The notes beneath the pieces were generated by a model that ran no database searches, had not been told where the DNA came from, and saw nothing but the letters and a program-made list of their open reading frames with translations. DNA of 64,000 nucleotides from Tessaracoccus oleiagri (GTDB taxonomy: Bacteria > Actinomycetota > Actinomycetes > Propionibacteriales > Propionibacteriaceae): assembly GCF_900103275.1 (NCBI RefSeq), contig NZ_FNGP01000001.1, positions 992,001 through 1,056,000 of the forward strand, given 5' to 3'. How positions within the stretch are numbered: position 1 is the first letter of the stretch; each line of letters begins with the position of its first letter. Positions 1 through 64,000 of this stretch are shown here, one piece after another. The translations under genes and the position numbers were made by a program.

Positions 1-1
1 T

Positions 2-925
2 TCGGAATCCCCGTCGGAGGGCGGCAGCGAAGGCGCCGGTGACGTGCCCCAGGGCGACGGCACCCAGACCATCTACCTGGTCTCGAAGGGCTTCCAGCAC
101 CGCTTCTGGCAGGCGGTGAGGGAGGGCGCCGAGCAGGCCGGCGAGGAGTTCAACTACAAGGTCGAATTCGTCGGCCCCCAGAACGAGACGCAGGTCACCG
201 AGCAGCTCAACATGCTGAAGACGGCACTCGACTCCAAGCCGGCCGCCATCGGCCTCGCCGCCCTCGATTCGGGCGCCGCCTCCGACCTCCTCGACCAGAT
301 CGAGGCGGCGGGCATCCCGATCATCGCCTTCGACTCGGGTGTCGACTCCGACATCCCGCTGACGACCGTCCAGACCGACAACTACGCCGCGGCGCAGGCT
401 GCTGCGGAGCACCTCGTCGAGCTCATCGGCGGCCAGGGCACCGTCGGCCTGATCTGCCACGACCAGACCTCGCAGACCGGCAAGCAGCGCTGCGACGGCT
501 TCAAGGAGTACATGGCGGAGAACGCTCCCGACGTGACCGTCCTGCCCGAGCAGATCGCCGGTGAGGTCGGCCTCGCGGCCAACGCGGCCAAGTCGATGAT
601 CCAGGCCAACCCCGACATGGTGGGCCTCTACGGCTCCAACGAGGCGGCCGCCACCGGCGCCGTCCAGGGCGCCATCGAGTCCGGGAACTCCGAGCTCAAG
701 GTCGTCGGCTTCGACTCCGGCAAGACCCAGATCGACGCGATCAAGAACGGCCAGCAGGCCGGCGCCGTCACCCAGGCCCCGATCAAGATGGGCTACGAGA
801 CCGTCGTCGCGGCCATCAAGGCCATCAACGGCCAGGAGCTGCCGGAAGTGATCGACTCGGGCTTCGCCTGGTACGACGCCTCCAACATCGACGATCCCGA
901 GATCGCCGCCAACCTCTACGAGTGA
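2..925 (+). CDS. Sugar ABC transporter substrate-binding lipoprotein (5' truncated)
   Basis: Periplasmic-binding-protein type 1 family (RbsB-like). The reading frame is open to the left edge, so signal peptide and lipobox lie outside the window. The first visible residues are a Ser/Glu/Gly-rich linker of the kind that follows the lipid-anchored Cys in Gram-positive binding proteins. The mature domain then runs from the first beta strand (TIYLVSKGFQHRFW) through a hinge segment with IPIIAFDSGVDSD and a second lobe with GLYGSNEAAATGAV and VVGFDSG. It captures a sugar outside the membrane for an ABC importer whose permease and ATPase are not in view. Position directly before fucI suggests L-fucose or a related deoxy sugar. 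Ligand is inferred only. Confidence 0.88.
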   Translation, partial: SESPSEGGSEGAGDVPQGDGTQTIYLVSKGFQHRFWQAVREGAEQAGEEFNYKVEFVGPQNETQVTEQLNMLKTALDSKPAAIGLAALDSGAASDLLDQIEAAGIPIIAFDSGVDSDIPLTTVQTDNYAAAQAAAEHLVELIGGQGTVGLICHDQTSQTGKQRCDGFKEYMAENAPDVTVLPEQIAGEVGLAANAAKSMIQANPDMVGLYGSNEAAATGAVQGAIESGNSELKVVGFDSGKTQIDAIKNGQQAGAVTQAPIKMGYETVVAAIKAINGQELPEVIDSGFAWYDASNIDDPEIAANLYE

Positions 926-941
926 CCCACACCGCCCGTCC

Positions 942-976
942 CGGGAGGGGGCAGGGAGCCATCCCGCCCCCTCCCG
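942..976. terminator. GC-rich hairpin between binding protein and fucI
   Basis: Arms GGGAGGGGGC and GCCCCCTCCC, extended by GGGA/TCCC with one bulged A, lie 17 nt after the stop codon. There is no T-tract. The spot after a binding-protein gene inside an apparent operon suggests partial termination or 3'-end protection rather than full termination. Confidence 0.5.
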
Positions 977-1045
977 CGGACCGGCGCGGCCCGCACCGCC
1001 CGCAAGTCCATCCCAACCAGCCCCCGAACACAGAAAGAAAGCAAC

Positions 1046-2833
1046 GTGACTGACTACCAGAGGGTCACCGATCATCCCCGGATCGGCATCCGCCCCATCA
1101 TCGACGGCCGCCGCCTCGGCGTCCGCGAGTCGCTGGAAGAGCAGACCATGCGCATGGCGGAATCCGTGGCCAAGCTCTACACCGAGAACCTCCGCTACCC
1201 CGACGGCGCGCCCGTCGAGGTCGTGATCGCCGACTCGACGATCGGCCGCCTGCCCGAGGCGCAGGCCTGCGCCCGCAAGTTCCGCGAGCAGAACGTCGGC
1301 CTCGTCCTCTCCGTCACGCCCTGCTGGGCCTACGGCACGGAGACCATCGACATCGACCGCACCATCCCCCAGGCCATCTGGGGCTTCAACGGCACCGAGC
1401 GCCCCGGCGCGGTCTACCTGGCCGCCGCCCTCGCCGGTCACACCCAGCTCGGCATCCCCGCCTTCGGCATCTACGGCGAGCAGGTCCAGGACTCCGACGA
1501 CGCGAGCATCCCCGACGACGTCCGCGGCCGCCTGCTCGAGTACGCCACCGCCGGCCTCGCCGTCGCCCAGCTGAAGGGCAAGTCCTACCTCTCCATCGGC
1601 GGCGTGTCCATGGGCATCGCCGGCTGCGTGGTCAAGGAGGAGTTCTGGCAGTACTACCTCGGCATGCGCAACGAGTACATCGACGAGGTCGAGCTCGAGC
1701 GTCGCATCAAGCTCGGCATCTACGACGAGGAGGAGTACGAGAAGGCCTACGCGTGGGTCCGCGAGAACCTGCAGCAGGGCGAGGACTTCAACCCCGAGGA
1801 GTTCCAGCGCTCCGGCGAGGAGCACGAGGACTGGTGGCCCTACGTCACCAAGCTGGTCCTCATCGGCCGGGACCTCATGGTGGGCAACCCGAAGCTCGCC
1901 GAGAAGGGCTTCGAGGAGGAGGCGGTGGGCCACGGTGCGCTCGCGTCCGGCTTCCAGGGACAGCGGCAGTGGACCGACTACCTGCCCAACGGCGACCTGA
2001 TGGAGACCATCCTCAACACCTCCTTCGACTGGAACGGACCCCGCGCCCCGTACATCCAGGCCACCGAGAACGACAACCTCAACGCCGCCTCCATGCTGCT
2101 CAACCACCTGCTCACCAACCAGGCGCAGATCTTCTCCGACGTGCGCACCTTCTGGTCGGCCGAGGCCGTCGAGCGGGTCACCGGGTACAAGCTCGAGGGA
2201 CGCGGCGAGGGCGGCTTCATCGACCTGCGCAACTCCGGCGCCACCACCCTCGACGGCACGTTCGCCGCCAAGGACGCCGACGGCAAGCCCTGCATCAAGC
2301 CGTGGTGGGAGCTCACCGAAGAGGACCAGAAGGCCATGGTGGAGGCCACCACCTTCCACCCCGCCAACACCGGCTACTTCCGGGGCGGCGGCTTCTCCAC
2401 CCACTTCCGCTCCGAGGGCGACGTGCCCGTCACCATGACGCGCATCAACTGGGTCGACGGGCTCGGCCCCGTCATGCAGCTGGCCGAGGGCTACACGATC
2501 GAGCTGCCCGACGAGGTCGCCAAGACCATCGAACTGCGCACCGATCCCGGCTGGCCGAGCACCTGGTTCGTGCCGACCCTAACGGGCAAGGGCGCGTTCA
2601 CCAGCGTCTACGAGGTGATGAACTCGTGGGGCGCCAACCACGGCGCCATCAGCTACGGCCACATCGGCCACCTCGTGATCACGCTCGCCTCGATGCTGCG
2701 CATCCCGGTGAACATGCACAACGTCGCCGAGGACCGGATCTTCCGCCCGAAGAACTGGAAGGCGTTCGGCACGATGGACCTGGAGAGCGCCGACTACCGC
2801 GCCTGCGCCACACTCGGCCCGCTCTACCACTGA
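1046..2833 (+). CDS. fucI: L-fucose isomerase
   Basis: Converts L-fucose to L-fuculose in the cytoplasm with a divalent metal. 595 aa, close to the 591 aa of the E. coli enzyme. It opens with the family signature [20 protein letters not shown] (residues about 13-32) and continues with [34 protein letters not shown] and [13 protein letters not shown]. The regions carrying the metal-binding Glu, Asp and His of the family are present: [16 protein letters not shown] and [13 protein letters not shown]. The GTG start is preceded by an AGAAAG purine stretch; translation from here matches the family N-terminus. Second gene in the visible fuc operon. The family also accepts D-arabinose, so substrate could be broader. 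Confidence 0.96.
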
Positions 2834-2846
2834 CCGACCGCTGCAC

Positions 2847-2880
2847 GAGGGGCGGGGAGCCGCCCGGCTTCCCGCCCCTC
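2847..2880. terminator. GC-rich hairpin between fucI and fucK
   Basis: A 15-bp stem (outer arms GAGGGGCGGG and CCCGCCCCTC, one G-U pair) with a 4-nt loop, 13 nt after the fucI stop and 41 nt before the kinase start. No T-tract follows. It probably tunes expression inside the operon; the function is inferred. Confidence 0.5.
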
Positions 2881-2921
2881 ACCCACGAACCCCCACCAAC
2901 ACCACAGGAGCACCGAACGCC

Positions 2922-4322
2922 ATGACCGCCACCGCCCTCGCCGTCGACCTGGGCTCGTCGTCGGGCCGCATCGTCGCCGGCACGCTGGCCGACGGGCGCG
3001 TCGAGGAGGTGGAGGTGGCGCGGTTCGCCCACTCCGCCAAGCTCCGCGACGGCTACCTCACCTGGGACGTGGACCGGATCTGGACCTCCGTCGTCGAGGG
3101 CCTGCGCGCCGCGATCCAGAGGTTCCCGGATGCCTCCAGCGTCTCGGTCGACACCTGGGGCGTCGACTGGGTCCCGCTCGACGACGACGGGGAGCGCCTC
3201 GTGACGGCCCGGGCCTACCGAGACGAGCGCACCGTCCGCACGCACGACGCCTTCCGCGCCCGCATCCCCGACGCGGCCCTGTGGGGGGCCACCGGCATCG
3301 CGCCCGCCACCATCAACACCGCGAACCAGTTGTTCGCGTACCTGCAGGTGGAGCCGGAACTGGCGGCGCGCACGTCGCAGGTCCTCCTCCTGCCCGACTA
3401 CTTCACCTACCTGCTGAGCGGCGTGAAGGGCTGGTCGCGCTCCATCGCCTCCACGGGCGCGCTGTGCCGGCCCGGCGCCATGGAGTGGGCGCCCGAGGTC
3501 TTCGAGGCGCTCGGCATCCCTCGCTCCTGGGTGGGCGAGCTCACGATGGAGCACTCGGTCGCGGGCCCCTGCACCGTCCCCGGACTCGAGCAGCTCACCG
3601 TCGTCCGGGCCGGCGCCCACGACTCCGCCTGCGCCGTCCATGCGCTGCAGCGCGACCGCGACACCGAGGGCTACTTCCTGAGCTCCGGCTCCTGGTCCGT
3701 GCTCGGCGTGATGCGGGACACCGCGCTCCTCTCCGACGAGGCCCGCGAACTCGGCATCACCAACGAGGCGCGCGCCGACGCGGGGGTGCGGCCCCTGTTC
3801 AACATCACCGGCCTCTGGATCCTCCAGGAGTGCGAGCGGCAGTGGGCCGACGAAGGGCTCGGCGCAAGCATCCCCGACCTCGTCGCCGAGGCGGCGGCCC
3901 TGCCGAGCCAGGGAACGATCATCGACGTGGACGAGCCCGGCTTCGCCCAGCCCGGGGGCATGGTGCAGCGCGTCGAGGCGGCGTGCGGCAGGGACGGGAT
4001 GACGCCCGCGGAGGTGGTGCGCGTCGTGTGCGAGTCCCTCGCCGACCGCTACGCCCGCGGCATCGACGACCTGGTGCGCCTCACCGGTTCGCCCGCCCGG
4101 CAGCTCAACGTCGTCGGCGGCGGCTCGCGCAACCGCCTGCTCTGCCAGCTCACAGCGGACGCCACCGGGCTGCCGGTGGTCGCCGGCCCCGGGGAGGCGT
4201 CGGTGCTCGGATCGCTGCTCGGGCAGTTCGAGACGTTGGGGACGCTGGCCCCGGCCGAACGCAACGAGGTCATCTCCCGCACCGCCCGCACCGTCACGTA
4301 CGAGGTGGGCGGTGGCCAGTAA
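2922..4322 (+). CDS. fucK: FGGY-family kinase, rhamnulokinase-like; probable L-fuculokinase
   Basis: FGGY carbohydrate kinase, 466 aa. The N-terminal phosphate-binding motif is AVDLGSSSGRIVAG (residues 7-20). SVSVDTWGVDWVPLD (about 73-87) is typical of the rhamnulokinase branch, and LNVVGGGSRNRLLCQLTA near the C-terminus is the second ATP-binding lobe signature. It would phosphorylate O1 of the ketose made by the upstream isomerase, giving L-fuculose-1-phosphate. Sequence style is closer to RhaB than to enterobacterial FucK, so L-rhamnulose is a possible alternative substrate; the fucI neighbour favours fuculose. The LacI gene start overlaps the end of this gene, so they are translationally coupled. 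Confidence 0.87.
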   Translation: MTATALAVDLGSSSGRIVAGTLADGRVEEVEVARFAHSAKLRDGYLTWDVDRIWTSVVEGLRAAIQRFPDASSVSVDTWGVDWVPLDDDGERLVTARAYRDERTVRTHDAFRARIPDAALWGATGIAPATINTANQLFAYLQVEPELAARTSQVLLLPDYFTYLLSGVKGWSRSIASTGALCRPGAMEWAPEVFEALGIPRSWVGELTMEHSVAGPCTVPGLEQLTVVRAGAHDSACAVHALQRDRDTEGYFLSSGSWSVLGVMRDTALLSDEARELGITNEARADAGVRPLFNITGLWILQECERQWADEGLGASIPDLVAEAAALPSQGTIIDVDEPGFAQPGGMVQRVEAACGRDGMTPAEVVRVVCESLADRYARGIDDLVRLTGSPARQLNVVGGGSRNRLLCQLTADATGLPVVAGPGEASVLGSLLGQFETLGTLAPAERNEVISRTARTVTYEVGGGQ

Positions 4323-5307
4323 GCGCAACCGGCTCGCGAACAGCCACGCCAGGGTCAAGCTCCACGACGTGGCGACGCTGGCGGGTGTCTCGGCCCAGAC
4401 CGTGTCCCGCGTGGTGCGGAACTCGCCCGACGTGAGGGAGGAGACGCGCAAGAAGGTGCTGGAGGCAGTGGCCCTGTTGGGCTACCGTCCGAACCTCGCG
4501 GCGCGATCGCTCTCGGCCGGGCGCATCGGGGCCGTGCACGTCATCGTCGCGGCGAAGCTCTACCACGGCATGTCCGAGTCCTTCACCGCCATCGTCGAGG
4601 CGCTGGCCGCGCGCGGCCTGGCGGCCTCGACCAGCATCGGCTACGGCACCACCGACCTGCGCTCGATCGTGCCGGTCACCGCGGACGCCGTCATCGTGCT
4701 TGGCGGCATGCAGGAGACCGAGCCCTGGCTCGAGCCGATCGCGGGGCGGGTGCCCCTGGTCTACGTCGGCCGCACCACAGAACTGCCCAAGGGTGCCAGC
4801 GGCGTCATGGTCGACCAGCGGGCGGGTGCGCGCCTGGCGGTCGAGCACCTCGCGGCGCAGGGTCGCCGCAGCCTGGCCCACATCGTCGGGCCCGAGGACT
4901 GGCTCGACACCCGGCTGCGCAAGCAGGGTTTCGAGGAGGCCGCCCGCGACCTCGGGCTGCCGTACGAGTCGCACTGCGCCGGCAGCTGGGAGGGGATCGA
5001 CGCCGCGCGCGTGGCCGGAGCGCTGTCGCCGGACGTCGACGGGCTCTTCACCGCCAACGACCACCTCGCGCTCGGCTTCATGAGCCACGCCCACCGCGTC
5101 GGCCGCCGCATCCCGGACGACGTGGCGGTCGTGGGTTTCGACGACACCTCCGGCTCCGACGCCTACTCGCCGCCGCTCACCACCGTCCGCCAACGCTTCC
5201 CCGAGGTGGGCCAGCTCGCCGTCGAGCGCGTCGGCGCCATGCTGCAGGGCCACCCTGCCGAACACACCGTGCTCCAGCCCGAACTGGTCGTTCGGGAGAG
5301 TGCCTGA
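4312..5307 (+). CDS. LacI-family transcriptional regulator
   Basis: 331 aa. N-terminal LacI helix-turn-helix VKLHDVATLAGVSAQTVSRV (about residues 15-34) followed by the hinge helix region RPNLAARSLSAGR. The rest is a periplasmic-binding-like effector domain ending in AVVGFDDTSGSDAYSPPLTTVRQ, the family's C-terminal signature. The GTG start lies 11 nt inside the kinase gene. It probably controls the fuc operon in response to fucose, fuculose or a phosphate of it. I found no convincing palindromic LacI operator inside the window; the operon promoter lies upstream of the window. Confidence 0.92.
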   Translation: MASKRNRLANSHARVKLHDVATLAGVSAQTVSRVVRNSPDVREETRKKVLEAVALLGYRPNLAARSLSAGRIGAVHVIVAAKLYHGMSESFTAIVEALAARGLAASTSIGYGTTDLRSIVPVTADAVIVLGGMQETEPWLEPIAGRVPLVYVGRTTELPKGASGVMVDQRAGARLAVEHLAAQGRRSLAHIVGPEDWLDTRLRKQGFEEAARDLGLPYESHCAGSWEGIDAARVAGALSPDVDGLFTANDHLALGFMSHAHRVGRRIPDDVAVVGFDDTSGSDAYSPPLTTVRQRFPEVGQLAVERVGAMLQGHPAEHTVLQPELVVRESA

Positions 5308-5321
5308 AGAAAGGAAACCCC

Positions 5322-5753
5322 GTGCTCCACGGACCCATGACCCACCCGCCCCTGCTCCGTGCCCTCGCGGGTGCCGGCCACGGCGCGAAGATCCTCATCG
5401 CGGACTCGAACTACCCGCACGAGACCTACGCCAACCCCCGCTCCCGGGTGGTCTTCCTCAACCTCGCGCCGGGGCTCATCAACGCCACGGACGTCCTCGA
5501 CGTGCTGAAGCGCACGATCCCGATCGAGGCCGCGAGCGTGATGACCCCAGCCCCGGACGCCGAGCAGATCGAGATCCCGATCCACGACGAGTTCCGCGCG
5601 GCCCTGCCCGACGTCCCCGTCGGCGCCATCAGCCGCTGGGACTTCTATGCCGCCGCCGGGGCGGAGGACGTGGCCGTCGTCATCGCGACCGGCGAGGCCC
5701 GAGTCTACGCCAACCTGCTCGTCACGATCGGAGTCCGGCAGCCGGGCGAATAG
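5322..5753 (+). CDS. fucU: RbsD/FucU family sugar mutarotase, probable L-fucose mutarotase
   Basis: 143 aa, normal for FucU. It interconverts alpha and beta anomers of L-fucose, feeding the isomerase. Family features are the N-terminal HPPLLRALAGAGHGAKILIADSNYP (given here in part: GHGAKILIADSNYP), then VFLNLAPGLINATDVLDVL and a C-terminal TGEARVYANLLVTIGV strand. The GTG start is preceded by AGAAAGGAAA. It is the last gene of the fuc operon; the next gene has its own promoter 86 nt downstream. Confidence 0.9.
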   Translation: MLHGPMTHPPLLRALAGAGHGAKILIADSNYPHETYANPRSRVVFLNLAPGLINATDVLDVLKRTIPIEAASVMTPAPDAEQIEIPIHDEFRAALPDVPVGAISRWDFYAAAGAEDVAVVIATGEARVYANLLVTIGVRQPGE

Positions 5754-5777
5754 CAGGAGGGCCGTGCCTTCGGATTG

Positions 5778-5818
5778 CTTTCATTTCCCTTTCATTTGCT
5801 TACGACTTGCGCTAGAGT
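5778..5818 (+). promoter_or_regulatory. Promoter with 11-bp-phased CTTTCATTT direct repeats
   Basis: CTTTCATTT occurs at 5778-5786 and again at 5789-5797, exactly 11 bp (one helical turn) apart. The second copy overlaps a possible -35 (TTTCAT, 5790-5795), with TAGAGT (5813-5818) as -10 after a 17-bp spacer. Phased direct repeats fit DeoR-family operators. A related CTTTCG array lies upstream of the second deoR gene, so one or both DeoR proteins probably act here. Confidence 0.6.
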
Positions 5819-5839
5819 CGGAAGCGACGAAGGGAGACG

Positions 5840-7438
5840 ATGGTGCAGGACATCCCCACCACGCAGCACGCGATCCAGTTCACGGGCAAGGACGAGATCC
5901 TGGTCAACAAGGCGAAGCCGGTGGATCCCGTCGGCAGCACGCAGATGCTCCTGCAGGTCGAGGCCTGCGGCATCTGCTTCTCCGACACGAAGCTGCTGCA
6001 CGCCTTCGACTCGCACCCGCGCAAGACCGAGGTGGTCAAGGGCCTCGACGCCGACGCGCTGGCCGGCATCCCGTCGTACCACCCGGGCGCCGAGGCCTCG
6101 ACGCCGGGGCACGAGCCCGTCGCGCGCATCGTGAGGGTCGGCGACGAGGTGCGCCACTTCAAGGTCGGTGACCGCGTCCTGGTGCAGGCCGACTGGAAGC
6201 ACATCCGCACTGCGAACTCCAACGCGGCGTTCGGCTACAACTTCGACGGCGCCCTCCAGGAGTACGTCCTCGTCGACGAGCGCTGCGTCATCGCCCCCGA
6301 CGGCGAGCAGTTCCTCATCCACGTGAGCGACGAGCCGTCCGCGGCCGCGGTGGGGCTCATCGAGCCGTGGGCCACCGTCGAGGGCTCCTACGCCTGGAAG
6401 GAGCGAAACCACGTCGCCGACGGGGGCCGGCTCCTCGTCGTCGGCGACGGCGACGTCGACGCCTTGCTCGCGGACCACGCCCCGGCCGACGTCGTGCGCG
6501 CCACCGATCCCTCGGAGACCGAGGGCAACTTCGACGACATCGTCTACTTCGGCCATGACGCCGCGACGATCGAGGCGCTGCTCGACCGGCTCGACCCGAA
6601 GGGCGTCCTCTGCCTCGTCCTCGGCGGCGCGACGATCGACCGCAAGGTCAGCGTCGACGTCGGCCGCATCCACTACGACTTCATCCGCATCTGCGGCACG
6701 ACCGGCTCCAGCCCCCTCGAGGGCTACGCCTGGATCCCCGCCACCGGCGAGGTCCGCGACGGCGACGACATCGCGATCGTCGGCGCCGCGGGACCGATGG
6801 GCACCATGCACACGATCCGCAACGTCGTCCTGGAGCGGGAGGGCCTCAGGGTCACCGCGACGGACCTGAGCGACGAGCGGCTCGCCCACCTGCGCACCCT
6901 CGTCGACGCGCGGGCGGCCGAGCGCGGCGTGGAGGTCCGCTACGTCAACACCGGCGACGAGCAGTTACAGCCCGGCTTCACCTACATCGCCTGCATGGTC
7001 CCGGTACCGGCGTTCGTGTCGGAACTCGTGGAGCTCGCGGGGGAGGGCGCGATCTTCAACGCCTTCGCCGGCATCCCCGTCGGCAACCCGCACCCGATGG
7101 ACCTGCAGCACGTCATCGAGCGCCGGGTGTTCATGTTCGGCACGTCGGGCTCCGACGTCTCGGACATGCGCACCGTCCTGCGCAAGATCGAGGACGGCAT
7201 CATCGACACCCACATCTCGCTCGACGCGATCTCCGGCATCGCCGGCTTCGAGGACGCCATCGGCGCGGTCATGAACCGCACGTCTGGCGGCAAGATCATG
7301 GTGTTCCCGCAGCTGCGCGACCTGCCGTACCTGCGGCTCAGCGAACTGGCGGAGCACCTGCCGCACGTGGCAGAGAAGCTGAACGGCGGCGTCTGGACGA
7401 GGGAGGCGGAGGATGCGCTGCTGCGCGGCACCCGCTGA
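5840..7438 (+). CDS. SorE-like zinc-dependent ketose-phosphate reductase with an extra Rossmann-like segment
   Basis: 532 aa medium-chain dehydrogenase. The N-terminal catalytic domain has the zinc-site pattern CGICFSD (C43) and GHE (H91-E92). The C-terminal half (IAIVGAAGPMGTMHTIRN, VRYVNTG, FMFGTSGSDVSDMRTVLRKI, SGGKIMVFPQL) resembles L-sorbose-1-phosphate reductase (SorE), which reduces a ketose-1-phosphate at C2. It is over 100 residues longer than SorE, about 410 aa. The extra part (about residues 195-300, with DIVYFGHDAATIEALL and LDPKGVLCLVLGGA) looks like a second, degenerate nucleotide-binding half. The ATG follows AAGGGAG. First gene of an operon with deoR, PHP and SDR genes. The exact substrate is unknown; a 6-deoxy-ketose-1-phosphate is proposed from context. 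Confidence 0.75.
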   Translation: MVQDIPTTQHAIQFTGKDEILVNKAKPVDPVGSTQMLLQVEACGICFSDTKLLHAFDSHPRKTEVVKGLDADALAGIPSYHPGAEASTPGHEPVARIVRVGDEVRHFKVGDRVLVQADWKHIRTANSNAAFGYNFDGALQEYVLVDERCVIAPDGEQFLIHVSDEPSAAAVGLIEPWATVEGSYAWKERNHVADGGRLLVVGDGDVDALLADHAPADVVRATDPSETEGNFDDIVYFGHDAATIEALLDRLDPKGVLCLVLGGATIDRKVSVDVGRIHYDFIRICGTTGSSPLEGYAWIPATGEVRDGDDIAIVGAAGPMGTMHTIRNVVLEREGLRVTATDLSDERLAHLRTLVDARAAERGVEVRYVNTGDEQLQPGFTYIACMVPVPAFVSELVELAGEGAIFNAFAGIPVGNPHPMDLQHVIERRVFMFGTSGSDVSDMRTVLRKIEDGIIDTHISLDAISGIAGFEDAIGAVMNRTSGGKIMVFPQLRDLPYLRLSELAEHLPHVAEKLNGGVWTREAEDALLRGTR

Positions 7439-7477
7439 GCCGACGCCCGGCCCCCTGCCTGGGAGCGGGGTGGCGGC

Positions 7478-8227
7478 ATGACGGAACGCGTCGACCGCGC
7501 CAGCGCCATCATGGGCGTCCTCTCGGACACCGGCTCGGCCTCCGTGGCGGACCTCGCCCAGGACCTCGGCGTCAGCGAGGTCACCATCCGCGGCGACCTC
7601 CGCAAACTCGAGCAGCAGGGCAAGCTCGTCCGCACCCACGGCGGGGCCCGCCCGCTCGGCCACAAGACGATCCTCCAGCGCGAGCGCATCCGGGTCGACG
7701 AGAAGCAGCGCATCGCCGCGGCCGCAGCCGCCATGCTGACCGACGACGACGCGGTGATGATCGAGGCCGGTACCACGGCCGCGCTGATCGTGGGGCACCT
7801 CACGGGCCGGCTCGGGATCCAAGTGGTGACCAACTCCGCGCTGGTCTTCGCGCACGCGCGCGCCAACCCCGCACTCAACGTAATCCTCTCCGGCGGTGTG
7901 TTCCGGCACGAGTCCGAGTCGTTCGTCGGGCCCATCGCCGAGCGCACCGTTGGTGAGTTCAACGCGCGCATCGCGTTCCTCGGCACCGACGGCTTCTCCG
8001 CGGAGCGCGGGCTGACGACGCGATTCGTCGAGGGCGCGCAGGTCTCCAACATCATGCGCGACCGCGCGGAGGAGACGTGGCTGGTGGCCGACTCGTCGAA
8101 GTTCGGCCAGGCCGGCTTCGTGAGCTTCATGCCGCTCGCCCGCATCACCGGCATCATCACCGACTCGGGACTGACCGACGAGGCCGCCGCCTCGCTGTCC
8201 GAGCACACCCAACTCCGCATCGTCTGA
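7478..8227 (+). CDS. DeoR/GlpR-family transcriptional regulator (first paralog)
   Basis: 249 aa. N-terminal DeoR helix-turn-helix with SVADLAQDLGVSEVTIRGDL (about residues 22-41) followed by a sugar-phosphate-sensing domain (IEAGTTAALIV, VVTNSALVFAHA, ILSGGVFRHESESFVG, LVADSSKFGQAGFVSF). Members usually repress sugar operons until a phosphorylated intermediate binds. It lies inside the operon it probably controls. By eye it is about two-thirds identical to the second DeoR gene at 12408-13160, pointing to duplication. Confidence 0.93.
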   Translation: MTERVDRASAIMGVLSDTGSASVADLAQDLGVSEVTIRGDLRKLEQQGKLVRTHGGARPLGHKTILQRERIRVDEKQRIAAAAAAMLTDDDAVMIEAGTTAALIVGHLTGRLGIQVVTNSALVFAHARANPALNVILSGGVFRHESESFVGPIAERTVGEFNARIAFLGTDGFSAERGLTTRFVEGAQVSNIMRDRAEETWLVADSSKFGQAGFVSFMPLARITGIITDSGLTDEAAASLSEHTQLRIV

Positions 8228-8236
8228 GAGGAACCC

Positions 8237-9580
8237 ATGCTCTCCACCACCCTCAACGACCCGGGCGCCGCACCCGAGGACAGGCTCGCGGCACTCCGGG
8301 CGCACCTCGACGGGGCGCCCGCGATGCGCGCGTTCACGAGGGAGTCCAACAACCACATCCACACGATCTACAGCTTCAGCCCGTACACCCCGACGATGGC
8401 GTGCCTCCGCGGCCGCGAGGCGGGGCTGCAGGTGGTGGGCTCGGTGGACCACGACTCCATCGCCGCCGCCGCCGAGATGCGGGAGGCGGGTGCGATGCTG
8501 GGGATGGGCGTCGTGACCGGCTTCGAGTGCCGCGTGAAGCTGCAGAGCCTCGCGGAGGAGGAGTCCGGGCAGGCCCGGTTCGCCGACGTGAAGCTCAACA
8601 ACCCGGACAGCGCCGGTGTCGCCTACGTCACCGTCCAGGGAATCCCCGCGCGGAGCCGGGCGCGCGTCGAGGAGTTCCTCGCGCCCATCCGCGCCGCCCG
8701 CCTCGAACGCACCCGGGCGATGGCCGAGGCCGCCAACGCCATCCTGGCCTCGGTCGACGCCCCCGGCTTCGACTTCGACCGCGACGTGGTGGGCATCTCC
8801 CAGTACGCCCGCGGAGGCACGGTCACCGAACGCCACCTGCTCTTTGCGATGGCGACCGCGCTCGTCGACGGCTTCGGACGCGGCCCGGCGCTCGTGGAGG
8901 GCCTCGACCGCATGGGCGCCACGACGACCGGCACGGCCCGGCAGCGGCTCGCCGACGCGGACAACCCGCACCTCGTCTATGACCTGCTCGGCGTGCTCAA
9001 GGCCGAGTACCTCGACCGCTTCTACATCCAGCCCGACCACGTCGAGCGAGGCGGCGAACTGCCCGACGCGCGCACAGTCGTCGAGTTCGCCAAGTCGGTG
9101 GGCGCCGTGCCCTGCTACGCGTACCTCGGCGACGTCACCGCCTCGCCCACGGGCGACAAGAAGGCGGAGAAGTTCGAGGACGACTACCTCGACGAGCTGG
9201 TCGGCCACCTCGCCGCGCTCGGCTTCCCCGCCATCACCTACATGCCGCCTCGCAACACCCCGGAGCAACTCGAGCGGCTGGCGCGGCTGTGCGCCGAGCA
9301 CGGCCTGATGGAGGTCTCCGGCGTCGACATCAACACGCCCCGCCAGGAGTTCGGCTGCCCCGAGCTCTCGGAGCCGCGCTTCGCACACCTCAACACGTCC
9401 ACCTGGGCGCTCGTCGCTCACGAGGTCCTCGCCGAGCAGCCGGGCCACGGCCTGCTCGACCCCGCGGATCCGCTCGCGGACCTGCCGCTGCGCGAGCGCG
9501 TCGAGCGCTACGGCGCACTCGGCCCCCGCCTGGTGGCGGGTGAATCCCCCGAAACGACCATGAAGGAACTGGCACGATGA
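8237..9580 (+). CDS. PHP-domain metal-dependent hydrolase, substrate unknown
   Basis: 447 aa. The PHP signature is clear near the N-terminus: NNHIHTIYSFSPYTPTMAC (HxH motif) and SVDHDSIAAAAEM (DHD). Further metal-type residues may be H361 in the last third and the segment MEVSGVDINTPRQEFGC. PHP proteins hydrolyse phosphoesters (histidinol phosphatase, polymerase-associated domains). A phosphatase step on a sugar phosphate is the simplest guess. It starts 9 nt after deoR with a GAGAGGAA ribosome site, and its stop overlaps the start of the SDR gene by 4 nt. The long central part (about 110-300) matches nothing I recognise. Confidence 0.72.
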   Translation: MLSTTLNDPGAAPEDRLAALRAHLDGAPAMRAFTRESNNHIHTIYSFSPYTPTMACLRGREAGLQVVGSVDHDSIAAAAEMREAGAMLGMGVVTGFECRVKLQSLAEEESGQARFADVKLNNPDSAGVAYVTVQGIPARSRARVEEFLAPIRAARLERTRAMAEAANAILASVDAPGFDFDRDVVGISQYARGGTVTERHLLFAMATALVDGFGRGPALVEGLDRMGATTTGTARQRLADADNPHLVYDLLGVLKAEYLDRFYIQPDHVERGGELPDARTVVEFAKSVGAVPCYAYLGDVTASPTGDKKAEKFEDDYLDELVGHLAALGFPAITYMPPRNTPEQLERLARLCAEHGLMEVSGVDINTPRQEFGCPELSEPRFAHLNTSTWALVAHEVLAEQPGHGLLDPADPLADLPLRERVERYGALGPRLVAGESPETTMKELAR

Positions 9581-10665
9581 TGCACTCCCTGTCGCCCCGA
9601 CTCCGCGGCCTCCTCATGGCGGCGCACGGCGTGCCCGTCGTGCTGCGCCCGAGCGACGAGGCACCGGACGTCACGCTCACCGCCGGGGGCGACGGCTCCC
9701 TGGAGGCGCCTGAGACGCCCATCGACCTGCCCGCGGTGATCCGTGTGGTGTCCGGCGACGAGCAGCGCACCGTCCGCGCCGAGGTGCTGCCCGGCGCCGT
9801 GCCGGTGCTGGACCCCCGTGATCGCGGGGCGGCCTCGGCGGCGAGCAGGTCGGCGGTCGTCGCCGGCCGGGTCGCGCTCGTGACCGGCGGTGCCCAGGGA
9901 TTCGGCGAGGAGATCGTCCGCGCGCTGCACGCCTCCGGGGCGTGGGTGTACATCGCCGACCTCAACACCGACGGCGCCACCGCGCTCGCCGACGAGCTGG
10001 GGGAGCGCGCCACCGCGGTGGCGGTCAACGTCGCCGACGAGGACTCGGTGGCGGCGATGGCGAGGGTCGTCGTCGACACCACGGGCGGCCTCGACCTCGT
10101 GATCTCCAACGCGGGCATCGCCCGCGCCGGCTCGGTGCTGGAGCAGCCGCTGGCGGAGTTCGCGCTGTCCACCGACGTGAACTACGTCGCCTTCTTCCTG
10201 GTCACCAAGCACCTCGGGCGGATCCTGCGGGACCAGCACGCCGGCGGCCCCGGCTGGCTCACGGACATCATCCAGATCAACTCGAAGTCCGGACTCCGCG
10301 GCTCGAACCGCAACGGCGCCTACGCCGGCTCGAAGTTCGGCGGCATCGGCTTGGTCCAGAGCTTCGCCCTGGAGCTCGTCGAGCACGGGGTGAAGGTCAA
10401 CGCGATATGCCCCGGCAACTTCCTCGACGGGCCGCTGTGGTCCGACCCGGTGAAGGGCCTGTTCGTGCAGTACTGGAAGTCGGGCAAGGTGCCCGGCGCG
10501 AAGAGTGTCGACGACGTGCGTCGCCACTACGAGGCGCAGGTGCCGATGCGTCGAGGCACGTTCGGCGCCGACGTGATGCGCGCGGTCTACTACCTCGTCG
10601 AGCAGGCCTACGAGACGGGCCAGGCGCTACCGGTCACCGGCGGGCAGGTCATGCTCAGCAGCTGA
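9577..10665 (+). CDS. SrlD-like short-chain dehydrogenase with N-terminal extension
   Basis: 362 aa. A classical SDR core begins near residue 97: ALVTGGAQGFGEEIVRAL (cofactor loop), NAGIARAG, INSKSG and YAGSK (catalytic Ser, Tyr and Lys). The C-terminus, CPGNFLDGPLWSDP followed by a VPMRRGTFGADV stretch and TGGQVML, resembles sorbitol-6-phosphate 2-dehydrogenase (SrlD), which oxidises a hexitol-6-phosphate to a 2-ketose-6-phosphate. About 95 extra residues precede the SDR fold and match nothing I recognise. It is translationally coupled to the PHP gene (ATGA overlap). Paired with the SorE-like reductase it would complete a C2-to-C5 carbonyl shift. The true substrate is not shown by sequence. 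Confidence 0.78.
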   Translation: MMHSLSPRLRGLLMAAHGVPVVLRPSDEAPDVTLTAGGDGSLEAPETPIDLPAVIRVVSGDEQRTVRAEVLPGAVPVLDPRDRGAASAASRSAVVAGRVALVTGGAQGFGEEIVRALHASGAWVYIADLNTDGATALADELGERATAVAVNVADEDSVAAMARVVVDTTGGLDLVISNAGIARAGSVLEQPLAEFALSTDVNYVAFFLVTKHLGRILRDQHAGGPGWLTDIIQINSKSGLRGSNRNGAYAGSKFGGIGLVQSFALELVEHGVKVNAICPGNFLDGPLWSDPVKGLFVQYWKSGKVPGAKSVDDVRRHYEAQVPMRRGTFGADVMRAVYYLVEQAYETGQALPVTGGQVMLSS

Positions 10666-11511
10666 GCCGGGCTCCCCGTCGGACGGGATCCCCGCCTCCT
10701 CCAGCGCGGCCCACGCCTGGTCCTCGCCGTCGAACAGTTCCCGGCCGGCCAGCATGTAGGCCGACAGGTACGCCTCGCGCGCCTCGTCATCGCGTCCCTG
10801 GCACCGGAGAGCATCGCCGAGGCGCAGCCACACGTAGCCGTTGCCGGTCCCGCCGGGGGCGCGCGTCGCGATCCGGGCGGCCTGCTCGGCCTCGAGGAAG
10901 TGCGCCGACTCCAGGCAGGCGTCGCAGAGGCCGACGTAGAGGTCCAGCGACTCCTCCCACTGCGTGTACGGCTGGGGGAGCAGCGCGATCGCGGCGGCGT
11001 AGGCCGCAGCCGCAGCGCCCGGTGCGTCGCGTTCCATGAACGCATCGGCCTCGGCGGACTGGCGCGCCACCTCGGCCACGACGGCGTCGTCGAGCTCGTC
11101 CTCGATCTCGCCGACGCCCGGCTCCGGCACCCGGACGTCCCAGCCGGCGCCGGGTCCGGGTCCCGGGTGCGCAGTCGGCTCCTCCGCGCGTCGCTCGTTC
11201 AGCCTCGCCAGCAGGGAGTCGACGAGCGCCCGCGACTCGGTGGTGTGCGGGGTGTGGGCCTCGTTCAGACGGTCGATCCAGATCACTGCCTCGTCGAGCC
11301 GGCCGGTGTCGATGCACAGGCCCGCCATGTCACGGGTGATCGTCTGCCCGTAGTAGTCCCACTTGAGCTTCGGCTCCGGCAGGAGTTCCCACGCCTCGCG
11401 CCATTTCGCGCGCGCAGTGGCGTGGTCACCCGCGTCGCGGGCGTCGTGCCCCTCGTTGACCAGGTCGTCGAGCGTCGGCTCGAGTGCGCTTTCCACCGTC
11501 GGCCTCTTCAT
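10627..11511 (-). CDS. Tetratricopeptide-repeat-like hypothetical protein
   Basis: 294 aa, acidic, no signal peptide or membrane segment. Two helical repeat blocks are visible: residues about 15-105 (HATARAKWREAWELLPEP, GLCIDTGRLDEAVIWIDRL) and about 150-275 (AAAYAAAIALLPQPYTQWEE, LEAEQAARIATRAPGG, CQGRDDEAREAYLSAYMLAG), separated by a Pro/Gly-rich linker. This is typical of TPR scaffold proteins. The 3' end overlaps the convergent SDR gene by 39 nt. TAGGAT stands 6 nt before the ATG, so the mRNA may be leaderless. It looks unrelated to the sugar genes on both sides, and its function is unknown. Confidence 0.75.
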   Translation of the reverse strand: MKRPTVESALEPTLDDLVNEGHDARDAGDHATARAKWREAWELLPEPKLKWDYYGQTITRDMAGLCIDTGRLDEAVIWIDRLNEAHTPHTTESRALVDSLLARLNERRAEEPTAHPGPGPGAGWDVRVPEPGVGEIEDELDDAVVAEVARQSAEADAFMERDAPGAAAAAYAAAIALLPQPYTQWEESLDLYVGLCDACLESAHFLEAEQAARIATRAPGGTGNGYVWLRLGDALRCQGRDDEAREAYLSAYMLAGRELFDGEDQAWAALEEAGIPSDGEPGSAAEHDLPAGDR

Positions 11512-11517
11512 GGGCCG

Positions 11518-11523
11518 ATCCTA
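11518..11523 (-). promoter_or_regulatory. -10 element of the TPR gene, leaderless start
   Basis: TAGGAT on the minus strand with 6 nt before the ATG and no Shine-Dalgarno. This places the transcription start at or next to the start codon. Confidence 0.45.
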
Positions 11524-11563
11524 CGATCGACGGCGTGCCACGAGGCCGTTTCCGGCCGCAGCG

Positions 11564-12238
11564 TCAGTCGGGGAGACGGTCGGTGCCGTAGACCTTCTTC
11601 CAGTCCGCGGAGAACTGGTCGACGGCCGCGACGATGTCCGGGGCGCCGAGGGCCACCTCGAGCAGGCTCGGGGGCATCGTCACCGCGTGGGCGCCCGCCT
11701 CGAGGGCGTGCGACACCTGGGCGATGTTCTTGAAGCTCGCCGCCATGATCTTCGTGGACGCGTCGAAGCGGTCGATGAAGGCCGCCAGCGCGGCGATCGT
11801 GTCGCGGGTGTCGATGTCCAGGCTCTGCATCCGGTTGTAGTACGGCGCGAGGTAGTCCACGCCGGAGGCGATCGCCATGAAGCCCTGCGTCTTCGAGTAG
11901 ATGGCGGTGGCGGTCACGCGCACGCCGTCGGCCTTCAGCGCGCGCATCGCACGCACCCCGTCGGCGGTCGTCGGCACCTTGACGTACACCTGGTCGTCGA
12001 TGTTCGTGAGGAGGCGGCGGGCGTCGTCGAGAATGCCCTGGTAGTCGGTGGCCACCACCTGGACGTGGAGCGTCCGGTCGGGCCCGATGATCTCGCGGAT
12101 GCGGCGGAAGTGGGCGTAGAACTCCACCTTGCCCTCGCGCCGCAGGATCGTGGGGTTGGTGGTGACCCCGGTGAACGGGTAGATCGGCGTGAGCCGCTCG
12201 ATCGCCTTCAGGCTGGCCGTGTCGAACAGGATGTCCAT
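11564..12238 (-). CDS. FSA/TalC-type fructose-6-phosphate aldolase-like protein
   Basis: 224 aa, the length of the small transaldolase/FSA group. It begins MDILFDTASLKAIERL, followed by GVTTNPTI (residues 24-31) and the Schiff-base lysine in QVYVKVP (K87), then VTATAIYSKTQGFMA, YNRMQSLDID and KIMAASFKN. FSA enzymes cleave or form the C3-C4 bond of a 2-ketose-6-phosphate, releasing glyceraldehyde-3-phosphate plus dihydroxyacetone, or hydroxyacetone from 1-deoxy sugars. The start was set at the ATG after AAGGAGGAAC; an open frame extends further upstream but through the operator region. It is divergent from the second deoR and shares its control region. Confidence 0.85.
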   Translation of the reverse strand: MDILFDTASLKAIERLTPIYPFTGVTTNPTILRREGKVEFYAHFRRIREIIGPDRTLHVQVVATDYQGILDDARRLLTNIDDQVYVKVPTTADGVRAMRALKADGVRVTATAIYSKTQGFMAIASGVDYLAPYYNRMQSLDIDTRDTIAALAAFIDRFDASTKIMAASFKNIAQVSHALEAGAHAVTMPPSLLEVALGAPDIVAAVDQFSADWKKVYGTDRLPD

Positions 12239-12303
12239 TGGTTCCTCCTTCGCCCGCACCATCGTGCGCCCGAAAGAGGCGGCCGTGTGTGGGCGACGCA
12301 AAA

Positions 12304-12370
12304 AGACTACGCGAAACCGCAAAAAAAGTTGAGCGAAAGTCTTTCGAAAGCAGACGAAAGGTCTTAGGCT
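12304..12370. promoter_or_regulatory. Divergent control region with CGAAAG/CTTTCG operator array
   Basis: CGAAAG occurs at 12334-12339, 12345-12350 and 12355-12360 (spacing 11 and 10), with CGAAA at 12312-12316 two turns away. The middle copy forms the palindrome CTTTCGAAAG (12341-12350). For deoR2 a -10 TAGGCT (12365-12370) stands 17 bp from TTTCGA (12342-12347). For the aldolase a minus-strand TAGTCT (12304-12309) is a candidate -10. The array matches the CTTTC boxes before the SorE-like gene. Confidence 0.6.
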
Positions 12371-12407
12371 GGTGGAACCGAAGGTGGAAGCCGGTCGAGG
12401 AGGACGA

Positions 12408-13160
12408 GTGAACGACGAGCGTGGCGGTCGCGAGGTCGCGATCCTGACGCGCCTGTCCGACGCCGGCTCCGTGAGCGTCGCCGAGCTCGCCGAGCAGCTG
12501 GGTGTCTCCGTGGTGACCGTGCGCGCGGACCTCAAGTCGCTGGAGGAGCAGGGCATGCTCGTCCGCACCCGGGGCGGCGCGAAGCCCTTGGCCTACAAGA
12601 CGATCTTCCAGAGGGAGCGCGTCAACGTCGACCAGAAGCGGCGGATCGCCACCGAGGCGGCGAAGCTCGTCGCGGACAATGACACCGTACTGATCGAGGC
12701 GGGCACGACCGCTGCCATGATCGTCCGCTTCCTGACCGGGCGACGCGGGGTCCAGATCGTCACCAACTCCACCCTCGTGTTCAACAACGCGCGCTTCAAC
12801 CCCGCGCTCAACATCATCCTCACCGGCGGCGTCTTCCGCCGGGAGTCCGAGTCGCTCGTCGGCCCCACCGCCGAACGCGCGGTACGCGAGTTCAACACCC
12901 GGATCGCGTTCCTCGGCACCGACGGCTTCTCGCCGGAGCGGGGGCTCACCACCGGGTTCGTCGAGGGCGCCCAGGTGGCGGCCCTCATGCACGAGCGCGC
13001 CGAGGAGACGTGGCTCGTCGCGGATTCGAGCAAGTTCGGCCAGGCGGGATTCGTGAGCTTCCTGCCCCTGGCCGCCATCACAGGAATCATCACCGACGCA
13101 GGGTTGTCGGCCGAGGCGGTCGAGGCCCTGTCGGAACACACGCAAGTACGCGTGGTCTAG
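12408..13160 (+). CDS. DeoR/GlpR-family transcriptional regulator (second paralog)
   Basis: 250 aa. Helix-turn-helix SVAELAEQLGVSVVTVRADL at about residues 23-42, then the sugar-phosphate sensor domain (IEAGTTAAMIVRFL, ILTGGVFRRESESLVG, LVADSSKFGQAGFVSF). The GTG start is preceded by CGAGGAGG; an in-frame ATG 36 nt earlier has no ribosome site and overlaps the promoter. It leads the E2-E3-E1 operon, 9 nt before E2. It is close in sequence to the DeoR at 7478-8227, and both probably recognise CTTTC-type boxes, so cross-regulation is likely. Confidence 0.93.
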   Translation: MNDERGGREVAILTRLSDAGSVSVAELAEQLGVSVVTVRADLKSLEEQGMLVRTRGGAKPLAYKTIFQRERVNVDQKRRIATEAAKLVADNDTVLIEAGTTAAMIVRFLTGRRGVQIVTNSTLVFNNARFNPALNIILTGGVFRRESESLVGPTAERAVREFNTRIAFLGTDGFSPERGLTTGFVEGAQVAALMHERAEETWLVADSSKFGQAGFVSFLPLAAITGIITDAGLSAEAVEALSEHTQVRVV

Positions 13161-13169
13161 GAGGAAACA

Positions 13170-14540
13170 ATGGCGACCGTCGTAGTGATGCCCGCGCTGG
13201 GCAACAGCGTGGAGAGCTGCCTGATCATCGGCTGGTCCGTGGCCGAGGGCGACCAGGTGCGCGAGAACGACACCCTCTGCGAGGTGGAGACCGACAAGGC
13301 CTCCATGGAGGTGCCGTCCACCGCGTCCGGCACCGTCCTGAAGCTGCTCTGGGAGGCGGGGGACGACGTACCCGTCATGCAGCCGTTGGTCGTGGTCGGC
13401 GAGCCGGGCGAGGACCCCGGCCCGGCGCTCAACGACGCCGGCTGGGACGCCTCCGGCGACGAGGTGGAGGCCGCCTCCGCGCCGGTCGCCGAGCCCGAGC
13501 CGGAGCCCGCCGCCGAGGCGCAGGCCCCGGCCGCGCGCCAGGCCGCCGACGGCGCGTCGAGCCCCCGGGCCCGCGCGCTCGCCGCGTCCGCGCACGTCGA
13601 CATCCAGACCATCGCCGAGGGTTCCGGCCCGCACGGTCGCGTGATCGAGCGCGACGTGCAGGCCGCCATCGACTCGGGCCGCGCCACGGCCGCCGCCGGA
13701 CGCGCCGGGGCCGTCGGAACCGACGTGGAGGGCACCGGCCTCGGCGGCCGCATCTCCAGCGCCGACCTCGCACGCCCCCAAACGGCAGCCGCCGAGGAGG
13801 CCCCGGCGCCGCAGCCCGCCGCCACCGCGGCCGCCCCGGCTGGTTCGTACACCGACACCCCGCTCAAGGGCATCCGCAAGGTCATCGCCGAGCGCATGAT
13901 GGCCTCGCTCAGCTCGTCGGCGCAGGTCAGCTACACCATCACCGCGGACGCGGCCGGCCTGCTGGCGCTGCGCGCCCGGTTCAAGCAGTCGGACCCGGAG
14001 CTGGGCTTCGCCGGCATCACGGTGGGCGACCTCGTCGGCTACGCGGCCGTCAAGGCGGCCGAGCGCCACCCGTCGCACAACTCCCACCTCGTCGACGGCG
14101 TGCTCCGCACCTTCGCCGACGTGCACCTCGGCTTCGCCTGCGACACCCCGCGGGGCCTCCTCGTCCCCGTCGTCCGCGACGCCTCGTCGCTCTCGCTGAA
14201 GCGTTTCTCGGAGCGCAGCAAGGAGCTCGCCCGCCAGGCGATCGACGGCACCATCAGCCCCGACGACCTCCAGGGCGCCACGTTCACGGTCAGCAACCTC
14301 GGCAGCTTCGGCGTCGAGACGTTCACCCCGGTGCTCAACGCTCCGCAGTCGGCCATCCTGGGCGTCAGCGCGATCACGCCCCGCGCCGCGGCCGGCCCCG
14401 ACGGGGAGCTCGTGCTCCAGCAGCGGATCGGCTTCTCGCTGACCGCGGACCACCGGGTGATCGACGGCGCCGACGCGGCCCGCTTCCTGCAGGACCTGGT
14501 GCGGCTCGTCGAGCACATCGAGTTCACGGTGATGGGCTAG
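13170..14540 (+). CDS. Dihydrolipoamide acyltransferase (E2) of a 2-oxoacid/acetoin-type complex
   Basis: 456 aa. One lipoyl domain (residues 1-80) with the lipoylated lysine in ETDKASMEV (K43). An Ala/Glu/Pro-rich linker is followed by a peripheral-subunit-binding domain (SPRARALAAS to GSGPHGRVIERDV, about 130-165), then by a partial repeat of its second half (GTGLGGRISSADLARP). The C-terminal catalytic domain ends with TADHRVIDGADAARFL, the family His/Asp active site. It transfers the acyl group made by E1 to CoA. The acyl group is unknown. In an operon with deoR2 upstream and E3 11 nt downstream. Confidence 0.92.
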   Translation: MATVVVMPALGNSVESCLIIGWSVAEGDQVRENDTLCEVETDKASMEVPSTASGTVLKLLWEAGDDVPVMQPLVVVGEPGEDPGPALNDAGWDASGDEVEAASAPVAEPEPEPAAEAQAPAARQAADGASSPRARALAASAHVDIQTIAEGSGPHGRVIERDVQAAIDSGRATAAAGRAGAVGTDVEGTGLGGRISSADLARPQTAAAEEAPAPQPAATAAAPAGSYTDTPLKGIRKVIAERMMASLSSSAQVSYTITADAAGLLALRARFKQSDPELGFAGITVGDLVGYAAVKAAERHPSHNSHLVDGVLRTFADVHLGFACDTPRGLLVPVVRDASSLSLKRFSERSKELARQAIDGTISPDDLQGATFTVSNLGSFGVETFTPVLNAPQSAILGVSAITPRAAAGPDGELVLQQRIGFSLTADHRVIDGADAARFLQDLVRLVEHIEFTVMG

Positions 14541-14551
14541 GAGGGCGACAG

Positions 14552-15919
14552 GTGAGCGACTACGACGTCATCGTCCTGGGCGGCGGCCCCGGCGGCTACA
14601 TCGCCGCCGAGCGCCTCGGCCACGCCGGCAAGAAGGTGCTGCTCGTCGAGGGCCAGTACCTCGGTGGCACCTGCCTCAACGTGGGCTGCATCCCCACCAA
14701 GACGCTGCTGAACGCCGCGAAGAGCTACGCCCACGCGCAGCACGGTGCCCGGATCGGGCTCACGGTGGAGGGCCTCAGCCTCGACTGGGCCAAGCTGCAG
14801 GCCTGGAAGAAGAAGGTCGTCGACACCCTCGTCGGCGGCGTCGCGCAGAGCGAGAAGAAGGCCGGCGTCGAGGTGCTGGAGGCCTACGGGCGCTTCGAGG
14901 GCCCCGGGCGCGTGAGCGCGGACGGCCGCACCTACACCGCCGAGCACGTGATCCTCGCCACCGGCTCCGTGCCGGTCATGCCGCCCATCCCCGGCGTGCG
15001 GGACAACCCCCAGGTGGTGGACTCGACGGGCTTGCTGGACATCCCCGAGCAGCCGAAGCGGCTCGTCGTCATCGGCGGCGGCGTCATCGGCATCGAGTTC
15101 GCCAGCCTCTTCGCCACGCTCGGCTCGCAGGTGAGCGTCATCGAGATGCTGCCCGAGATCGTCCCCAACATGGACACGGAACTCGCCGCCACCATGCGCC
15201 GCGCGCTGAAGGGCATCGACTTCCACCTGTCGTGCAGGGTCACGAAGGTCGACGGCGGCACCGTCCACTTCGAGACCGCCGACGGAAGCCCCGGCTCCGT
15301 CGAGGCCGACGTCGTCCTGATGGCCGTCGGCCGCAGGGCGGCTCTGGAGGGCTGGGGCGCCCAGGAGTCCGGGCTCGACATCGGCCGTGGCGGGATCGTC
15401 GTCGACGACCGGATGCGCACCAACCTGCCCGGCGTCTGGGCCGTGGGCGACGTGACCGGCCGGTCCCTGCTCGCCCACGCCGCCTACCGGATGGGTGAGG
15501 TCGCCGTCGCCAACATCCTCGACCCGCAGGCGCACCGCCGCGGCGAGGTCATGCGCTGGCACCTCGTCCCGTGGGCCGTCTACTCGCTGCCCGAGGCCGC
15601 CGGCGTCGGGCTCACAGAACAGCAGGCGCGCGCCGCCGGCCGCGACGTCGTCACCGCCACCGTGCCGGGCTACATGTCGGGCCGGTTCATCGCCGAGGAG
15701 GGGACGCAGGCCGTCGGCGCGTCGAAGATCGTCGTCGACGCGCGCACTCGCCAGGTGCTCGGCATCCACCTCCTCGCGCCCTACGCCTCCGAGGCCATCT
15801 GGGGCGCCACCGCCGTCCTCGAGACCGAACTCAGCATCGACGACCTGCGCCAGGTCGTCATCCCCCACCCCACCATCAGCGAACTCATCCGTGAGGCCGC
15901 CTGGGCCGTCAAGGCCTGA
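14552..15919 (+). CDS. lpdA: Dihydrolipoamide dehydrogenase (E3)
   Basis: 455 aa flavoprotein disulfide reductase that reoxidises the E2 lipoyl group with NAD. FAD-binding [18 protein letters not shown], redox disulfide [16 protein letters not shown]-binding [19 protein letters not shown], second FAD motif [10 protein letters not shown], and the C-terminal catalytic His in [14 protein letters not shown] are all present. The GTG start follows TAGGAGGG at suitable spacing. Dedicated to the neighbouring E2 and E1 judging by position. The glutamate expected beside the catalytic His is also present (SEL). Confidence 0.96.
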
Positions 15920-15951
15920 GCGCGCCGACGTAGAAGGAAACCAGGAGAATC

Positions 15952-18408
15952 ATGACCAAGTCGCTCGTCGTCGATCCCTCGAACGTCCGCAAGGCGTCGG
16001 TGATCCAGGCACCCGAGATCCCCGTCAACCAGTACCGGCCCGACTTCGCGGCCGAGCTGGAGCGCTACGGCAAGCAGGGGCTGGTGGACATGCTCCACGA
16101 CATGATCGTCGTCCGCCAGTTCGAGTCCATGCTGGACGCCATCAAGAAGACCGGCGCCTGGCAGGGCATCGAGTACAACCACCGCGGCCCCGCGCACCTG
16201 TCGATCGGGCAGGAGTCCGCCGTCGTCGGGCAGGCCTCCCAGCTCGGCCCTGAGGACTTCATCTTCGGCTCGCACCGCAGCCACGGCGAGATCCTCGCCA
16301 AGTGCTTCTCCGCCGCCCGGAAGTTCGACGAGGCCGGGCTGCAGGAGGTCATGCGCACCTTCCTCGACGGCGAGACCCTGGGCTTCGCCGAGAAGGTGGA
16401 CCACGACAACCTCACCGAACTCGCCGAGAACTTCATCCTCTACGGCACGGTGGCCGAGACCTTCGCGCGCAAGGCCGGCTTCAACCGCGGCCTCGGCGGG
16501 TCGATGCACGCCTTCTTCGCGCCCTTCGGCTCCATGCCCAACAACGCCATCGTCGGCGGCTCCGCCACCATCGCCACCGGCTCCGCGATCTTCAAGCTCG
16601 TCAACCAGCAGCCGGGCATCGTCATCGCCAACATCGGCGACGCCTCCATGGGCTGCGGCCCCGTCTGGGAAGCCATGATGATGGCCTCGATGGACCAGTA
16701 CCGCACCCTCTGGGACGACGGGGTGCGCGGCAACCCGCCGATCTGGTTCAACTTCTTCAACAACTTCTACGGCATGGGCGGCCAGACCTCCGGCGAGACC
16801 ATGGGTTACGACATCCTCGCCCGCGTGGGCGGCGGTGTGAACGCCGAGGCCATGCACGCCGAGCGCGTCGACGGGCTCAACCCCCTGGCGGTCGCCGACT
16901 CCGTCCGGCGCAAGCGCCAACTGCTCGAGGAGGGCCGCGGCCCGGTCCTCACCGACACCATCACCTACCGCTTCTCCGGCCACTCGCCCTCCGACGCCTC
17001 CAGCTACCGCACCAAGGAGGAGATGGCGCTGTGGGAGGAGCACGACGGGCTCCGCAACTTCGCCGCCTACCTCGTCGAGAACAAGGTGCTCAGCCAGGGC
17101 GAGGTCGACGACATCGAGGCCGCGACGATCGACCGCCTCGCGAAGGTCGTCGCGCTCGCGACGAAGGAGGACGGCTCGTCGCCGCGCGTCGGGATGGACT
17201 TCATCGAGCAGGTCACCTACTCCAACGGCAACGTCGAGAACCTCGACGAGTCCCGCGAGCCCGAGCTCAAGGAGGCGCTGGAGGACAACGCGCGGGTGAA
17301 GTCGCTGAAGAACAAGGCGCGCTTCCACCTCGACGACAACGGCAAGCCCGTCTCCAAGGCCAAGGCCTACAGCTACCGCGACGGCCTGTTCGAGGCCATG
17401 GCGCACCGCTTCACCAAGGACGCCACCATGGCGGCCTGGGGCGAGGAGAACCGCGACTGGGGTGGCGCCTTCGCCGTCTATCGCGGCCTCACCGAACTGC
17501 TGCCCTGGCACCGGCTCTTCAACTCGCCCATCTCCGAGGCCGCCATCATCGGCGCCGGCGTCGGCTACGCGCTCTCCGGCGGCCGCGCCGTCGTCGAGCT
17601 GATGTACACCGACTTCCTCGGCCGCGCCGGCGACGAGGTGTTCAACCAGGCCTCGAAGTGGCAGGCGATGTCCGCCGGCCTACTGAAGATGCCGCTGGTC
17701 ATGCGCATGTCGGTCGGTTCCAAGTACGGCGCGCAGCACTCGCAGGACTGGAGCTCGCTCGTCGCGCACATCCCGGGCCTGAAGGTCTACTACCCGGCCA
17801 GCCCCTACGACGCGAAGGGCATGCTCAACCTCGCGCTGCGCGGCACCGACCCCGTCGTGTTCTTCGAGTCCCAGAAGCTCTACGACGTGCCGGAGCAGTT
17901 CGTCGCCGTCCCCGAGGAGTACTTCGAGGTGGAGGAGGGCCAGCCGGTCATCCGCCGCGAGGGCAAGGACCTCACCATCGCCGCCATCGGCCCCGCCGTC
18001 TACACCGCGCTGGAGGCGGCCGACCTGCTCAAGGAGCGCCACGGGCTCGAGGCCGAGGTCATCGACCTGCGCTTCATCGTGCCGCTCGACCTCACGCTCG
18101 TGAAGCAGTCCGTCGAGAAGACCGGCCGCCTGGTCCTGACCTCCGACGAGGTGGACCGCGGCTCGTTCCTGCACGACGTGGCCTCCCGGATCCAGTCGGT
18201 GGCGTTCGACCGGCTCGACGCCCCGGTGGTCGTCGTCGGCTCCCGCAACGCGATCACCCCGGCCGCCGAGCTCGAGAAGGAGTACTTCCCGCAGCCCGAG
18301 TGGATCCTCGACGCGATCCACGAGCGGATCCTGCCGCTCAAGGAGCACACCGCGGAGTCGAACCAGACCGACGGGGAGCTCCTGCGACGCTCGAAGCTCG
18401 GCCTCTGA
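15952..18408 (+). CDS. Thiamine-diphosphate dehydrogenase E1, alpha and beta subunits fused
   Basis: 818 aa. The alpha-type half (about 30-420) carries the thiamine-diphosphate motif from [17 protein letters not shown] to [15 protein letters not shown]. The beta-type half (about 465-790) contains [38 protein letters not shown], the [10 protein letters not shown] loop and [10 protein letters not shown]. It decarboxylates a 2-oxo acid, or cleaves an acyloin such as acetoin, and passes the acyl unit to E2. Fusion with genes ordered E2-E3-E1 differs from the usual E1a-E1b-E2-E3. The housekeeping pyruvate complex of actinobacteria uses AceE, so this is a specialised complex. The substrate is open; an acyloin-like 1-deoxy-ketose phosphate is proposed. 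Confidence 0.87.
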
Positions 18409-18409
18409 C

Positions 18410-19339
18410 ATGAGGGCGATGCGTGTCGACCGCTTCGGCGGCCCCGAGGTGCTGGAGGCGGTCGACATCCCTCGCCCCAGCCCCGGCATCAGCCAGGTCC
18501 TCGTCCGGGTCCGGGCCGCCGGCGTGAACCCCACGGACTGGAAGCATCGTGGCGGCCGCCGCTTCCTGGGCGACCCGCCCTATGTCGTGGGCTGGGACGT
18601 CTCGGGCGTCGTCGAGGAGGTGGGGCTCGGCGTGACCTTGTCCAAGCCGGGCGACGAGGTGTTCGGCATGCTGCCGTACCCCGGCGGCGCCGGTGCCTAC
18701 GCGGAGTACGTGGTCGGCCCCGCCCGGGCCTTCGCGCCCAAGCCGACGGCGGTCGACCACGTGCAGGCGGCGGCGATCCCACTCGCGGCGCTCACCGCCT
18801 GGCAGTGCCTGGTCGACACCGCCCACGTCCGGGCGGGTGATCGCGTGCTCGTCCACGCCGCCGCCGGGGGAGTGGGGCACCTGGCCGTCCAGATCGCCAA
18901 GAGTCGCGGCGCCGAGGTGATCGGCACCGCGAGTGCACCGAAGCACGACTTCGTCCGCTCGCTCGGGGCCGACGAGGTGGTCGACTACACCAGCGTCGAC
19001 TTCGCCGACGTCGTCCGGGACGTCGACGTCGTGCTGGACACGATCGGCGAGGACTACCAGCTGCGGTCGCTGAGGACGCTCAAGCGCGGCGGGACCATGG
19101 TGTCGACGGTGCCGCGCGCGGCGGAGGGGCTGTTCGAGCGGGCCGCGGAGTTGGGCGTGCGCGCCGAGCTGATCCTCGTCGAGGCCGACCACGCGGGCAT
19201 GCTGGCCATCGCGGACCTGGTGGAGCGGGGGCAGTTGCGCGCGACGATCGCCGGCACCTTCCCTCTGGACAGGGCTGCGGAGGCGCACCGCCTGGGCGAG
19301 ACCGGCCGTACGGCCGGGAAACTGGTGCTCACCGTCTGA
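18410..19339 (+). CDS. Zinc-independent medium-chain dehydrogenase, quinone-oxidoreductase type
   Basis: 309 aa. QOR-type MDR protein: MRVDRFGGPEVLE start, GVNPTDWKHRGG, then the NADP-binding HAAAGGVGHLAVQIAKSRGA (about residues 144-163). It lacks the Cys and His zinc ligands of alcohol dehydrogenases. It probably reduces quinones or enones with NADPH. The ATG begins 1 nt after the E1 stop, so it is probably cotranscribed and perhaps translationally coupled with the complex genes; a role in the same pathway or in reactive-carbonyl clean-up is possible. It ends 9 nt from the convergent GntR gene. Confidence 0.85.
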   Translation: MRAMRVDRFGGPEVLEAVDIPRPSPGISQVLVRVRAAGVNPTDWKHRGGRRFLGDPPYVVGWDVSGVVEEVGLGVTLSKPGDEVFGMLPYPGGAGAYAEYVVGPARAFAPKPTAVDHVQAAAIPLAALTAWQCLVDTAHVRAGDRVLVHAAAGGVGHLAVQIAKSRGAEVIGTASAPKHDFVRSLGADEVVDYTSVDFADVVRDVDVVLDTIGEDYQLRSLRTLKRGGTMVSTVPRAAEGLFERAAELGVRAELILVEADHAGMLAIADLVERGQLRATIAGTFPLDRAAEAHRLGETGRTAGKLVLTV

Positions 19340-19348
19340 CGGCGGACC

Positions 19349-20074
19349 TCAGAAGAGGCGGCCCTCGCCGTCGAGTGCGGGCTTGAAGAAGTTGGTGATG
19401 TGGCTGCGCACCAGCGCGGCCGCGAGCTCCCCGTCGTGCCGCTCGATGGCGTGGTAGATCTGCCAGTGCTCGCTGCGGACGGTGTGGGTGGACTCCCACC
19501 AGTCGTCGAGCGCGTCGTAGGCCTTGACCATCTGCAACTCGATCGCTGCACGGAGCCCGCGGTTGAGGTCGGTGACGATGTTGTTGCCCGCCGACGTGGT
19601 GATCAGCGCGTGGAACTCCGCGTCGAGCTGGTTGAACTCGCGCACGGGGATCGCGGGGTCGCCCATCCGGGTGAGCAGCTCGTGGAACCGCTCGAGGTGC
19701 TCGGGGCGACGGGTGGTCGCGGCCTGCCGGGCGGCCCACATCTCCATCGCGACGCGGGCGTTCAACAGCTCCGGGGTCGTGTACTGGCCCAGCGCCAGCT
19801 GGAGTTCGAGCACACTCCCGAAGGCGCTCCTCGCCCGGCTGCGGATGGTGGAGCGGCCGCCGGGCTTGCTGTCGATGATCCCCTGCGCCTCGAGCACCCG
19901 CAGGGCCTCCCTGAGCGACGCGCGGGAGCAGCCGAGCTCGGTGGCGAGGTCCCGCTCCCCGGGAAGCGTGTCGCCCGCGCCCCAGCGGCCGCCCAGGATC
20001 ATCTCGCGCAGCTGGGCCAGCACGCGCAGCTGCGTGGGCTGCTGCTCGGTGTCGAGCCCCTCGGGATCCGTCAT
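19349..20074 (-). CDS. GntR-family (FadR/FCD) transcriptional regulator
   Basis: 241 aa. N-terminal winged helix with LREMILGGRWGAGDTLPGER and LGCSRASLREALRVLEAQGI (about residues 20-70), then an all-helical FCD ligand domain (NARVAMEMWAARQA, FNQLDAEFHALITTSAGNN) holding the Asp and His residues typical of metal-assisted organic-acid binding. The ATG follows GGGGAGGA. It probably represses the divergent dehydrogenase/permease pair through the GGTCTGACC and GGTCAGACC sites at 21553-21563 and 21640-21650, which match the half-site layout of FadR-type operators. The ligand is probably a sugar acid. Confidence 0.92.
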   Translation of the reverse strand: MTDPEGLDTEQQPTQLRVLAQLREMILGGRWGAGDTLPGERDLATELGCSRASLREALRVLEAQGIIDSKPGGRSTIRSRARSAFGSVLELQLALGQYTTPELLNARVAMEMWAARQAATTRRPEHLERFHELLTRMGDPAIPVREFNQLDAEFHALITTSAGNNIVTDLNRGLRAAIELQMVKAYDALDDWWESTHTVRSEHWQIYHAIERHDGELAAALVRSHITNFFKPALDGEGRLF

Positions 20075-20095
20075 CGTTCCTCCCCATCACGAGCA

Positions 20096-20126
20096 GAGAC
20101 GCTCCGGGACGGGCCCGGAGCGTCTC
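20096..20126. terminator. Hairpin between SAF dehydrogenase and GntR genes
   Basis: A perfect 13-bp stem (GAGACGCTCCGGG with its complement) and 5-nt loop, 20 nt past the minus-strand dehydrogenase stop. No clear T-tract. It may separate the dehydrogenase transcript from the regulator gene. Confidence 0.55.
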
Positions 20127-20146
20127 GATCAAGTCACAGCCGAAGC

Positions 20147-21502
20147 CTAGCCGAGGACCTTCTCTCCCCACTGCTGCTCCATCTCGCGCCGCAGGCGAAT
20201 GGCTTCGTTGTCGGACGGCAGTTCCACGTCCTCCCAGCGGATGATCTCGCCCTCCGCCACGTCGCGCAGCAGTACCGCGCCGCCGCCCGCGAGGCCGAGG
20301 GGGAGTGCGCCGATCTCCAGCGACTTCCTGGCCGGGATGACCTCGCCCACGACGAGGTAGCCGCCCTCGCCGTCGAGCTCGTCCCCTGCCCGCAGGTCGC
20401 GCTTCGCGCGCGCGGCCACATCACCGACGAACGCGACCGGGCGGCCGGTGGGCTCGCCGCGGGTGGCGATCGAGGCGACGCTCACGCCCAGCTCGAGCCC
20501 GATGAGGTGGTACGGACGGTAGAGCGCGCCGTAGCGGCCAGTCTCGTCCGTCTGGAGACCGTACTCGGCGAAGCAGTTCGCGGCGTAGTCGTTGGGGGCC
20601 TCGAACGTGACGTAGACGCCCCAGCGGAGGTCGTTCTCCACCTGGCTGCCGTCACGGTGCAGGCTCGAGACCACCTCAACCATGCCGCTGCGGGGCAGCA
20701 CGCCGCCGACGCTCATCGGCCGCAGTTCGGAGGCGAGCTCCAGGGCGCTCACCGGCGGGAACTCCAGGCCCTCCTCGGGTACGGCCAGTCCGGTGGCGTT
20801 CGCGAGAGCGGCCATCTCGATCGCGCTCTTCGTGCCGTCGAGGAAGGAGTTGAACATCTTGGGGTTGAAGTCACCCCGGGCGAGTTGCTCGTCGGTGAAG
20901 CCGTAGTGGTCCCAGACGGTCTCGGGGGTGGACTTGCGGTACTCGGGCAGGTACTTCGTGCCCTTGCCCGCCGACACGACTCGCAGCCCGATCGCGCGGG
21001 CCCAGTCCACCATCTCGCAGATCAGCGCGGGCTGGTCCCCGTAGGCGAGCGAGTAAATGACCCCCGCCTCGTCGGCCTTCTCGCGCAGCAGCGGGCCGAC
21101 GAACGCGTCCGCCTCCACGTTGACCATGACGATGTGCTTGCGCGCCGCGATCGCGCCGAGTGCGTGGTGGGTGCCCGCGATGGGGTTGCCGGTCACCTCG
21201 ACGACGACCTCGATCTCGGGGCAGTCGAAGAGCTCGGAGACGTCGGTCGTCAGGTATGTCCGGCCGCTGGAGAGCGCGTCCGCGGTGGAGGTGGCCGAAA
21301 AGTCCTCCTCGTCCCACCCCGTCCGGGCGAGCGAAGCCTTCGCCCGTTCGACGTCGAGGTCCACTACGGTCACCAGGTGGAGACCCGGAGTCGTCGGGAT
21401 CTGCGAGAAGAACATGGAGGCGAACTTGCCGGCACCGATGACGCCCACCCGCACGGGCGTCCCTGCCCGCTCGCGGTCCTTCAGTAGCCCGTGAAGATTC
21501 AT
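20147..21502 (-). CDS. NAD(P)-dependent oxidoreductase with C-terminal SAF domain (homoserine-dehydrogenase-like)
   Basis: 451 aa. N-terminal Rossmann fold VRVGVIGAGKFASMFFSQI (about residues 17-35) and VTVVDLDVERAKASL, then a middle domain (NVEADAFVGPLL, SLAYGDQPALICEMVDWA, GKGTKYLPEYRKSTPETVWD). The C-terminal ~80 residues (AKRDLRAGDELDGEGGY to RDVAEGEIIRWEDVEL) are a SAF domain. This composition matches the uncharacterised homoserine-dehydrogenase-like group with SAF domain. The start was set at the ATG that gives MNLHGLLKDRERAG; the open frame further upstream crosses the promoter. Divergent from a sugar-acid permease, so it probably oxidises or reduces an acidic sugar or tetronate; not a threonine-pathway gene. 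Confidence 0.8.
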   Translation of the reverse strand: MNLHGLLKDRERAGTPVRVGVIGAGKFASMFFSQIPTTPGLHLVTVVDLDVERAKASLARTGWDEEDFSATSTADALSSGRTYLTTDVSELFDCPEIEVVVEVTGNPIAGTHHALGAIAARKHIVMVNVEADAFVGPLLREKADEAGVIYSLAYGDQPALICEMVDWARAIGLRVVSAGKGTKYLPEYRKSTPETVWDHYGFTDEQLARGDFNPKMFNSFLDGTKSAIEMAALANATGLAVPEEGLEFPPVSALELASELRPMSVGGVLPRSGMVEVVSSLHRDGSQVENDLRWGVYVTFEAPNDYAANCFAEYGLQTDETGRYGALYRPYHLIGLELGVSVASIATRGEPTGRPVAFVGDVAARAKRDLRAGDELDGEGGYLVVGEVIPARKSLEIGALPLGLAGGGAVLLRDVAEGEIIRWEDVELPSDNEAIRLRREMEQQWGEKVLG

Positions 21503-21548
21503 GCTGTGTGACTCCTTCGTCGATGGTTCGGACGTGATCCTCTGAGCA

Positions 21549-21650
21549 ATAGTGGTCTGACCGGGTGTAGGAGTCAAGAGGAAGTTTGATCCGGAAAAAC
21601 GCTTGACACTCGGCTGCGGAGATTGCAGAGTGGGACAACCGGTCAGACCG
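21549..21650. promoter_or_regulatory. Divergent promoters with two GntR/FCD operators
   Basis: Rightward: TTGACA (21603-21608) and weak CAGAGT (21626-21631), spacer 17, with CGGTCAGACCG at 21640-21650 near the start of transcription. Leftward: TTGACT (21572-21577 on the minus strand) and CACTAT (21549-21554), spacer 17, with TGGTCTGACCG at 21553-21563 between them. Both operators have the GGTnnnACC layout of FadR-type regulators, and the linked FCD regulator is the obvious ligand. Confidence 0.72.
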
Positions 21651-21708
21651 GATAGATGCGAGCAGCGGCAATGCCGTCGCCTGCCCGCCCGAGACACAAG
21701 GAGGTGCC

Positions 21709-22857
21709 GTGCGAGATCACGACCAGGACCGAGCGTCGCAGGACGTAATGGACAGCCCGGAGGTGGATGCCGTCAGGCCCGTTCGCGCTGCGGCGGCAGT
21801 GGTCCCCGGACCCGAGCCCCACACGCGGGCCGAATGGATCACGAAGTTCTCCGTCATCCCCGGCGCACTGATGATCGTGCCGTTGTTCATGGGTGCCCTG
21901 ATGAACACGTTCTTCCCGCAGGCACTCGAACTCGGTAGCTTCACCACTGCCCTGTTCAAGAACGGCACCGGTGCGCTGCTCGGCCTGTTCTTCTTCTGCA
22001 TGGGGGCTCAGCTCGACGTGCGCACGACCGGCCCCACCCTGCAGAAGGGGCTCGCAATACTCATCGGCAAGGTGGGTGTCGGCGTGGCCATTGGCCTCGG
22101 CGTAGCGTTCCTCCTGCCCAGCGGCGTGCTACTCGGGCTCACCCCGCTGGCCATCATCGCCGCGATGACCAACTCCAACAGCACGCTCTTCGTCGCGCTG
22201 CTCAAGCAGTTCGGCAACACCACCGACCGCGGCTCGGTCTCGGTGATCGCGGTCAACGACGGCCCGTTCATCACGATGCTCGCACTCGGCGCCGCCGGCC
22301 TCGCATCGTTCCCCATCGCCGACCTGATCGGGGCGATCCTGCCGATCTTCCTCGGCTTCATCCTCGGCAACCTCAGCCAGGTGGCCAGGAAGTTCCTGAG
22401 CCAAGGCGAACTGCTGCTGATCCCATTCCTCGGCTTCGTGGTGGGCCGGTCAATCGACTTCAAGACCTTCGGCCAGGCCGGCATCCAGGGCGTCATCCTC
22501 GGCCTCGCCACCATTTTCCTCTCCGGCATAGCCGCCATGGTGTGCCTCTGGCTGTGGCACGTCATCCGCCGGCACCCGCGTCCCGTGCGGAACCTCGTCG
22601 CCGGCATGGCGGAGGGCACGACCGCCGGCAACGCGATCGCCACTCCGGCCGCGCTCGCGCTGCTCGATCCCACCTACAAGGCCATCGAGTCCATCGCCAC
22701 GGCTCAGGTCGCGGCCGCCACCGTCACCACCGCGCTCGTGGTGCCGTTCATCGTCGGGTGGGTGGCCCGCTGGCAGCATCGCCGCGGCGTCTCGCCGGCG
22801 GCCGAGGAAGAGTTCTACGAGAGCCGGGGCCAGTCCGCACGTCCCGTCACCGCGTGA
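21709..22857 (+). CDS. KdgT-family 2-keto-3-deoxygluconate-type permease
   Basis: 382 aa, about ten hydrophobic segments, with a 45-residue polar N-terminus. Family-typical blocks include FSVIPGALMIVPLFMGALMN, NGTGALLGLFFFCMGAQLD, AAMTNSNSTLFVALLKQFG and AGMAEGTTAGNAIATPAA. KdgT proteins import 2-keto-3-deoxygluconate or similar acids with protons. A GTG start at 21709 sits 4 nt after AAGGAGG, rather close; the ATG at 21748 is an alternative start that would remove 13 residues. It precedes a transaldolase-family gene by 23 nt, so the two are cotranscribed. The substrate is inferred only as a sugar acid. Confidence 0.87.
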   Translation: MRDHDQDRASQDVMDSPEVDAVRPVRAAAAVVPGPEPHTRAEWITKFSVIPGALMIVPLFMGALMNTFFPQALELGSFTTALFKNGTGALLGLFFFCMGAQLDVRTTGPTLQKGLAILIGKVGVGVAIGLGVAFLLPSGVLLGLTPLAIIAAMTNSNSTLFVALLKQFGNTTDRGSVSVIAVNDGPFITMLALGAAGLASFPIADLIGAILPIFLGFILGNLSQVARKFLSQGELLLIPFLGFVVGRSIDFKTFGQAGIQGVILGLATIFLSGIAAMVCLWLWHVIRRHPRPVRNLVAGMAEGTTAGNAIATPAALALLDPTYKAIESIATAQVAAATVTTALVVPFIVGWVARWQHRRGVSPAAEEEFYESRGQSARPVTA

Positions 22858-22880
22858 CCCTCACCGAGAAGGAGCAACCA

Positions 22881-23924
22881 ATGTCATACCTGCACCACGT
22901 CCAGACCACCACGCCCACCAGGGTCTGGGTCAACAACCCGACCCTCTCCGACAGTGAGGCGGCGATCGCGGCCGGCGCCATCGGCGTAACGACGAACCCG
23001 GCGTTCTGCTCGAAGCTCCTGCAGACGGAGCCGGACCACATGCGCCGCATCCTCGACGAGGCGCTCACCGGTTCCCGCGACATCTCCGCGGCCGCCGAGC
23101 GCGCGTACCACCTCGCCGCCCTGGCGCTCATGGAGCAGTGGCTCCCGGTGTACGAGGAATCAGGGGGCCGGAGCGGCTTCGTCACCATCCAGGAGGATCC
23201 TCGCCGCGAGGAGGACACCGACTACATCCTCGAGGCCTCCCTGCGTGCCGCGCAGCTCGCGCCGAACTACATGGCCAAGGTCCCCGTGACGGCGCCGGGC
23301 CTGGCCGTGATCCGCGAGCTGGTGCGTCATGGCGTCCCTATCTGTGCAACGGAAGTCTTCTCCCTCTCCCAGTACCGGGCCGTGCTGGAGGTCTACCGGG
23401 AGGCGTCAGAGCGCTCGGGAAAGGCGCCCGCTCTCTACGTCACTCACATCACCGGCATCACCGACGAGTACTTCCAGAACCTGGCGCGGGCCGAACGGGT
23501 CGACGTGCCAGCGGACCTCCTGCGCAAGGCTGGAACCTTGATCGGGCTGGCCGAGTACGAGGCGTCGAGGGAGCCGGGCCTGCCCGTGCACCGCATCATC
23601 GGCGGTGGCGCCCGGGGGCTCGAGCACTTCACGAACTTCGTGGGGCTCGACCTGGACGTCACGATGAACTGGCCGATGCTGTTGGACCTCGGCCGAGACC
23701 TGGACGCGCCCGCGGCCTTCGAGCGGCCCGGCGACGAGGAGGTGGCCCTGCTGGAGGAGCGGCTGCCCAACTTCCGTCGGGCGATCGACCCGGACGGCCT
23801 GGAGGTCGACGAGTTCGCGGACTTCGGCCCCGTCATGCTGTTCCGGACGCAGTTCATGAACGGCTACTCGCGGCTGCTCGACGCCGTTGCGGAGGCCCGG
23901 AAGGGGCTGTTGGTCGGCGCCTGA
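22881..23924 (+). CDS. Transaldolase-family protein
   Basis: 347 aa. Schiff-base aldolase of the transaldolase group: IGVTTNPAFCSKLL near the N-terminus, YMAKVPVTAPG (lysine expected to form the Schiff base, about residue 134), GVPICATEVFSLSQY, and IGGGARGLEHFTNF. It is longer than FSA proteins and its motifs differ from housekeeping TalA/TalB, which carry a Lys-Leu-Ala-Ser-Thr pattern. The ATG follows AGAAGGAGC. In an operon with the KdgT-type permease and divergent from the SAF dehydrogenase, it probably cleaves the keto-sugar acid made by that dehydrogenase. The actual donor and acceptor are unknown. Confidence 0.82.
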   Translation: MSYLHHVQTTTPTRVWVNNPTLSDSEAAIAAGAIGVTTNPAFCSKLLQTEPDHMRRILDEALTGSRDISAAAERAYHLAALALMEQWLPVYEESGGRSGFVTIQEDPRREEDTDYILEASLRAAQLAPNYMAKVPVTAPGLAVIRELVRHGVPICATEVFSLSQYRAVLEVYREASERSGKAPALYVTHITGITDEYFQNLARAERVDVPADLLRKAGTLIGLAEYEASREPGLPVHRIIGGGARGLEHFTNFVGLDLDVTMNWPMLLDLGRDLDAPAAFERPGDEEVALLEERLPNFRRAIDPDGLEVDEFADFGPVMLFRTQFMNGYSRLLDAVAEARKGLLVGA

Positions 23925-23938
23925 CCCGGGAACAATGT

Positions 23939-23975
23939 CAGCGGCTCCCCCGGTGGATCACCGGGGGAGCCGCTG
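23939..23975. terminator. Bidirectional hairpin terminator
   Basis: A perfect 17-bp stem (left arm CAGCGGCTCCCCCGGTG) with a 3-nt loop, 15 nt after the transaldolase stop and 66 nt from the end of the convergent repressor gene. It lacks a T-tract, as is common in actinobacteria. Confidence 0.8.
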
Positions 23976-24041
23976 CACTCTCTTCAGGAGTGGTGAAGGG
24001 CGGGACGACGGCGGGGGGCGCCGCCGCCTCGCCAGGATCCG

Positions 24042-26416
<2,375 letters not shown>

Positions 26417-26439
26417 TCACCGAAAGGAAACCAGTAGAT

Positions 26440-26598
26440 ATGTGCCACAAGACCACCTGCCGGAAGTGCGGCAAGCCGACCTGGGCCGGCTGCGGCAACC
26501 ACATCGAGCAGGCGCTCTCGGGCGTCCCGAAGTCCCAGCGCTGCCAGGGCCACGCCGCCGAACCCAAGCAGGGGATCTTCGGCAAGCTCTTCGGCTGA
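26440..26598 (+). CDS. Small Cys-rich protein of a widespread unknown family
   Basis: 52 aa, beginning MCHKTTCRKCGKPTWAGCGN and ending in a basic GIFGKLFG tail. Five cysteines (two as CRKC, then AGCGNH and RCQGH) with two histidines suggest one zinc or metal site. Similar short MC..TCxxCGKxTWxGCG proteins are common in bacteria, with no function known to me. It starts 23 nt after the rhodanese gene with CGAAAGGAAA upstream, so it is probably in the persulfide operon. Too short for most gene callers. Confidence 0.8.
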   Translation: MCHKTTCRKCGKPTWAGCGNHIEQALSGVPKSQRCQGHAAEPKQGIFGKLFG

Positions 26599-26612
26599 CG
26601 ACAGCGGGAAAC

Positions 26613-26618
26613 TAGGCT
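26613..26618 (+). promoter_or_regulatory. -10 element of the ankyrin gene, leaderless start
   Basis: TAGGCT followed by GGCGCC and then the ATG. No Shine-Dalgarno is present. The same arrangement recurs at several other genes in this window. Confidence 0.5.
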
Positions 26619-26624
26619 GGCGCC

Positions 26625-27002
26625 ATGTCCGATGAACTCATCGAGTTGGCGCAGCAGCTGTTCGACCTCGCTCGCAACGGCGAGACGGAGCGGCTGGCGT
26701 CGTACATCGACGCCGGCGCTCCGGTCGACATGCGAAACGAGAACGGCGACACCTTCCTGATCCTCGCCGCCTACCACGAGCAGCCCGACACCGTCGAGAT
26801 GCTCCTCCGTCACGGGGCCGACATCGAGGCGGAGAACGACAGGGGCCAGCGCGCACTCACCTGCGCGGTCTTCCGGAAGGACCTGGCCTCCGCCGAACAC
26901 CTGCTGGGCGCGGGTGCGAACCCGGATGCCGGGACGCCCACCGCCCGGGACACCGCCAAGATGTTCGGGGCCGACGAGCTCCTCGCCATCCTCCCCGAGT
27001 GA
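26625..27002 (+). CDS. Ankyrin-repeat protein
   Basis: 125 aa, acidic, soluble. Three ankyrin-like repeats are visible: LARNGETERLASYIDAGAPV, NGDTFLILAAYHEQPDTVEM and RGQRALTCAVFRKDLASAEH, each followed by a loop starting with Asp or Asn plus Gly. Single short ankyrin proteins of this kind bind partner proteins; the partner is unknown. It has its own leaderless-type promoter and ends 1 nt before the convergent SGNH gene. Confidence 0.88.
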   Translation: MSDELIELAQQLFDLARNGETERLASYIDAGAPVDMRNENGDTFLILAAYHEQPDTVEMLLRHGADIEAENDRGQRALTCAVFRKDLASAEHLLGAGANPDAGTPTARDTAKMFGADELLAILPE

Positions 27003-27003
27003 C

Positions 27004-27612
27004 TCAGTTCGCCAAGTGCGACAGGCCGAGCGTGCGCAGCACCAGCCCCGCCATGCGGAGGTGGCCCTCGGCTCCCGGGTGGATGTGGTCGGCGAGCAGG
27101 TGCTCGTAGCCGCCGTCGGCGTCCAGCTCTTCCCAGTCCGACGGGTGGTCCACCAGTAGGAGCTCCCGCTCGGCCGCGACGTCGCGCACCACCTCGCGGT
27201 ACCGCTCGATCTCGTCGCGGCCCGACTCCACGGCGTGGATCGGGGGCGGGACCTGCAGGACCACGCGCGCGTTGTCGCGCTCCAGCCTCGCCACCACCTC
27301 CTCCAGGCCGGCCCTGTAGCGGGCGACCCCCTCGACCCCGTCCTGGGCGTCGTTGGTGCCGAACATCACGATGCAGACGTCCGGGCGGAACCGGCCGGCG
27401 TAGTGCTCGAAGTCCTTCAGCAGGTCGCCGACGGTCCAGCCGGACACCGCGGTGTTGAGCAACACGTCGGTCTTCCGGTTGCCCTCGCGGCGCACGGCCT
27501 CGTTGAAGTGCTCGACGTAGCTCCGGGCCGAGTCGGTGTGCACGCAGCCGTGCGTGATGCTGTCGCCGACGAACAGCCAGGTGATCGGCTCGTCGGAGAG
27601 TGGAATGGTCAT
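27004..27612 (-). CDS. SGNH/GDSL-family hydrolase
   Basis: 202 aa, no signal peptide. The three SGNH blocks are present: FVGDSITHG (nucleophile Ser), GTNDAQDG (oxyanion Asn) and DHIHPGAEGH (catalytic Asp and His). This is an esterase fold used on acyl or acetyl esters, often of carbohydrates. The ATG giving MTIPLSDEP was preferred over a GTG 21 nt upstream because AAAGGGAC stands before it. A cytoplasmic deacetylase role on imported sugars is possible but not shown. Confidence 0.88.
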   Translation of the reverse strand: MTIPLSDEPITWLFVGDSITHGCVHTDSARSYVEHFNEAVRREGNRKTDVLLNTAVSGWTVGDLLKDFEHYAGRFRPDVCIVMFGTNDAQDGVEGVARYRAGLEEVVARLERDNARVVLQVPPPIHAVESGRDEIERYREVVRDVAAERELLLVDHPSDWEELDADGGYEHLLADHIHPGAEGHLRMAGLVLRTLGLSHLAN

Positions 27613-27783
27613 CCTTGTCCCTTTCGCCAGCACCGCAGCCTACGGTGCGCGCGGCGGACGCGCAGCACGACGCGGCGGAAACCGGCGATAGGGGAGTTGG
27701 GGCGGCGGCGGAGGCTTCCTCCCCCGTGACTCCTCCGCCGCCCGCCGAGGCGCGTTCATCGACTGCCAGACCCCCGTCCGCAG

Positions 27784-27838
27784 AAGCGGACATCGTGTCG
27801 GTGTGTCCGCTTGAACTGACCCGCCTCTAGGGTATAAG
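27784..27838 (+). promoter_or_regulatory. Promoter of the sigma-factor operon with palindrome
   Basis: TTGAAC (27811-27816) and TATAAG (27833-27838), spacer 16. An inverted repeat AAGCGGACA/TGTCCGCTT (27784-27812, 11-nt centre) overlaps the -35 and could bind a repressor or activator. The 27613-27978 stretch otherwise holds only a ~130-nt leader with AGGAAACTT repeated at 27870 and 27905. Confidence 0.65.
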
Positions 27839-27978
27839 TCGGCAAGCGTTTCCGCTAGGTGAAATGAGCAGGAAACTTGATCACTTCGGGCGCCGCAGCT
27901 TCGGAGGAAACTTCCGTCGAGGTATGTCAACCGGTGTGCCCCACATCGCGGTCTTCAAGGGTGAAGGAGGTGGCGCCG

Positions 27979-28479
27979 GTGTCCGATCGAATGGGCTTCG
28001 ACAGGTTCGTCGCCGATAAGGGTCCCTCGTTGTGGCGTTCCGCCTGGTATCTCACCGGCGACACGCACAAGGCCGAGGACCTCGTCCAGACGGCGCTCTC
28101 GCGGGTGTACTCCCGTTACGACGCCGTGCAGACGGACGAGCAGTTCGAGGCCTACGTCCGGACGACGATGTACCGCGTGCACTGCTCGTGGTGGCGGCGG
28201 CGTTGGAACGACGAGCGGCCCACCGAGCACCTGCCCGAGGGCTCGGGGGAGGCGTACCCGTCGGACATCGACCTTCGGCGCGCCCTCGCGGGTCTCCCGA
28301 AGATGCAGCGGGCCGTGCTCGTCCTGCGGTTCTTCGAGGACCGGCCGGTCGACGAGGTCGCCCGGATCCTCGGGATCTCCCCGGGCACCGTCAAGACGCA
28401 CACCTCCCGCGGCTGCGCCGCACTGCGCAGTTCGCACCACCTGTCCCAGGAGGAGGACCATCATGAGCGAATTGCGTGA
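27979..28479 (+). CDS. SigE-family ECF RNA polymerase sigma factor
   Basis: 166 aa. Region 2 at FDRFVADKGPSLWRSAWYLT to KAEDLVQTALSRVYSRYD, region 4 at LPKMQRAVLVLRFFEDRPVD to LGISPGTVKTHTSRGCAALR. The WWRRRWNDERPTE joint is typical of the actinobacterial SigE family. The GTG start is preceded by AAGGAGG at 8-nt spacing; a longer open frame upstream has no ribosome site. It overlaps the next gene, a membrane protein, by 17 nt, the usual layout for a sigma factor and its partner. The signal it answers is unknown. Confidence 0.93.
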   Translation: MSDRMGFDRFVADKGPSLWRSAWYLTGDTHKAEDLVQTALSRVYSRYDAVQTDEQFEAYVRTTMYRVHCSWWRRRWNDERPTEHLPEGSGEAYPSDIDLRRALAGLPKMQRAVLVLRFFEDRPVDEVARILGISPGTVKTHTSRGCAALRSSHHLSQEEDHHERIA

Positions 28480-29476
28480 AGCGTTCCAGCGGCAGGCGCC
28501 GCCTGCGCCCCCGACCCACGGCTGGGCGGACCGCGCCCGGGCGAAGCAGCGTCGCCGCAGGGCAGCGGGTGGTGCGGTGGCGCTCGGTGCGGTGACGCTC
28601 CTCGCGGTGCCGCTCGGCATCGCGCTGCTGGGCAACACCGGTGAGCCGGTCGTACCCGCCGAGCCCGCCCCGACGTTCCCGACGATCACGGCGGCGGAGC
28701 TCTGCGACCCGTTCGTGCCGCCCAGCGAGACCGCGGACGAGAACATCGTCGCCATCGACGAGTTGCCCGACGCCCCGGCACGCGTGTGGCTCTGCCCTGA
28801 CGCGCCCGACGTGTCCAACGTCGTCTTCCCCGACGAGCCGCTCACCGACCCCGACGCCGTCTCCGAGGCGATCGCGACGTTCAACTCGTACCCGGACATC
28901 GACCTCGCCGCGATCATGTGCACCGAGGAGTACCGCATGACCTACACGGCGGTCTTCGAATACCTGGACGGGCAGCGGCTCCCGGTGCGCGGCGAGCTGC
29001 ACGGCTGTCGGCTGCTGTACACGGGGCCGGCCGACGAGGTGCACGCCCGCGAGGGCGGCGAGGAGTTCCTGAACACCCTCACCGGGCTGTGGGCGACGCA
29101 GCGCGCGGAGTCCGACGTGTCGGCGCGCCTCGGGCCGGAGGCGTGCACCGGTCCCACGCTCGTTCCCGCGGAGCCCGCTGCAGTAGTCGGCGGCTTCGTC
29201 TGCGCCGTCGGGCCGAGCGGCGCCGCGCCCGAGGAGGTGCTCGAGATCCCGCCGGAGGTGGCGACCGCGGTGGCCTCGCTGGAGTTCGGTCCGTCCGACG
29301 CCATGATGGGGGAGCGGTTGACCAGGGTGGCCCTCGTCGACGAGGCGGGCGGCAACCTGTCGTACCTCTACGACGGGGAGCGCCTGGTGGACGAACGCGA
29401 CTGGCTGTTGGCGGCAGTGCCGGAAGCCGACCTGAAGTCGCAGCTCGACGACCTGCGGCAGCAGCTGGGTGGGTGA
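28463..29476 (+). CDS. Membrane-anchored partner of the sigma factor (putative anti-sigma)
   Basis: 337 aa. A ~35-residue cytoplasmic segment rich in Arg (RARAKQRRRRAAGG), one membrane helix (AVALGAVTLLAVPLGIALLG, about residues 37-56) and a ~270-residue acidic extracytoplasmic domain without a known fold. The layout resembles sigma-factor regulators, but the short cytoplasmic part lacks a clear zinc anti-sigma HxxxCxxC motif. Cotranscription with the sigma gene supports a sensing role. Cysteines scattered through the outer domain (CDPF, LCPD, CTEE, GCRL, CTGP, VCAV) may form disulfides. Confidence 0.72.
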   Translation: MSELREAFQRQAPPAPPTHGWADRARAKQRRRRAAGGAVALGAVTLLAVPLGIALLGNTGEPVVPAEPAPTFPTITAAELCDPFVPPSETADENIVAIDELPDAPARVWLCPDAPDVSNVVFPDEPLTDPDAVSEAIATFNSYPDIDLAAIMCTEEYRMTYTAVFEYLDGQRLPVRGELHGCRLLYTGPADEVHAREGGEEFLNTLTGLWATQRAESDVSARLGPEACTGPTLVPAEPAAVVGGFVCAVGPSGAAPEEVLEIPPEVATAVASLEFGPSDAMMGERLTRVALVDEAGGNLSYLYDGERLVDERDWLLAAVPEADLKSQLDDLRQQLGG

Positions 29477-29522
29477 GGGGCCACGTCGCCCCTTGACAAG
29501 ACTCGTTGCAACATTACCAGCG

Positions 29523-29549
29523 GACCCCCGGAGACTTTCTCCGGGGGTC
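29523..29549. terminator. Hairpin before the transcarboxylase operon
   Basis: A perfect 12-bp stem (GACCCCCGGAGA with its complement) and 3-nt loop, 47 nt after the sigma-partner gene, followed by TCGTCAATTC. It probably ends the sigma operon. A TTGACA lies just upstream (29493-29498), so it could also be part of the 5S leader. Confidence 0.65.
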
Positions 29550-29587
29550 TCGTCAATTCGGTCCAACCATCATGCTTGGATTGACCC

Positions 29588-31081
29588 ATGAGTGCTCGAA
29601 AGATTGGGGTCACCGAGCTGGTTCTCCGTGACGCTCACCAGAGTTTGATGGCCACCCGCATGGCCACCGAGGACATGATCGGCGCCTGCGAGGACATCGA
29701 CAACGCCGGCTTCTGGTCCGTCGAATGCTGGGGTGGCGCGACGTACGACGCGGCCATCCGCTTCCTCAACGAGGACCCCTGGGAGCGTCTGCGGACCTTC
29801 CGGAAGCTGATGCCCAAGAGCCGGCTGCAGATGCTGCTGCGCGGCCAGAACCTCCTGGGCTACCGCCACTACGAGGACTACGTCGTCGACAAGTTCGTGG
29901 AGAAGTCCGCGGAGAACGGCATGGACGTCTTCCGCGTCTTCGATGCGCTCAACGACCCGCGGAACATGGCGAGGGCGATGCAGGCGGTCCGCGACGCGGG
30001 CAAGCACGCGCAGGGCACGATCTGCTACACCATCTCCCCGGTGCACACCGTCGACGGCTACATCAAGCTCGCCGGGCAGCTCATCGACATGGGCGCGGAG
30101 TCCATCGCGCTCAAGGACATGGCCGCGCTCCTGCAGCCGCAGCCGGCCTACGACATCGTCAAGGGCATCAAGGACACCTACGGTGACGTGCAGATCAACG
30201 TGCACTGCCACTCCACGACGGGCGTCACGCTCGTGTCGCTGATGAAGGCCATCGAGGCCGGCGCCGACGTCGTCGACACCGCCATCTCCTCGATGTCGCT
30301 CGGCCCCGGCCACAACCCCACCGAGTCGCTCGTCGAGATGCTCGAGGGCACCGGCTACGAGACCGACCTCGACATGGAGCGGTTGCTGCGCATCCGCGAC
30401 CACTTCGCCGGCGTCCGCCCGAAGTACAAGGAGTTCGAGTCCAAGACGCTCGTCGACACCAACATCTTCCTCTCGCAGATCCCCGGCGGCATGCTCTCCA
30501 ACATGGAGTCGCAGCTCAAGGCGCAGGGCGCCGGCGACCGCATCAACGAGGTCATGGAGGAGGTCCCCAGGGTGAAGGCCGACGCCGGCCACCCGCCGCT
30601 GGTGACCCCCTCGTCGCAGATCGTCGGAACCCAGGCGGTCTTCAACGTGCTGATGGGCCGCTACAAGGTGATGACCGGCGAGTTCGCCGACCTGATGCTC
30701 GGCTACTACGGCGAGTGCCTGGGCGAGCGCAACCCCGAGGTCGTCGCGATCGCGCAGGCGCAGGCCAAGAAGGAGCCGATCTCGGTCCGTCCCGCCGACC
30801 TCATGGAGCCCGAGTGGGAGCACCTCACCGAGGAGGCGTCGAAGCTCGAGGGCTTCAACGGCACCGAGGAGGACGTGCTGACCAACGCGATGTTCCCGAA
30901 CGTCGCCGCGAAGTTCCTCGCCACCCGCGCCGAGGGGCCGAAGTCCGTCGCCAAGACGCCGGAGCAGCTGTCCGCCGAGCAGGCGAAGGCCGCAGGTCCC
31001 GCCCAGGGCATCACCGCCCCCGTCAAGTACAACGTCAAGTTCGCCGGGCGCGAGCACAGCGTCACGGTCGAACCCGCGTAA
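29588..31081 (+). CDS. Methylmalonyl-CoA carboxytransferase 5S subunit
   Basis: 497 aa. Transcarboxylase subunit that moves CO2 between biotin and pyruvate, yielding oxaloacetate. The sequence follows the Propionibacterium 5S protein almost throughout: VTELVLRDAHQSLMATRMA (metal Asp), DNAGFWSVECWGGATYD, RMLLRGQN-type strand (QMLLRGQNLLGYRH), ALKDMAALLQPQPAYD (lysine expected to be carbamylated) and INVHCHSTTG (metal histidines). No clear ribosome site precedes the ATG. First gene of the 5S-12S-small-1.3S operon, a hallmark of propionic-acid fermentation. Confidence 0.97.
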   Translation: MSARKIGVTELVLRDAHQSLMATRMATEDMIGACEDIDNAGFWSVECWGGATYDAAIRFLNEDPWERLRTFRKLMPKSRLQMLLRGQNLLGYRHYEDYVVDKFVEKSAENGMDVFRVFDALNDPRNMARAMQAVRDAGKHAQGTICYTISPVHTVDGYIKLAGQLIDMGAESIALKDMAALLQPQPAYDIVKGIKDTYGDVQINVHCHSTTGVTLVSLMKAIEAGADVVDTAISSMSLGPGHNPTESLVEMLEGTGYETDLDMERLLRIRDHFAGVRPKYKEFESKTLVDTNIFLSQIPGGMLSNMESQLKAQGAGDRINEVMEEVPRVKADAGHPPLVTPSSQIVGTQAVFNVLMGRYKVMTGEFADLMLGYYGECLGERNPEVVAIAQAQAKKEPISVRPADLMEPEWEHLTEEASKLEGFNGTEEDVLTNAMFPNVAAKFLATRAEGPKSVAKTPEQLSAEQAKAAGPAQGITAPVKYNVKFAGREHSVTVEPA

Positions 31082-31091
31082 GGAGCAGCAG

Positions 31092-32648
<1,557 letters not shown>

Positions 32649-32660
32649 TCGGAGTCTGAC

Positions 32661-32912
32661 ATGTCATTGGAACAGCTGCAGGAGCAGCTCGCGGTCCTCG
32701 CCGAACGGGTCGCCGCACTGGAGGCGGAGCTGGCGGCGCTGAAGGAGAACCAGGAGATCCCCGAGGAGGACCTGGTGGCCATCGGCGCGGCGGTGGCGGC
32801 GTACTTCGGCCACAAGGCCCGGGTGCGGGCCGTCCGCTACGGCCAGCAGTCCCGCTGGGCCGCCGCCACCCGCGAGCGCGTCCACGACCGCAGCGTGCCC
32901 CACGTCCGTTGA
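32661..32912 (+). CDS. Small transcarboxylase-operon protein, decarboxylase delta/epsilon-like
   Basis: 83 aa. The N-terminal 35 residues are a leucine-rich amphipathic coiled coil (QLQEQLAVLAERVAALEAEL). The second half, EEDLVAIGAAVAAYFGHKAR to SRWAAATRERVHDRSVPHVR, resembles C-terminal parts of the small subunits of methylmalonyl-CoA decarboxylases (MmdE/OadG-type tails). It has no membrane helix. Position between 12S and 1.3S, 12 nt and 20 nt from them, suggests an assembly or stabilising role. Propionibacterial operons appear to hold an equivalent small gene. Confidence 0.85.
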   Translation: MSLEQLQEQLAVLAERVAALEAELAALKENQEIPEEDLVAIGAAVAAYFGHKARVRAVRYGQQSRWAAATRERVHDRSVPHVR

Positions 32913-32932
32913 TCCCGAGAGTGCAGGAAACC

Positions 32933-33298
32933 ATGAAGCTGAAAGTGACCGTCAACCAGACGGAGTACGAGATCGACGTCGAGGTGCAGGAGGAGGAGCG
33001 CCCGGGGCTGGGGCCGGTGATCATCGGCGTCAACGCCGGTGCCAACCCCATCCCCACCAAGGCGTCCGTCCCCGCCGGGAGCGCCAACGCCATCTCGGCC
33101 CCGCTCGCGGGGTCGGTGTCGCGGATCCTGGTCGCCGAGGGTGACGCGATCGAGGCCGGCGCCGTCGTCCTGGTCCTCGAGGCCATGAAGATGGAGACCG
33201 AGATCACCGCGCCCGCCGCGGGTACGGTCGGCCGGATCCTCGTGGCCCCGGGCGACGCCGTGCAGGGCGGGCAGCCGCTCGTCGAGCTGGAGGCCTGA
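32933..33298 (+). CDS. Transcarboxylase 1.3S biotin carrier subunit
   Basis: 121 aa, close to the 123 aa of the Propionibacterium protein. It begins MKLKVTVNQTEYEIDVEV, then a flexible Ala/Pro linker and the biotinyl domain with LEAMKMETEI (biotinylated K86). It shuttles carboxyl groups between 12S and 5S subunits. The ATG after CAGGAAACC was chosen; an in-frame start 24 nt earlier has no support. Last gene of the operon. Confidence 0.96.
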   Translation: MKLKVTVNQTEYEIDVEVQEEERPGLGPVIIGVNAGANPIPTKASVPAGSANAISAPLAGSVSRILVAEGDAIEAGAVVLVLEAMKMETEITAPAAGTVGRILVAPGDAVQGGQPLVELEA

Positions 33299-33365
33299 GC
33301 CACAGGCAGAAGAGGGGTTCCGCCCGACCGGCGGCCGGGTTACCATGCGTCCCTAGGGGGAAGCG

Positions 33366-34103
33366 ATGGATCCGACCGTGTGGCTGGACCTCGCGGCTGC
33401 GGCATTGGCGGCCGAGGATCCGGCGGAGGCCGACGAGATGGTGGCGTCTACGCTCACGGCCGTCACGCGCGCGGATCTCGCCGTGCACGTGCAGTTGAGC
33501 AACACCGACCCGAAGTGGATGACGCGCACCGCGGTCGGCGACTCGCTGCCGGACCGTCCCGAGACGTGGCCGGACGCGCCGATGATCCGGCGCCACCCGC
33601 TCAACGCGTTCTACGCCGCCACCGGTGAGACCAGGGTGACGGCGCTCCGCGACGTCGAGCGGCTCGGTTGGCGCATGGACGACGAGGGGCGACAACTGGT
33701 CCGGCGGCTCGGCCTGCCCCCCGAGCAGGTGTCGATGGTCGTCGGGGACGACCCGTCCGCGTTCGACGGCTGGGTCCTCCTCGCGTCCGACCCGTTCACC
33801 GAGGCCGAACTCGACGAACTCGAACGTGTCCGCCTCCTGCTCACCGGTCTCGCGAAGCACTGCCGGCTGCTCCGCCAGGCGCTGGCCGTGGCGCAGGGCG
33901 GGCCCGTGCTCACACCCCGGGAGAGGGTCATCCTGTGCCTCATCGCGCAGGGGAGGACCGTCGAGGGGATCGCTGCGCGGCTCGCGATCTCGCCGCGCAC
34001 GGTGCACAAGCACCAAGAGCACCTGTACAGGAAGCTGGGCGCTGCGGACCGCCTCTCCGCGGTCCTCAGCGCCCAGCGATTCGGGCTACTACCCAGCCTG
34101 TGA
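33366..34103 (+). CDS. LuxR-family transcriptional regulator
   Basis: 245 aa. C-terminal LuxR helix-turn-helix LTPRERVILCLIAQGRTVEG and LAISPRTVHKHQEHLYRKLG (about residues 178-235). The N-terminal ~170 residues have no phosphoacceptor pattern of a response regulator and no domain I can name; they may be a GAF/PAS-type sensor. The ATG follows TAGGGGGAAGCG, and TACCAT at 33341-33346 could be a -10. Monocistronic, convergent with the next gene by an immediate join. Target genes unknown. Confidence 0.86.
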   Translation: MDPTVWLDLAAAALAAEDPAEADEMVASTLTAVTRADLAVHVQLSNTDPKWMTRTAVGDSLPDRPETWPDAPMIRRHPLNAFYAATGETRVTALRDVERLGWRMDDEGRQLVRRLGLPPEQVSMVVGDDPSAFDGWVLLASDPFTEAELDELERVRLLLTGLAKHCRLLRQALAVAQGGPVLTPRERVILCLIAQGRTVEGIAARLAISPRTVHKHQEHLYRKLGAADRLSAVLSAQRFGLLPSL

Positions 34104-34559
34104 TCAGGCGCCCTCGCCGCCCCCCATGTCCGGCAAGGAACAACCGTTGGCCTCAAGCTTCTCGAAGACCAGCATGGTCAGGTGACCGAACTGGTCATCG
34201 GTCAGGTACCGGATCTTGCCCGGCTCCTTCCCCTTCTTGTAGTAGGCCCCCGAACCGATCGTGGCCTTCGAATGGATGAGCGGCTCCTGCTCGAGGTCGT
34301 GGGCGTCCATGAACTCCGCCACCGCCTCGTCGATCAGGTAGCCACACTCTTCGAGTTCATCCGGTGCCACGAGGAACTGTTTCCCCATGTCGCTCAGCGA
34401 CACCCAGGCGGTGTTGCTCTGGCTGAGCTGTGCGTACGCGGCGTCCGCCCAGCTCTCCTTGTAACAGTGGTGCGCGCTCGCCAGCGAGGCGTTGCCGACG
34501 GCGATCGCCACGGCTCCGCTCGCGACGGCCAGCAGACGCTGCGCGGTACGACGGTTCAT
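34104..34559 (-). CDS. Secreted hypothetical protein
   Basis: 151 aa. A signal peptide is clear: MNRRTAQRLL then AVASGAVAIAVGNASLASA with a likely cut after SASA-type Ala residues near position 31. The mature protein begins HHCYKESWADAAYAQLSQ and ends with a second Cys (NGCSLPDMGG), so a disulfide is possible; three cysteines in total are seen. The ATG giving MNRRTAQ has a GAAGGAAGAC ribosome site; the open frame upstream would add 16 residues without support. No function recognised. Confidence 0.78.
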   Translation of the reverse strand: MNRRTAQRLLAVASGAVAIAVGNASLASAHHCYKESWADAAYAQLSQSNTAWVSLSDMGKQFLVAPDELEECGYLIDEAVAEFMDAHDLEQEPLIHSKATIGSGAYYKKGKEPGKIRYLTDDQFGHLTMLVFEKLEANGCSLPDMGGGEGA

Positions 34560-34824
34560 TGTCTTCCTTCCGATTCTGGTTCCCCCCATTTGGAACCGGA
34601 CCAACAAAAGTCTCCGTCGGGCGGCTGCGGTTGGGAATACGCATGAGTGCGTATTGATTGCCGAAGATCCGCAGTCCTTACAAAGCCCGAAGCCTCGACC
34701 CAGCCGATTGTGCGCACGGACCGACAGGTTGTGCGACGGCGGAGGGCGGCCCTCGCGAGGGCTGATTGAGTTCCTCTCGGTAACACGCGGTATCAGCCGC
34801 GTCCCACTCGACGAGGAGAAATCG

Positions 34825-37266
34825 ATGAAGGTTCACCAGCCTGACGGTGCGGGGAGGCGCTCGATGCAACGCTCCGCCACGCGGTTCCTGGCGTTCACCG
34901 GGATCGCCGCCATGGCCCTGACCGGATGCACCGCGGCCTCTGCGCCGCAGGGATCCCAGTCCCCGGCGCCCGCGACGGGTTCCGGCAGCGGCACCGCGAG
35001 CGGCAGCTACACCGAGCGCGAGGTCACCGACGGCACGACGACGTTCAAGGTCGTCGACAATCCCGGCGACGGCCCCGACCTCTCATACAGCGCCGACGGT
35101 GGCGTGACGCTCCTCGAGGAGGAGATCGACGGGGAGACCTACGCGTTCAAGGACATGAACGGCAACGGCGAACTCGACACCTGGGAGGACTGGCGCCTCG
35201 ACGCGAGCGAGCGGGCAGCCGACCTCGCCGGGCAGATGACCGTTGAGCAAATCGCCGGCCTCATGCTGTTCAGCTCCCACGAGCGCACGCCGGCCGACGG
35301 CCTCACCGACGCCCAGAAGACGTACCTCAGCGAGTCCGGTCTGCGCAACGTGCTCAACGCTGCCGGCAGCGACGCGGCCGTCACCGTTCCTTGGGTCAAC
35401 GAGATGCAGGCCTACGTCGAGACCCTGGCGACTGCGGAGACGCCGTACGTCCCCGTGAACTTCAGCTCCGACCCCCGCTCGACCGCCGGATCCGGTGGCT
35501 ACAACGCCGAGGGTGCCGACATCTCGCGCTGGCCCTCCAGCCTCGGCCTGGCGGCCACCTTCGACGCCGAGCACACCAAGAACTTCGGCGAGATGGCCTC
35601 GGCCGAGTACCGGGCGCTCGGCATCACGACCGCACTCAGCCCCCAGATCGACCTCGCCACCGAGCCCCGCTGGCTGCGCGTCGGCGGGACGTTCGGCGAG
35701 GACGTGGCCCAGAACACCGAGCTCGCGGCGGCCTACGTCGACGGCTTCCAGGGCACCGGGGGAGAGGACGTCTGGGGCTCCGAGTCCGTCAACGCGATGA
35801 TCAAGCACTGGGCCGGCGACGGGCCGGGCGAGGGCGGTCGCGAGGGCCACACGGACGCCGGCAAGTACGGTGTCTACCCGGGCGGCAACTTCGACGAGCA
35901 CGCCGACGGCTTCCTCGGCTCGCTCGACTCCGCGGCCGTCATGACCGCGTACTCCATCGCTCTGGACGCCAACGGCGAGCCCCTGTTCGGCGAGCGCGTC
36001 GGCACCGCCTACGACAACGGGCGCATGTCCGTCCTGCGTGAGGACAACGCCTACGAGGGCGTCGTCGTCACCGACTGGGGCGTCATGAGCGGATCCAAGG
36101 ACGAGGGTGCCTTCTTCGGCATGGCGTGGGGCGCCGAGGAGCTCGCTCCCGCCGAGCGGTACCTCGAGGTACTGGGCACCGGGCACGACATGTTCGGCGG
36201 CGTGAACGACGCCACCTTCCTCCTCGAGGCCGCGGAACTGTGGCAGCAGAAGTTCGAGGCGGGCGAGCTCGAGGTCGACGCGGAGACCCGCTTCCAGGAG
36301 TCGGGCGCGCGCATCCTCACGATGCTCTTCAACCCGGGCCTCTACGAGAGCGCCTTCCTCGACCCCGAGCAGTCCGCCGAGATCCTGGCCAGCGAGGACA
36401 AGGTCGAGGCCGGCTACGCCGCGCAGCTCGACTCCGTCGTGATGGTCAAGAACGACGGGGACACGATCGCCGCCGCCGAGGCAGCTGACTGGAAGGACAA
36501 GACCGTCTACATCCCGCGGTCCTTCAGCAACGGCTTCGCCAGCGCCTTCGGCCCCGGTGAGTACACCGAGGGCCCGAGCATCGACCTCGAGGTCGCGGAG
36601 CAGTACTTCGGCACCGTCATCACCGACGAGGCCGTCACCGACTCCGAGGACAAGGTCACCAGCTACACCGCGCCCGACCTCACCGACGTGGACCTCGTCC
36701 TTGTCGGCATGGACAGCCCGGACAACGGCGGCAACTTCTCCAACATCGGCCACGACCTCGAGACCGACGAGTGGTACCCGCTGTCCTTGCAGTACCGCCC
36801 CTACACGGCTGACGGCGAGAACGTCCGCAAGACGTCGATCTCGGGCGACCTGCTCGAGGACGGCACCAAGCAGAACCGCTCCTACTACGGCAACACCTCG
36901 CGCATCGCGAACGAGGCCGACCTTGACGCCTTCGAGCGGGCGGTCGCTGCGGTCGAGGCCAGCGGCAAGGACATCCCCGTCGTGACCGTGCTGAAGGCCA
37001 TCAACCCCGTCGTCCCGACGGAGTTCGAGGCCGACTCCGACGCCATCGTCGTCGGCTTCGGCACCAGCGACCAGGCGCTCCTCGAGGTGGCGCTGGGTCT
37101 CTACGAGCCCAAGGGCCGCCTGCCGATCCAGTTCCCGGCCGACATGGACACGGTGGAGAAGCAGCTCGAGGACGTCGCGAAGGACATGACGCCCTACACC
37201 GACGCCAACGGCAACGCCTACGACTACGGCTTCGGCCTGAACTACTCCGGCCCGATCGCCGGCTGA
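34825..37266 (+). CDS. GH3-family beta-glycosidase, lipoprotein
   Basis: 813 aa. Lipoprotein signal with lipobox LTGC (C35), so it is anchored outside the membrane. An EF-hand-like loop DMNGNGELDTWEDW follows a short N-terminal domain. The GH3 barrel runs from MTVEQIAGLMLFSSHERTP through MIKHWAGDGPGEGGREGHTD, with nucleophile Asp in GVVVTDWGVMSG. The C-terminal alpha/beta sandwich ends DYGFGLNYSGPI. It probably releases sugars from oligosaccharides near the cell surface. The ATG after GAGGAGAAATCG was chosen over a long upstream open frame. Followed by a terminator hairpin, a small lipoprotein and a second GH3. Confidence 0.88.
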   Translation: MKVHQPDGAGRRSMQRSATRFLAFTGIAAMALTGCTAASAPQGSQSPAPATGSGSGTASGSYTEREVTDGTTTFKVVDNPGDGPDLSYSADGGVTLLEEEIDGETYAFKDMNGNGELDTWEDWRLDASERAADLAGQMTVEQIAGLMLFSSHERTPADGLTDAQKTYLSESGLRNVLNAAGSDAAVTVPWVNEMQAYVETLATAETPYVPVNFSSDPRSTAGSGGYNAEGADISRWPSSLGLAATFDAEHTKNFGEMASAEYRALGITTALSPQIDLATEPRWLRVGGTFGEDVAQNTELAAAYVDGFQGTGGEDVWGSESVNAMIKHWAGDGPGEGGREGHTDAGKYGVYPGGNFDEHADGFLGSLDSAAVMTAYSIALDANGEPLFGERVGTAYDNGRMSVLREDNAYEGVVVTDWGVMSGSKDEGAFFGMAWGAEELAPAERYLEVLGTGHDMFGGVNDATFLLEAAELWQQKFEAGELEVDAETRFQESGARILTMLFNPGLYESAFLDPEQSAEILASEDKVEAGYAAQLDSVVMVKNDGDTIAAAEAADWKDKTVYIPRSFSNGFASAFGPGEYTEGPSIDLEVAEQYFGTVITDEAVTDSEDKVTSYTAPDLTDVDLVLVGMDSPDNGGNFSNIGHDLETDEWYPLSLQYRPYTADGENVRKTSISGDLLEDGTKQNRSYYGNTSRIANEADLDAFERAVAAVEASGKDIPVVTVLKAINPVVPTEFEADSDAIVVGFGTSDQALLEVALGLYEPKGRLPIQFPADMDTVEKQLEDVAKDMTPYTDANGNAYDYGFGLNYSGPIAG

Positions 37267-37275
37267 ACAAACCCC

Positions 37276-37309
37276 GGGTGGCGGGCCGGTCCCCATCGGC
37301 CCGCCACCC
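37276..37309. terminator. Hairpin after the first GH3 gene
   Basis: 13 perfect pairs (GGGTGGCGGGCCG with its complement) plus a wobble and an A-T pair, 4-nt loop, 9 nt after the stop. Probable terminator or partial attenuator before the small lipoprotein gene. Confidence 0.7.
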
Positions 37310-37358
37310 GCCACCGGTTCCGGGAGCAGCCCGGGGCCAGAGACGACAAGGAAACACG

Positions 37359-37769
37359 ATGAAGACCACCAAGCTTGTGACGACCGGACTCGGTCTGCTG
37401 ATCACCCTGACCGGCGCGCTGGGCCTCACTGCCTGCTCGGGCGACGCCGGTTCCGCCGCCCCCGCTGCCTCCTCCTCCGCCGCCGCTGACATCGACGTGG
37501 CCGAGGACCTCGAGGTCGCCCGCCAGACCGTGCTCGAGGCCCTCGAGGACGACGACTGGAAGCAGGTCATGCTGGCCAGCGACGTCGACGCCCCCACCGT
37601 GAAGTACGGGCTCCTCGTCATGCCCTACACCTACTCCGAGAAGACCTCCCGCGTGCAGGGGACCATCGAGGTCGACGGCGGGAACTTCACCATCGAGGCC
37701 GACTCGGCCGCCACCGGCCAGACCTGGCAGATCGACCAGGACGGCACCATCACCGAAGTGACCGAATAG
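37359..37769 (+). CDS. Small lipoprotein, unknown function
   Basis: 136 aa. Signal peptide with lipobox LTAC (C26), an Ala/Ser linker, then a ~95-residue domain (VARQTVLEALEDDDWKQVML, YGLLVMPYTYSEKTSRVQGT, ATGQTWQIDQDGTITEVTE) likely to be mostly beta. The ATG follows GACAAGGAAACACG. It lies between two surface GH3 enzymes, 48 nt before the second, suggesting a link to sugar capture or enzyme anchoring. No family recognised. Confidence 0.8.
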   Translation: MKTTKLVTTGLGLLITLTGALGLTACSGDAGSAAPAASSSAAADIDVAEDLEVARQTVLEALEDDDWKQVMLASDVDAPTVKYGLLVMPYTYSEKTSRVQGTIEVDGGNFTIEADSAATGQTWQIDQDGTITEVTE

Positions 37770-37817
37770 CCCCCGGTCGCGCACAATCATCAAGTCAGTG
37801 CTCGAAGGAGACAAGTA

Positions 37818-40751
37818 GTGAACGCCAGACCGCAGCAGGTCGCTGATCGCCGGAAGGCACCCATGTCGAACAAGAGGTTCCTCTGGATCTGGATCCCGGT
37901 GCTCGCGACCGTGACGGCGCTCGTCGTCGCCGCCAACGTCGCGCTCGTCGTCGGAGGCGGCTGGGTGGAGTCCCAGCTCGGGTCGGGCACCTACACGTTC
38001 ACGAACTCGGAGGAGTCCGAGGGCTGGGACACCGAGTACTACACCGCCGACTTCGCCAGCATGGACGAGGTCGACGCGGCGGCCAAGGAACTCGTCGAGG
38101 AGATCGCCGCGGGCGGCATCGTCCTCGCGAAGAACGACGGCGGTGCCCTGCCGCTCGCGTCCTCGCGACGGGTCACCATGCTGGGGCGCGCCGCGGCCGA
38201 CCCCGTCTTCGGCGGTGCCGGCTCCGGCTCCGTCGACACCCGCTCCGCGGTGACCGCCCGCGGCGGCCTCGAGGGCGCCGGCTTCGAGGTCAACGAGCAG
38301 GTCTACGCGACCATCGAAGCGTTCGCCGCGGAGAACCGGCGCGGCCACATCGAGATGGACAACCCCGGCGCCTCCAGCTACAACGTCGGGGAGCTGCCCG
38401 TCGCACAGTACGAGGAGCTGCAGGGCTCCTTCCAGGACTTCTCGGACGCCGCGATCGTTTTCATCGGCCGCCCGGGTGGCGAGGGCGGCGACCTCACCCG
38501 CGACATGTCCGGGTGGGACGACAACGCGGCCGAAGGCCAGCACCAGCTGGAGCTCAACCAGGACGAGCGCGACCTGATCGCGCTCGCGAAGTCGTCGTTC
38601 GACACGGTCGTGGTGGTCGTCAACGCCTCGACCACCATCGAGATGGGCGACCTCCAGGACGACCCGGGGGTCGACGCGATCCTGCTCGCGGGCTCGCCCG
38701 GCGCCAGCGGCTTCTCCGCCCTCGGCGGGATCCTCGCCGGTGACGTGAACCCGTCCGGCCGCACGGCCGACGTGTGGGCCGCCGACTTCACCAAGGACCC
38801 GACCTACGCCAACTTCGGTGACTTCATCTACTCCAACATCGAGGCCTCGTTCCCGGTCTCCGCGGTGGAGCGCGCCACCTCGAACGCGACGCTGACCTCC
38901 GACGCCCCCTTCGTGAACTACGCCGAGGGCATCTACATCGGCTACCGCTACTACGAGACCGCCGCGGCGGAGGGATTCATCGACTACGACGACGCCGTGG
39001 TCTACCCCTTCGGCTACGGCCTGAGCTACACGGACTTCGCATGGCGGGTCGTTTCCTCCGAGGCGAGCGAAGTCGACGGCACCATCAAGGTCGACGTCGA
39101 GGTCACCAACACCGGCGACGTGCCGGGACGCGACGTCGTCGAGCTCTACTACTCCGCCCCGTACACCCCGGGCGGCATCGAGAAGTCCGACGTCGTGCTG
39201 GGTGACTTCGCCAAGACCGGCCTGATCGAGCCCGGCAGCTCTGAGACGCTCACGCTGGAGCTCGCCGTCGAGGACATGGCGTCCTACGACCACCTCGAAC
39301 AGCGCGCCTACGTCCTTGAGGGTGGGGAGTACGAGATCACGCTGCGCACCGACTCGCACACGGTGGCAGATGGCGTCGAGCCCATCACCTACACGGTGGC
39401 GGACGACGTCGTGTACTCGGGTGACGACCACCGCTCCACCGACCTGGTTGAGGTGACGAACCAGTTCGACGACGTGTCGGCCCAGTTCACCGCCGAGCCG
39501 CAGGACGGCAAGATCCTCTCGCTCTCGCGGGCGGACTTCGCCGGGACCTTCCCCACCGCCCCCTCCGAGGCCCAGTACGTGGCCGACGACGCGGTCGTCG
39601 CAGGGTTCACCCCGTGGGACCACGAGGCCGCCGCCGACGAGTTCGAGGGCGAAGCGCCGGAGACGGGGGAGGGATCCGACCTGACGCTCATCGACATGCG
39701 GGGCCTCGCCAAGGACGACCCGAAGTGGGCCGAACTGATGGACTCCCTCACCGTGGGGGAGATGACCGACCTGCTGCTGAACGGCGCCTACCAGACCGCC
39801 GGCATCGGCTCGATCGCCAAGCCGCAGACCCTGGAGCCGGACGGCCCCGCGGGCTTCTCCTCGTTCATCAACTCCTCCATCAACGGCGTCGCCTACCCGT
39901 CGCAGTTCCTGATTGCCCAGACCTGGGACGTGGAACTGGGCACCGAGATGGGTCGCATGCTCGGCAACGAGGCGCTCCACAAGGGCATCAACGGCTGGTA
40001 CGCCCCCGCGGCGAACCTGCACCGCTCCCCCTTCGGCGGCCGCAACTTCGAGTACTACTCGGAGGATCCGCTGCTCTCGGGCGCGATGCTCACCTCGGTG
40101 GCCAACGGGGTCGCGGAGAAGGGCGTCTACACGATGCTGAAGCACTTCGCGCTCAACGAGCAGGAGACCAACCGCGTCAACAACGGCATCGCCACCTGGG
40201 CGACCGAGCAGACCATCCGTGAGCTGTATCTCAAGCCGTTCGAGATGGCGGTGAAGAACATCACGATGGACGTCCCGTACATCTCCGACGGCAACCGCAC
40301 CGACACCACCATCGGCGCGGCGGGCATCATGAGCTCGTTCAACCGCATCGGCACCACGTGGGCCGGTGGCTCGGAGGCGCTGATGACCAACGTGCTCCGC
40401 GACGAATGGGGCTTCCAGGGCTTCGCCATCTCGGACTTCAACCTGTACCCGTACATGAACCCCAACCAGAGCATCAGCGCGGGCACCGACTTGACTCTGA
40501 CGTTCCAGCCGTCGAAGTCCTTCGAGGACACGAAGTCGGCCAAAGCCGTCACGGACATCCGCAACGCCACCCACAACATCCTCTACACGGTGGCGAACTC
40601 CAACGCGATGAACGGGTTGGCTCCCGGCGCCACGGTCTCGTACACCCCGCCCACCTGGGTGTACGTGCAGTACGCCGTCTCGGCGGCGCTCGGCGCGCTG
40701 GTGCTGCTGGGTGGATTCCTGGTGTGGCGACGGGTCCGCCGCCACGGCTGA
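37818..40751 (+). CDS. Circularly permuted, membrane-anchored GH3 glycosidase
   Basis: 977 aa. Domain order is reversed from usual GH3: after an N-terminal membrane helix (about 24-48) comes the C-type alpha/beta sandwich (80-380; GGIVLAKNDGGALPLASSRR, LLAGSPGASGFSALGGILAG, YPFGYGLSYTDFAWR), then a fibronectin-like domain (410-500), then the barrel (620-930; GPAGFSSFINSS, WYAPAANLHRSPFGGRNFEY, LKHFALNEQETNR). The predicted nucleophile Asp is in GFAISDFNLY. A second membrane helix (AVSAALGALVLLGGFL) with a basic tail ends the protein, so both ends are in the membrane. The GTG follows GAAGGAGACAAGTA. Substrate unknown. Confidence 0.87.
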   Translation: MNARPQQVADRRKAPMSNKRFLWIWIPVLATVTALVVAANVALVVGGGWVESQLGSGTYTFTNSEESEGWDTEYYTADFASMDEVDAAAKELVEEIAAGGIVLAKNDGGALPLASSRRVTMLGRAAADPVFGGAGSGSVDTRSAVTARGGLEGAGFEVNEQVYATIEAFAAENRRGHIEMDNPGASSYNVGELPVAQYEELQGSFQDFSDAAIVFIGRPGGEGGDLTRDMSGWDDNAAEGQHQLELNQDERDLIALAKSSFDTVVVVVNASTTIEMGDLQDDPGVDAILLAGSPGASGFSALGGILAGDVNPSGRTADVWAADFTKDPTYANFGDFIYSNIEASFPVSAVERATSNATLTSDAPFVNYAEGIYIGYRYYETAAAEGFIDYDDAVVYPFGYGLSYTDFAWRVVSSEASEVDGTIKVDVEVTNTGDVPGRDVVELYYSAPYTPGGIEKSDVVLGDFAKTGLIEPGSSETLTLELAVEDMASYDHLEQRAYVLEGGEYEITLRTDSHTVADGVEPITYTVADDVVYSGDDHRSTDLVEVTNQFDDVSAQFTAEPQDGKILSLSRADFAGTFPTAPSEAQYVADDAVVAGFTPWDHEAAADEFEGEAPETGEGSDLTLIDMRGLAKDDPKWAELMDSLTVGEMTDLLLNGAYQTAGIGSIAKPQTLEPDGPAGFSSFINSSINGVAYPSQFLIAQTWDVELGTEMGRMLGNEALHKGINGWYAPAANLHRSPFGGRNFEYYSEDPLLSGAMLTSVANGVAEKGVYTMLKHFALNEQETNRVNNGIATWATEQTIRELYLKPFEMAVKNITMDVPYISDGNRTDTTIGAAGIMSSFNRIGTTWAGGSEALMTNVLRDEWGFQGFAISDFNLYPYMNPNQSISAGTDLTLTFQPSKSFEDTKSAKAVTDIRNATHNILYTVANSNAMNGLAPGATVSYTPPTWVYVQYAVSAALGALVLLGGFLVWRRVRRHG

Positions 40752-40773
40752 CCACTGGCTCGTCCACGACCCA

Positions 40774-40804
40774 CTGCGGGCCCCGCTTCAGGCGGGGCCC
40801 GCAG
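40774..40804. terminator. Bidirectional hairpin terminator
   Basis: A perfect 13-bp stem (CTGCGGGCCCCGC with its complement), 5-nt loop, between the convergent permuted GH3 and glf genes. Confidence 0.8.
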
Positions 40805-40816
40805 CGTCGTCTCCGC

Positions 40817-41974
<1,158 letters not shown>

Positions 41975-42043
41975 TCAGCCAAGGCTACCAGCGTGGCCGG
42001 GATGCCGATTGGTAAAGTTGGCTCGCCAGTGAGGAGGGCCGCG

Positions 42044-42757
42044 ATGATCACCATCGGCGTCGTCGACGACCAGAGGGAGAGCCGCCACCTACTCATGTCC
42101 TACCTCGCGAGGTACGAGTTCGAGCACGGGGTCCAGTTCAAGGTGGAGGAGTTCGCCGACGGGTCGGAGCTCACCGCCGCCTATCGTCCGCGGTTCGACA
42201 TCATCTTCCTCGACGTCCAGATGGACAACCTCGATGGCTTCGCGACCGCCCGCCTGATCCGGGAGGTCGACCCCGGAGTGATCCTCATCTTCGTCACGAA
42301 CATGGCGCAGTTCGCGATCAAGGGCTACGAGGTGGACGCGCTCAGCTACCTGCTGAAGCCGGTGCCCTGGTTCGCGTTCTCGCAGGAACTGAAGCGGTCG
42401 CTCGAGCGGCTCGACAAGGCTCGCGACGACCACATCCTGCTCACCGTCGGCGGGGAGATGTTGCGGGTGGACCTGGCGGACGTCGTCTACATCGAGAGCA
42501 TCAAGCACCGGCTGGTGTTCCACACCCGGGAGGGCAAGCTGTCGATGCTCGGCACGCTGAAGGAGATGGCGGCGCAGCTCGAGCCCCGGGGCTTCTACCG
42601 ATCCAACAGCTTCCTGCTGGTCAACCTGCGGCACGTGGAGGGGTTCAGCGGCGGGGAGTCGAGGCACACCGGCGGCATCTCCCTGCCCGTGAGCCGGGCG
42701 CGCAAGAAGCCCTTCCTCGAGGCGCTGACCGACTACTTCGGCGGGAACCCGGCATGA
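42044..42757 (+). CDS. LytTR-family response regulator
   Basis: 237 aa. Receiver domain with IGVVDDQRESRHLL, phosphoacceptor in IIFLDVQMDNLDGF and the Lys in LLKPVPWF. The C-terminal ~100 residues are a LytTR DNA-binding domain (LRVDLADVVYIESIKHRLVF, SMLGTLKEMAAQLEPRGFYR, LVNLRHVEGF). The ATG follows GAGGAGGGCCGCG; upstream residues in the open frame cross the promoter region. Stop and next start overlap (ATGA), so it is coupled to the kinase gene. AgrA/LytR-type regulators often control virulence, bacteriocin or autolysis genes; its targets are not visible here. Confidence 0.93.
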   Translation: MITIGVVDDQRESRHLLMSYLARYEFEHGVQFKVEEFADGSELTAAYRPRFDIIFLDVQMDNLDGFATARLIREVDPGVILIFVTNMAQFAIKGYEVDALSYLLKPVPWFAFSQELKRSLERLDKARDDHILLTVGGEMLRVDLADVVYIESIKHRLVFHTREGKLSMLGTLKEMAAQLEPRGFYRSNSFLLVNLRHVEGFSGGESRHTGGISLPVSRARKKPFLEALTDYFGGNPA

Positions 42758-44055
42758 CGGAGATCCTGCCCAACATCCCGCGGGCGGTCACCGGGCTCGC
42801 CGAGTGGCTCGCCTGCGTCGTCTACATCGTGGTGCTGCCCCGGCGCTGGGGCGTCGTCGGGACCGTGGTGACGGTCGCCGGCGGCCTGGTCCTGCTCGTC
42901 GGCGTGCAGCTGTTCGCCGGCACGCTGCCCCAGTACCTGTGGACGCTCGGCATGGGGCTCGCCGCCACCAGCATGCTGGCGTTCGTCGCCGTCGCGACGA
43001 CGGTGAACCTCCGCGACGCGGGCTACGTGACGGCGCGCGCGTTCGTGCTCGCCGAACTGGTGGCGTCGCTGGAGTGGCAGATCCACACGTTCTACTTCCA
43101 CCCCGAGCCCGGCGTCACGACCCTGTTCCCGACGCTGGCGCTGCTGGCTTTCTACGCCGGTGCCTTCGGTGCTGCGCACATGCTCGAGCGACGGCACTTC
43201 GACTCCACTGCACCTGCGGTCGGGCCGCGAATGCTGGCGATCGCTGCGGCGATGGCGCTGGGGACGTTCGCGCTCAGCAACCTGAGCTTCGTCACGCCCA
43301 ACACCCCCTTCAGCGGCGAGCTCTCCCGTGAGGTGTTCTACATCCGCACGCTCGTGGACCTGGCCGGCTACATCGCCCTCTACGCGCAGCACGAGCAACT
43401 GCGGAAGCAGCGGGCCGACCTCGAGGTGGCCGCGATGGACGCGGTGCTGCGTACGCAGCACGACCAGTACCTGGCGGCCAAGCGCGACATCGAGGCGGTG
43501 AGCCGCGCCTCCCATGACCTCAAGCACCACCTCGCGGTCATCCGGGCGGAACTGGACCCGGAGCGCCGCGGGAGGCAACTGGACGCGCTGGAGGAGACCC
43601 TGGACGAGTTCGGGGCCGCGTTCGACACCGGCAACCCCGTGCTGGACACCGTCCTGACATCCAAAGCGCGCTACTGCCGTTCCCGGGGGATCAACTTCAC
43701 CGCCGTCGCCGACGGGGCGGCGCTCGGGTTCGTCGACGTGATGGACTTGGCGAGCATCTGCGGCAACGCGTTGGACAACGCCATCGAGTCCGTCCTGCGG
43801 CTGCGCGACCCGGAGCAGCGGCTGATCCGGGTCGCGGTGTTCAACCAGGCACGGTTCGTCGTGATGAAGTTCGAGAACTACTTCGACGGGGAACTGCGCT
43901 ACGAGGAGGGCGAGCTCGCCACCCGGAAGACGGGCGACATGCACGGCCTCGGACTCAAGAGCATCCGGCACGCGGCGGAGAAGTACGGCGGCGAGGCGAC
44001 GTTCTCCGGTCGGGAGAACTGGTTCACCCTGACCGTGCTGCTCCCGATCAGTTGA
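42754..44055 (+). CDS. AgrC/LytS-like GHKL sensor histidine kinase
   Basis: 433 aa. About six membrane helices in residues 1-220, then a dimerisation helix with SRASHDLKHHLAVIRAEL (phosphorylated His) and a GHKL ATPase with ICGNALDNAIESVLRL (N box) and DMHGLGLKSIRHAAEKYGGE (G box). It phosphorylates the upstream LytTR regulator. The layout matches peptide-sensing AgrC-type kinases, but no AgrD-like peptide or AgrB gene is adjacent. The 3' end overlaps the convergent glycosyltransferase by 8 nt. Confidence 0.92.
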   Translation: MTEILPNIPRAVTGLAEWLACVVYIVVLPRRWGVVGTVVTVAGGLVLLVGVQLFAGTLPQYLWTLGMGLAATSMLAFVAVATTVNLRDAGYVTARAFVLAELVASLEWQIHTFYFHPEPGVTTLFPTLALLAFYAGAFGAAHMLERRHFDSTAPAVGPRMLAIAAAMALGTFALSNLSFVTPNTPFSGELSREVFYIRTLVDLAGYIALYAQHEQLRKQRADLEVAAMDAVLRTQHDQYLAAKRDIEAVSRASHDLKHHLAVIRAELDPERRGRQLDALEETLDEFGAAFDTGNPVLDTVLTSKARYCRSRGINFTAVADGAALGFVDVMDLASICGNALDNAIESVLRLRDPEQRLIRVAVFNQARFVVMKFENYFDGELRYEEGELATRKTGDMHGLGLKSIRHAAEKYGGEATFSGRENWFTLTVLLPIS

Positions 44056-45052
44056 AGCCGACGACCGACTGGGCCAGGCGGTAGGCGAGCACCGAGATCG
44101 TTCGTCCAGGCCTGCCCGGGAGGTTGACCAGCCGGCCGATGCTGCTGCGGCGCAGCCGCTGGTGCGCCGGGGCGTGGGCGGCGCGCAGGTCACGCCACAG
44201 CTCACGCTTCTGCTGCAGGTGCTCCGGGCGGCCCGCGCGGATCAGCATGATCGACGAGACGGCGCACACGAGCCCCAGGTAGTGCACCTGGTATCGGTGC
44301 AGGGCGCTCGGCGTGGCGCCCGCGGGGGGCAGCGCATGGATCATCGCGCGGTTCACCCGCAGCTGTTGGTCGAGTCGTTTCAGCATCACGGCCTCGTTGA
44401 CCGACTGGTCCGAGCGGCCGATGTGGTAGCGGTACAGGTCGACGTCGAGGTAGAAGAGCCGGGACACGTACGGCAGGGGGAGGAACGCATAGAGGTTGTC
44501 GACGTAGAACGTGTGCTCGGGCAGGCGGAGGCCGGAGTTGCGCAGCACCGCCGTGCGATACGTGAGCGCGTGCATCAGCATGCCCTGGTCGGGGCGGAAC
44601 CGGCCCACCTCCTGCCATCCGAACTCACGACCGACGGGCAGCGTCGAGCGGTACCGCATGGCGTGGCAGTGGGCCTTGCCCTCCTTCTCGTAGACGAAGT
44701 TGCTGACTACCAGGTCCAATCGGTCCTGGCCACGGAGAACCCCGAGCAGCGCAGTCAGCGCCCCGCGATCGAGCCAGTCGTCACTGTCCACCACTCGGAA
44801 GTAGCGCCCGGTGGCCGCGTCGAGGCCCGCGTTGACCGCTGAGCCATGGCCGCCGTTGGGCTTGTCCACGACGCGGACCGCTCCGGGGTGTTGTGCAGCG
44901 TAGCGGTGCGCGATGGCGGAGGTGTCGTCGCTGGAGCCGTCGTTGACGACGATGACCTCGAGGTCGTCGTCCTGCGGCAGCATCGAGTCGAGGCAACGGT
45001 GGAGGTAGGCCGCCGAGTTGTAGCTCGGCACCGCCAGGGTCAGCGTCTTCAT
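44048..45052 (-). CDS. Family 2 glycosyltransferase
   Basis: 334 aa. GT-A fold: LTLAVPSYNSAAYLHRCLDS, VIVVNDGSSDDTSAIAHRYA, NGGHGSAVNAGLDAATGRYF and the DxD motif in RVVDSDDWLDRG (about residues 90-101). Uses a nucleotide sugar to extend a surface glycan or lipid-linked sugar. The C-terminal ~100 residues are helical with no membrane span. 11 nt before it on the same strand lies a GtrA-like gene, so the two are probably cotranscribed with it. Confidence 0.92.
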   Translation of the reverse strand: MKTLTLAVPSYNSAAYLHRCLDSMLPQDDDLEVIVVNDGSSDDTSAIAHRYAAQHPGAVRVVDKPNGGHGSAVNAGLDAATGRYFRVVDSDDWLDRGALTALLGVLRGQDRLDLVVSNFVYEKEGKAHCHAMRYRSTLPVGREFGWQEVGRFRPDQGMLMHALTYRTAVLRNSGLRLPEHTFYVDNLYAFLPLPYVSRLFYLDVDLYRYHIGRSDQSVNEAVMLKRLDQQLRVNRAMIHALPPAGATPSALHRYQVHYLGLVCAVSSIMLIRAGRPEHLQQKRELWRDLRAAHAPAHQRLRRSSIGRLVNLPGRPGRTISVLAYRLAQSVVGFN

Positions 45053-45063
45053 CGGAGCTCCTC

Positions 45064-45687
45064 TCAGGCAGCCTGCTCGGCGGGGACTTCCTCCGCGGGC
45101 ACCGGCTCCTGGCGGAAGATGACCTTGAAGATGGGGTAGAAGACCCAGAACGAGATCGCGGCGTTGATGATCATCGTGACGACGTCAGCGGCGGTCTCGC
45201 CCGTCTGGCCCCAGCCCAGGGTGTCGATCAGGAACGTGTAGATCGGGGCCTTGTAGAAGCCCTGCGCGGCCGCGGCCACGAGCGTGATGACCACGTAGGC
45301 CACCAGGTACCAGAAGGCGGCCCGCCACACGCTCGTGTTGGACTTGAAGGTGATGTTGCGCTGGGCGAAGAAGTTGATCACCTGCGCGATGCCGATGGCG
45401 AGCTGCACCGCCAGGAAGTACGCCAGGCCGCCGCCGCCGTCGGGCAGCGGACCCGCGGCGTAGTCGAAGATGAAGTACTGCGACCCGTCCACGTTCGACC
45501 CCACCGGCCAGACCTGGAAGTTGGTGTCGATCAGCGACGTCCGGGCGAAGATCGCCCGGAACACCGGCATGACGACGATCTGCAGCACGGTCACCCCATT
45601 GCTGAGGATGAAGAACATGAGGAACTTCGACAGCTCCGGGCGGCGCTCGCTGAAGCGGCTCCACATCGTGCGGACCTTCGTGAACAT
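45064..45687 (-). CDS. GtrA-like membrane protein
   Basis: 207 aa with four hydrophobic segments (FLMFFILSNGVTVLQIVVMP, LAYFLAVQLAIGIAQVINFF, AFWYLVAYVVITLVAAAAQG, VVTMIINAAISFWVFYPIFK). QVINFFAQRNITFKSN and the final FWVFYPIFKVIF are typical of GtrA proteins, which take part in flipping or transferring lipid-linked sugars. It is longer than usual because of a ~45-residue loop between the first two spans. Linked to the GT2 gene downstream. Confidence 0.85.
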   Translation of the reverse strand: MFTKVRTMWSRFSERRPELSKFLMFFILSNGVTVLQIVVMPVFRAIFARTSLIDTNFQVWPVGSNVDGSQYFIFDYAAGPLPDGGGGLAYFLAVQLAIGIAQVINFFAQRNITFKSNTSVWRAAFWYLVAYVVITLVAAAAQGFYKAPIYTFLIDTLGWGQTGETAADVVTMIINAAISFWVFYPIFKVIFRQEPVPAEEVPAEQAA

Positions 45688-45708
45688 GGGCGGGTTGCTC
45701 CTTGTGGA

Positions 45709-48102
45709 TCAGAGGGGGTTGGTGAGGCTGCGCGTCAGGGCCTTGCCGGTGCGCCGGTTGCGGACGAATCCGCCGACGACTTCCTTCAGTCCGCGGAAGT
45801 GGTGGCCGTTGACGAGGGCGACGATGCCGTCGACCATCTCGTCGCTGACCATGCCGTTGGACATCTTCGCGATGGCCCGGAACGGCATGTTGTAGAGGAA
45901 CTGGATGTTCAGGTCGGGCTCACCCTTCGCCTCGCTCCTACGGCGCAGCGTGAGCAGGACCCAGTGCGCCAGCCGGGCGAGCGGGCTGCGGGCCCGTCGC
46001 AGGTCACCGAGGGGGTCGTTGCGGTCGAGCTCCGCGGAGTTCGACTCACGTGGTACGACGATGCCGAAGAACTCCCCGAGCTCGTCGTCGGTGAGGCCGC
46101 GGAGCATCGCGCGTCGCACCGTCTCGGGAGCGACGGGGGTGTCGAGGGTCGTGCCGGGCACCTCCAGCTTCCCGGTGAGGGGCAGGTCGGCCGAGCTGCC
46201 GCCGACCATGACCAGGCGGGTGCCGTCCTCCACAACCCAAGTCCCGGAGCCGACGTCGAAGTGGCGCCAGGTGTAGCGGTCGAACGGGATGACCACGCGG
46301 GCGGCCGCGCCGGGCGCCAACCGCACCTTGGCGAAGCCCTTGAGCTCCTTGACCGGGCGCACGATGGCGCTGTCCGGCGTCGCGACGTAGAGCTGGGCGA
46401 CCTCCGCACCGGCGACCGGGCCGGTGTTCGTGACGGTGAACTCTGCGCCCTCGGGCGTGACGCGGAGGTCCGAGTACGCGAAGTCGGTGTAGCTGAGCCC
46501 GTGCCCGAAGGGGTAGCGGACGGCGCGGCCGGCGGCATCGGCGTGCCGATAGCCGACGAAGAGGCCCTCGCGGTAGACGCTCCACGCGCCCTCGGCGGGG
46601 AAGCGGCCGAAGGCCGCCGTGTCCACCAGCGATACGGGGTACGTCTCGGCCAGCTTGCCGGACGGGTTCGCGGCGCCGGTCAGGATCCGCATCGCCGCCT
46701 CGGCGCCCGCCTGCCCTGACAGGTAGCCGTGCACGACGGCGCGCGCCTGCTCCGTCCACGAGAGGTCCACCACGGACCCGGCGCTCAGCACGACGACGAC
46801 GTTGCCGTTCACGGCGGCGACGGCGCGCAGCAGCGACAGCTGGGCGTCCGGCAGGTCGATGTGGCGCCGGTCCACGCCCTCGGACTCACTGATCTCGTCG
46901 AGCCCGAGGTAGACGAGCGCCACGTCCGCGCTCCGCGCCGCCTCGACGGCTCGAGACTCCAGCTCGGCGTCGATGGGGGAGTGGCGGCGGTATCCCTGCG
47001 CGTAGGCCGTCAGTTCCAGCCCGGTGCTGAGGATCGCCTCGCGCGCCGAGCTGAGTCGCGTGGGGTTGACCTGCGAGGAGCCGGCTCCCTGGTAGCGGGG
47101 GGTGTCGGCCATGTCGCCGATCAGCGCGACGCTGGTGCCGGGGGCCAACGGGAGGAGGGAATCCTCGTTGCGCAGCAGGACCATGGACTCCTCCGCAGCG
47201 CGGCGGGCCAGCGCATGGTGCGCGTCGTGGTCAACGGTGGGGCGCGCCCCCGCGCCCGCGGTGAGTGCGAGTCGGATGACCTCCGCCGCTCGCGCGGTCA
47301 GGTCGGCCTCCGGCAGGCGTCCCCCCTCGACGGCAGCCACGAGCTGGCGCACCGAGTCGAGCCCCGGGGCGGGCATCTCGAGGTTGGCCCCGGCGGCGAT
47401 CGCGGCGGCCGCGTCGTTGCTGCCACCCCAGTCGCTGATGACGACGCCGTCGAAGCCCCACTCGTCGCGAAGGATCTCCGTGAGCAGGTGGCGGTTCTCG
47501 TGGGCGTAGGTGCCGTTGACCTTGTTGTAGGAGGTCATCAGCGCGCGGGGCGACGCCTCGCGCACGACGATCTCGAAGGCCGTCAGGTACAGCTCGCGCA
47601 GGGTGCGCTCGTCGACGATGGAGTCCGACGCCATGCGGCGGAGTTCCTGGCTGTTGACGGCGAAGTGCTTCGGCGTGGCAGCCACGCCCTCCGCCTGGAT
47701 CCCCCGCACGTAACCGGCGGCGAGCTTGCCGCTCAGGTAGGGGTCCTCCGAGAAGTATTCGAAGTTCCGGCCGCCCAGCGGGCTGCGCTTCAGGTTGAGG
47801 CCGGGACCGAGCAGCACGTCGACGCCGAGGGAGGCAGCCTCGCGGCCCAGGGCGTGCCCCAGCTCCTCGGCCAGGTCGACGTCCCAGCTGCACGCCACCG
47901 TCGCGGACGTGGGGAAGCAGGTGGCGGGCTCGGACGCGTTGAGGCCGAGGTGATCGCCGGACCCGACCTGCTTGCGCACGCCGTGTGGGCCGTCGGCCAT
48001 GAAGAACGAGGGGACGTCGTGCCGCGGCAGGTCGCGAGACTCCCAGACGTTCTTGCCGCTCAGCAGCGCGGCCTTCTCGAGCGTCGTGAGTTCGTTGGTC
48101 AT
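45709..48102 (-). CDS. GH3-family beta-glycosidase, cytoplasmic
   Basis: 797 aa, no signal peptide. Standard GH3 order: barrel with FFMADGPHGVRKQ, DVLLGPGLNLKRSPLGGRNF, TPKHFAVNSQELRR and nucleophile Asp in GVVISDWGGSND; then the alpha/beta sandwich (SMVLLRNEDSLLPLAPG to RYPFGHGLSYTDF) and fibronectin-like domain. About 150 extra residues at the C-terminus have no domain I recognise. Of two nearby ATGs, the second (MTNELTT) has CGGAGA at good spacing and was chosen. It probably hydrolyses imported glycosides. Third GH3 within 14 kb. Confidence 0.9.
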   Translation of the reverse strand: MTNELTTLEKAALLSGKNVWESRDLPRHDVPSFFMADGPHGVRKQVGSGDHLGLNASEPATCFPTSATVACSWDVDLAEELGHALGREAASLGVDVLLGPGLNLKRSPLGGRNFEYFSEDPYLSGKLAAGYVRGIQAEGVAATPKHFAVNSQELRRMASDSIVDERTLRELYLTAFEIVVREASPRALMTSYNKVNGTYAHENRHLLTEILRDEWGFDGVVISDWGGSNDAAAAIAAGANLEMPAPGLDSVRQLVAAVEGGRLPEADLTARAAEVIRLALTAGAGARPTVDHDAHHALARRAAEESMVLLRNEDSLLPLAPGTSVALIGDMADTPRYQGAGSSQVNPTRLSSAREAILSTGLELTAYAQGYRRHSPIDAELESRAVEAARSADVALVYLGLDEISESEGVDRRHIDLPDAQLSLLRAVAAVNGNVVVVLSAGSVVDLSWTEQARAVVHGYLSGQAGAEAAMRILTGAANPSGKLAETYPVSLVDTAAFGRFPAEGAWSVYREGLFVGYRHADAAGRAVRYPFGHGLSYTDFAYSDLRVTPEGAEFTVTNTGPVAGAEVAQLYVATPDSAIVRPVKELKGFAKVRLAPGAAARVVIPFDRYTWRHFDVGSGTWVVEDGTRLVMVGGSSADLPLTGKLEVPGTTLDTPVAPETVRRAMLRGLTDDELGEFFGIVVPRESNSAELDRNDPLGDLRRARSPLARLAHWVLLTLRRRSEAKGEPDLNIQFLYNMPFRAIAKMSNGMVSDEMVDGIVALVNGHHFRGLKEVVGGFVRNRRTGKALTRSLTNPL

Positions 48103-48299
48103 CGGCATCTCCGTTGATCGCTTCCCGGGGCCGAGGGCCGGCCCGGGAGGTGTTGTTCCACAGTCGACCACACCGCTCCCCGGGGTCCCCGGGGCCGCTG
48201 CACAGTCGGCAGGAACTGCGGCACGATCCGTCGTCCCCCGTGGCTCCGGCTCGCGCACGGGGGCGGCGCAGTAGCATGGCTGCGAACCGAAGGAGAACT

Positions 48300-49700
48300 G
48301 TGTCGCCCGACGAAGACGAGCCCACAAAGCCGATGTCCCTCGACGAGCCGGTGCCGGGCCTCGGCAGCCATCAGGCGTTGCCGGCCCCCGATCCGGACGC
48401 TCCAGTGGACCGCGCCGACGTCATCGGGGAGGGTGCCCGGTCATTCGCCGCCTGGAGCGGCCGGTTCGTCATCACGGTGATCGCGCTGGGCATCGTCGGC
48501 TGGGGCCTGCTGCAGCTCAGCAGCGCCATCATCCCGGTGCTGCTCGGCCTGTTGATCGCCTCGGTCCTCTATCCCATCGTCTCCGGGCTGCGCCGCATCG
48601 GCCTGCCGCACAGCCTGGGCGCGGCGCTGAGCCTGCTCACCGGCATCGTCGTCATCGGCGGCCTCGTGAGCCTCATCGCGCCCAGCGTGGTGGCGCAGTG
48701 GCCGCAGCTCGCGGACCAGACGATCCGCGGCATCCGCCAGGTCCAGCAGTGGGTGGCGGGGCCCCCGATGAACCTGCAGGACGAACAGCTCAACGAGTAC
48801 CTCCAGCAGTTCACGAACTGGCTCCAGGGCTACTCGAGCGACATCGTCTCCATCGCCCTCAGCCTCGGCGGCAGCGTCGGCAGCGGCATCGTCACGCTCG
48901 CGATGACGCTCGTCATCGTGTTCTTCATGCTGAAGGACGGGCACAAGTTCGTCGGCTTCTCCCGCAGCATCGTGGGCCGCCGGTGGGGCTTCCACGTGTC
49001 GGAGCTGTTCGCCCGGCTCTGGGTCACCCTCTCGGGCTACATCCGCACCCAGGCCGTGGTGAGCTTCGTCGACGCGCTCTTCATCGGGCTCGGGTTGTGG
49101 CTGCTCGACGTGCCGCTCGCCTTCCCGATCGCCGTCCTGACCTTCATGGCCGGCTTCATCCCGATCGTCGGCGCCTTCTCCGCGGGCGCGGTCGCGGTGC
49201 TGGTGGCGCTCGTTACCGGGGGGCTGGTCCAGGCGCTGCTGGTGCTCGCGCTCGTCGTGCTCGTCCAGCAGATCGAGGGCAACGTGCTGCAGCCCGTGCT
49301 GCAGGCCCGCGTGATGCAGCTCCATCCCGTCATCGTGATCCTCGCGGTCCTGCTCGGCGGCGGCTGGGCGGGGATCATCGGCGCCTTCCTGGCCGTCCCG
49401 GTCGCGGCCGCGGGCGCCGTCGTGTTGCGCTACTTGGGCGACATGATCGACCTCCGCACCGGCGACCGCGCCGCGGCGGACATCAACTGGGTGACCGCCG
49501 ACGGGCGCGTCGTGGGCGGCGAGTCGGAGAAGTCGGCGATGCTCTTCCGTGCCCTGATCCGCCGCCGCGAGCGCGTCGAGCCCGAGGCGGAGGCGGCCGA
49601 GGAGGTCCTCGGGCCGGAGCCGTTGGAACCGACGACGAGCGCCGTCCTGCCCCGGAAGCCGCGCCCCGTCTTCGGGAACCCGTTCCGGCGCCGCGGCTGA
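48300..49700 (+). CDS. AI-2E-family (PerM-like) transporter
   Basis: 466 aa. A 50-residue acidic N-terminus precedes eight or so membrane helices. Family hallmarks: RFVITVIALGIVGWGLLQLS, PVLLGLLIASVLYPIVSGLR, ALFIGLGLWLLDVPLAFPIA, LTFMAGFIPIVGAFSAGAVA and QQIEGNVLQPVLQARVMQLH. These proteins are putative exporters; substrate is not predictable. GTG at 48300 was preferred because AAGGAGA stands before it; an ATG 24 nt upstream coincides with a possible -10 (TAGCAT). A basic, Pro-rich C-terminal tail is present. Ends 1 nt before the convergent SDR. Confidence 0.88.
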   Translation: MSPDEDEPTKPMSLDEPVPGLGSHQALPAPDPDAPVDRADVIGEGARSFAAWSGRFVITVIALGIVGWGLLQLSSAIIPVLLGLLIASVLYPIVSGLRRIGLPHSLGAALSLLTGIVVIGGLVSLIAPSVVAQWPQLADQTIRGIRQVQQWVAGPPMNLQDEQLNEYLQQFTNWLQGYSSDIVSIALSLGGSVGSGIVTLAMTLVIVFFMLKDGHKFVGFSRSIVGRRWGFHVSELFARLWVTLSGYIRTQAVVSFVDALFIGLGLWLLDVPLAFPIAVLTFMAGFIPIVGAFSAGAVAVLVALVTGGLVQALLVLALVVLVQQIEGNVLQPVLQARVMQLHPVIVILAVLLGGGWAGIIGAFLAVPVAAAGAVVLRYLGDMIDLRTGDRAAADINWVTADGRVVGGESEKSAMLFRALIRRRERVEPEAEAAEEVLGPEPLEPTTSAVLPRKPRPVFGNPFRRRG

Positions 49701-49701
49701 A

Positions 49702-50433
49702 TCAGCCCCGGTACACCTTGTGCTGCGCCGCCTGCGCCCGCGGTCGGATCGTGATGCGGTCGAGGTTCACGTGGTGCGGTCGGGTCACCATGAAGTGGAT
49801 GGTGTCGGCGATGTCGTCCGCCGTGAGCGGGTCGGGCACGCCGTCGTAGACCTTCTCCGCGCGTTCCTGGTCGCCCCCGAACCGGGTGAGGGAGAACTCC
49901 TCGGTGGCCACCATGCCGGGGCAGATCTCGGTGATCCGGACGTCGGTGTCGAACAACTCGAGACGCATCGACTCGACCATGGACCGCTCGGCCGCCTTGG
50001 CCCCGCAGTAGCCGGCGCCGCCCTCGTAGCCCGCGTCCGCCGCCGTCGAGGTGACGAACACGATGATGCCGCGGGCCTCCTTCAGGGCGGGGAAGAGCGC
50101 CTTGGTGACACGGGCGGTGCCGATGACATTGGTCTGGAACATGCGGTCCCACAACTCCAGCTCTGCGTTGACGACGGGCTCCAGGCCCAGCGCCCCACCG
50201 GCGTTGTTGACCAGCACGTCGACGTGGCCGCCCACCGTCTCCGCGAGCCGGGCCACGTCGGCGTCGTCCAGGATGTCGCAGGTGACCGCCACGCCGCCGA
50301 TCTCCTCGGCGAGCTGCTCGATGCGATCGCTGCGGCGCGCCGCGCAGAACACCTTGAAGCCCTCGGCCGCCAGACGACGTGCCGTCGCCGCGCCGATGCC
50401 CGAACTTGCCCCTGTAACCACTGCAGTCTTCAT
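49702..50433 (-). CDS. Short-chain dehydrogenase (YdfG-like)
   Basis: 243 aa. VVTGASSGIGAATARRLAAE (cofactor loop with Arg-containing NADP preference at CAARRSDR), DVLVNNAGGALG, FVTSTAADAGYEGGAGYCGA with catalytic Ser, Tyr and Lys, and ICPGMVATEEFSLTRFGGD. Resembles NADP-dependent 3-hydroxy acid/serine dehydrogenases. Substrate unknown. Minus-strand TAGGCT lies 6 nt before the ATG, and there is no Shine-Dalgarno, so a leaderless start is likely. Confidence 0.9.
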   Translation of the reverse strand: MKTAVVTGASSGIGAATARRLAAEGFKVFCAARRSDRIEQLAEEIGGVAVTCDILDDADVARLAETVGGHVDVLVNNAGGALGLEPVVNAELELWDRMFQTNVIGTARVTKALFPALKEARGIIVFVTSTAADAGYEGGAGYCGAKAAERSMVESMRLELFDTDVRITEICPGMVATEEFSLTRFGGDQERAEKVYDGVPDPLTADDIADTIHFMVTRPHHVNLDRITIRPRAQAAQHKVYRG

Positions 50434-50439
50434 GGGGCC

Positions 50440-50445
50440 AGCCTA
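50440..50445 (-). promoter_or_regulatory. -10 element of the SDR gene, leaderless start
   Basis: TAGGCT then GGCCCC then ATG on the minus strand, nearly the same string as before the ankyrin gene. Confidence 0.5.
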
Positions 50446-50757
50446 GTGGTCCGCGATTTCCTCCGAGCCCGACGGCAGCACGGCGCGGAATGCGGGGTCG
50501 GCGCGTCCGAGGTCGTCGAACGGCACCCCCTCGGCTTCGAGGATCGTCTGCTGCTCGGGGCCGAAGCCGCTCGACGGCCTGCCTGACGCCGTCAGCACCC
50601 GGTGTGCCAGCTCGAAGTCACCCGTCGCCATCAGGGCGCCGACGATCCGGGCGCTCGTCCCGGCCACCTTCGCGAGGTCGCCGTAGGTGGTCCAGCGGCC
50701 GCGCGGCACCCGGGCGAGCGCCTCGTCGACCAGCCGTTCGGTCCTCGTCGGTGGCAT
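50443..50757 (-). CDS. Alkyltransferase-like (MGMT-fold) DNA-binding protein
   Basis: 104 aa, the size of the MGMT DNA-binding domain alone: LARVPRGRWTTYGDLAKVAG (residues about 13-32), SARIVGALMATG and HRVLTASGRPSSGFG. The active Cys of the PCHR motif is replaced by Ala (LAHRV), so it cannot accept alkyl groups. Such ATL-type proteins flag alkylated guanine for excision repair. GGAGACGC before the ATG is a ribosome site. Its stop lies 9 nt from the SDR start, within that gene's -10. Confidence 0.85.
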   Translation of the reverse strand: MPPTRTERLVDEALARVPRGRWTTYGDLAKVAGTSARIVGALMATGDFELAHRVLTASGRPSSGFGPEQQTILEAEGVPFDDLGRADPAFRAVLPSGSEEIADH

Positions 50758-50792
50758 GCGTCTCCATTCAGCGGGGTGGCCGCCAAAACGAT

Positions 50793-50856
50793 CTCGCCAG
50801 CGTTCGCCACGTTCACCAGCGATACATCGCAGGTGAATCGAGCAAACGCTGGCGAG
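50793..50856. terminator. Long imperfect hairpin after gpmA
   Basis: Outer 12-bp arms CTCGCCAGCGTT/AACGCTGGCGAG, an inner TTCACC/GGTGAA stem and an apical GCGA/TCGC stem with a 4-nt loop. It begins 11 nt past the minus-strand gpmA stop and is followed by ATCGTTTTGG on that strand. A terminator is likely; a repeat element is the alternative. Confidence 0.65.
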
Positions 50857-50866
50857 TCGCGCGTCG

Positions 50867-51616
50867 TTACTTCTTGCCCTGGTTGGCGACCGCCTGGATG
50901 GAGACCGCGGCGGCCTCGGGGTCCAGGTAGCGACCGCCGGCGGTGACGGGGCGGAAGTCGTCGTCCAGCTCGTAGTAGAGCGGGATGCCGGTGGGGATGT
51001 TCAGGCCCGAGATGTCGTCGTCGGAGATGCCGTCGAGGTGTTTCACCAGCGCGCGCAGCGAGTTGCCGTGCGCGGCGATCAGCACGGTCTTGCCCGCCTC
51101 GAGGTCCGGCTTGATGTCGGACTCCCAGTAGGGCAGCATGCGCGCGACGACGTCCTTGAGGCACTCGGTGCGGGGACGCTGGTCCTCGGGGATGTCCGCG
51201 TAGCGCGGGTCGTTGTGCTGGCTGAACTCGTTGTCCACGTCGATCGGCGGCGGCGGCACGTCGTAGCTGCGACGCCACTGCATGAACTGCTCCTCGCCGA
51301 ACTGGTCGCGGATCTCGGTCTTGTTGAGGCCCTGGAGCTTGCCGTAGTGGCGCTCGTTGAGCCGCCACGACCGGTGGACGGGGATCCAGTGCCGGTCCGC
51401 GCGGTCGAGTGCGATGTTGGCGGTGTTGATCGCGCGGCGCAGCAGGGAGGTGTGCACCACGTCGGGCAGGAGGTTCTGCTCCTTGAGGAGTTCGCCGCCG
51501 CGGACGGCCTCGCCGCGGCCCTTCTCGTTGAGCTCCACGTCCACCCAGCCGGTGAACAGGTTCTTCGCGTTCCACTCGCTCTCGCCGTGGCGGAGCAGGA
51601 TCAGCTTGTAGGTCAT
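50867..51616 (-). CDS. gpmA: 2,3-bisphosphoglycerate-dependent phosphoglycerate mutase
   Basis: 249 aa glycolytic enzyme interconverting 3- and 2-phosphoglycerate. Phosphohistidine motif [18 protein letters not shown], then [34 protein letters not shown] and [18 protein letters not shown] carry the active-site residues. The ATG giving [11 protein letters not shown] fits the family; a longer open frame is unsupported. TAGGCT ends 7 nt before the ATG and there is no Shine-Dalgarno, suggesting a leaderless mRNA. Confidence 0.97.
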
Positions 51617-51623
51617 GGACCAA

Positions 51624-51629
51624 AGCCTA
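51624..51629 (-). promoter_or_regulatory. -10 element of gpmA, leaderless start
   Basis: Minus-strand TAGGCT, 7 nt before the gpmA ATG, with no ribosome site between. Confidence 0.5.
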
Positions 51630-51688
51630 GCGGCACCGGTACCGCGGCCCTCCTGCGGCATCGCGGCAACGGTGCAACAAGCGGACGA

Positions 51689-52354
51689 TCAGGCGTTCGG
51701 CCAGTCCTCGCCGGTGGGTGCGGCGCCGGTGACGAGGTAGATCGTGCGGCGGCCGACGGCGACGGCGTGGTCGCAGAAGCGCTCGTAGTAGCGGCCGAGC
51801 AGCGCAACGTCGACGGCGTCCTCGACGGTGCCCTGCCAGTTCTCGTCGAGGATCACCTGGAAGTGCTCGCGACGCAGACCGTCGACGTCCGCGTCGACCT
51901 TGGCCAGCTTCATCGCCTCCTCCGCGTCGTGTTCGCTCAGCGTCGTCTTGGCGAGCTGCACCATCTGCTCGGCGATCCGGGCCATCTCGATGAAGTTCGG
52001 CTCGAGGTCCTTCGGCACCGCGTGCTCCGGGTAGCGGAGGCGGGCGATCTTCGCGATGTGTGCGGCGAGGTCGCCCATGCGGGCGAACTCGAACACCACG
52101 CGGATGGCGGAGACGACGATCCGCAGCTCGCCCGCGACCGGCGCCTGCAGGGCGAGGAGTGACAGGCACTTGTACTCGAGTTCCTCGTGGAGCGCGTCCA
52201 GTTGCGCATCCCCGGAAATGACGGCTTCGGCCTTCGTCAGATCGGCGTTGATCAGTGACTCCGACGCGTCGTGCATCGCGGTCTCCACGAGCGACGCCAT
52301 GTGGACGAGTTGCTCGATGATTCCGTCGAGCTCTTCGTGGTAGCTGGAACGCAT
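51689..52354 (-). CDS. phoU: Phosphate signalling protein PhoU
   Basis: 221 aa, two three-helix PhoU repeats. Metal-cluster type motifs: MASLVETAMHDASESLINAD and FARMGDLAAHIAKIARLRYP in the first, MARIAEQMVQLAKTTLSEHD and YERFCDHAVAVGRRTIYLVT in the second. Represses phosphate-starvation signalling by linking the Pst transporter to the sensor kinase. Divergent from senX3-regX3, with the PHO box between. A ribosome site AAAGGAG precedes the ATG, and a minus-strand TACACT (52390-52395) is a candidate -10. Confidence 0.96.
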   Translation of the reverse strand: MRSSYHEELDGIIEQLVHMASLVETAMHDASESLINADLTKAEAVISGDAQLDALHEELEYKCLSLLALQAPVAGELRIVVSAIRVVFEFARMGDLAAHIAKIARLRYPEHAVPKDLEPNFIEMARIAEQMVQLAKTTLSEHDAEEAMKLAKVDADVDGLRREHFQVILDENWQGTVEDAVDVALLGRYYERFCDHAVAVGRRTIYLVTGAAPTGEDWPNA

Positions 52355-52455
52355 GCGGGTGACTCCTTTGCCGGGTGCTCAATCAGCACAGTGTATCGAG
52401 TGCGGGTTTCGACGGCCGACGCTAGCCCCTTCCGGCGGCGCGTCGGGGGGTCCTC

Positions 52456-52484
52456 GGTGAACGCCACCTGAACGACGGGTGAAG
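52456..52484 (+). promoter_or_regulatory. PHO box (RegX3/PhoP-type operator)
   Basis: Three direct repeats with 11-bp spacing: GGTGAAC (52456-52462), CCTGAAC (52467-52473) and GGTGAAG (52478-52484). This matches the actinobacterial PHO box. It lies between divergent phoU and senX3, so RegX3 probably autoregulates the operon and may act on phoU. Confidence 0.82.
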
Positions 52485-52518
52485 CCTTCGGGGAAGGGCG
52501 GACACCGGCCGTGCCGAC

Positions 52519-52524
52519 TACACT
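52519..52524 (+). promoter_or_regulatory. -10 element of senX3, leaderless start
   Basis: TACACT, 7 nt before the ATG. The -35 region is weak, as expected for an activator-dependent promoter, and the PHO box lies about 35 bp upstream. Confidence 0.5.
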
Positions 52525-52531
52525 CGGCCAC

Positions 52532-53695
52532 ATGCCGCCCACGCTCGCCGCCCTCTTCGGCGCTGCCGTCGCACTGCTCGCCGTGGGCCTGGTGCTCTTC
52601 TTCCGGTGGCAGGTCGCGCGCCGTCGCCGGGCGCTCGAGGCGGCGCAGGGCCCCCAGCTGCACCACACGGTCGAGGCGGTGATCGACGAGGTGCCCGCCG
52701 GCGTCGCCGTCATCGGACCGCACGACGAACTCCTCGCCCACAACGACGCCGCCGTGCGCATCGGAGCCATCCGGGGGACGCGCGTCGGCTTCAAACGGCT
52801 GCACGACAAGGTCCGCGAGGTCCGGCAGACCGGTGAGCGCTTCGACGGCGAGGTCGTCCGGGAGCCGGTCCCCGGCCGCCAGGCCACCCTCCAACTGCAC
52901 TGCCGCATCGCATGCATGGACGACGACATGGTCCTGCTCGTCGCGTTCGACGACGCCCACGCGCGCCGCGTGGAGGCGGTGCGTCGGGACTTCGTCGCCA
53001 ACATCTCCCACGAGCTGAAGACCCCGATCGGCGCCATCGGGGTGCTCGCGGAGGCGGTCGAGGCGGCGAAGGACGACCCGGCCGCCGTGGAGCGCTTCGC
53101 CGGTCGGCTGCAGACCGAGACCGGCCGCCTCGCCGAGCTCGTCCGCCAGATCATCGACCTGTCCCGGCTGCAGGCCGCGGACCCGCTGCTGGAGAAGGAG
53201 AGCGTCGACGTCGCGGAGGTCGTCGCGGAGGCGATCCGGCGCTGCCGTGAGCGCGCCGAGAAGCGCCACGTCAACATCCTGAACGTGCACCCCACCGACA
53301 CCCGGGTCCTCGGCGACCAGTGGCAGCTCACCGACGCGGTCACCAACCTGATCCAGAACGCCATCAACTACTCCGACGAGGGCGCCCGCGTCGCGATCAG
53401 CATCGTGGACGCCACCGAGAACGGCGAGGAGTTCGTCGACGTCAAGGTCTCCGACAACGGGATCGGCATCAAGCCCGAGGACCAGGAGCGCATCTTCGAG
53501 CGCTTCTACCGCGTCGACTACGGGCGGAGCCGCTCGAGCGGCGGCACCGGGCTCGGACTGTCGATCGTGCGCCACATCGCGCAGGCGCATGGGGGCAGTA
53601 TCAAGGTTTGGTCCATCCCCGGACAGGGGTCTACGTTCACATTGCGGTTCCCCGCCTACCACCCACGCGTAGAGCATCGGAAAGAGGTTCCATGA
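52532..53695 (+). CDS. senX3: Phosphate-sensing histidine kinase SenX3
   Basis: 387 aa. One membrane helix at the N-terminus (ALFGAAVALLAVGLVLFF), a PAS-like domain (about 45-140), the dimerisation/phosphorylation motif NISHELKTPIGAIGVLAE and an HATPase domain (LIQNAINYSDEGARV, VSDNGIGIKPEDQERIFERF, GGTGLGLSIVRHIAQAHGG). It phosphorylates RegX3 when phosphate is scarce. The ATG at 52532 was chosen over a GTG 21 nt upstream because the latter overlaps the -10. Stop overlaps the regX3 start. Confidence 0.95.
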   Translation: MPPTLAALFGAAVALLAVGLVLFFRWQVARRRRALEAAQGPQLHHTVEAVIDEVPAGVAVIGPHDELLAHNDAAVRIGAIRGTRVGFKRLHDKVREVRQTGERFDGEVVREPVPGRQATLQLHCRIACMDDDMVLLVAFDDAHARRVEAVRRDFVANISHELKTPIGAIGVLAEAVEAAKDDPAAVERFAGRLQTETGRLAELVRQIIDLSRLQAADPLLEKESVDVAEVVAEAIRRCRERAEKRHVNILNVHPTDTRVLGDQWQLTDAVTNLIQNAINYSDEGARVAISIVDATENGEEFVDVKVSDNGIGIKPEDQERIFERFYRVDYGRSRSSGGTGLGLSIVRHIAQAHGGSIKVWSIPGQGSTFTLRFPAYHPRVEHRKEVP

Positions 53696-54369
53696 CCCGT
53701 ATCTTGATCATCGAGGACGAGGAGTCCTACCGCGAGGCGCTCACCTTCATGCTCGAGAAGGAGGGCTTCGACGTGGTGAGCGCCCCGGACGGCGCGGAGG
53801 GGCTCGCGGAGTTCGACAAACAGGGTGCCGACCTCGTGCTGCTCGACCTCATGATGCCGGGCATCCCCGGGCTCGAGGTCTGCAAACAGCTGCGTGCCAG
53901 GTCGAACGTCGCGATCGTGATGGTCACCGCACGTGACTCCGAGGTGGACAAGGTCGTGGGGCTGGAGCTGGGCGCCGACGACTACGTCACCAAGCCGTTC
54001 TCCCACCGTGAGCTCGTCGCCAGGGTCCGGGCCGTCCTGCGTCGGGGACAGGATCAGGAGCTGGTCCCCGACGTGGTCGAGGTGGGCGGTGTGCGCATCG
54101 ACGTCGAACGTCACCAGGTCTACGTCGATGGCGAGGAGGTGCGGTTCGCGCTGCGCGAGTTCGACCTGCTCGAGTTGCTGCTGCGCAACCCCGGCCGCGT
54201 CCTGACGCGCGGGCAGCTGATCGATCGCATCTGGGGCTCCGACTACGTGGGTGACACCAAGACCCTCGACGTGCACATCAAGCGGCTGCGCTCCAAGATC
54301 GAGCGCGACCCGTCGAACCCGGAGCGGCTCGTGACCGTCCGCGGGCTCGGCTACAAGTACGAGGGCTGA
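53692..54369 (+). CDS. regX3: Response regulator RegX3
   Basis: 225 aa OmpR-family regulator. Receiver with ILIIEDEESYREALTFML, phosphoacceptor in LVLLDLMMPGIPG and Lys in VTKPFSHRELVARVRAVL; winged helix with FALREFDLLELLLRNPGRVL and KTLDVHIKRLRSKIERDPSN. Binds PHO boxes in phosphate-starvation genes, probably including the one upstream of its own operon. ATGA overlap with senX3 gives coupling. Confidence 0.97.
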   Translation: MTRILIIEDEESYREALTFMLEKEGFDVVSAPDGAEGLAEFDKQGADLVLLDLMMPGIPGLEVCKQLRARSNVAIVMVTARDSEVDKVVGLELGADDYVTKPFSHRELVARVRAVLRRGQDQELVPDVVEVGGVRIDVERHQVYVDGEEVRFALREFDLLELLLRNPGRVLTRGQLIDRIWGSDYVGDTKTLDVHIKRLRSKIERDPSNPERLVTVRGLGYKYEG

Positions 54370-54384
54370 GGTCGGGGTTCCGCG

Positions 54385-54882
54385 TCAGCCCTCGACGGCG
54401 TCCGACCAGGCCTGGGCGTAGTCCTCGTGCTCGGCGCTGTAGACCGGCACCTTGAGCGAGAGGGGAGCGGCGCCCTCGAACTCGATCGTCACGTCCGCGA
54501 GGCGGCCGGGGGTGAGCTCGTCGTTGCTCACGACGAGGTCCGGGCCGCCCAGGGTGACGGCGCCGTTGATCGGGAGGTCGGCCGTGAAGTCGATGGAGTC
54601 CTCGGAGCCTGCGCTGCCGTCGGGGAGTTGGGGCGTGTAGCGGATGCCGGTGACCTTGGCGGGGTCGACGCTCGAGATCGCGCCGAGGAGCACGCCCTCG
54701 CCGGAGTCGTCGACCACGAACATGATGTTGCGTGCCTTCTGGAGGGCCTCGGTCTGCGCCTGCACGCCCGCGGCGGGCGGGGCCTCGGCGACCCAGCCGG
54801 TGGCGGTGCAACCGGACAGCAGCCCGACGGACACGATCGCAGCGACGGCGACGCCGCGGGCGCTGAACTTCCTAGCGGTCAT
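54385..54882 (-). CDS. LpqE-like lipoprotein
   Basis: 165 aa. Signal peptide with lipobox LSGC (C25). The mature domain (ALQKARNIMFVVDDSGEGVL, DLPINGAVTLGGPDLVVSND, TIEFEGAAPLSLKVPVYSAE) looks all-beta, similar to copper-chaperone-like lipoproteins. The position next to and divergent from carD matches mycobacterial lpqE. Function unknown. CGGAGGGTT stands before the ATG. Convergent with regX3, 15 nt apart. Confidence 0.82.
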   Translation of the reverse strand: MTARKFSARGVAVAAIVSVGLLSGCTATGWVAEAPPAAGVQAQTEALQKARNIMFVVDDSGEGVLLGAISSVDPAKVTGIRYTPQLPDGSAGSEDSIDFTADLPINGAVTLGGPDLVVSNDELTPGRLADVTIEFEGAAPLSLKVPVYSAEHEDYAQAWSDAVEG

Positions 54883-55038
54883 GCGAGAACAACCCTCCGT
54901 ATGTGTACGCGCGCCATCCTAACCAAAGAAGCCGCGGTTCGTCGCCTGCCTCGGGCGTCGTCCTCGACGGAGCAAGAATTGGCGGCAGCACTCAATCACA
55001 CCGGCGCTCCCGTTGTCCAACTGGCTCGCCGGGGAGCC

Positions 55039-55047
55039 TGATAGAAT
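55039..55047 (+). promoter_or_regulatory. carD promoter, extended -10
   Basis: TGATAGAAT is an extended -10 element; TTGTCC at 55013-55018 is too far (23 bp) for a normal -35. The start codon is 24 nt downstream after an AAAGGGG ribosome site. Confidence 0.55.
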
Positions 55048-55071
55048 GGTCTCAGAAAGGGGTCTTAACGT

Positions 55072-55557
55072 ATGACTTTCTCCATCGGTGAAACTGTGGT
55101 CTACCCGAATCACGGCACGGCCGTCATCGAGGACATCGAGAACCGCCAGATCAAGGGTGTGGACCGCATGTACCTGGTCCTCCGCATCATTGGTCAGAAC
55201 GACCTGGTAGTCCGTGTCCCCGCCCACAACCTCGATCTCGTCGGTGTCCGCGACGTCGTAGACCAGGAGGGCCTCGAGCGAGTGTTCGACATCCTCCGCG
55301 CGCAGCACACCGAGGAGCCCTCGAACTGGTCCCGCCGGTTCAAGGCCAACATGGAGAAGCTGCACTCCGGCAACGTGATCAAGGTGGCCGAGGTCGTCCG
55401 CGACCTGTGGCGCCGCGACCGTGACAAGGGACTCTCCGCGGGTGAGAAGCGCATGCTCACCAAGGCGCGCTCGATCCTCGTCGCGGAGATGGCGCTCGCC
55501 GAGAAGATCGACGACGAGAAGGCCGAAGTGATGCTCGACGAAGTCCTCGCCTCATAA
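55072..55557 (+). CDS. carD: RNA polymerase-binding transcription factor CarD
   Basis: 161 aa. N-terminal RNA-polymerase interaction domain ([40 protein letters not shown]) and a helical DNA-binding domain ([40 protein letters not shown]). Stabilises open complexes at ribosomal RNA and other promoters. Essential in mycobacteria. 1 nt before ispD, so probably cotranscribed with the isoprenoid genes, as in mycobacteria. Confidence 0.97.
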
Positions 55558-55558
55558 C

Positions 55559-56254
55559 GTGACAAGCGATTCCGCACCGGTCGCCGCCATTGTGGTGGCG
55601 GCCGGTTCTGGTTCCAGGCTGGGACACCCCATCCCCAAGGCGCTCGTCGAACTGTGCGGCGTCCCGATCGTGCGCCGCGCAGTCGATGCCCTCGTCGAGG
55701 GTGGCGTGCAGCGCGTCGTCGTCGTCGCCCCGGCGAGCCACCTCCACGAGTTCCGGACCATCCTCGACGGCGTGCCCGCGCCCCTGGTCGTGGTCCCCGG
55801 CGGCGTCGAACGACAGGACTCCGTGCGCCTCGGTCTCGACGCGCTGGGGGAGGCATCGGTCGTGCTCGTCCACGACGCGGCCCGCCCGCTCGTGCCGGCG
55901 CGCGTCGTCGGCGACGTCGTGCGCGCAGTCCGCGACGGTGCCCGCGCCGTCATCCCGGTGCTGCCGGTCGTGGACACCGTCCGCCGTGAGACGACCGGCG
56001 GGAGCAGCATCGTCGACCGCGACGAATTGCGCGCCGTGCAGACCCCGCAGGGGTTCGACGGTGCACTGTTGCGCGAGGCGCACCGCAACGCCGTCGAGTG
56101 TGCGCTCACCGTGACCGACGACGCGTCCGCCTGCGAGGCGCTGGGTGAACCCATCGCATTCGTTCCCGGCGACCGCGAGGCGCTGAAGATCACCGAACCG
56201 TTCGACCTGTTGGTCGCCGAGGCGATCGTCGGGGCAAGGAGGCAACGCACATGA
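55559..56254 (+). CDS. ispD: 2-C-methyl-D-erythritol 4-phosphate cytidylyltransferase
   Basis: 231 aa. Third step of the MEP isoprenoid pathway. CTP-binding [20 protein letters not shown], then [40 protein letters not shown] and [20 protein letters not shown] are family motifs. GTG start 1 nt after the carD stop; overlaps ispF by 4 nt. Confidence 0.97.
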
Positions 56255-56769
56255 TGGTGGGCATCGGCACCGACGTGCACCGGCTCGTCGAGGGTGGCGA
56301 GATGTGGCTCGCCGGGTTGCGCTTCCCGGAGTCGCCGGTGGGCCTTGAGGGGCACTCCGACGGCGACGTGGCCGCGCACGCCGCGTGCGACGCGCTCTTC
56401 TCCGCCGCCGGTCTGGGCGACATGGGCAGCAACTTCGGCACCAGCGAGCCGGAGTGGGCCGGCGCGAGCGGCGTCCGGTTCCTCGAGGAGGCCGCCCGCC
56501 GCGTCCGGGAGGCGGGCTACGACATCGTCAACGTGGCCGTGCAGGTCATCGGCAACCGGCCGAAGCTTTCGCCGCGCCGCACCGAGGCGGAGACCGTGAT
56601 GGGCCGGGCGCTCGGCGCCCGCGTGACGGTGTCGGCCACCACCACCGACGGGCTCGGCCTCACCGGCCGTGGCGAAGGTCTGGCGGCCATCGCCGTCGCG
56701 TCGCTCGTGACCATCGAGGGTGAAAGACTGGATCCGCCAATTCCCGACGAACAGCGAGGTGCGCGATGA
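56251..56769 (+). CDS. ispF: 2-C-methyl-D-erythritol 2,4-cyclodiphosphate synthase
   Basis: 172 aa. Fifth step of the MEP pathway, forms the cyclodiphosphate. Metal ligands in GIGTDVHRL (D8, H10) and [15 protein letters not shown] (includes the zinc His), then [20 protein letters not shown] and [20 protein letters not shown]. The C-terminus has ~15 residues beyond the usual end. Overlaps both neighbours by 4 nt. Confidence 0.97.
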
Positions 56770-57635
56770 GCGGTCAGGACTACGGCCCCGGCGGCTACCC
56801 ACCGCCGGACGAGCACGGCTACGGCGGACGCGACCGCCCCGACCCGGGACCTCGCGACCCGCGCTACGACCAGTCGATGGGTGGGGTGCGGGGGGCCGGC
56901 GGCGACCACGGGCCTGCCGGTCTGCCGCCAGAACCGGCGCGTCGCGGCCCCTCGTCGGCGGCGATCGTCACGATCGTGGCGCTCGCGCTCGCGCTGATCA
57001 TCCTCGCGGTCTGGTGGTTCACCCGTGACGGCGGCCAGGACAACGCCGAGCCGGTTCCCGCGGCGACGACGAGCGCGCCCGCTGCCACGGAGGAGGCTTC
57101 CCCGACACCCTCGGAGGAGCCCACCACGGAGGCCGCCACCTCCGAGGCGACCGACTCCGAGCCGGTCGAGAGCGAGGCGCCGTCCGACGAGGTGACCTCC
57201 GGTGACGACGAGGCCAGTCCTGCGCCGGCGCCGGTGCCGTCCGCGCCCAGCGTCGACCCCGGTGACGACTTCAACGTCGAGGAGTACGAGATCCTCCCCG
57301 ACACACTTCCCCCGACCGTCGGGGACTGGCAGCACACGATGGTGGGCGGCTTCGACGCCTACGTCCGGCCCGACAACGCCTACGTGATGGTGGCCGGGCA
57401 GGGCACGGACGAGGCGCAGGTCGACGGCTTCCGCCAGATGATGGCCGACGTCCGCGAGTTCGAGGGCGGGTTCTGCGGGACGTTGGAGGACGACGGCGTC
57501 GGCTCCTTCGACCAGTGCTACTTCCGGCCGGGCAAGGCGCCCGACCGCTTCTACAACGTCATGAGCGCGGGCGAGCCGCCCGCCACGCTCGACGAACTGC
57601 AGGAGATCGCGGAGGCCATCGCCAGCTTCGAGTGA
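56766..57635 (+). CDS. Single-pass membrane protein with acidic linker, unknown
   Basis: 289 aa. Gly/Pro/Tyr-rich cytoplasmic start ([20 protein letters not shown]), one membrane helix ([20 protein letters not shown], about residues 65-85), a ~85-residue Thr/Ser/Glu/Pro linker likely to cross the wall, and a ~110-residue outer domain ([40 protein letters not shown]) with two Cys that may pair. No domain recognised. Overlaps ispF by 4 nt, so it is made with the isoprenoid enzymes, but nothing shows a shared role. Confidence 0.82.
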
Positions 57636-57647
57636 TCCCCCGCGAAC

Positions 57648-57696
57648 CACGAATGGCTCGGGCCCGGTCGTCGTGACCGGGCCCGAGCCATTCGTG
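57648..57696. terminator. Strong bidirectional hairpin terminator
   Basis: A perfect 22-bp stem with a 5-nt loop (left arm begins CACGAATGGCTCGGG) between the convergent membrane-protein and glyA genes, 12 nt from each. Confidence 0.88.
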
Positions 57697-57708
57697 CGTC
57701 GTCGTCGA

Positions 57709-59145
57709 TCAGATGTCGAAGCCGGGGTAGAGGGGGCGCTGCCCGAGGAGCCGCTCGGCCTCGTCGAGCGAGTGCTGGCGGGCCTCGTCGGAGAGGTCGT
57801 ACTTGGCCTTGCTCGGCTCGCCCTTGCTCGTCGTGGTGGGCTTGGTGGACTTCAGCACGCCGGCGATCATCTCCGCCACCGCGTCCATGTCGGAGGTGGT
57901 GAAGCCGCGGGACGTGAGCGCCGGGGTGCCGAGGCGGACGCCGGTGGTGTACCAGGCGCCGTTCGGATCGTTCGGGACCGAGTTGCGGTTGGTGACGATC
58001 CCCGACTCGAGGAGCGCGGCCTCGGCCTGGCGGCCGGTGAGCCCGAAGTCGCGCACGTCCATGAGGACGATGTGGTTGTCGGTGCCGCCCGTGACGAGCC
58101 GGACACCGCGGCGCAGCAGGCCCTCGGCGAGCGCCTTCGCGTTGGCCGCGACGTTGGCCGCGTACGTGCGGAACTCCTCGGTGCGGGCCTCGGCCAGCGC
58201 GACGGCCTTCGCCGCCATCACGTGCGACAGCGGGCCGCCGAGCACGAGCGGGCAGCCGCGGTCGATGTCGGCCGCGTAGTCCTTGGTGGCCAGGATCATG
58301 CCGCCGCGGGGGCCGCGCAGGGACTTGTGGGTGGTCGTCGTGACGACGTGCGCGTGGGGCACGGGGTCCTCGTCGCCCGTGAACACCTTGCCCGCGACGA
58401 GCCCGGCGAAGTGGGCCATGTCGACCATCAGGACCGCGCCGACCTCGTCGGCGATCTCGCGCATCTTGGCGAAGTTCACGCGGCGCGGGTACGCGGAGTA
58501 GCCGGCGACGAGCACGAGCGGCTTGAACTCGCGGACCTGCTGCGCGACGACGTCGTAGTCGAGCAGTTGGGTCTCGGGATCGGTGCCGTAGGCGCGCTGG
58601 TGGAACATCTTGCCGGAGATGTTGGGGCGGAAGCCGTGCGTGAGGTGGCCGCCCGCGTCGAGGCTCATGCCCATGAGGCGCTGCTCGCCGAACCGCTTGC
58701 GCAGCGTCTCCCAGTCGGCCTCGCTGAGGTCGTTGACGGTGCGGGCGCCGAACTCCTCGAGCGCGGGCGACTCGACGTGGTGGGCGAGGATCGACCAGTA
58801 GGCGGTGACGTTCGCGTCGATGCCGGAGTGCGGCTGCACGTAGGCGTACTCGGCGCCGAACAGCTCGCGGGCGTGCTCGGCGGCGACGGACTCGACGGTG
58901 TCGACGTTCTGGCAGCCGGCGTAGAAGCGGTGCCCGACGGTGCCCTCGGCGTACTTGTCGCTCAGCCAGGTGCCCATCGTCGCCAGCACCGGGAGGCTGG
59001 CGTAGTTCTCGGACGCGATCAGCTTCAGCGACGCGCGCTGGTCGGTGAGTTCCTGGCGCGTGGCGGCTGCGATCCTGGGTTCGACCTTCTCCACCATGTC
59101 GAGCAGGGTCTTGTACGCATCCGATACGGCGTTGAGCTGGCTCAC
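57709..59145 (-). CDS. glyA: Serine hydroxymethyltransferase
   Basis: 478 aa. PLP enzyme exchanging serine and glycine with tetrahydrofolate. Landmarks: [53 protein letters not shown] and the PLP lysine in [15 protein letters not shown], then [13 protein letters not shown] and [11 protein letters not shown]. It is about 50 residues longer than common bacterial GlyA because of an inserted segment ([20 protein letters not shown]), a known long variant. The GTG start follows GAAGGAGC. Confidence 0.96.
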
Positions 59146-59227
59146 GGGGGCTCCTTCGGTGTCTGGGTGGGTACCAATCTAGTCCCGGCGGGCGGAGACG
59201 ACCACTTCCGTGGACCGCCGTGGTCAC

Positions 59228-59233
59228 TACCCT
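59228..59233 (+). promoter_or_regulatory. -10 element of the following lipoprotein gene, leaderless start
   Basis: TACCCT, 7 nt before a GTG start codon, with no ribosome site. Confidence 0.45.
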
Positions 59234-59240
59234 TTGCGGC

Positions 59241-60383
59241 GTGAAGTGCTCCAGGCGTGCGGTGTTGACGATGGCAGGGCTGCCCATCCTCGCGGGCTGC
59301 GGCGGACCCGTCGACTTCACCCCCGCGGCGCACCGCTCGCCGGAGCAGGAACGCAGCTCCGCCCCGGAGGAGGTGGAGGTGGAGTCGTCCTTCTTCGGGC
59401 GCTCCACCGACGGCCGCCACGTGGCGCTGCCCGGCGCGGCACCGTCGGGCCTCGTCTTCTCGACCCCCCACCTGGACGGACGGATCGGGGAGATCTACAG
59501 CGGGCAGGTGCTGCCGTACGACGTGGCGACGCACCTGGACCGGATGAACCCCCTCCGTGCGCCCGAGGGCCACCGCTTCGTCGCGTTCACGGCTCGCGCG
59601 GGCCGGCCGGCGTTCGAGGAGGACGTCGAGCACCCCGTCGAGGCGTTCCTCGAGGTCGACGGGTCGCCGCTGCCCCTGCGCAACCTGTTCGGTGGCTACT
59701 CGCGGGGCGCGTACGGCGTCGACTGGGAGCTCATCGTCGCCTGCGTGCGTGACGGCGGCCGCGTCGTGTTGGGGGTCACCGACGAGGGCAGGACGGTCCG
59801 CGTCGACCTCACCGCGGGCACGGCGGTCGACGACGACGCGTGGGCGGCGAACGAGGGCTTCCGGGAGCGGCGCGTCGTGGCGTTCGAGCCCGGCAGCGCG
59901 ACGTACGAGCGCGCCTTCACGACGGCGCCGCCCGAGGGCATCGAGCGGGAGACCGGCGAACTGGAGCTGGGATTGGCCCCCGACAACGCGTTCCTCGCGC
60001 CCTGGAACCCGGTGCACGGCTGGGCGCCCGTCGGCCGGATGTGGCTGACCATCCCCATGCACGCGACGGTGGCGTTCAGGGAACTTCCGGCCGTGGTGGA
60101 GCTCGACCTCCAGGCCTCGTTCGAGTACCGCTCGGCGACGGGGGAGCCCGCCCCGCTCGTCGCGCCGCTGACCGTGTCGACCGAGGAGGTGCGCCGCCAG
60201 CGGGCGGACATCATCCCGACCTTCGAGGTGGACGGCTGGGAGGACGCCGCGACGCTGACGTTCGACGCCGTGGGTCGCGCGACGGTTCAGTACACAGAGC
60301 TTCAAGTCCCCGCCACACTCACCGGCGGCAGCACCCCGGTGCGGTTCGCCTTGACGCTCAGCGACGGCCCCGACCGCTTCTGA
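59241..60383 (+). CDS. Secreted lipoprotein, unknown function
   Basis: 380 aa. Short N-terminus CSRRAVLTMAGLPILAGC has a twin-Arg before the hydrophobic stretch and a lipobox ending at C20, so export may be by the Tat route. The mature protein looks mainly beta (GRIGEIYSGQVLPYDVATHL, HRFVAFTARAGRPAFEEDVE, VELDLQASFEYRSATGEPAP) with two similar halves possibly repeated. No family recognised. The GTG at 59241 was chosen because it gives the clean lipobox and sits 7 nt after a -10. Confidence 0.78.
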   Translation: MKCSRRAVLTMAGLPILAGCGGPVDFTPAAHRSPEQERSSAPEEVEVESSFFGRSTDGRHVALPGAAPSGLVFSTPHLDGRIGEIYSGQVLPYDVATHLDRMNPLRAPEGHRFVAFTARAGRPAFEEDVEHPVEAFLEVDGSPLPLRNLFGGYSRGAYGVDWELIVACVRDGGRVVLGVTDEGRTVRVDLTAGTAVDDDAWAANEGFRERRVVAFEPGSATYERAFTTAPPEGIERETGELELGLAPDNAFLAPWNPVHGWAPVGRMWLTIPMHATVAFRELPAVVELDLQASFEYRSATGEPAPLVAPLTVSTEEVRRQRADIIPTFEVDGWEDAATLTFDAVGRATVQYTELQVPATLTGGSTPVRFALTLSDGPDRF

Positions 60384-60453
60384 CCGTGCCGGTGCGCCGA
60401 TCCCTGTGGCCGTGAGCCGGGCGGCCCTTCGAGACGGGCGCTTCGCGCCTTCC

Positions 60454-61410
60454 TCAGGGACCGGGGTTGGGTGGCTGGCGCTGGAGGCTCGCCTCGTAGA
60501 GGGCGATGGAGGCCGCGACAGAGGCGTTGAGGGACTCGACCTCCGAGACGATCGGGATCGAGATCAACGCGTCGCAGTGCTCGCGCACCAGCCGGGAGAG
60601 GCCCTCGTCCTCGGAGCCCACGACGATGACCAGCGGCCCGTCGGCGCCCGGGGTGGCACCCACCGTCGTCTCCGCGTCACCGGCGAGGCCGACGATCGTG
60701 TACCCCATCTTGGACGCCTGCTCGAGCGCGCGGTTGAGGTTCTTCGCCATCGCGACGGGGACGCGCGCGGCGGCACCGGCGGAGGTCTTCCAAGCGGCCG
60801 CGGTCATCGAGGCCGAGCGCCGCTCGGGGATGATCACGCCCGAGGCGCCGAAGCCCGCGGCGGAGCGGATGATCGCGCCCAGGTTGCGCGGGTCGGTGAT
60901 CCCGTCACAGGCGATGAACACGGCGTTGGTGTCGACGCCGTCGGCGAAGAGGTCCTCGGGCAGGGCGTACTCGTAGCTCGGCAGCTGGAGGGCGACGCCC
61001 TGGTGCACGAGCCCGCCGGTCACCCGGTCGAGCTCCGCGCGCGGCACCTGCAGCAGCGGCACGGACCGCTCGGCCGCGAACTTCAGGATGTCGCGCAGGC
61101 GGTCGTCGCGCTCCGCGCCCTCGGCGAGGTAGACCTGCTTGACCGGCATGCCGGCGGTCATCGCCTCGAACACGGGGTTGCGGCCCACCACCCAGTCCGC
61201 GCCCGCCTTCTCGCGGGGAGCCCGACGGGGACGCCCGGCCTGGCGCTTCTGCGCCTCCTGCTTCGCCTTGTAGGCCTTGTGGTAGACGCGGTCCTCGGCC
61301 TTCGGGGTCGGTCCGCGGCCCTCGAGGGAGCGCCGGATGCGCCCGCCCGATCCCGCGGCCTTGCCTCGGCCCTTGCTGCCCGCACCACGTCGGGAGGAAT
61401 TTCCGGCCAT
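60454..61410 (-). CDS. rlmB: 23S rRNA 2'-O-methyltransferase, TrmH/RlmB type
   Basis: 318 aa. A basic N-terminal extension (~75 residues, Arg/Lys/Gly-rich) precedes the substrate-binding domain (WVVGRNPVFEAMTAGMPVKQ) and the SPOUT knot: CDGITDPRNLGAIIRSAAGF, GVIIPERRSASMTAAAWKTS, VIVVGSEDEGLSRLVREHCD and EVESLNASVAASIALYEA. Methylates ribosomal RNA. The start overlaps the cysS stop (TGATG), so they are coupled, as in many actinobacteria. Confidence 0.95.
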   Translation of the reverse strand: MAGNSSRRGAGSKGRGKAAGSGGRIRRSLEGRGPTPKAEDRVYHKAYKAKQEAQKRQAGRPRRAPREKAGADWVVGRNPVFEAMTAGMPVKQVYLAEGAERDDRLRDILKFAAERSVPLLQVPRAELDRVTGGLVHQGVALQLPSYEYALPEDLFADGVDTNAVFIACDGITDPRNLGAIIRSAAGFGASGVIIPERRSASMTAAAWKTSAGAAARVPVAMAKNLNRALEQASKMGYTIVGLAGDAETTVGATPGADGPLVIVVGSEDEGLSRLVREHCDALISIPIVSEVESLNASVAASIALYEASLQRQPPNPGP

Positions 61411-62849
61411 CAGTTCACGCTCCATCTTGCGCCGTCGGGGGTGTCGGTGATCGTGAGGCCGGCGCCGGCCAAAGTGTCGCGGATCGCGTCGGCCGCGGCC
61501 CAGTCCTTGGCGCGGCGCGCCTCTGCGCGCTGCTCCAGCAACGCACCGACGAGCTTGTCCACCACCGGTGTCAGGTCGTCGACGGCGGATTGCGCCGCCC
61601 ACTCCGGCGCACCGGGATTCAGCCCGAACACGTCGAGCATGCTCGTCACCGCGAAGTAGTGGCGGCGGATCTGCTCCTGGTCGCCGCCGGCCAGGGCCTG
61701 GTTGCCGGCGCGGATCGCCTCGAACAGGACCGCCACCGCACCGGGGGTCCCGAGATCGTCGTCCATCGCGGCGGCGAACGCCTGCCAGTGGGGGAGGTCC
61801 ATGAGTGCGTCGCCTCGGGAGCCCTCGGCGACTTGCTCCGACGCGCGGTCAAGGAACGAGTCGATGCGGCCGATCGCCCGCTCGGCCTCCTCCAGGGAAC
61901 CGCGGGTGGCGTCGTCGCCGGGGGAGAACTCGATCGTGGAGCGGTAGTGCGGGGCCAGCAGGAAGTAGCGCACGGCACGCGGGTCGTAGGTCTTCGTGAC
62001 CTCGCTGACCTTCGCCGTGTTGCCCAGCGACTTGCTCATCTTCTCGCCCGACATCGTCACCCAGGCGTTGTGCATCCAGTACGTCGCGAAGGGGCGGCCG
62101 GCGGCGCGCGACTGCGCGAGCTCGTTCTCGTGGTGCGGGAAGCGGAGGTCGATCCCGCCGCCGTGGATGTCGAACGCGTCGCCCAAGTACTTGCCGGCCA
62201 TCGCGGAGCACTCGATGTGCCAGCCCGGGCGGCCACGGCCCCAGGGCGACGGCCACGACGCCGTCTCGGGCTCGCCCGGCTTGTGGCCCTTCCAGAGCGC
62301 GAAGTCGCGGGGGTCCCGCTTGCCGCGCGGGTCGGCGTCCTCGGCCGGCGCCATCTCGTCGATCTTCTGGCCGCTGAGCTCTCCGTACGCGGGCCAGGAC
62401 TGCACGTCGAAGTACACGTCACCGGAGCCGTCGGCGGCCGGGTAGGCGTGGCCGCGCTTGATGAGCGTCGCGATGAGCTCCACCATCTCGGGGACGTGGC
62501 CGGTGGCGCGCGGCTCGTAGCTCGGCGGCAGGCAGCCGAGCGACGCGTAGGCCTCGTGCAGTTCGCGCTCGAACGTGTAGGCGTGCTCGAACCACTCGAC
62601 CCCACGTTCGGCGGACTTGGCGAGGATCTTGTCGTCGATGTCGGTGACGTTCGCCACCACCCGCACCTGGTAGCCCGAGTGCTCGAGCCACCGTCGCAGC
62701 ACGTCGAACACGACCTCCTTGCGGATGTGGCCGAGGTGGGGCGACGACTGCACGGTCAGCCCGCAGTGGTAGATCGACACGCGGCCCTCTTCGAGGGTCA
62801 CGAGGTCGCGCACCGTGCGGGTCGCGGAGTCATACAGCCTGAACGTCAC
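61410..62849 (-). CDS. cysS: Cysteinyl-tRNA synthetase
   Basis: 479 aa class I synthetase. Zinc Cys in [20 protein letters not shown] with the HIGH-like [19 protein letters not shown] and [14 protein letters not shown] carry the other zinc ligands; KMSKS is intact in [15 protein letters not shown]-terminal anticodon domain [23 protein letters not shown] start 6 nt after a minus-strand TAGACT, so probably leaderless. Confidence 0.97.
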
Positions 62850-62855
62850 CCGGTC

Positions 62856-62861
62856 AGTCTA
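62856..62861 (-). promoter_or_regulatory. -10 element of cysS, leaderless start
   Basis: Minus-strand TAGACT followed by 6 nt and the GTG start codon. Confidence 0.5.
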
Positions 62862-62953
62862 TTGGAGAGCGCCCCGCGCCGCTGGACGGCCTCTCCGGGC
62901 ACCGTCCTGCAACTTCTCGGAATGTTTTGGCCGTCTCGGGCATTGTTGAAGAT

Positions 62954-63673
62954 GTGAGTATTGACGTGCAGATCTGGTCCGACATCGCGTGTCCCTGGTG
63001 CTACATCGGCAAGCGCAGGTTCGAGAAGGCCCTCGACGGGTTCGCGCACCGGGACGCCGTGAACGTGACCTGGCGCAGCTACCAGCTCGACCCGAGCCTC
63101 CCGGAGCACGACCACCGCGCCGAGGCCGAGTACCTGTCCGAGGTCAAGGGCATGCCCCGGGCGCAGGTCGGCGAGATGCTGGCCCACGTGAAGGAGCAGG
63201 CCGCCGGCGAGGGGCTCGACTACGACTTCGACAGCCTCGTCGTCGCCAACTCCCGTAAGGCACACCGCCTCCTCCACGCGGCGAAGCAGGCCGACGCGGC
63301 CGACGGCGGCACCCGCGCCGGCCGGCTCAAGGAGGCCCTCCTGGAGGGCCACTTCGTCGAGGGCAAGCACATCGGCGACGATGACACCCTCGTCGCGCTC
63401 GGCACGGCCGCCGGCCTGGACGAGGCGACCGCGCGCGACGCCCTCGCCTCCGAGGAACTCGACGCTCGCGTCGAGCAGGACATCCTGGAGGGCCACCAGA
63501 TCGGGGTGCGCGGCGTCCCGTTCTTCGTCTTCGAGAACAAGTACGGCGTCTCGGGCGCCCAGCCGCCGGAGCTGTTCGCACAGGCGCTCGAGACCGTCTG
63601 GTCGGAGAAGCAGCCCAGCCTCATCACGCTGGACGGCGGTTCGGGCGAGGCCTGCGGCCCCGACGGCTGCTGA
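62954..63673 (+). CDS. DsbA-family oxidoreductase (FrnE-like)
   Basis: 239 aa, no signal peptide, so cytoplasmic. Thioredoxin-fold active site WSDIACPWCYIGKRRFEKAL (C13, C16), an inserted helical domain, and the cis-Pro loop GVRGVPFFVFENKYGVSGAQ. Related to FrnE proteins, which act as disulfide isomerases under oxidative stress. It ends in a Cys pair (GEACGPDGC). GTG start fits the family N-terminus. Divergent from cysS. Confidence 0.93.
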   Translation: MSIDVQIWSDIACPWCYIGKRRFEKALDGFAHRDAVNVTWRSYQLDPSLPEHDHRAEAEYLSEVKGMPRAQVGEMLAHVKEQAAGEGLDYDFDSLVVANSRKAHRLLHAAKQADAADGGTRAGRLKEALLEGHFVEGKHIGDDDTLVALGTAAGLDEATARDALASEELDARVEQDILEGHQIGVRGVPFFVFENKYGVSGAQPPELFAQALETVWSEKQPSLITLDGGSGEACGPDGC

Positions 63674-63703
63674 CCGGCTCTGGCGCCGCGCCCCGAGCGG
63701 GGG

Positions 63704-63709
63704 CAGACT
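63704..63709 (+). promoter_or_regulatory. Possible -10 of the methyltransferase gene
   Basis: CAGACT, 6 nt before the ATG, without a ribosome site. Weak match. Confidence 0.3.
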
Positions 63710-63715
63710 GGCGCC

Positions 63716-64000
63716 ATGGCGATCGATGAGGGCGCGTGGTACGACCGGCTGCTGAAGCCGGTGGAGAAGACGGTCATGGCGCCGGCCCGGAGGTGGGTGA
63801 CCGCCCGCGCTCGAGGCCAAGTGCTGGAGATCGGCGCCGGCACCGGCGCGAACATGCCCTACTACGATGCGGACGTGTCGCTGACCCTCAATGACATCAA
63901 CCCGAGGATGCTCGACCGGGCGCGGCGACGCGCGGCCGACCTCGGCCGGGAGGTGCGGTTCCACGTCGGCAGCGGCGCGGAGTTGCCCTTCGACGACGCC
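63716..64000 (+). CDS. Class I SAM-dependent methyltransferase (3' truncated)
   Basis: 95 visible residues; the gene runs off the window. Starts MAIDEGAWYDRLLKPVEKTV, then SAM-binding motif I VLEIGAGTGANMPYYDADVS and a motif-II-like LTLNDINPRMLDRARRRAAD, ending inside motif III. UbiE/Met11-type small-molecule methyltransferase, substrate unknown. It begins 42 nt after the DsbA-like gene. Confidence 0.88.
   Translation, partial: MAIDEGAWYDRLLKPVEKTVMAPARRWVTARARGQVLEIGAGTGANMPYYDADVSLTLNDINPRMLDRARRRAADLGREVRFHVGSGAELPFDDA

Follow-up and report, generated by a model that had tools for sequence, protein, structure and literature searches.

A candidate sugar-acid gene cluster of Tessaracoccus oleiagri with a DRL-family oxidoreductase, a KdgT-type permease, and a divergent transaldolase-family protein

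Gene content of the cluster

Which compound is handled by four adjacent genes of Tessaracoccus oleiagri that encode a regulator, an oxidoreductase, a permease, and a transaldolase-family protein? The genes were analyzed in a window of 64,000 nucleotides, which is the whole stretch of DNA considered here. The first-pass annotation had listed them as an FCD regulator, a SAF oxidoreductase, a KdgT-type permease, and a transaldolase-family gene, and the coordinates and Pfam matches verified that all four are real and correctly placed. They form two divergent transcripts. The leftward transcript carries the oxidoreductase gene (20147..21502, minus strand) and, as its second gene, the gene for a GntR-family regulator with an FCD ligand domain (19349..20074, minus strand); the rightward transcript carries the permease gene (21709..22857, plus strand) and the transaldolase-family gene (22881..23924, plus strand). 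No kinase gene was found within the four-gene cluster, and literature word searches found no described counterpart of the four-gene combination among the matches listed.

Our preferred explanation, to which we assign slightly less than an even chance, is that the cluster was acquired recently and serves the catabolism of an unphosphorylated sugar acid, which induces it; import, oxidation, and aldol cleavage would be under FCD control. The earlier description as a small inducible sugar-acid cluster was retained. That of a complete pathway was not, as its steps, the import and oxidation of such an acid followed by class-I aldol cleavage, are something we infer.

The permease comprises 382 aa from a GTG at 21709 (behind AGGAGG) or 369 aa from an alternative ATG at 21748. 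It matched Pfam KdgT (PF03812; 1.5e-100, 337 bits) over the cut-off of 25 bits, and its score against the NCBIfam equivalog TIGR00793 was 219.4 bits, below the cut-off of 453.8. The cluster thus has a KdgT-family permease in common with the KdgT–KdgK–Eda route for 2-keto-3-deoxygluconate (KDG) but differs from it in having neither the kinase nor the KDPG aldolase and in a permease that falls under the KdgT equivalog cut-off. The previously noted absence of KdgK and KDPG aldolase holds for the cluster but not for the genome, in which three matches to PF01081 (KDPG aldolase) were found, two of them within dehydratase–aldolase–kinase sets. One is an Eda, which scored 245 bits with TIGR01182 (cut-off, 156) and whose neighbors are a KDG-kinase-like PfkB gene (below the kinase cut-offs) and a ManD dehydratase gene (over its cut-off); the second set, elsewhere in the genome, is a galactonate dehydratase–aldolase–kinase set.

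Identity of the oxidoreductase

The oxidoreductase had been called homoserine-dehydrogenase-like, and we reassigned it to the DRL/DXR-II family. It matched Pfam DRL_cat (PF21135; 3.4e-57, 193.5 bits against a cut-off of 27) and Pfam SAF (7.2e-6), and it matched the structure PDB 3upl (E 2.6e-57). As DRL_cat and PDB 3upl span the catalytic part, identity with homoserine dehydrogenase was rejected; the NCBIfam match to that enzyme covers residues 77–151 only, with 26.5 bits against a cut-off of 205.

The NAD-binding, DRL_cat, and SAF domains are common to the oxidoreductase and Brucella DXR type II/DRL (PDB 3upl and 3upy), and the equivalents of Lys191, Arg320, Tyr322, and Glu174 are kept. Differences from DXR-II are Ser in place of Thr229, Glu in place of His250, and a gene that adjoins a permease gene. 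Neither feature used here to recognize DXR type II, Thr229 and the second lysine of AGKGKNNP, was found in register in the alignment: the corresponding motif is AGKGTKYLP, in which one residue is inserted before the second lysine and the lysine itself is kept. Thr229 is given as invariant in DXR-II, and the DLO groups of the family were called uncharacterized in 2013 (PMC3847144). Ser229 of the oxidoreductase matches the description of DLO2 in that paper, and Glu250 is at odds with the "hydrophobic" residue described there (PMC3847144). These residues and domains place the protein in the DLO branch of the DRL family, as a DXR-II-like NAD(P) oxidoreductase with a SAF domain; the branch has no assigned function, and the protein is not a true DXR-II.

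Regulator and predicted operators

The regulator matched Pfam GntR (2.5e-17) and FCD (3.9e-19). For comparison, 31 loci with DRL relatives of 51–65% identity were collected, and FCD proteins of 38% identity or more were counted as orthologues. Such orthologues (38–45% identical) were found near DRL in 15 of the 31 loci. The palindrome GGTCWGACC occurred upstream of DRL in 14 of these 15 loci and in none of the 16 others, so that a palindrome near the target promoters co-occurs with the regulator, the pattern sought for an FCD/GntR regulon.

The window has two copies of the palindrome, one before each divergent transcript and neither assigned to a strand. The predicted operator GGTCTGACC (21554..21562) lies approximately 51 bp upstream of the DRL start, and GGTCAGACC (21641..21649), within CCGGTCAGACCGG, lies approximately 59 bp upstream of the GTG start of KdgT; KdgT and DRL therefore have one common palindrome-flanked intergenic region. 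Two sites in 64 kb are not above chance by count alone (1.09 expected). A longer form of the operator gave 13 sites in 13 whole genomes, 11 before a DRL gene and one before a TRAP transport operon; the second site in genome G815 is inside a predicted 119-aa frame and was taken as chance. A reversed control pattern matched once in G807 and once in G813. The FCD protein most likely binds the GGTCWGACC palindromes ahead of the two transcripts, as predicted from this co-occurrence. Besides the chance-level number of sites, two results count against our preferred explanation: the sites in the window are without the flanks of the longer consensus (0 matches in G000), and GGTCWGACC was found upstream of DRL in none of the seven loci with KdgT. 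From the latter it follows that the window combines two modules.

Related loci and surrounding genes

KdgT adjoins DRL in 7 of the 31 loci, two of which are near-identical; the permease relatives there are 66–71% identical in six loci and 43% in the seventh. An HpcH/HpaI aldolase was found in 3 of the 31 and a DUF1537 kinase in 7, and neither was found in the remaining 21, which counts against the preferred explanation. Recurrent linkage, proposed earlier as a check, was thus observed for DRL–FCD and, without the operator, for DRL–KdgT. It was not observed for the transaldolase-family gene (0 of 31 DRL loci), whose partnership rests on one genome and likewise counts against.

Two types of cluster resemble the window most. 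DRL–KdgT–HpcH/HpaI aldolase–NIPSNAP clusters were found in Bacillus sp. REN16 (L021), Paeniglutamicibacter (L024), and Cryobacterium (L040), with DRL 60–64% and KdgT 66–71% identical and a GntR regulator nearby. They differ in having the HpcH/HpaI aldolase where the window has the transaldolase and in the absence of GGTCWGACC upstream of DRL. Their GntR/FCD gene is more distant (29% identical in L040; no match at 1e-10 in L021 and L024) and without the motif, which also counts against our explanation. FCD–DRL–MFS–DUF1537 kinase clusters (e.g., L036, L038, L041, and L071), with FCD 42–43% and DRL 58–61% identical, have the DRL-then-FCD order and the operator as in the window but an MFS transporter and a DUF1537 kinase in place of KdgT and the transaldolase. 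Because the T. oleiagri genome had 0 matches to DUF1537 (PF07005), the DUF1537 route was ruled out in this strain.

The DRL gene was found in 1 of 39 genus genomes (E ≤ 1e-60), and the same genome was the only one of the 39 with a further DRL, which adjoins TRAP genes. The neighboring E2/Lpd/E1/QOR genes (13170–19339) were considered as cluster members and placed outside, since E1, the one of them searched across the genus, occurs in 18 of 23 genus genomes (76–89% per matched piece; 0 of 14 others searched) and DRL in 1 of 39. Homologues of g8237 and g9577 come after E1 in the four relatives with regions fetched. The GC content of 2-kb windows over the cluster was 0.665–0.718, only the lowest being just under the rest of the window; composition is weak as proof of transfer.

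Transaldolase-family protein

The fourth gene encodes a divergent transaldolase-family (class I aldolase-like) protein of 347 aa, which matched Pfam TAL_FSA (2.9e-19) and was under the cut-off in all six listed NCBIfam transaldolase/FSA matches. We take Lys132 of TalB to be the Schiff-base lysine, Asp17 and Glu96 to be catalytic, and Arg181 to bind phosphate. The Schiff-base lysine is kept, its segment NYMAKVPVT aligning with Lys132 of TalB and the FsaA lysine, and the equivalents of Asp17, Glu96, and Arg181 are Asn, Gln, and Ile, respectively; Gln at the Glu96 position is the same as in FSA. As the catalytic Asp is replaced by Asn, the activity is only putative.

Outside this genome, no matches were obtained at E ≤ 1e-40 in 394 genomes of the class or at 1e-34 in 396 genomes of the phylum, with up to five candidates scored per listed genome. 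In another family, 4 of 299 genomes had matches (31–33% identity), and the three that were aligned were iol-type. Transaldolase-family proteins of myo-inositol clusters are similar to the window protein over the full length (25–33% identity) and, in the aligned sequences read, also have Gln at the Glu96 position. At the two positions that are Asn and Ile in the window protein, however, these sequences retain the catalytic Asp and the phosphate-binding Arg; they also differ in adjoining iol genes.

Proposed function and alternative explanations

Under the preferred explanation, a sugar acid, probably of five or six carbons, would enter via the KdgT-type permease and bind the FCD domain, lifting repression. 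Oxidation by the DRL-family enzyme would use NAD(P)+ and give a beta-hydroxy keto acid; the reaction would run opposite to that of DXR-II and might include a carbon shift. The conserved lysine of the transaldolase-family protein would then form a Schiff base, and the keto acid would be split, without prior phosphorylation, into two small products that feed central metabolism. In this role the protein would replace the HpcH/HpaI aldolase of the three related clusters and perhaps the DUF1537 kinase route of others. The candidate substrates considered were isosaccharinate, apionate, tetronates, KDG, and other branched acids. A broader proposal, which we regard as speculative and improbable as a whole, is that the DLO branch consists of NAD(P)-dependent sugar-acid oxidoisomerases acting on branched or linear acids, a reaction likened to that of D-apionate oxidoisomerase. 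They would couple oxidation to a carbon-skeleton shift, the reverse of DXR-II, and pass the oxo-acid to interchangeable modules: an HpcH/HpaI aldolase, a RuBisCO-like protein with a DUF1537 kinase, or, only in the window so far, a transaldolase fold as a kinase-free sugar-acid aldolase.

It is unlikely, though worth weighing, that the substrates of DRL are four-carbon acids, with the enzyme serving as a dehydrogenase of threonate, erythronate, or their 4-phosphates in the manner of DUF1537 kinase pathways. In the seven loci mentioned above, DRL has a DUF1537 kinase no more than 8.5 kb away; five of the seven have an FCD orthologue and the operator, and the three kinases scanned, from FCD-linked loci, had D-threonate kinase as the best curated match (77–87 bits against a cut-off of 450). 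However, the strain has no DUF1537 protein, and aldol cleavage of a four-carbon acid would presumably yield formaldehyde, an unattractive product. We consider it a little less probable still that KdgT imports KDG for use by a KDG kinase and a KDPG aldolase from other parts of the genome, with DRL and the transaldolase separate or accessory. The first-pass annotation had asked whether kdgK/eda homologues explain KDG use, and the Eda/PfkB/ManD and galactonate sets exist and could use imported KDG; they leave the region common to KdgT and DRL unexplained. Both sets are hundreds of kilobases away and, as read by eye, have regulator-like genes of their own, and the KdgT relatives of 66–71% identity adjoin DRL genes in other genomes.

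That the acquired genes are only a patchwork and make up no functional pathway in this strain appears quite improbable. The presence of DRL in a single genus genome and the missing catalytic Asp fit such an origin, but the four frames are intact, the palindromes and the DRL–FCD order are preserved, and the second DRL beside TRAP genes is likewise present only in this one of the 39 genus genomes. A role for DRL in isoprenoid synthesis, as an alternative to the usual DXP reductoisomerase and suggested by the Pfam family common to DRL and the solved DXR-II structure, can be set aside almost entirely: the genome already encodes a canonical DXP reductoisomerase (PF02670, 6.7e-38), the DXR-II motif and Thr229 are altered in DRL, and its gene adjoins a transporter gene and not isp genes.

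Implications

One DLO-like clade is now tied to a regulator, to a predicted operator, and to several partner enzymes that can take each other's place, and discovery of its substrate thereby becomes directly testable. Should the transaldolase-family protein show activity, a transaldolase fold would here serve as a sugar-acid aldolase that needs no kinase.

Gene content and conserved linkage of the cluster

The region 19349–23924 contains four intact genes, confirming the set proposed in the first-pass annotation, and the families of all four proteins were established with Pfam, with PDB sequence searches for the oxidoreductase and the transaldolase. Two genes are oriented leftward, an oxidoreductase of the DRL (DXR-II-like) family with a SAF domain (20147–21502) and, downstream of it, an FCD-type GntR regulator (19349–20074). 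The other two are oriented rightward, a KdgT-type permease (21709–22857; GTG start preceded by AGGAGG, alternative ATG start at 21748) and a transaldolase-family protein (22881–23924).

Linkage was examined at 31 loci with DRL genes 51–65% identical to that of the window, taken from one scan of genome contigs; neighbors were searched from −7 to +8.5 kb around the DRL gene (tblastn, 1e-10), and some loci were short or ended close to the gene. An FCD gene (38–45% identical) was found at 15 loci, MFS at 12, a DUF1537 kinase at seven, TRAP at six, an HpcH/HpaI aldolase with NIPSNAP at three, and a RuBisCO-like protein at one. KdgT was found at seven (L021, L024, L040, L044, L049, L050, and L051, of which L044 and L051 are almost identical to each other), with 66–71% identity to the window permease at six and 43% at L049. 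The DRL–FCD and DRL–KdgT pairings are thus recurrent, and both are combined in the window, since an FCD gene of at least 38% identity and KdgT never occurred together within any of the 31 loci. A transaldolase of the window type was near DRL at none of the 31 loci in the same search, and the DRL–transaldolase partnership was observed in the window's own genome alone.

Several loci showed further features. The DRL–KdgT pair of Pseudonocardia (L050, 13837–17913) has as further neighbors a second, short KdgT-like frame, a RuBisCO-like protein and a DUF1537 kinase that resemble OiaX and OiaK, respectively, and an alcohol-dehydrogenase-like gene. The DRL, KdgT, and aldehyde dehydrogenase frames of a Brucella oryzae contig (L049, 10004–15977) appear broken, by assembly errors or real decay. 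Over the L044/L051 locus, Pseudochrobactrum asaccharolyticum is nearly identical to a contig bearing the title Bacillus subtilis SK6B4, pointing to an assembly that was mislabelled or mixed.

Predicted operators of the FCD regulon

The 64-kb window holds two copies of the palindrome GGTCWGACC, and both fall between the divergent DRL and KdgT genes: the copy at 21554 precedes the DRL start by about 51 bp, and that at 21641 precedes the KdgT GTG by about 59 bp. This count is not unusual in itself (2 observed versus 1.09 expected; at least 2 in 37 of 100 shuffles). In other genomes, the palindrome was present within 300 bp upstream of DRL at 14 of 15 loci with an FCD orthologue (exception, L043) and at none of 16 without (Fisher p = 5.7e-8, a value that overstates independence, as several Arthrobacter loci are closely related); L021, L024, and L040 were scored as without an orthologue although a more distant GntR/FCD gene is present. 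In an earlier pass of 28 loci (26 of the 31, L064, and L071), the background rate of the looser GGTnnnACC was 7.8% per 300 bp. The longer pattern WTGGTCWGACCAW, searched in 13 genomes, yielded 13 sites in 10 of them, and its reversed control 2 in total. Eleven sites precede a DRL gene, one precedes a TRAP operon (by similarity) in the L022 genome, and one lies within a short predicted frame. The window's own genome has no match to it, the window sites lacking its outer bases. An FCD regulon with these predicted operators is well supported by the comparison.

Assignment of the oxidoreductase

The earlier description of the oxidoreductase as homoserine-dehydrogenase-like is right only distantly; it belongs instead to the DRL family (DRL_cat, 3.4e-57), with 3upl as the closest PDB entry (2.6e-57). 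PMC3847144 divides DRL proteins into DXR type II, which serves isoprenoid synthesis as an alternative enzyme and has a Thr at position 229 stated to be invariant, and two groups termed uncharacterised, DLO1 and DLO2; none of the four members of these groups that were tested there complemented a DXR mutant. Across 55 aligned DRL proteins, numbered through 3upl, the window DRL retains the equivalents of Lys191, Glu174, Arg320, and Tyr322, has Ser at 229, Glu at 250, and Trp at 178, and carries AGKGTKYLP versus AGKGKNNP of DXR-II. It agrees with DLO2, as described in that paper, in Ser229 but differs at 250, where DLO2 is given as hydrophobic. A quick tree placed it inside a 45-row clade, apart from rows with the DXR-II motif, and grouped it with 26 relatives (SH-aLRT 89), its own branch being long (0.67) and its exact placement unsure. 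The genome also encodes an ordinary DXP reductoisomerase.

Genes for DRL proteins that carry the DXR-II motif (AGKGKNNP; AGKGKNN in L019, LGKGKNNP in L020) were observed in apparently catabolic operons at L067 (4737–12288), L068 (4509–12473), L070 (about 7886–15968), L020 (81–10224), and L019 (7001–14575). L067 combines a glucitol-type PTS, DRL, E1alpha, E1beta, and E2 (Pfam-scanned), and L068 has the same set (PTS EIIBC by scan, the others by similarity). L070 shows E1 and E2 similarity near a DRL with Ala at 229; the Priestia plasmid L020 carries E2/Lpd, MFS, DRL, and an FGGY kinase; and the Ligilactobacillus plasmid L019 carries DRL, a glucitol PTS, FSA, and transketolase. Eight class genomes have a DRL of this type; in the four viewed widely, E1/E2 was nearby in three and IspD adjoined DRL in one (L069). 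A possible role is a 2-C-methylerythritol catabolic route, in which phosphorylation would give MEP, reversed DRL would give DXP, and acetoin-dehydrogenase-like cleavage would release acetyl-CoA and glyceraldehyde 3-phosphate. A purely catabolic reading of L067 is weakened because an IspD gene lies downstream. Among the papers listed by word searches of the literature, none described a 2-C-methylerythritol catabolic pathway.

Transaldolase-family protein

The transaldolase was compared in an 18-row alignment, with nine rows inspected, E. coli TalB and FsaA among them; we take the Schiff-base Lys, the catalytic Asp, and the phosphate-binding Arg181 and Arg228 to be their functional residues. The lysine and the TTNP segment are conserved in the window protein, and so is Arg228, one of the two phosphate arginines. 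The catalytic Asp is replaced by Asn and the Arg181 equivalent by Ile, and the position of TalB Glu96 is occupied by Gln, as it is in FsaA. The loss of one phosphate ligand, with no kinase, would fit an unphosphorylated substrate, but the other arginine is still in place, and the Asp change could equally indicate an inactive enzyme.

Among the matches scored (up to five candidates in each genome listed, so that a weak one may be missed), no relative outside the own genome was better than E 1e-40 in 394 class genomes or 1e-34 in 396 phylum genomes. In another family, four of 299 genomes matched at 31–33%, and the three relatives aligned all retain the Asp and Arg. The neighborhood of one (L113) includes iolD, confirmed by family scan, and that of L114 similar genes of inositol type; the poor gene calls at L115 gave no basis for a judgement. 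The genus paralogue likewise lies in an inositol cluster in both genomes inspected (L065 and L066).

More broadly, a transaldolase-family protein with the FSA-like Gln adjoins myo-inositol genes at L065 (7618–8610), L066 (7920–9002), L113 (7167–8279), L114 (7061–8164), and L018 (6671–7795), recognized by iolD family scan in the first three, by similarity only in L114, and by annotation of iolB and iolD in L018. This protein might replace the usual IolJ aldolase. A related gene on a Shinella plasmid (L017, 4759–12520) belongs to an E1/E2/Lpd operon that also holds a gene for phosphoglycolate phosphatase.

Genome context

The window-type DRL gene was found in one of 39 genus genomes, the other 38 having no DRL match at E ≤ 1e-60. 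A second DRL of the own genome, 52% identical, lies beside TRAP-like genes (L064, 8490–9827), in a GntR–TRAP–DRL–RpiB-like set with a 3-hydroxyisobutyrate-dehydrogenase-like gene (3707–10328).

The E2, Lpd, and E1 genes were excluded from the cluster because the adjacent E1 gene is a long-standing member of the genus, present in 18 of the 23 genus genomes searched and in none of 14 others, and is followed in four relatives by homologues of g8237 and g9577. The window stretches 12408–18408 and 8237–10665 encode a DeoR-like regulator, E2, Lpd, and a fused E1 of 818 aa; in the four relatives, the fused E1 precedes g8237 and an SDR, an order rearranged in the own genome. g8237 (447 aa) had no Pfam match at 1e-5.

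KdgK and KDPG aldolase, reported as missing, are absent from the cluster but not from the genome, which has three PF01081 matches elsewhere. One is Eda by TIGR01182 (245 bits, cut-off 156; L110), adjoining a KDG-kinase-like gene (under kinase cut-offs) and ManD above its cut-off, and a second (161 bits) lies inside a galactonate dehydratase–aldolase–kinase set (L112). The genome has no DUF1537 protein.

Proposed pathway

At 10 of the 31 loci, a protein could be named as a candidate for the reaction that follows DRL, and it was not the same throughout; at the other 21, some short or ending near the gene, neither an HpcH/HpaI aldolase nor a DUF1537 kinase was found. The one HpcH/HpaI protein scanned best matched HpaI (154 bits) and 2-dehydro-3-deoxyglucarate aldolase (150 bits), both short of their cut-offs, and three DUF1537 kinases fell under the D-threonate kinase cut-off. 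The RuBisCO-like protein and its DUF1537 partner best matched OiaX (353 bits) and OiaK (186 bits), each under a cut-off of 700; this case gives a hint of 3-oxo acids similar to apionate products and underlies a less likely reading of DLO-branch DRL proteins as putative sugar-acid oxidoisomerases. At L044, L049, and L051, the genes close to DRL and KdgT instead include an FMN dehydrogenase and one resembling 2-oxo-tetronate isomerase.

Our best reading of the window cluster, held tentatively, is an inducible pathway for a presumed sugar acid, which would be taken up, probably oxidised, rather than reduced, by DRL, and then split into putative products by a class-I aldol cleavage that needs no kinase. 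The predicted regulation of the cluster is supported by comparison. The sugar-acid interpretation of the first-pass annotation stands in part: the DRL–FCD and DRL–KdgT links recur, while the substrate is presumptive and the transaldolase, the most unusual member, is represented as a partner by one genome. The cluster is a sugar-acid set built from an FCD–operator module, a KdgT–DRL module, and an orphan aldolase.
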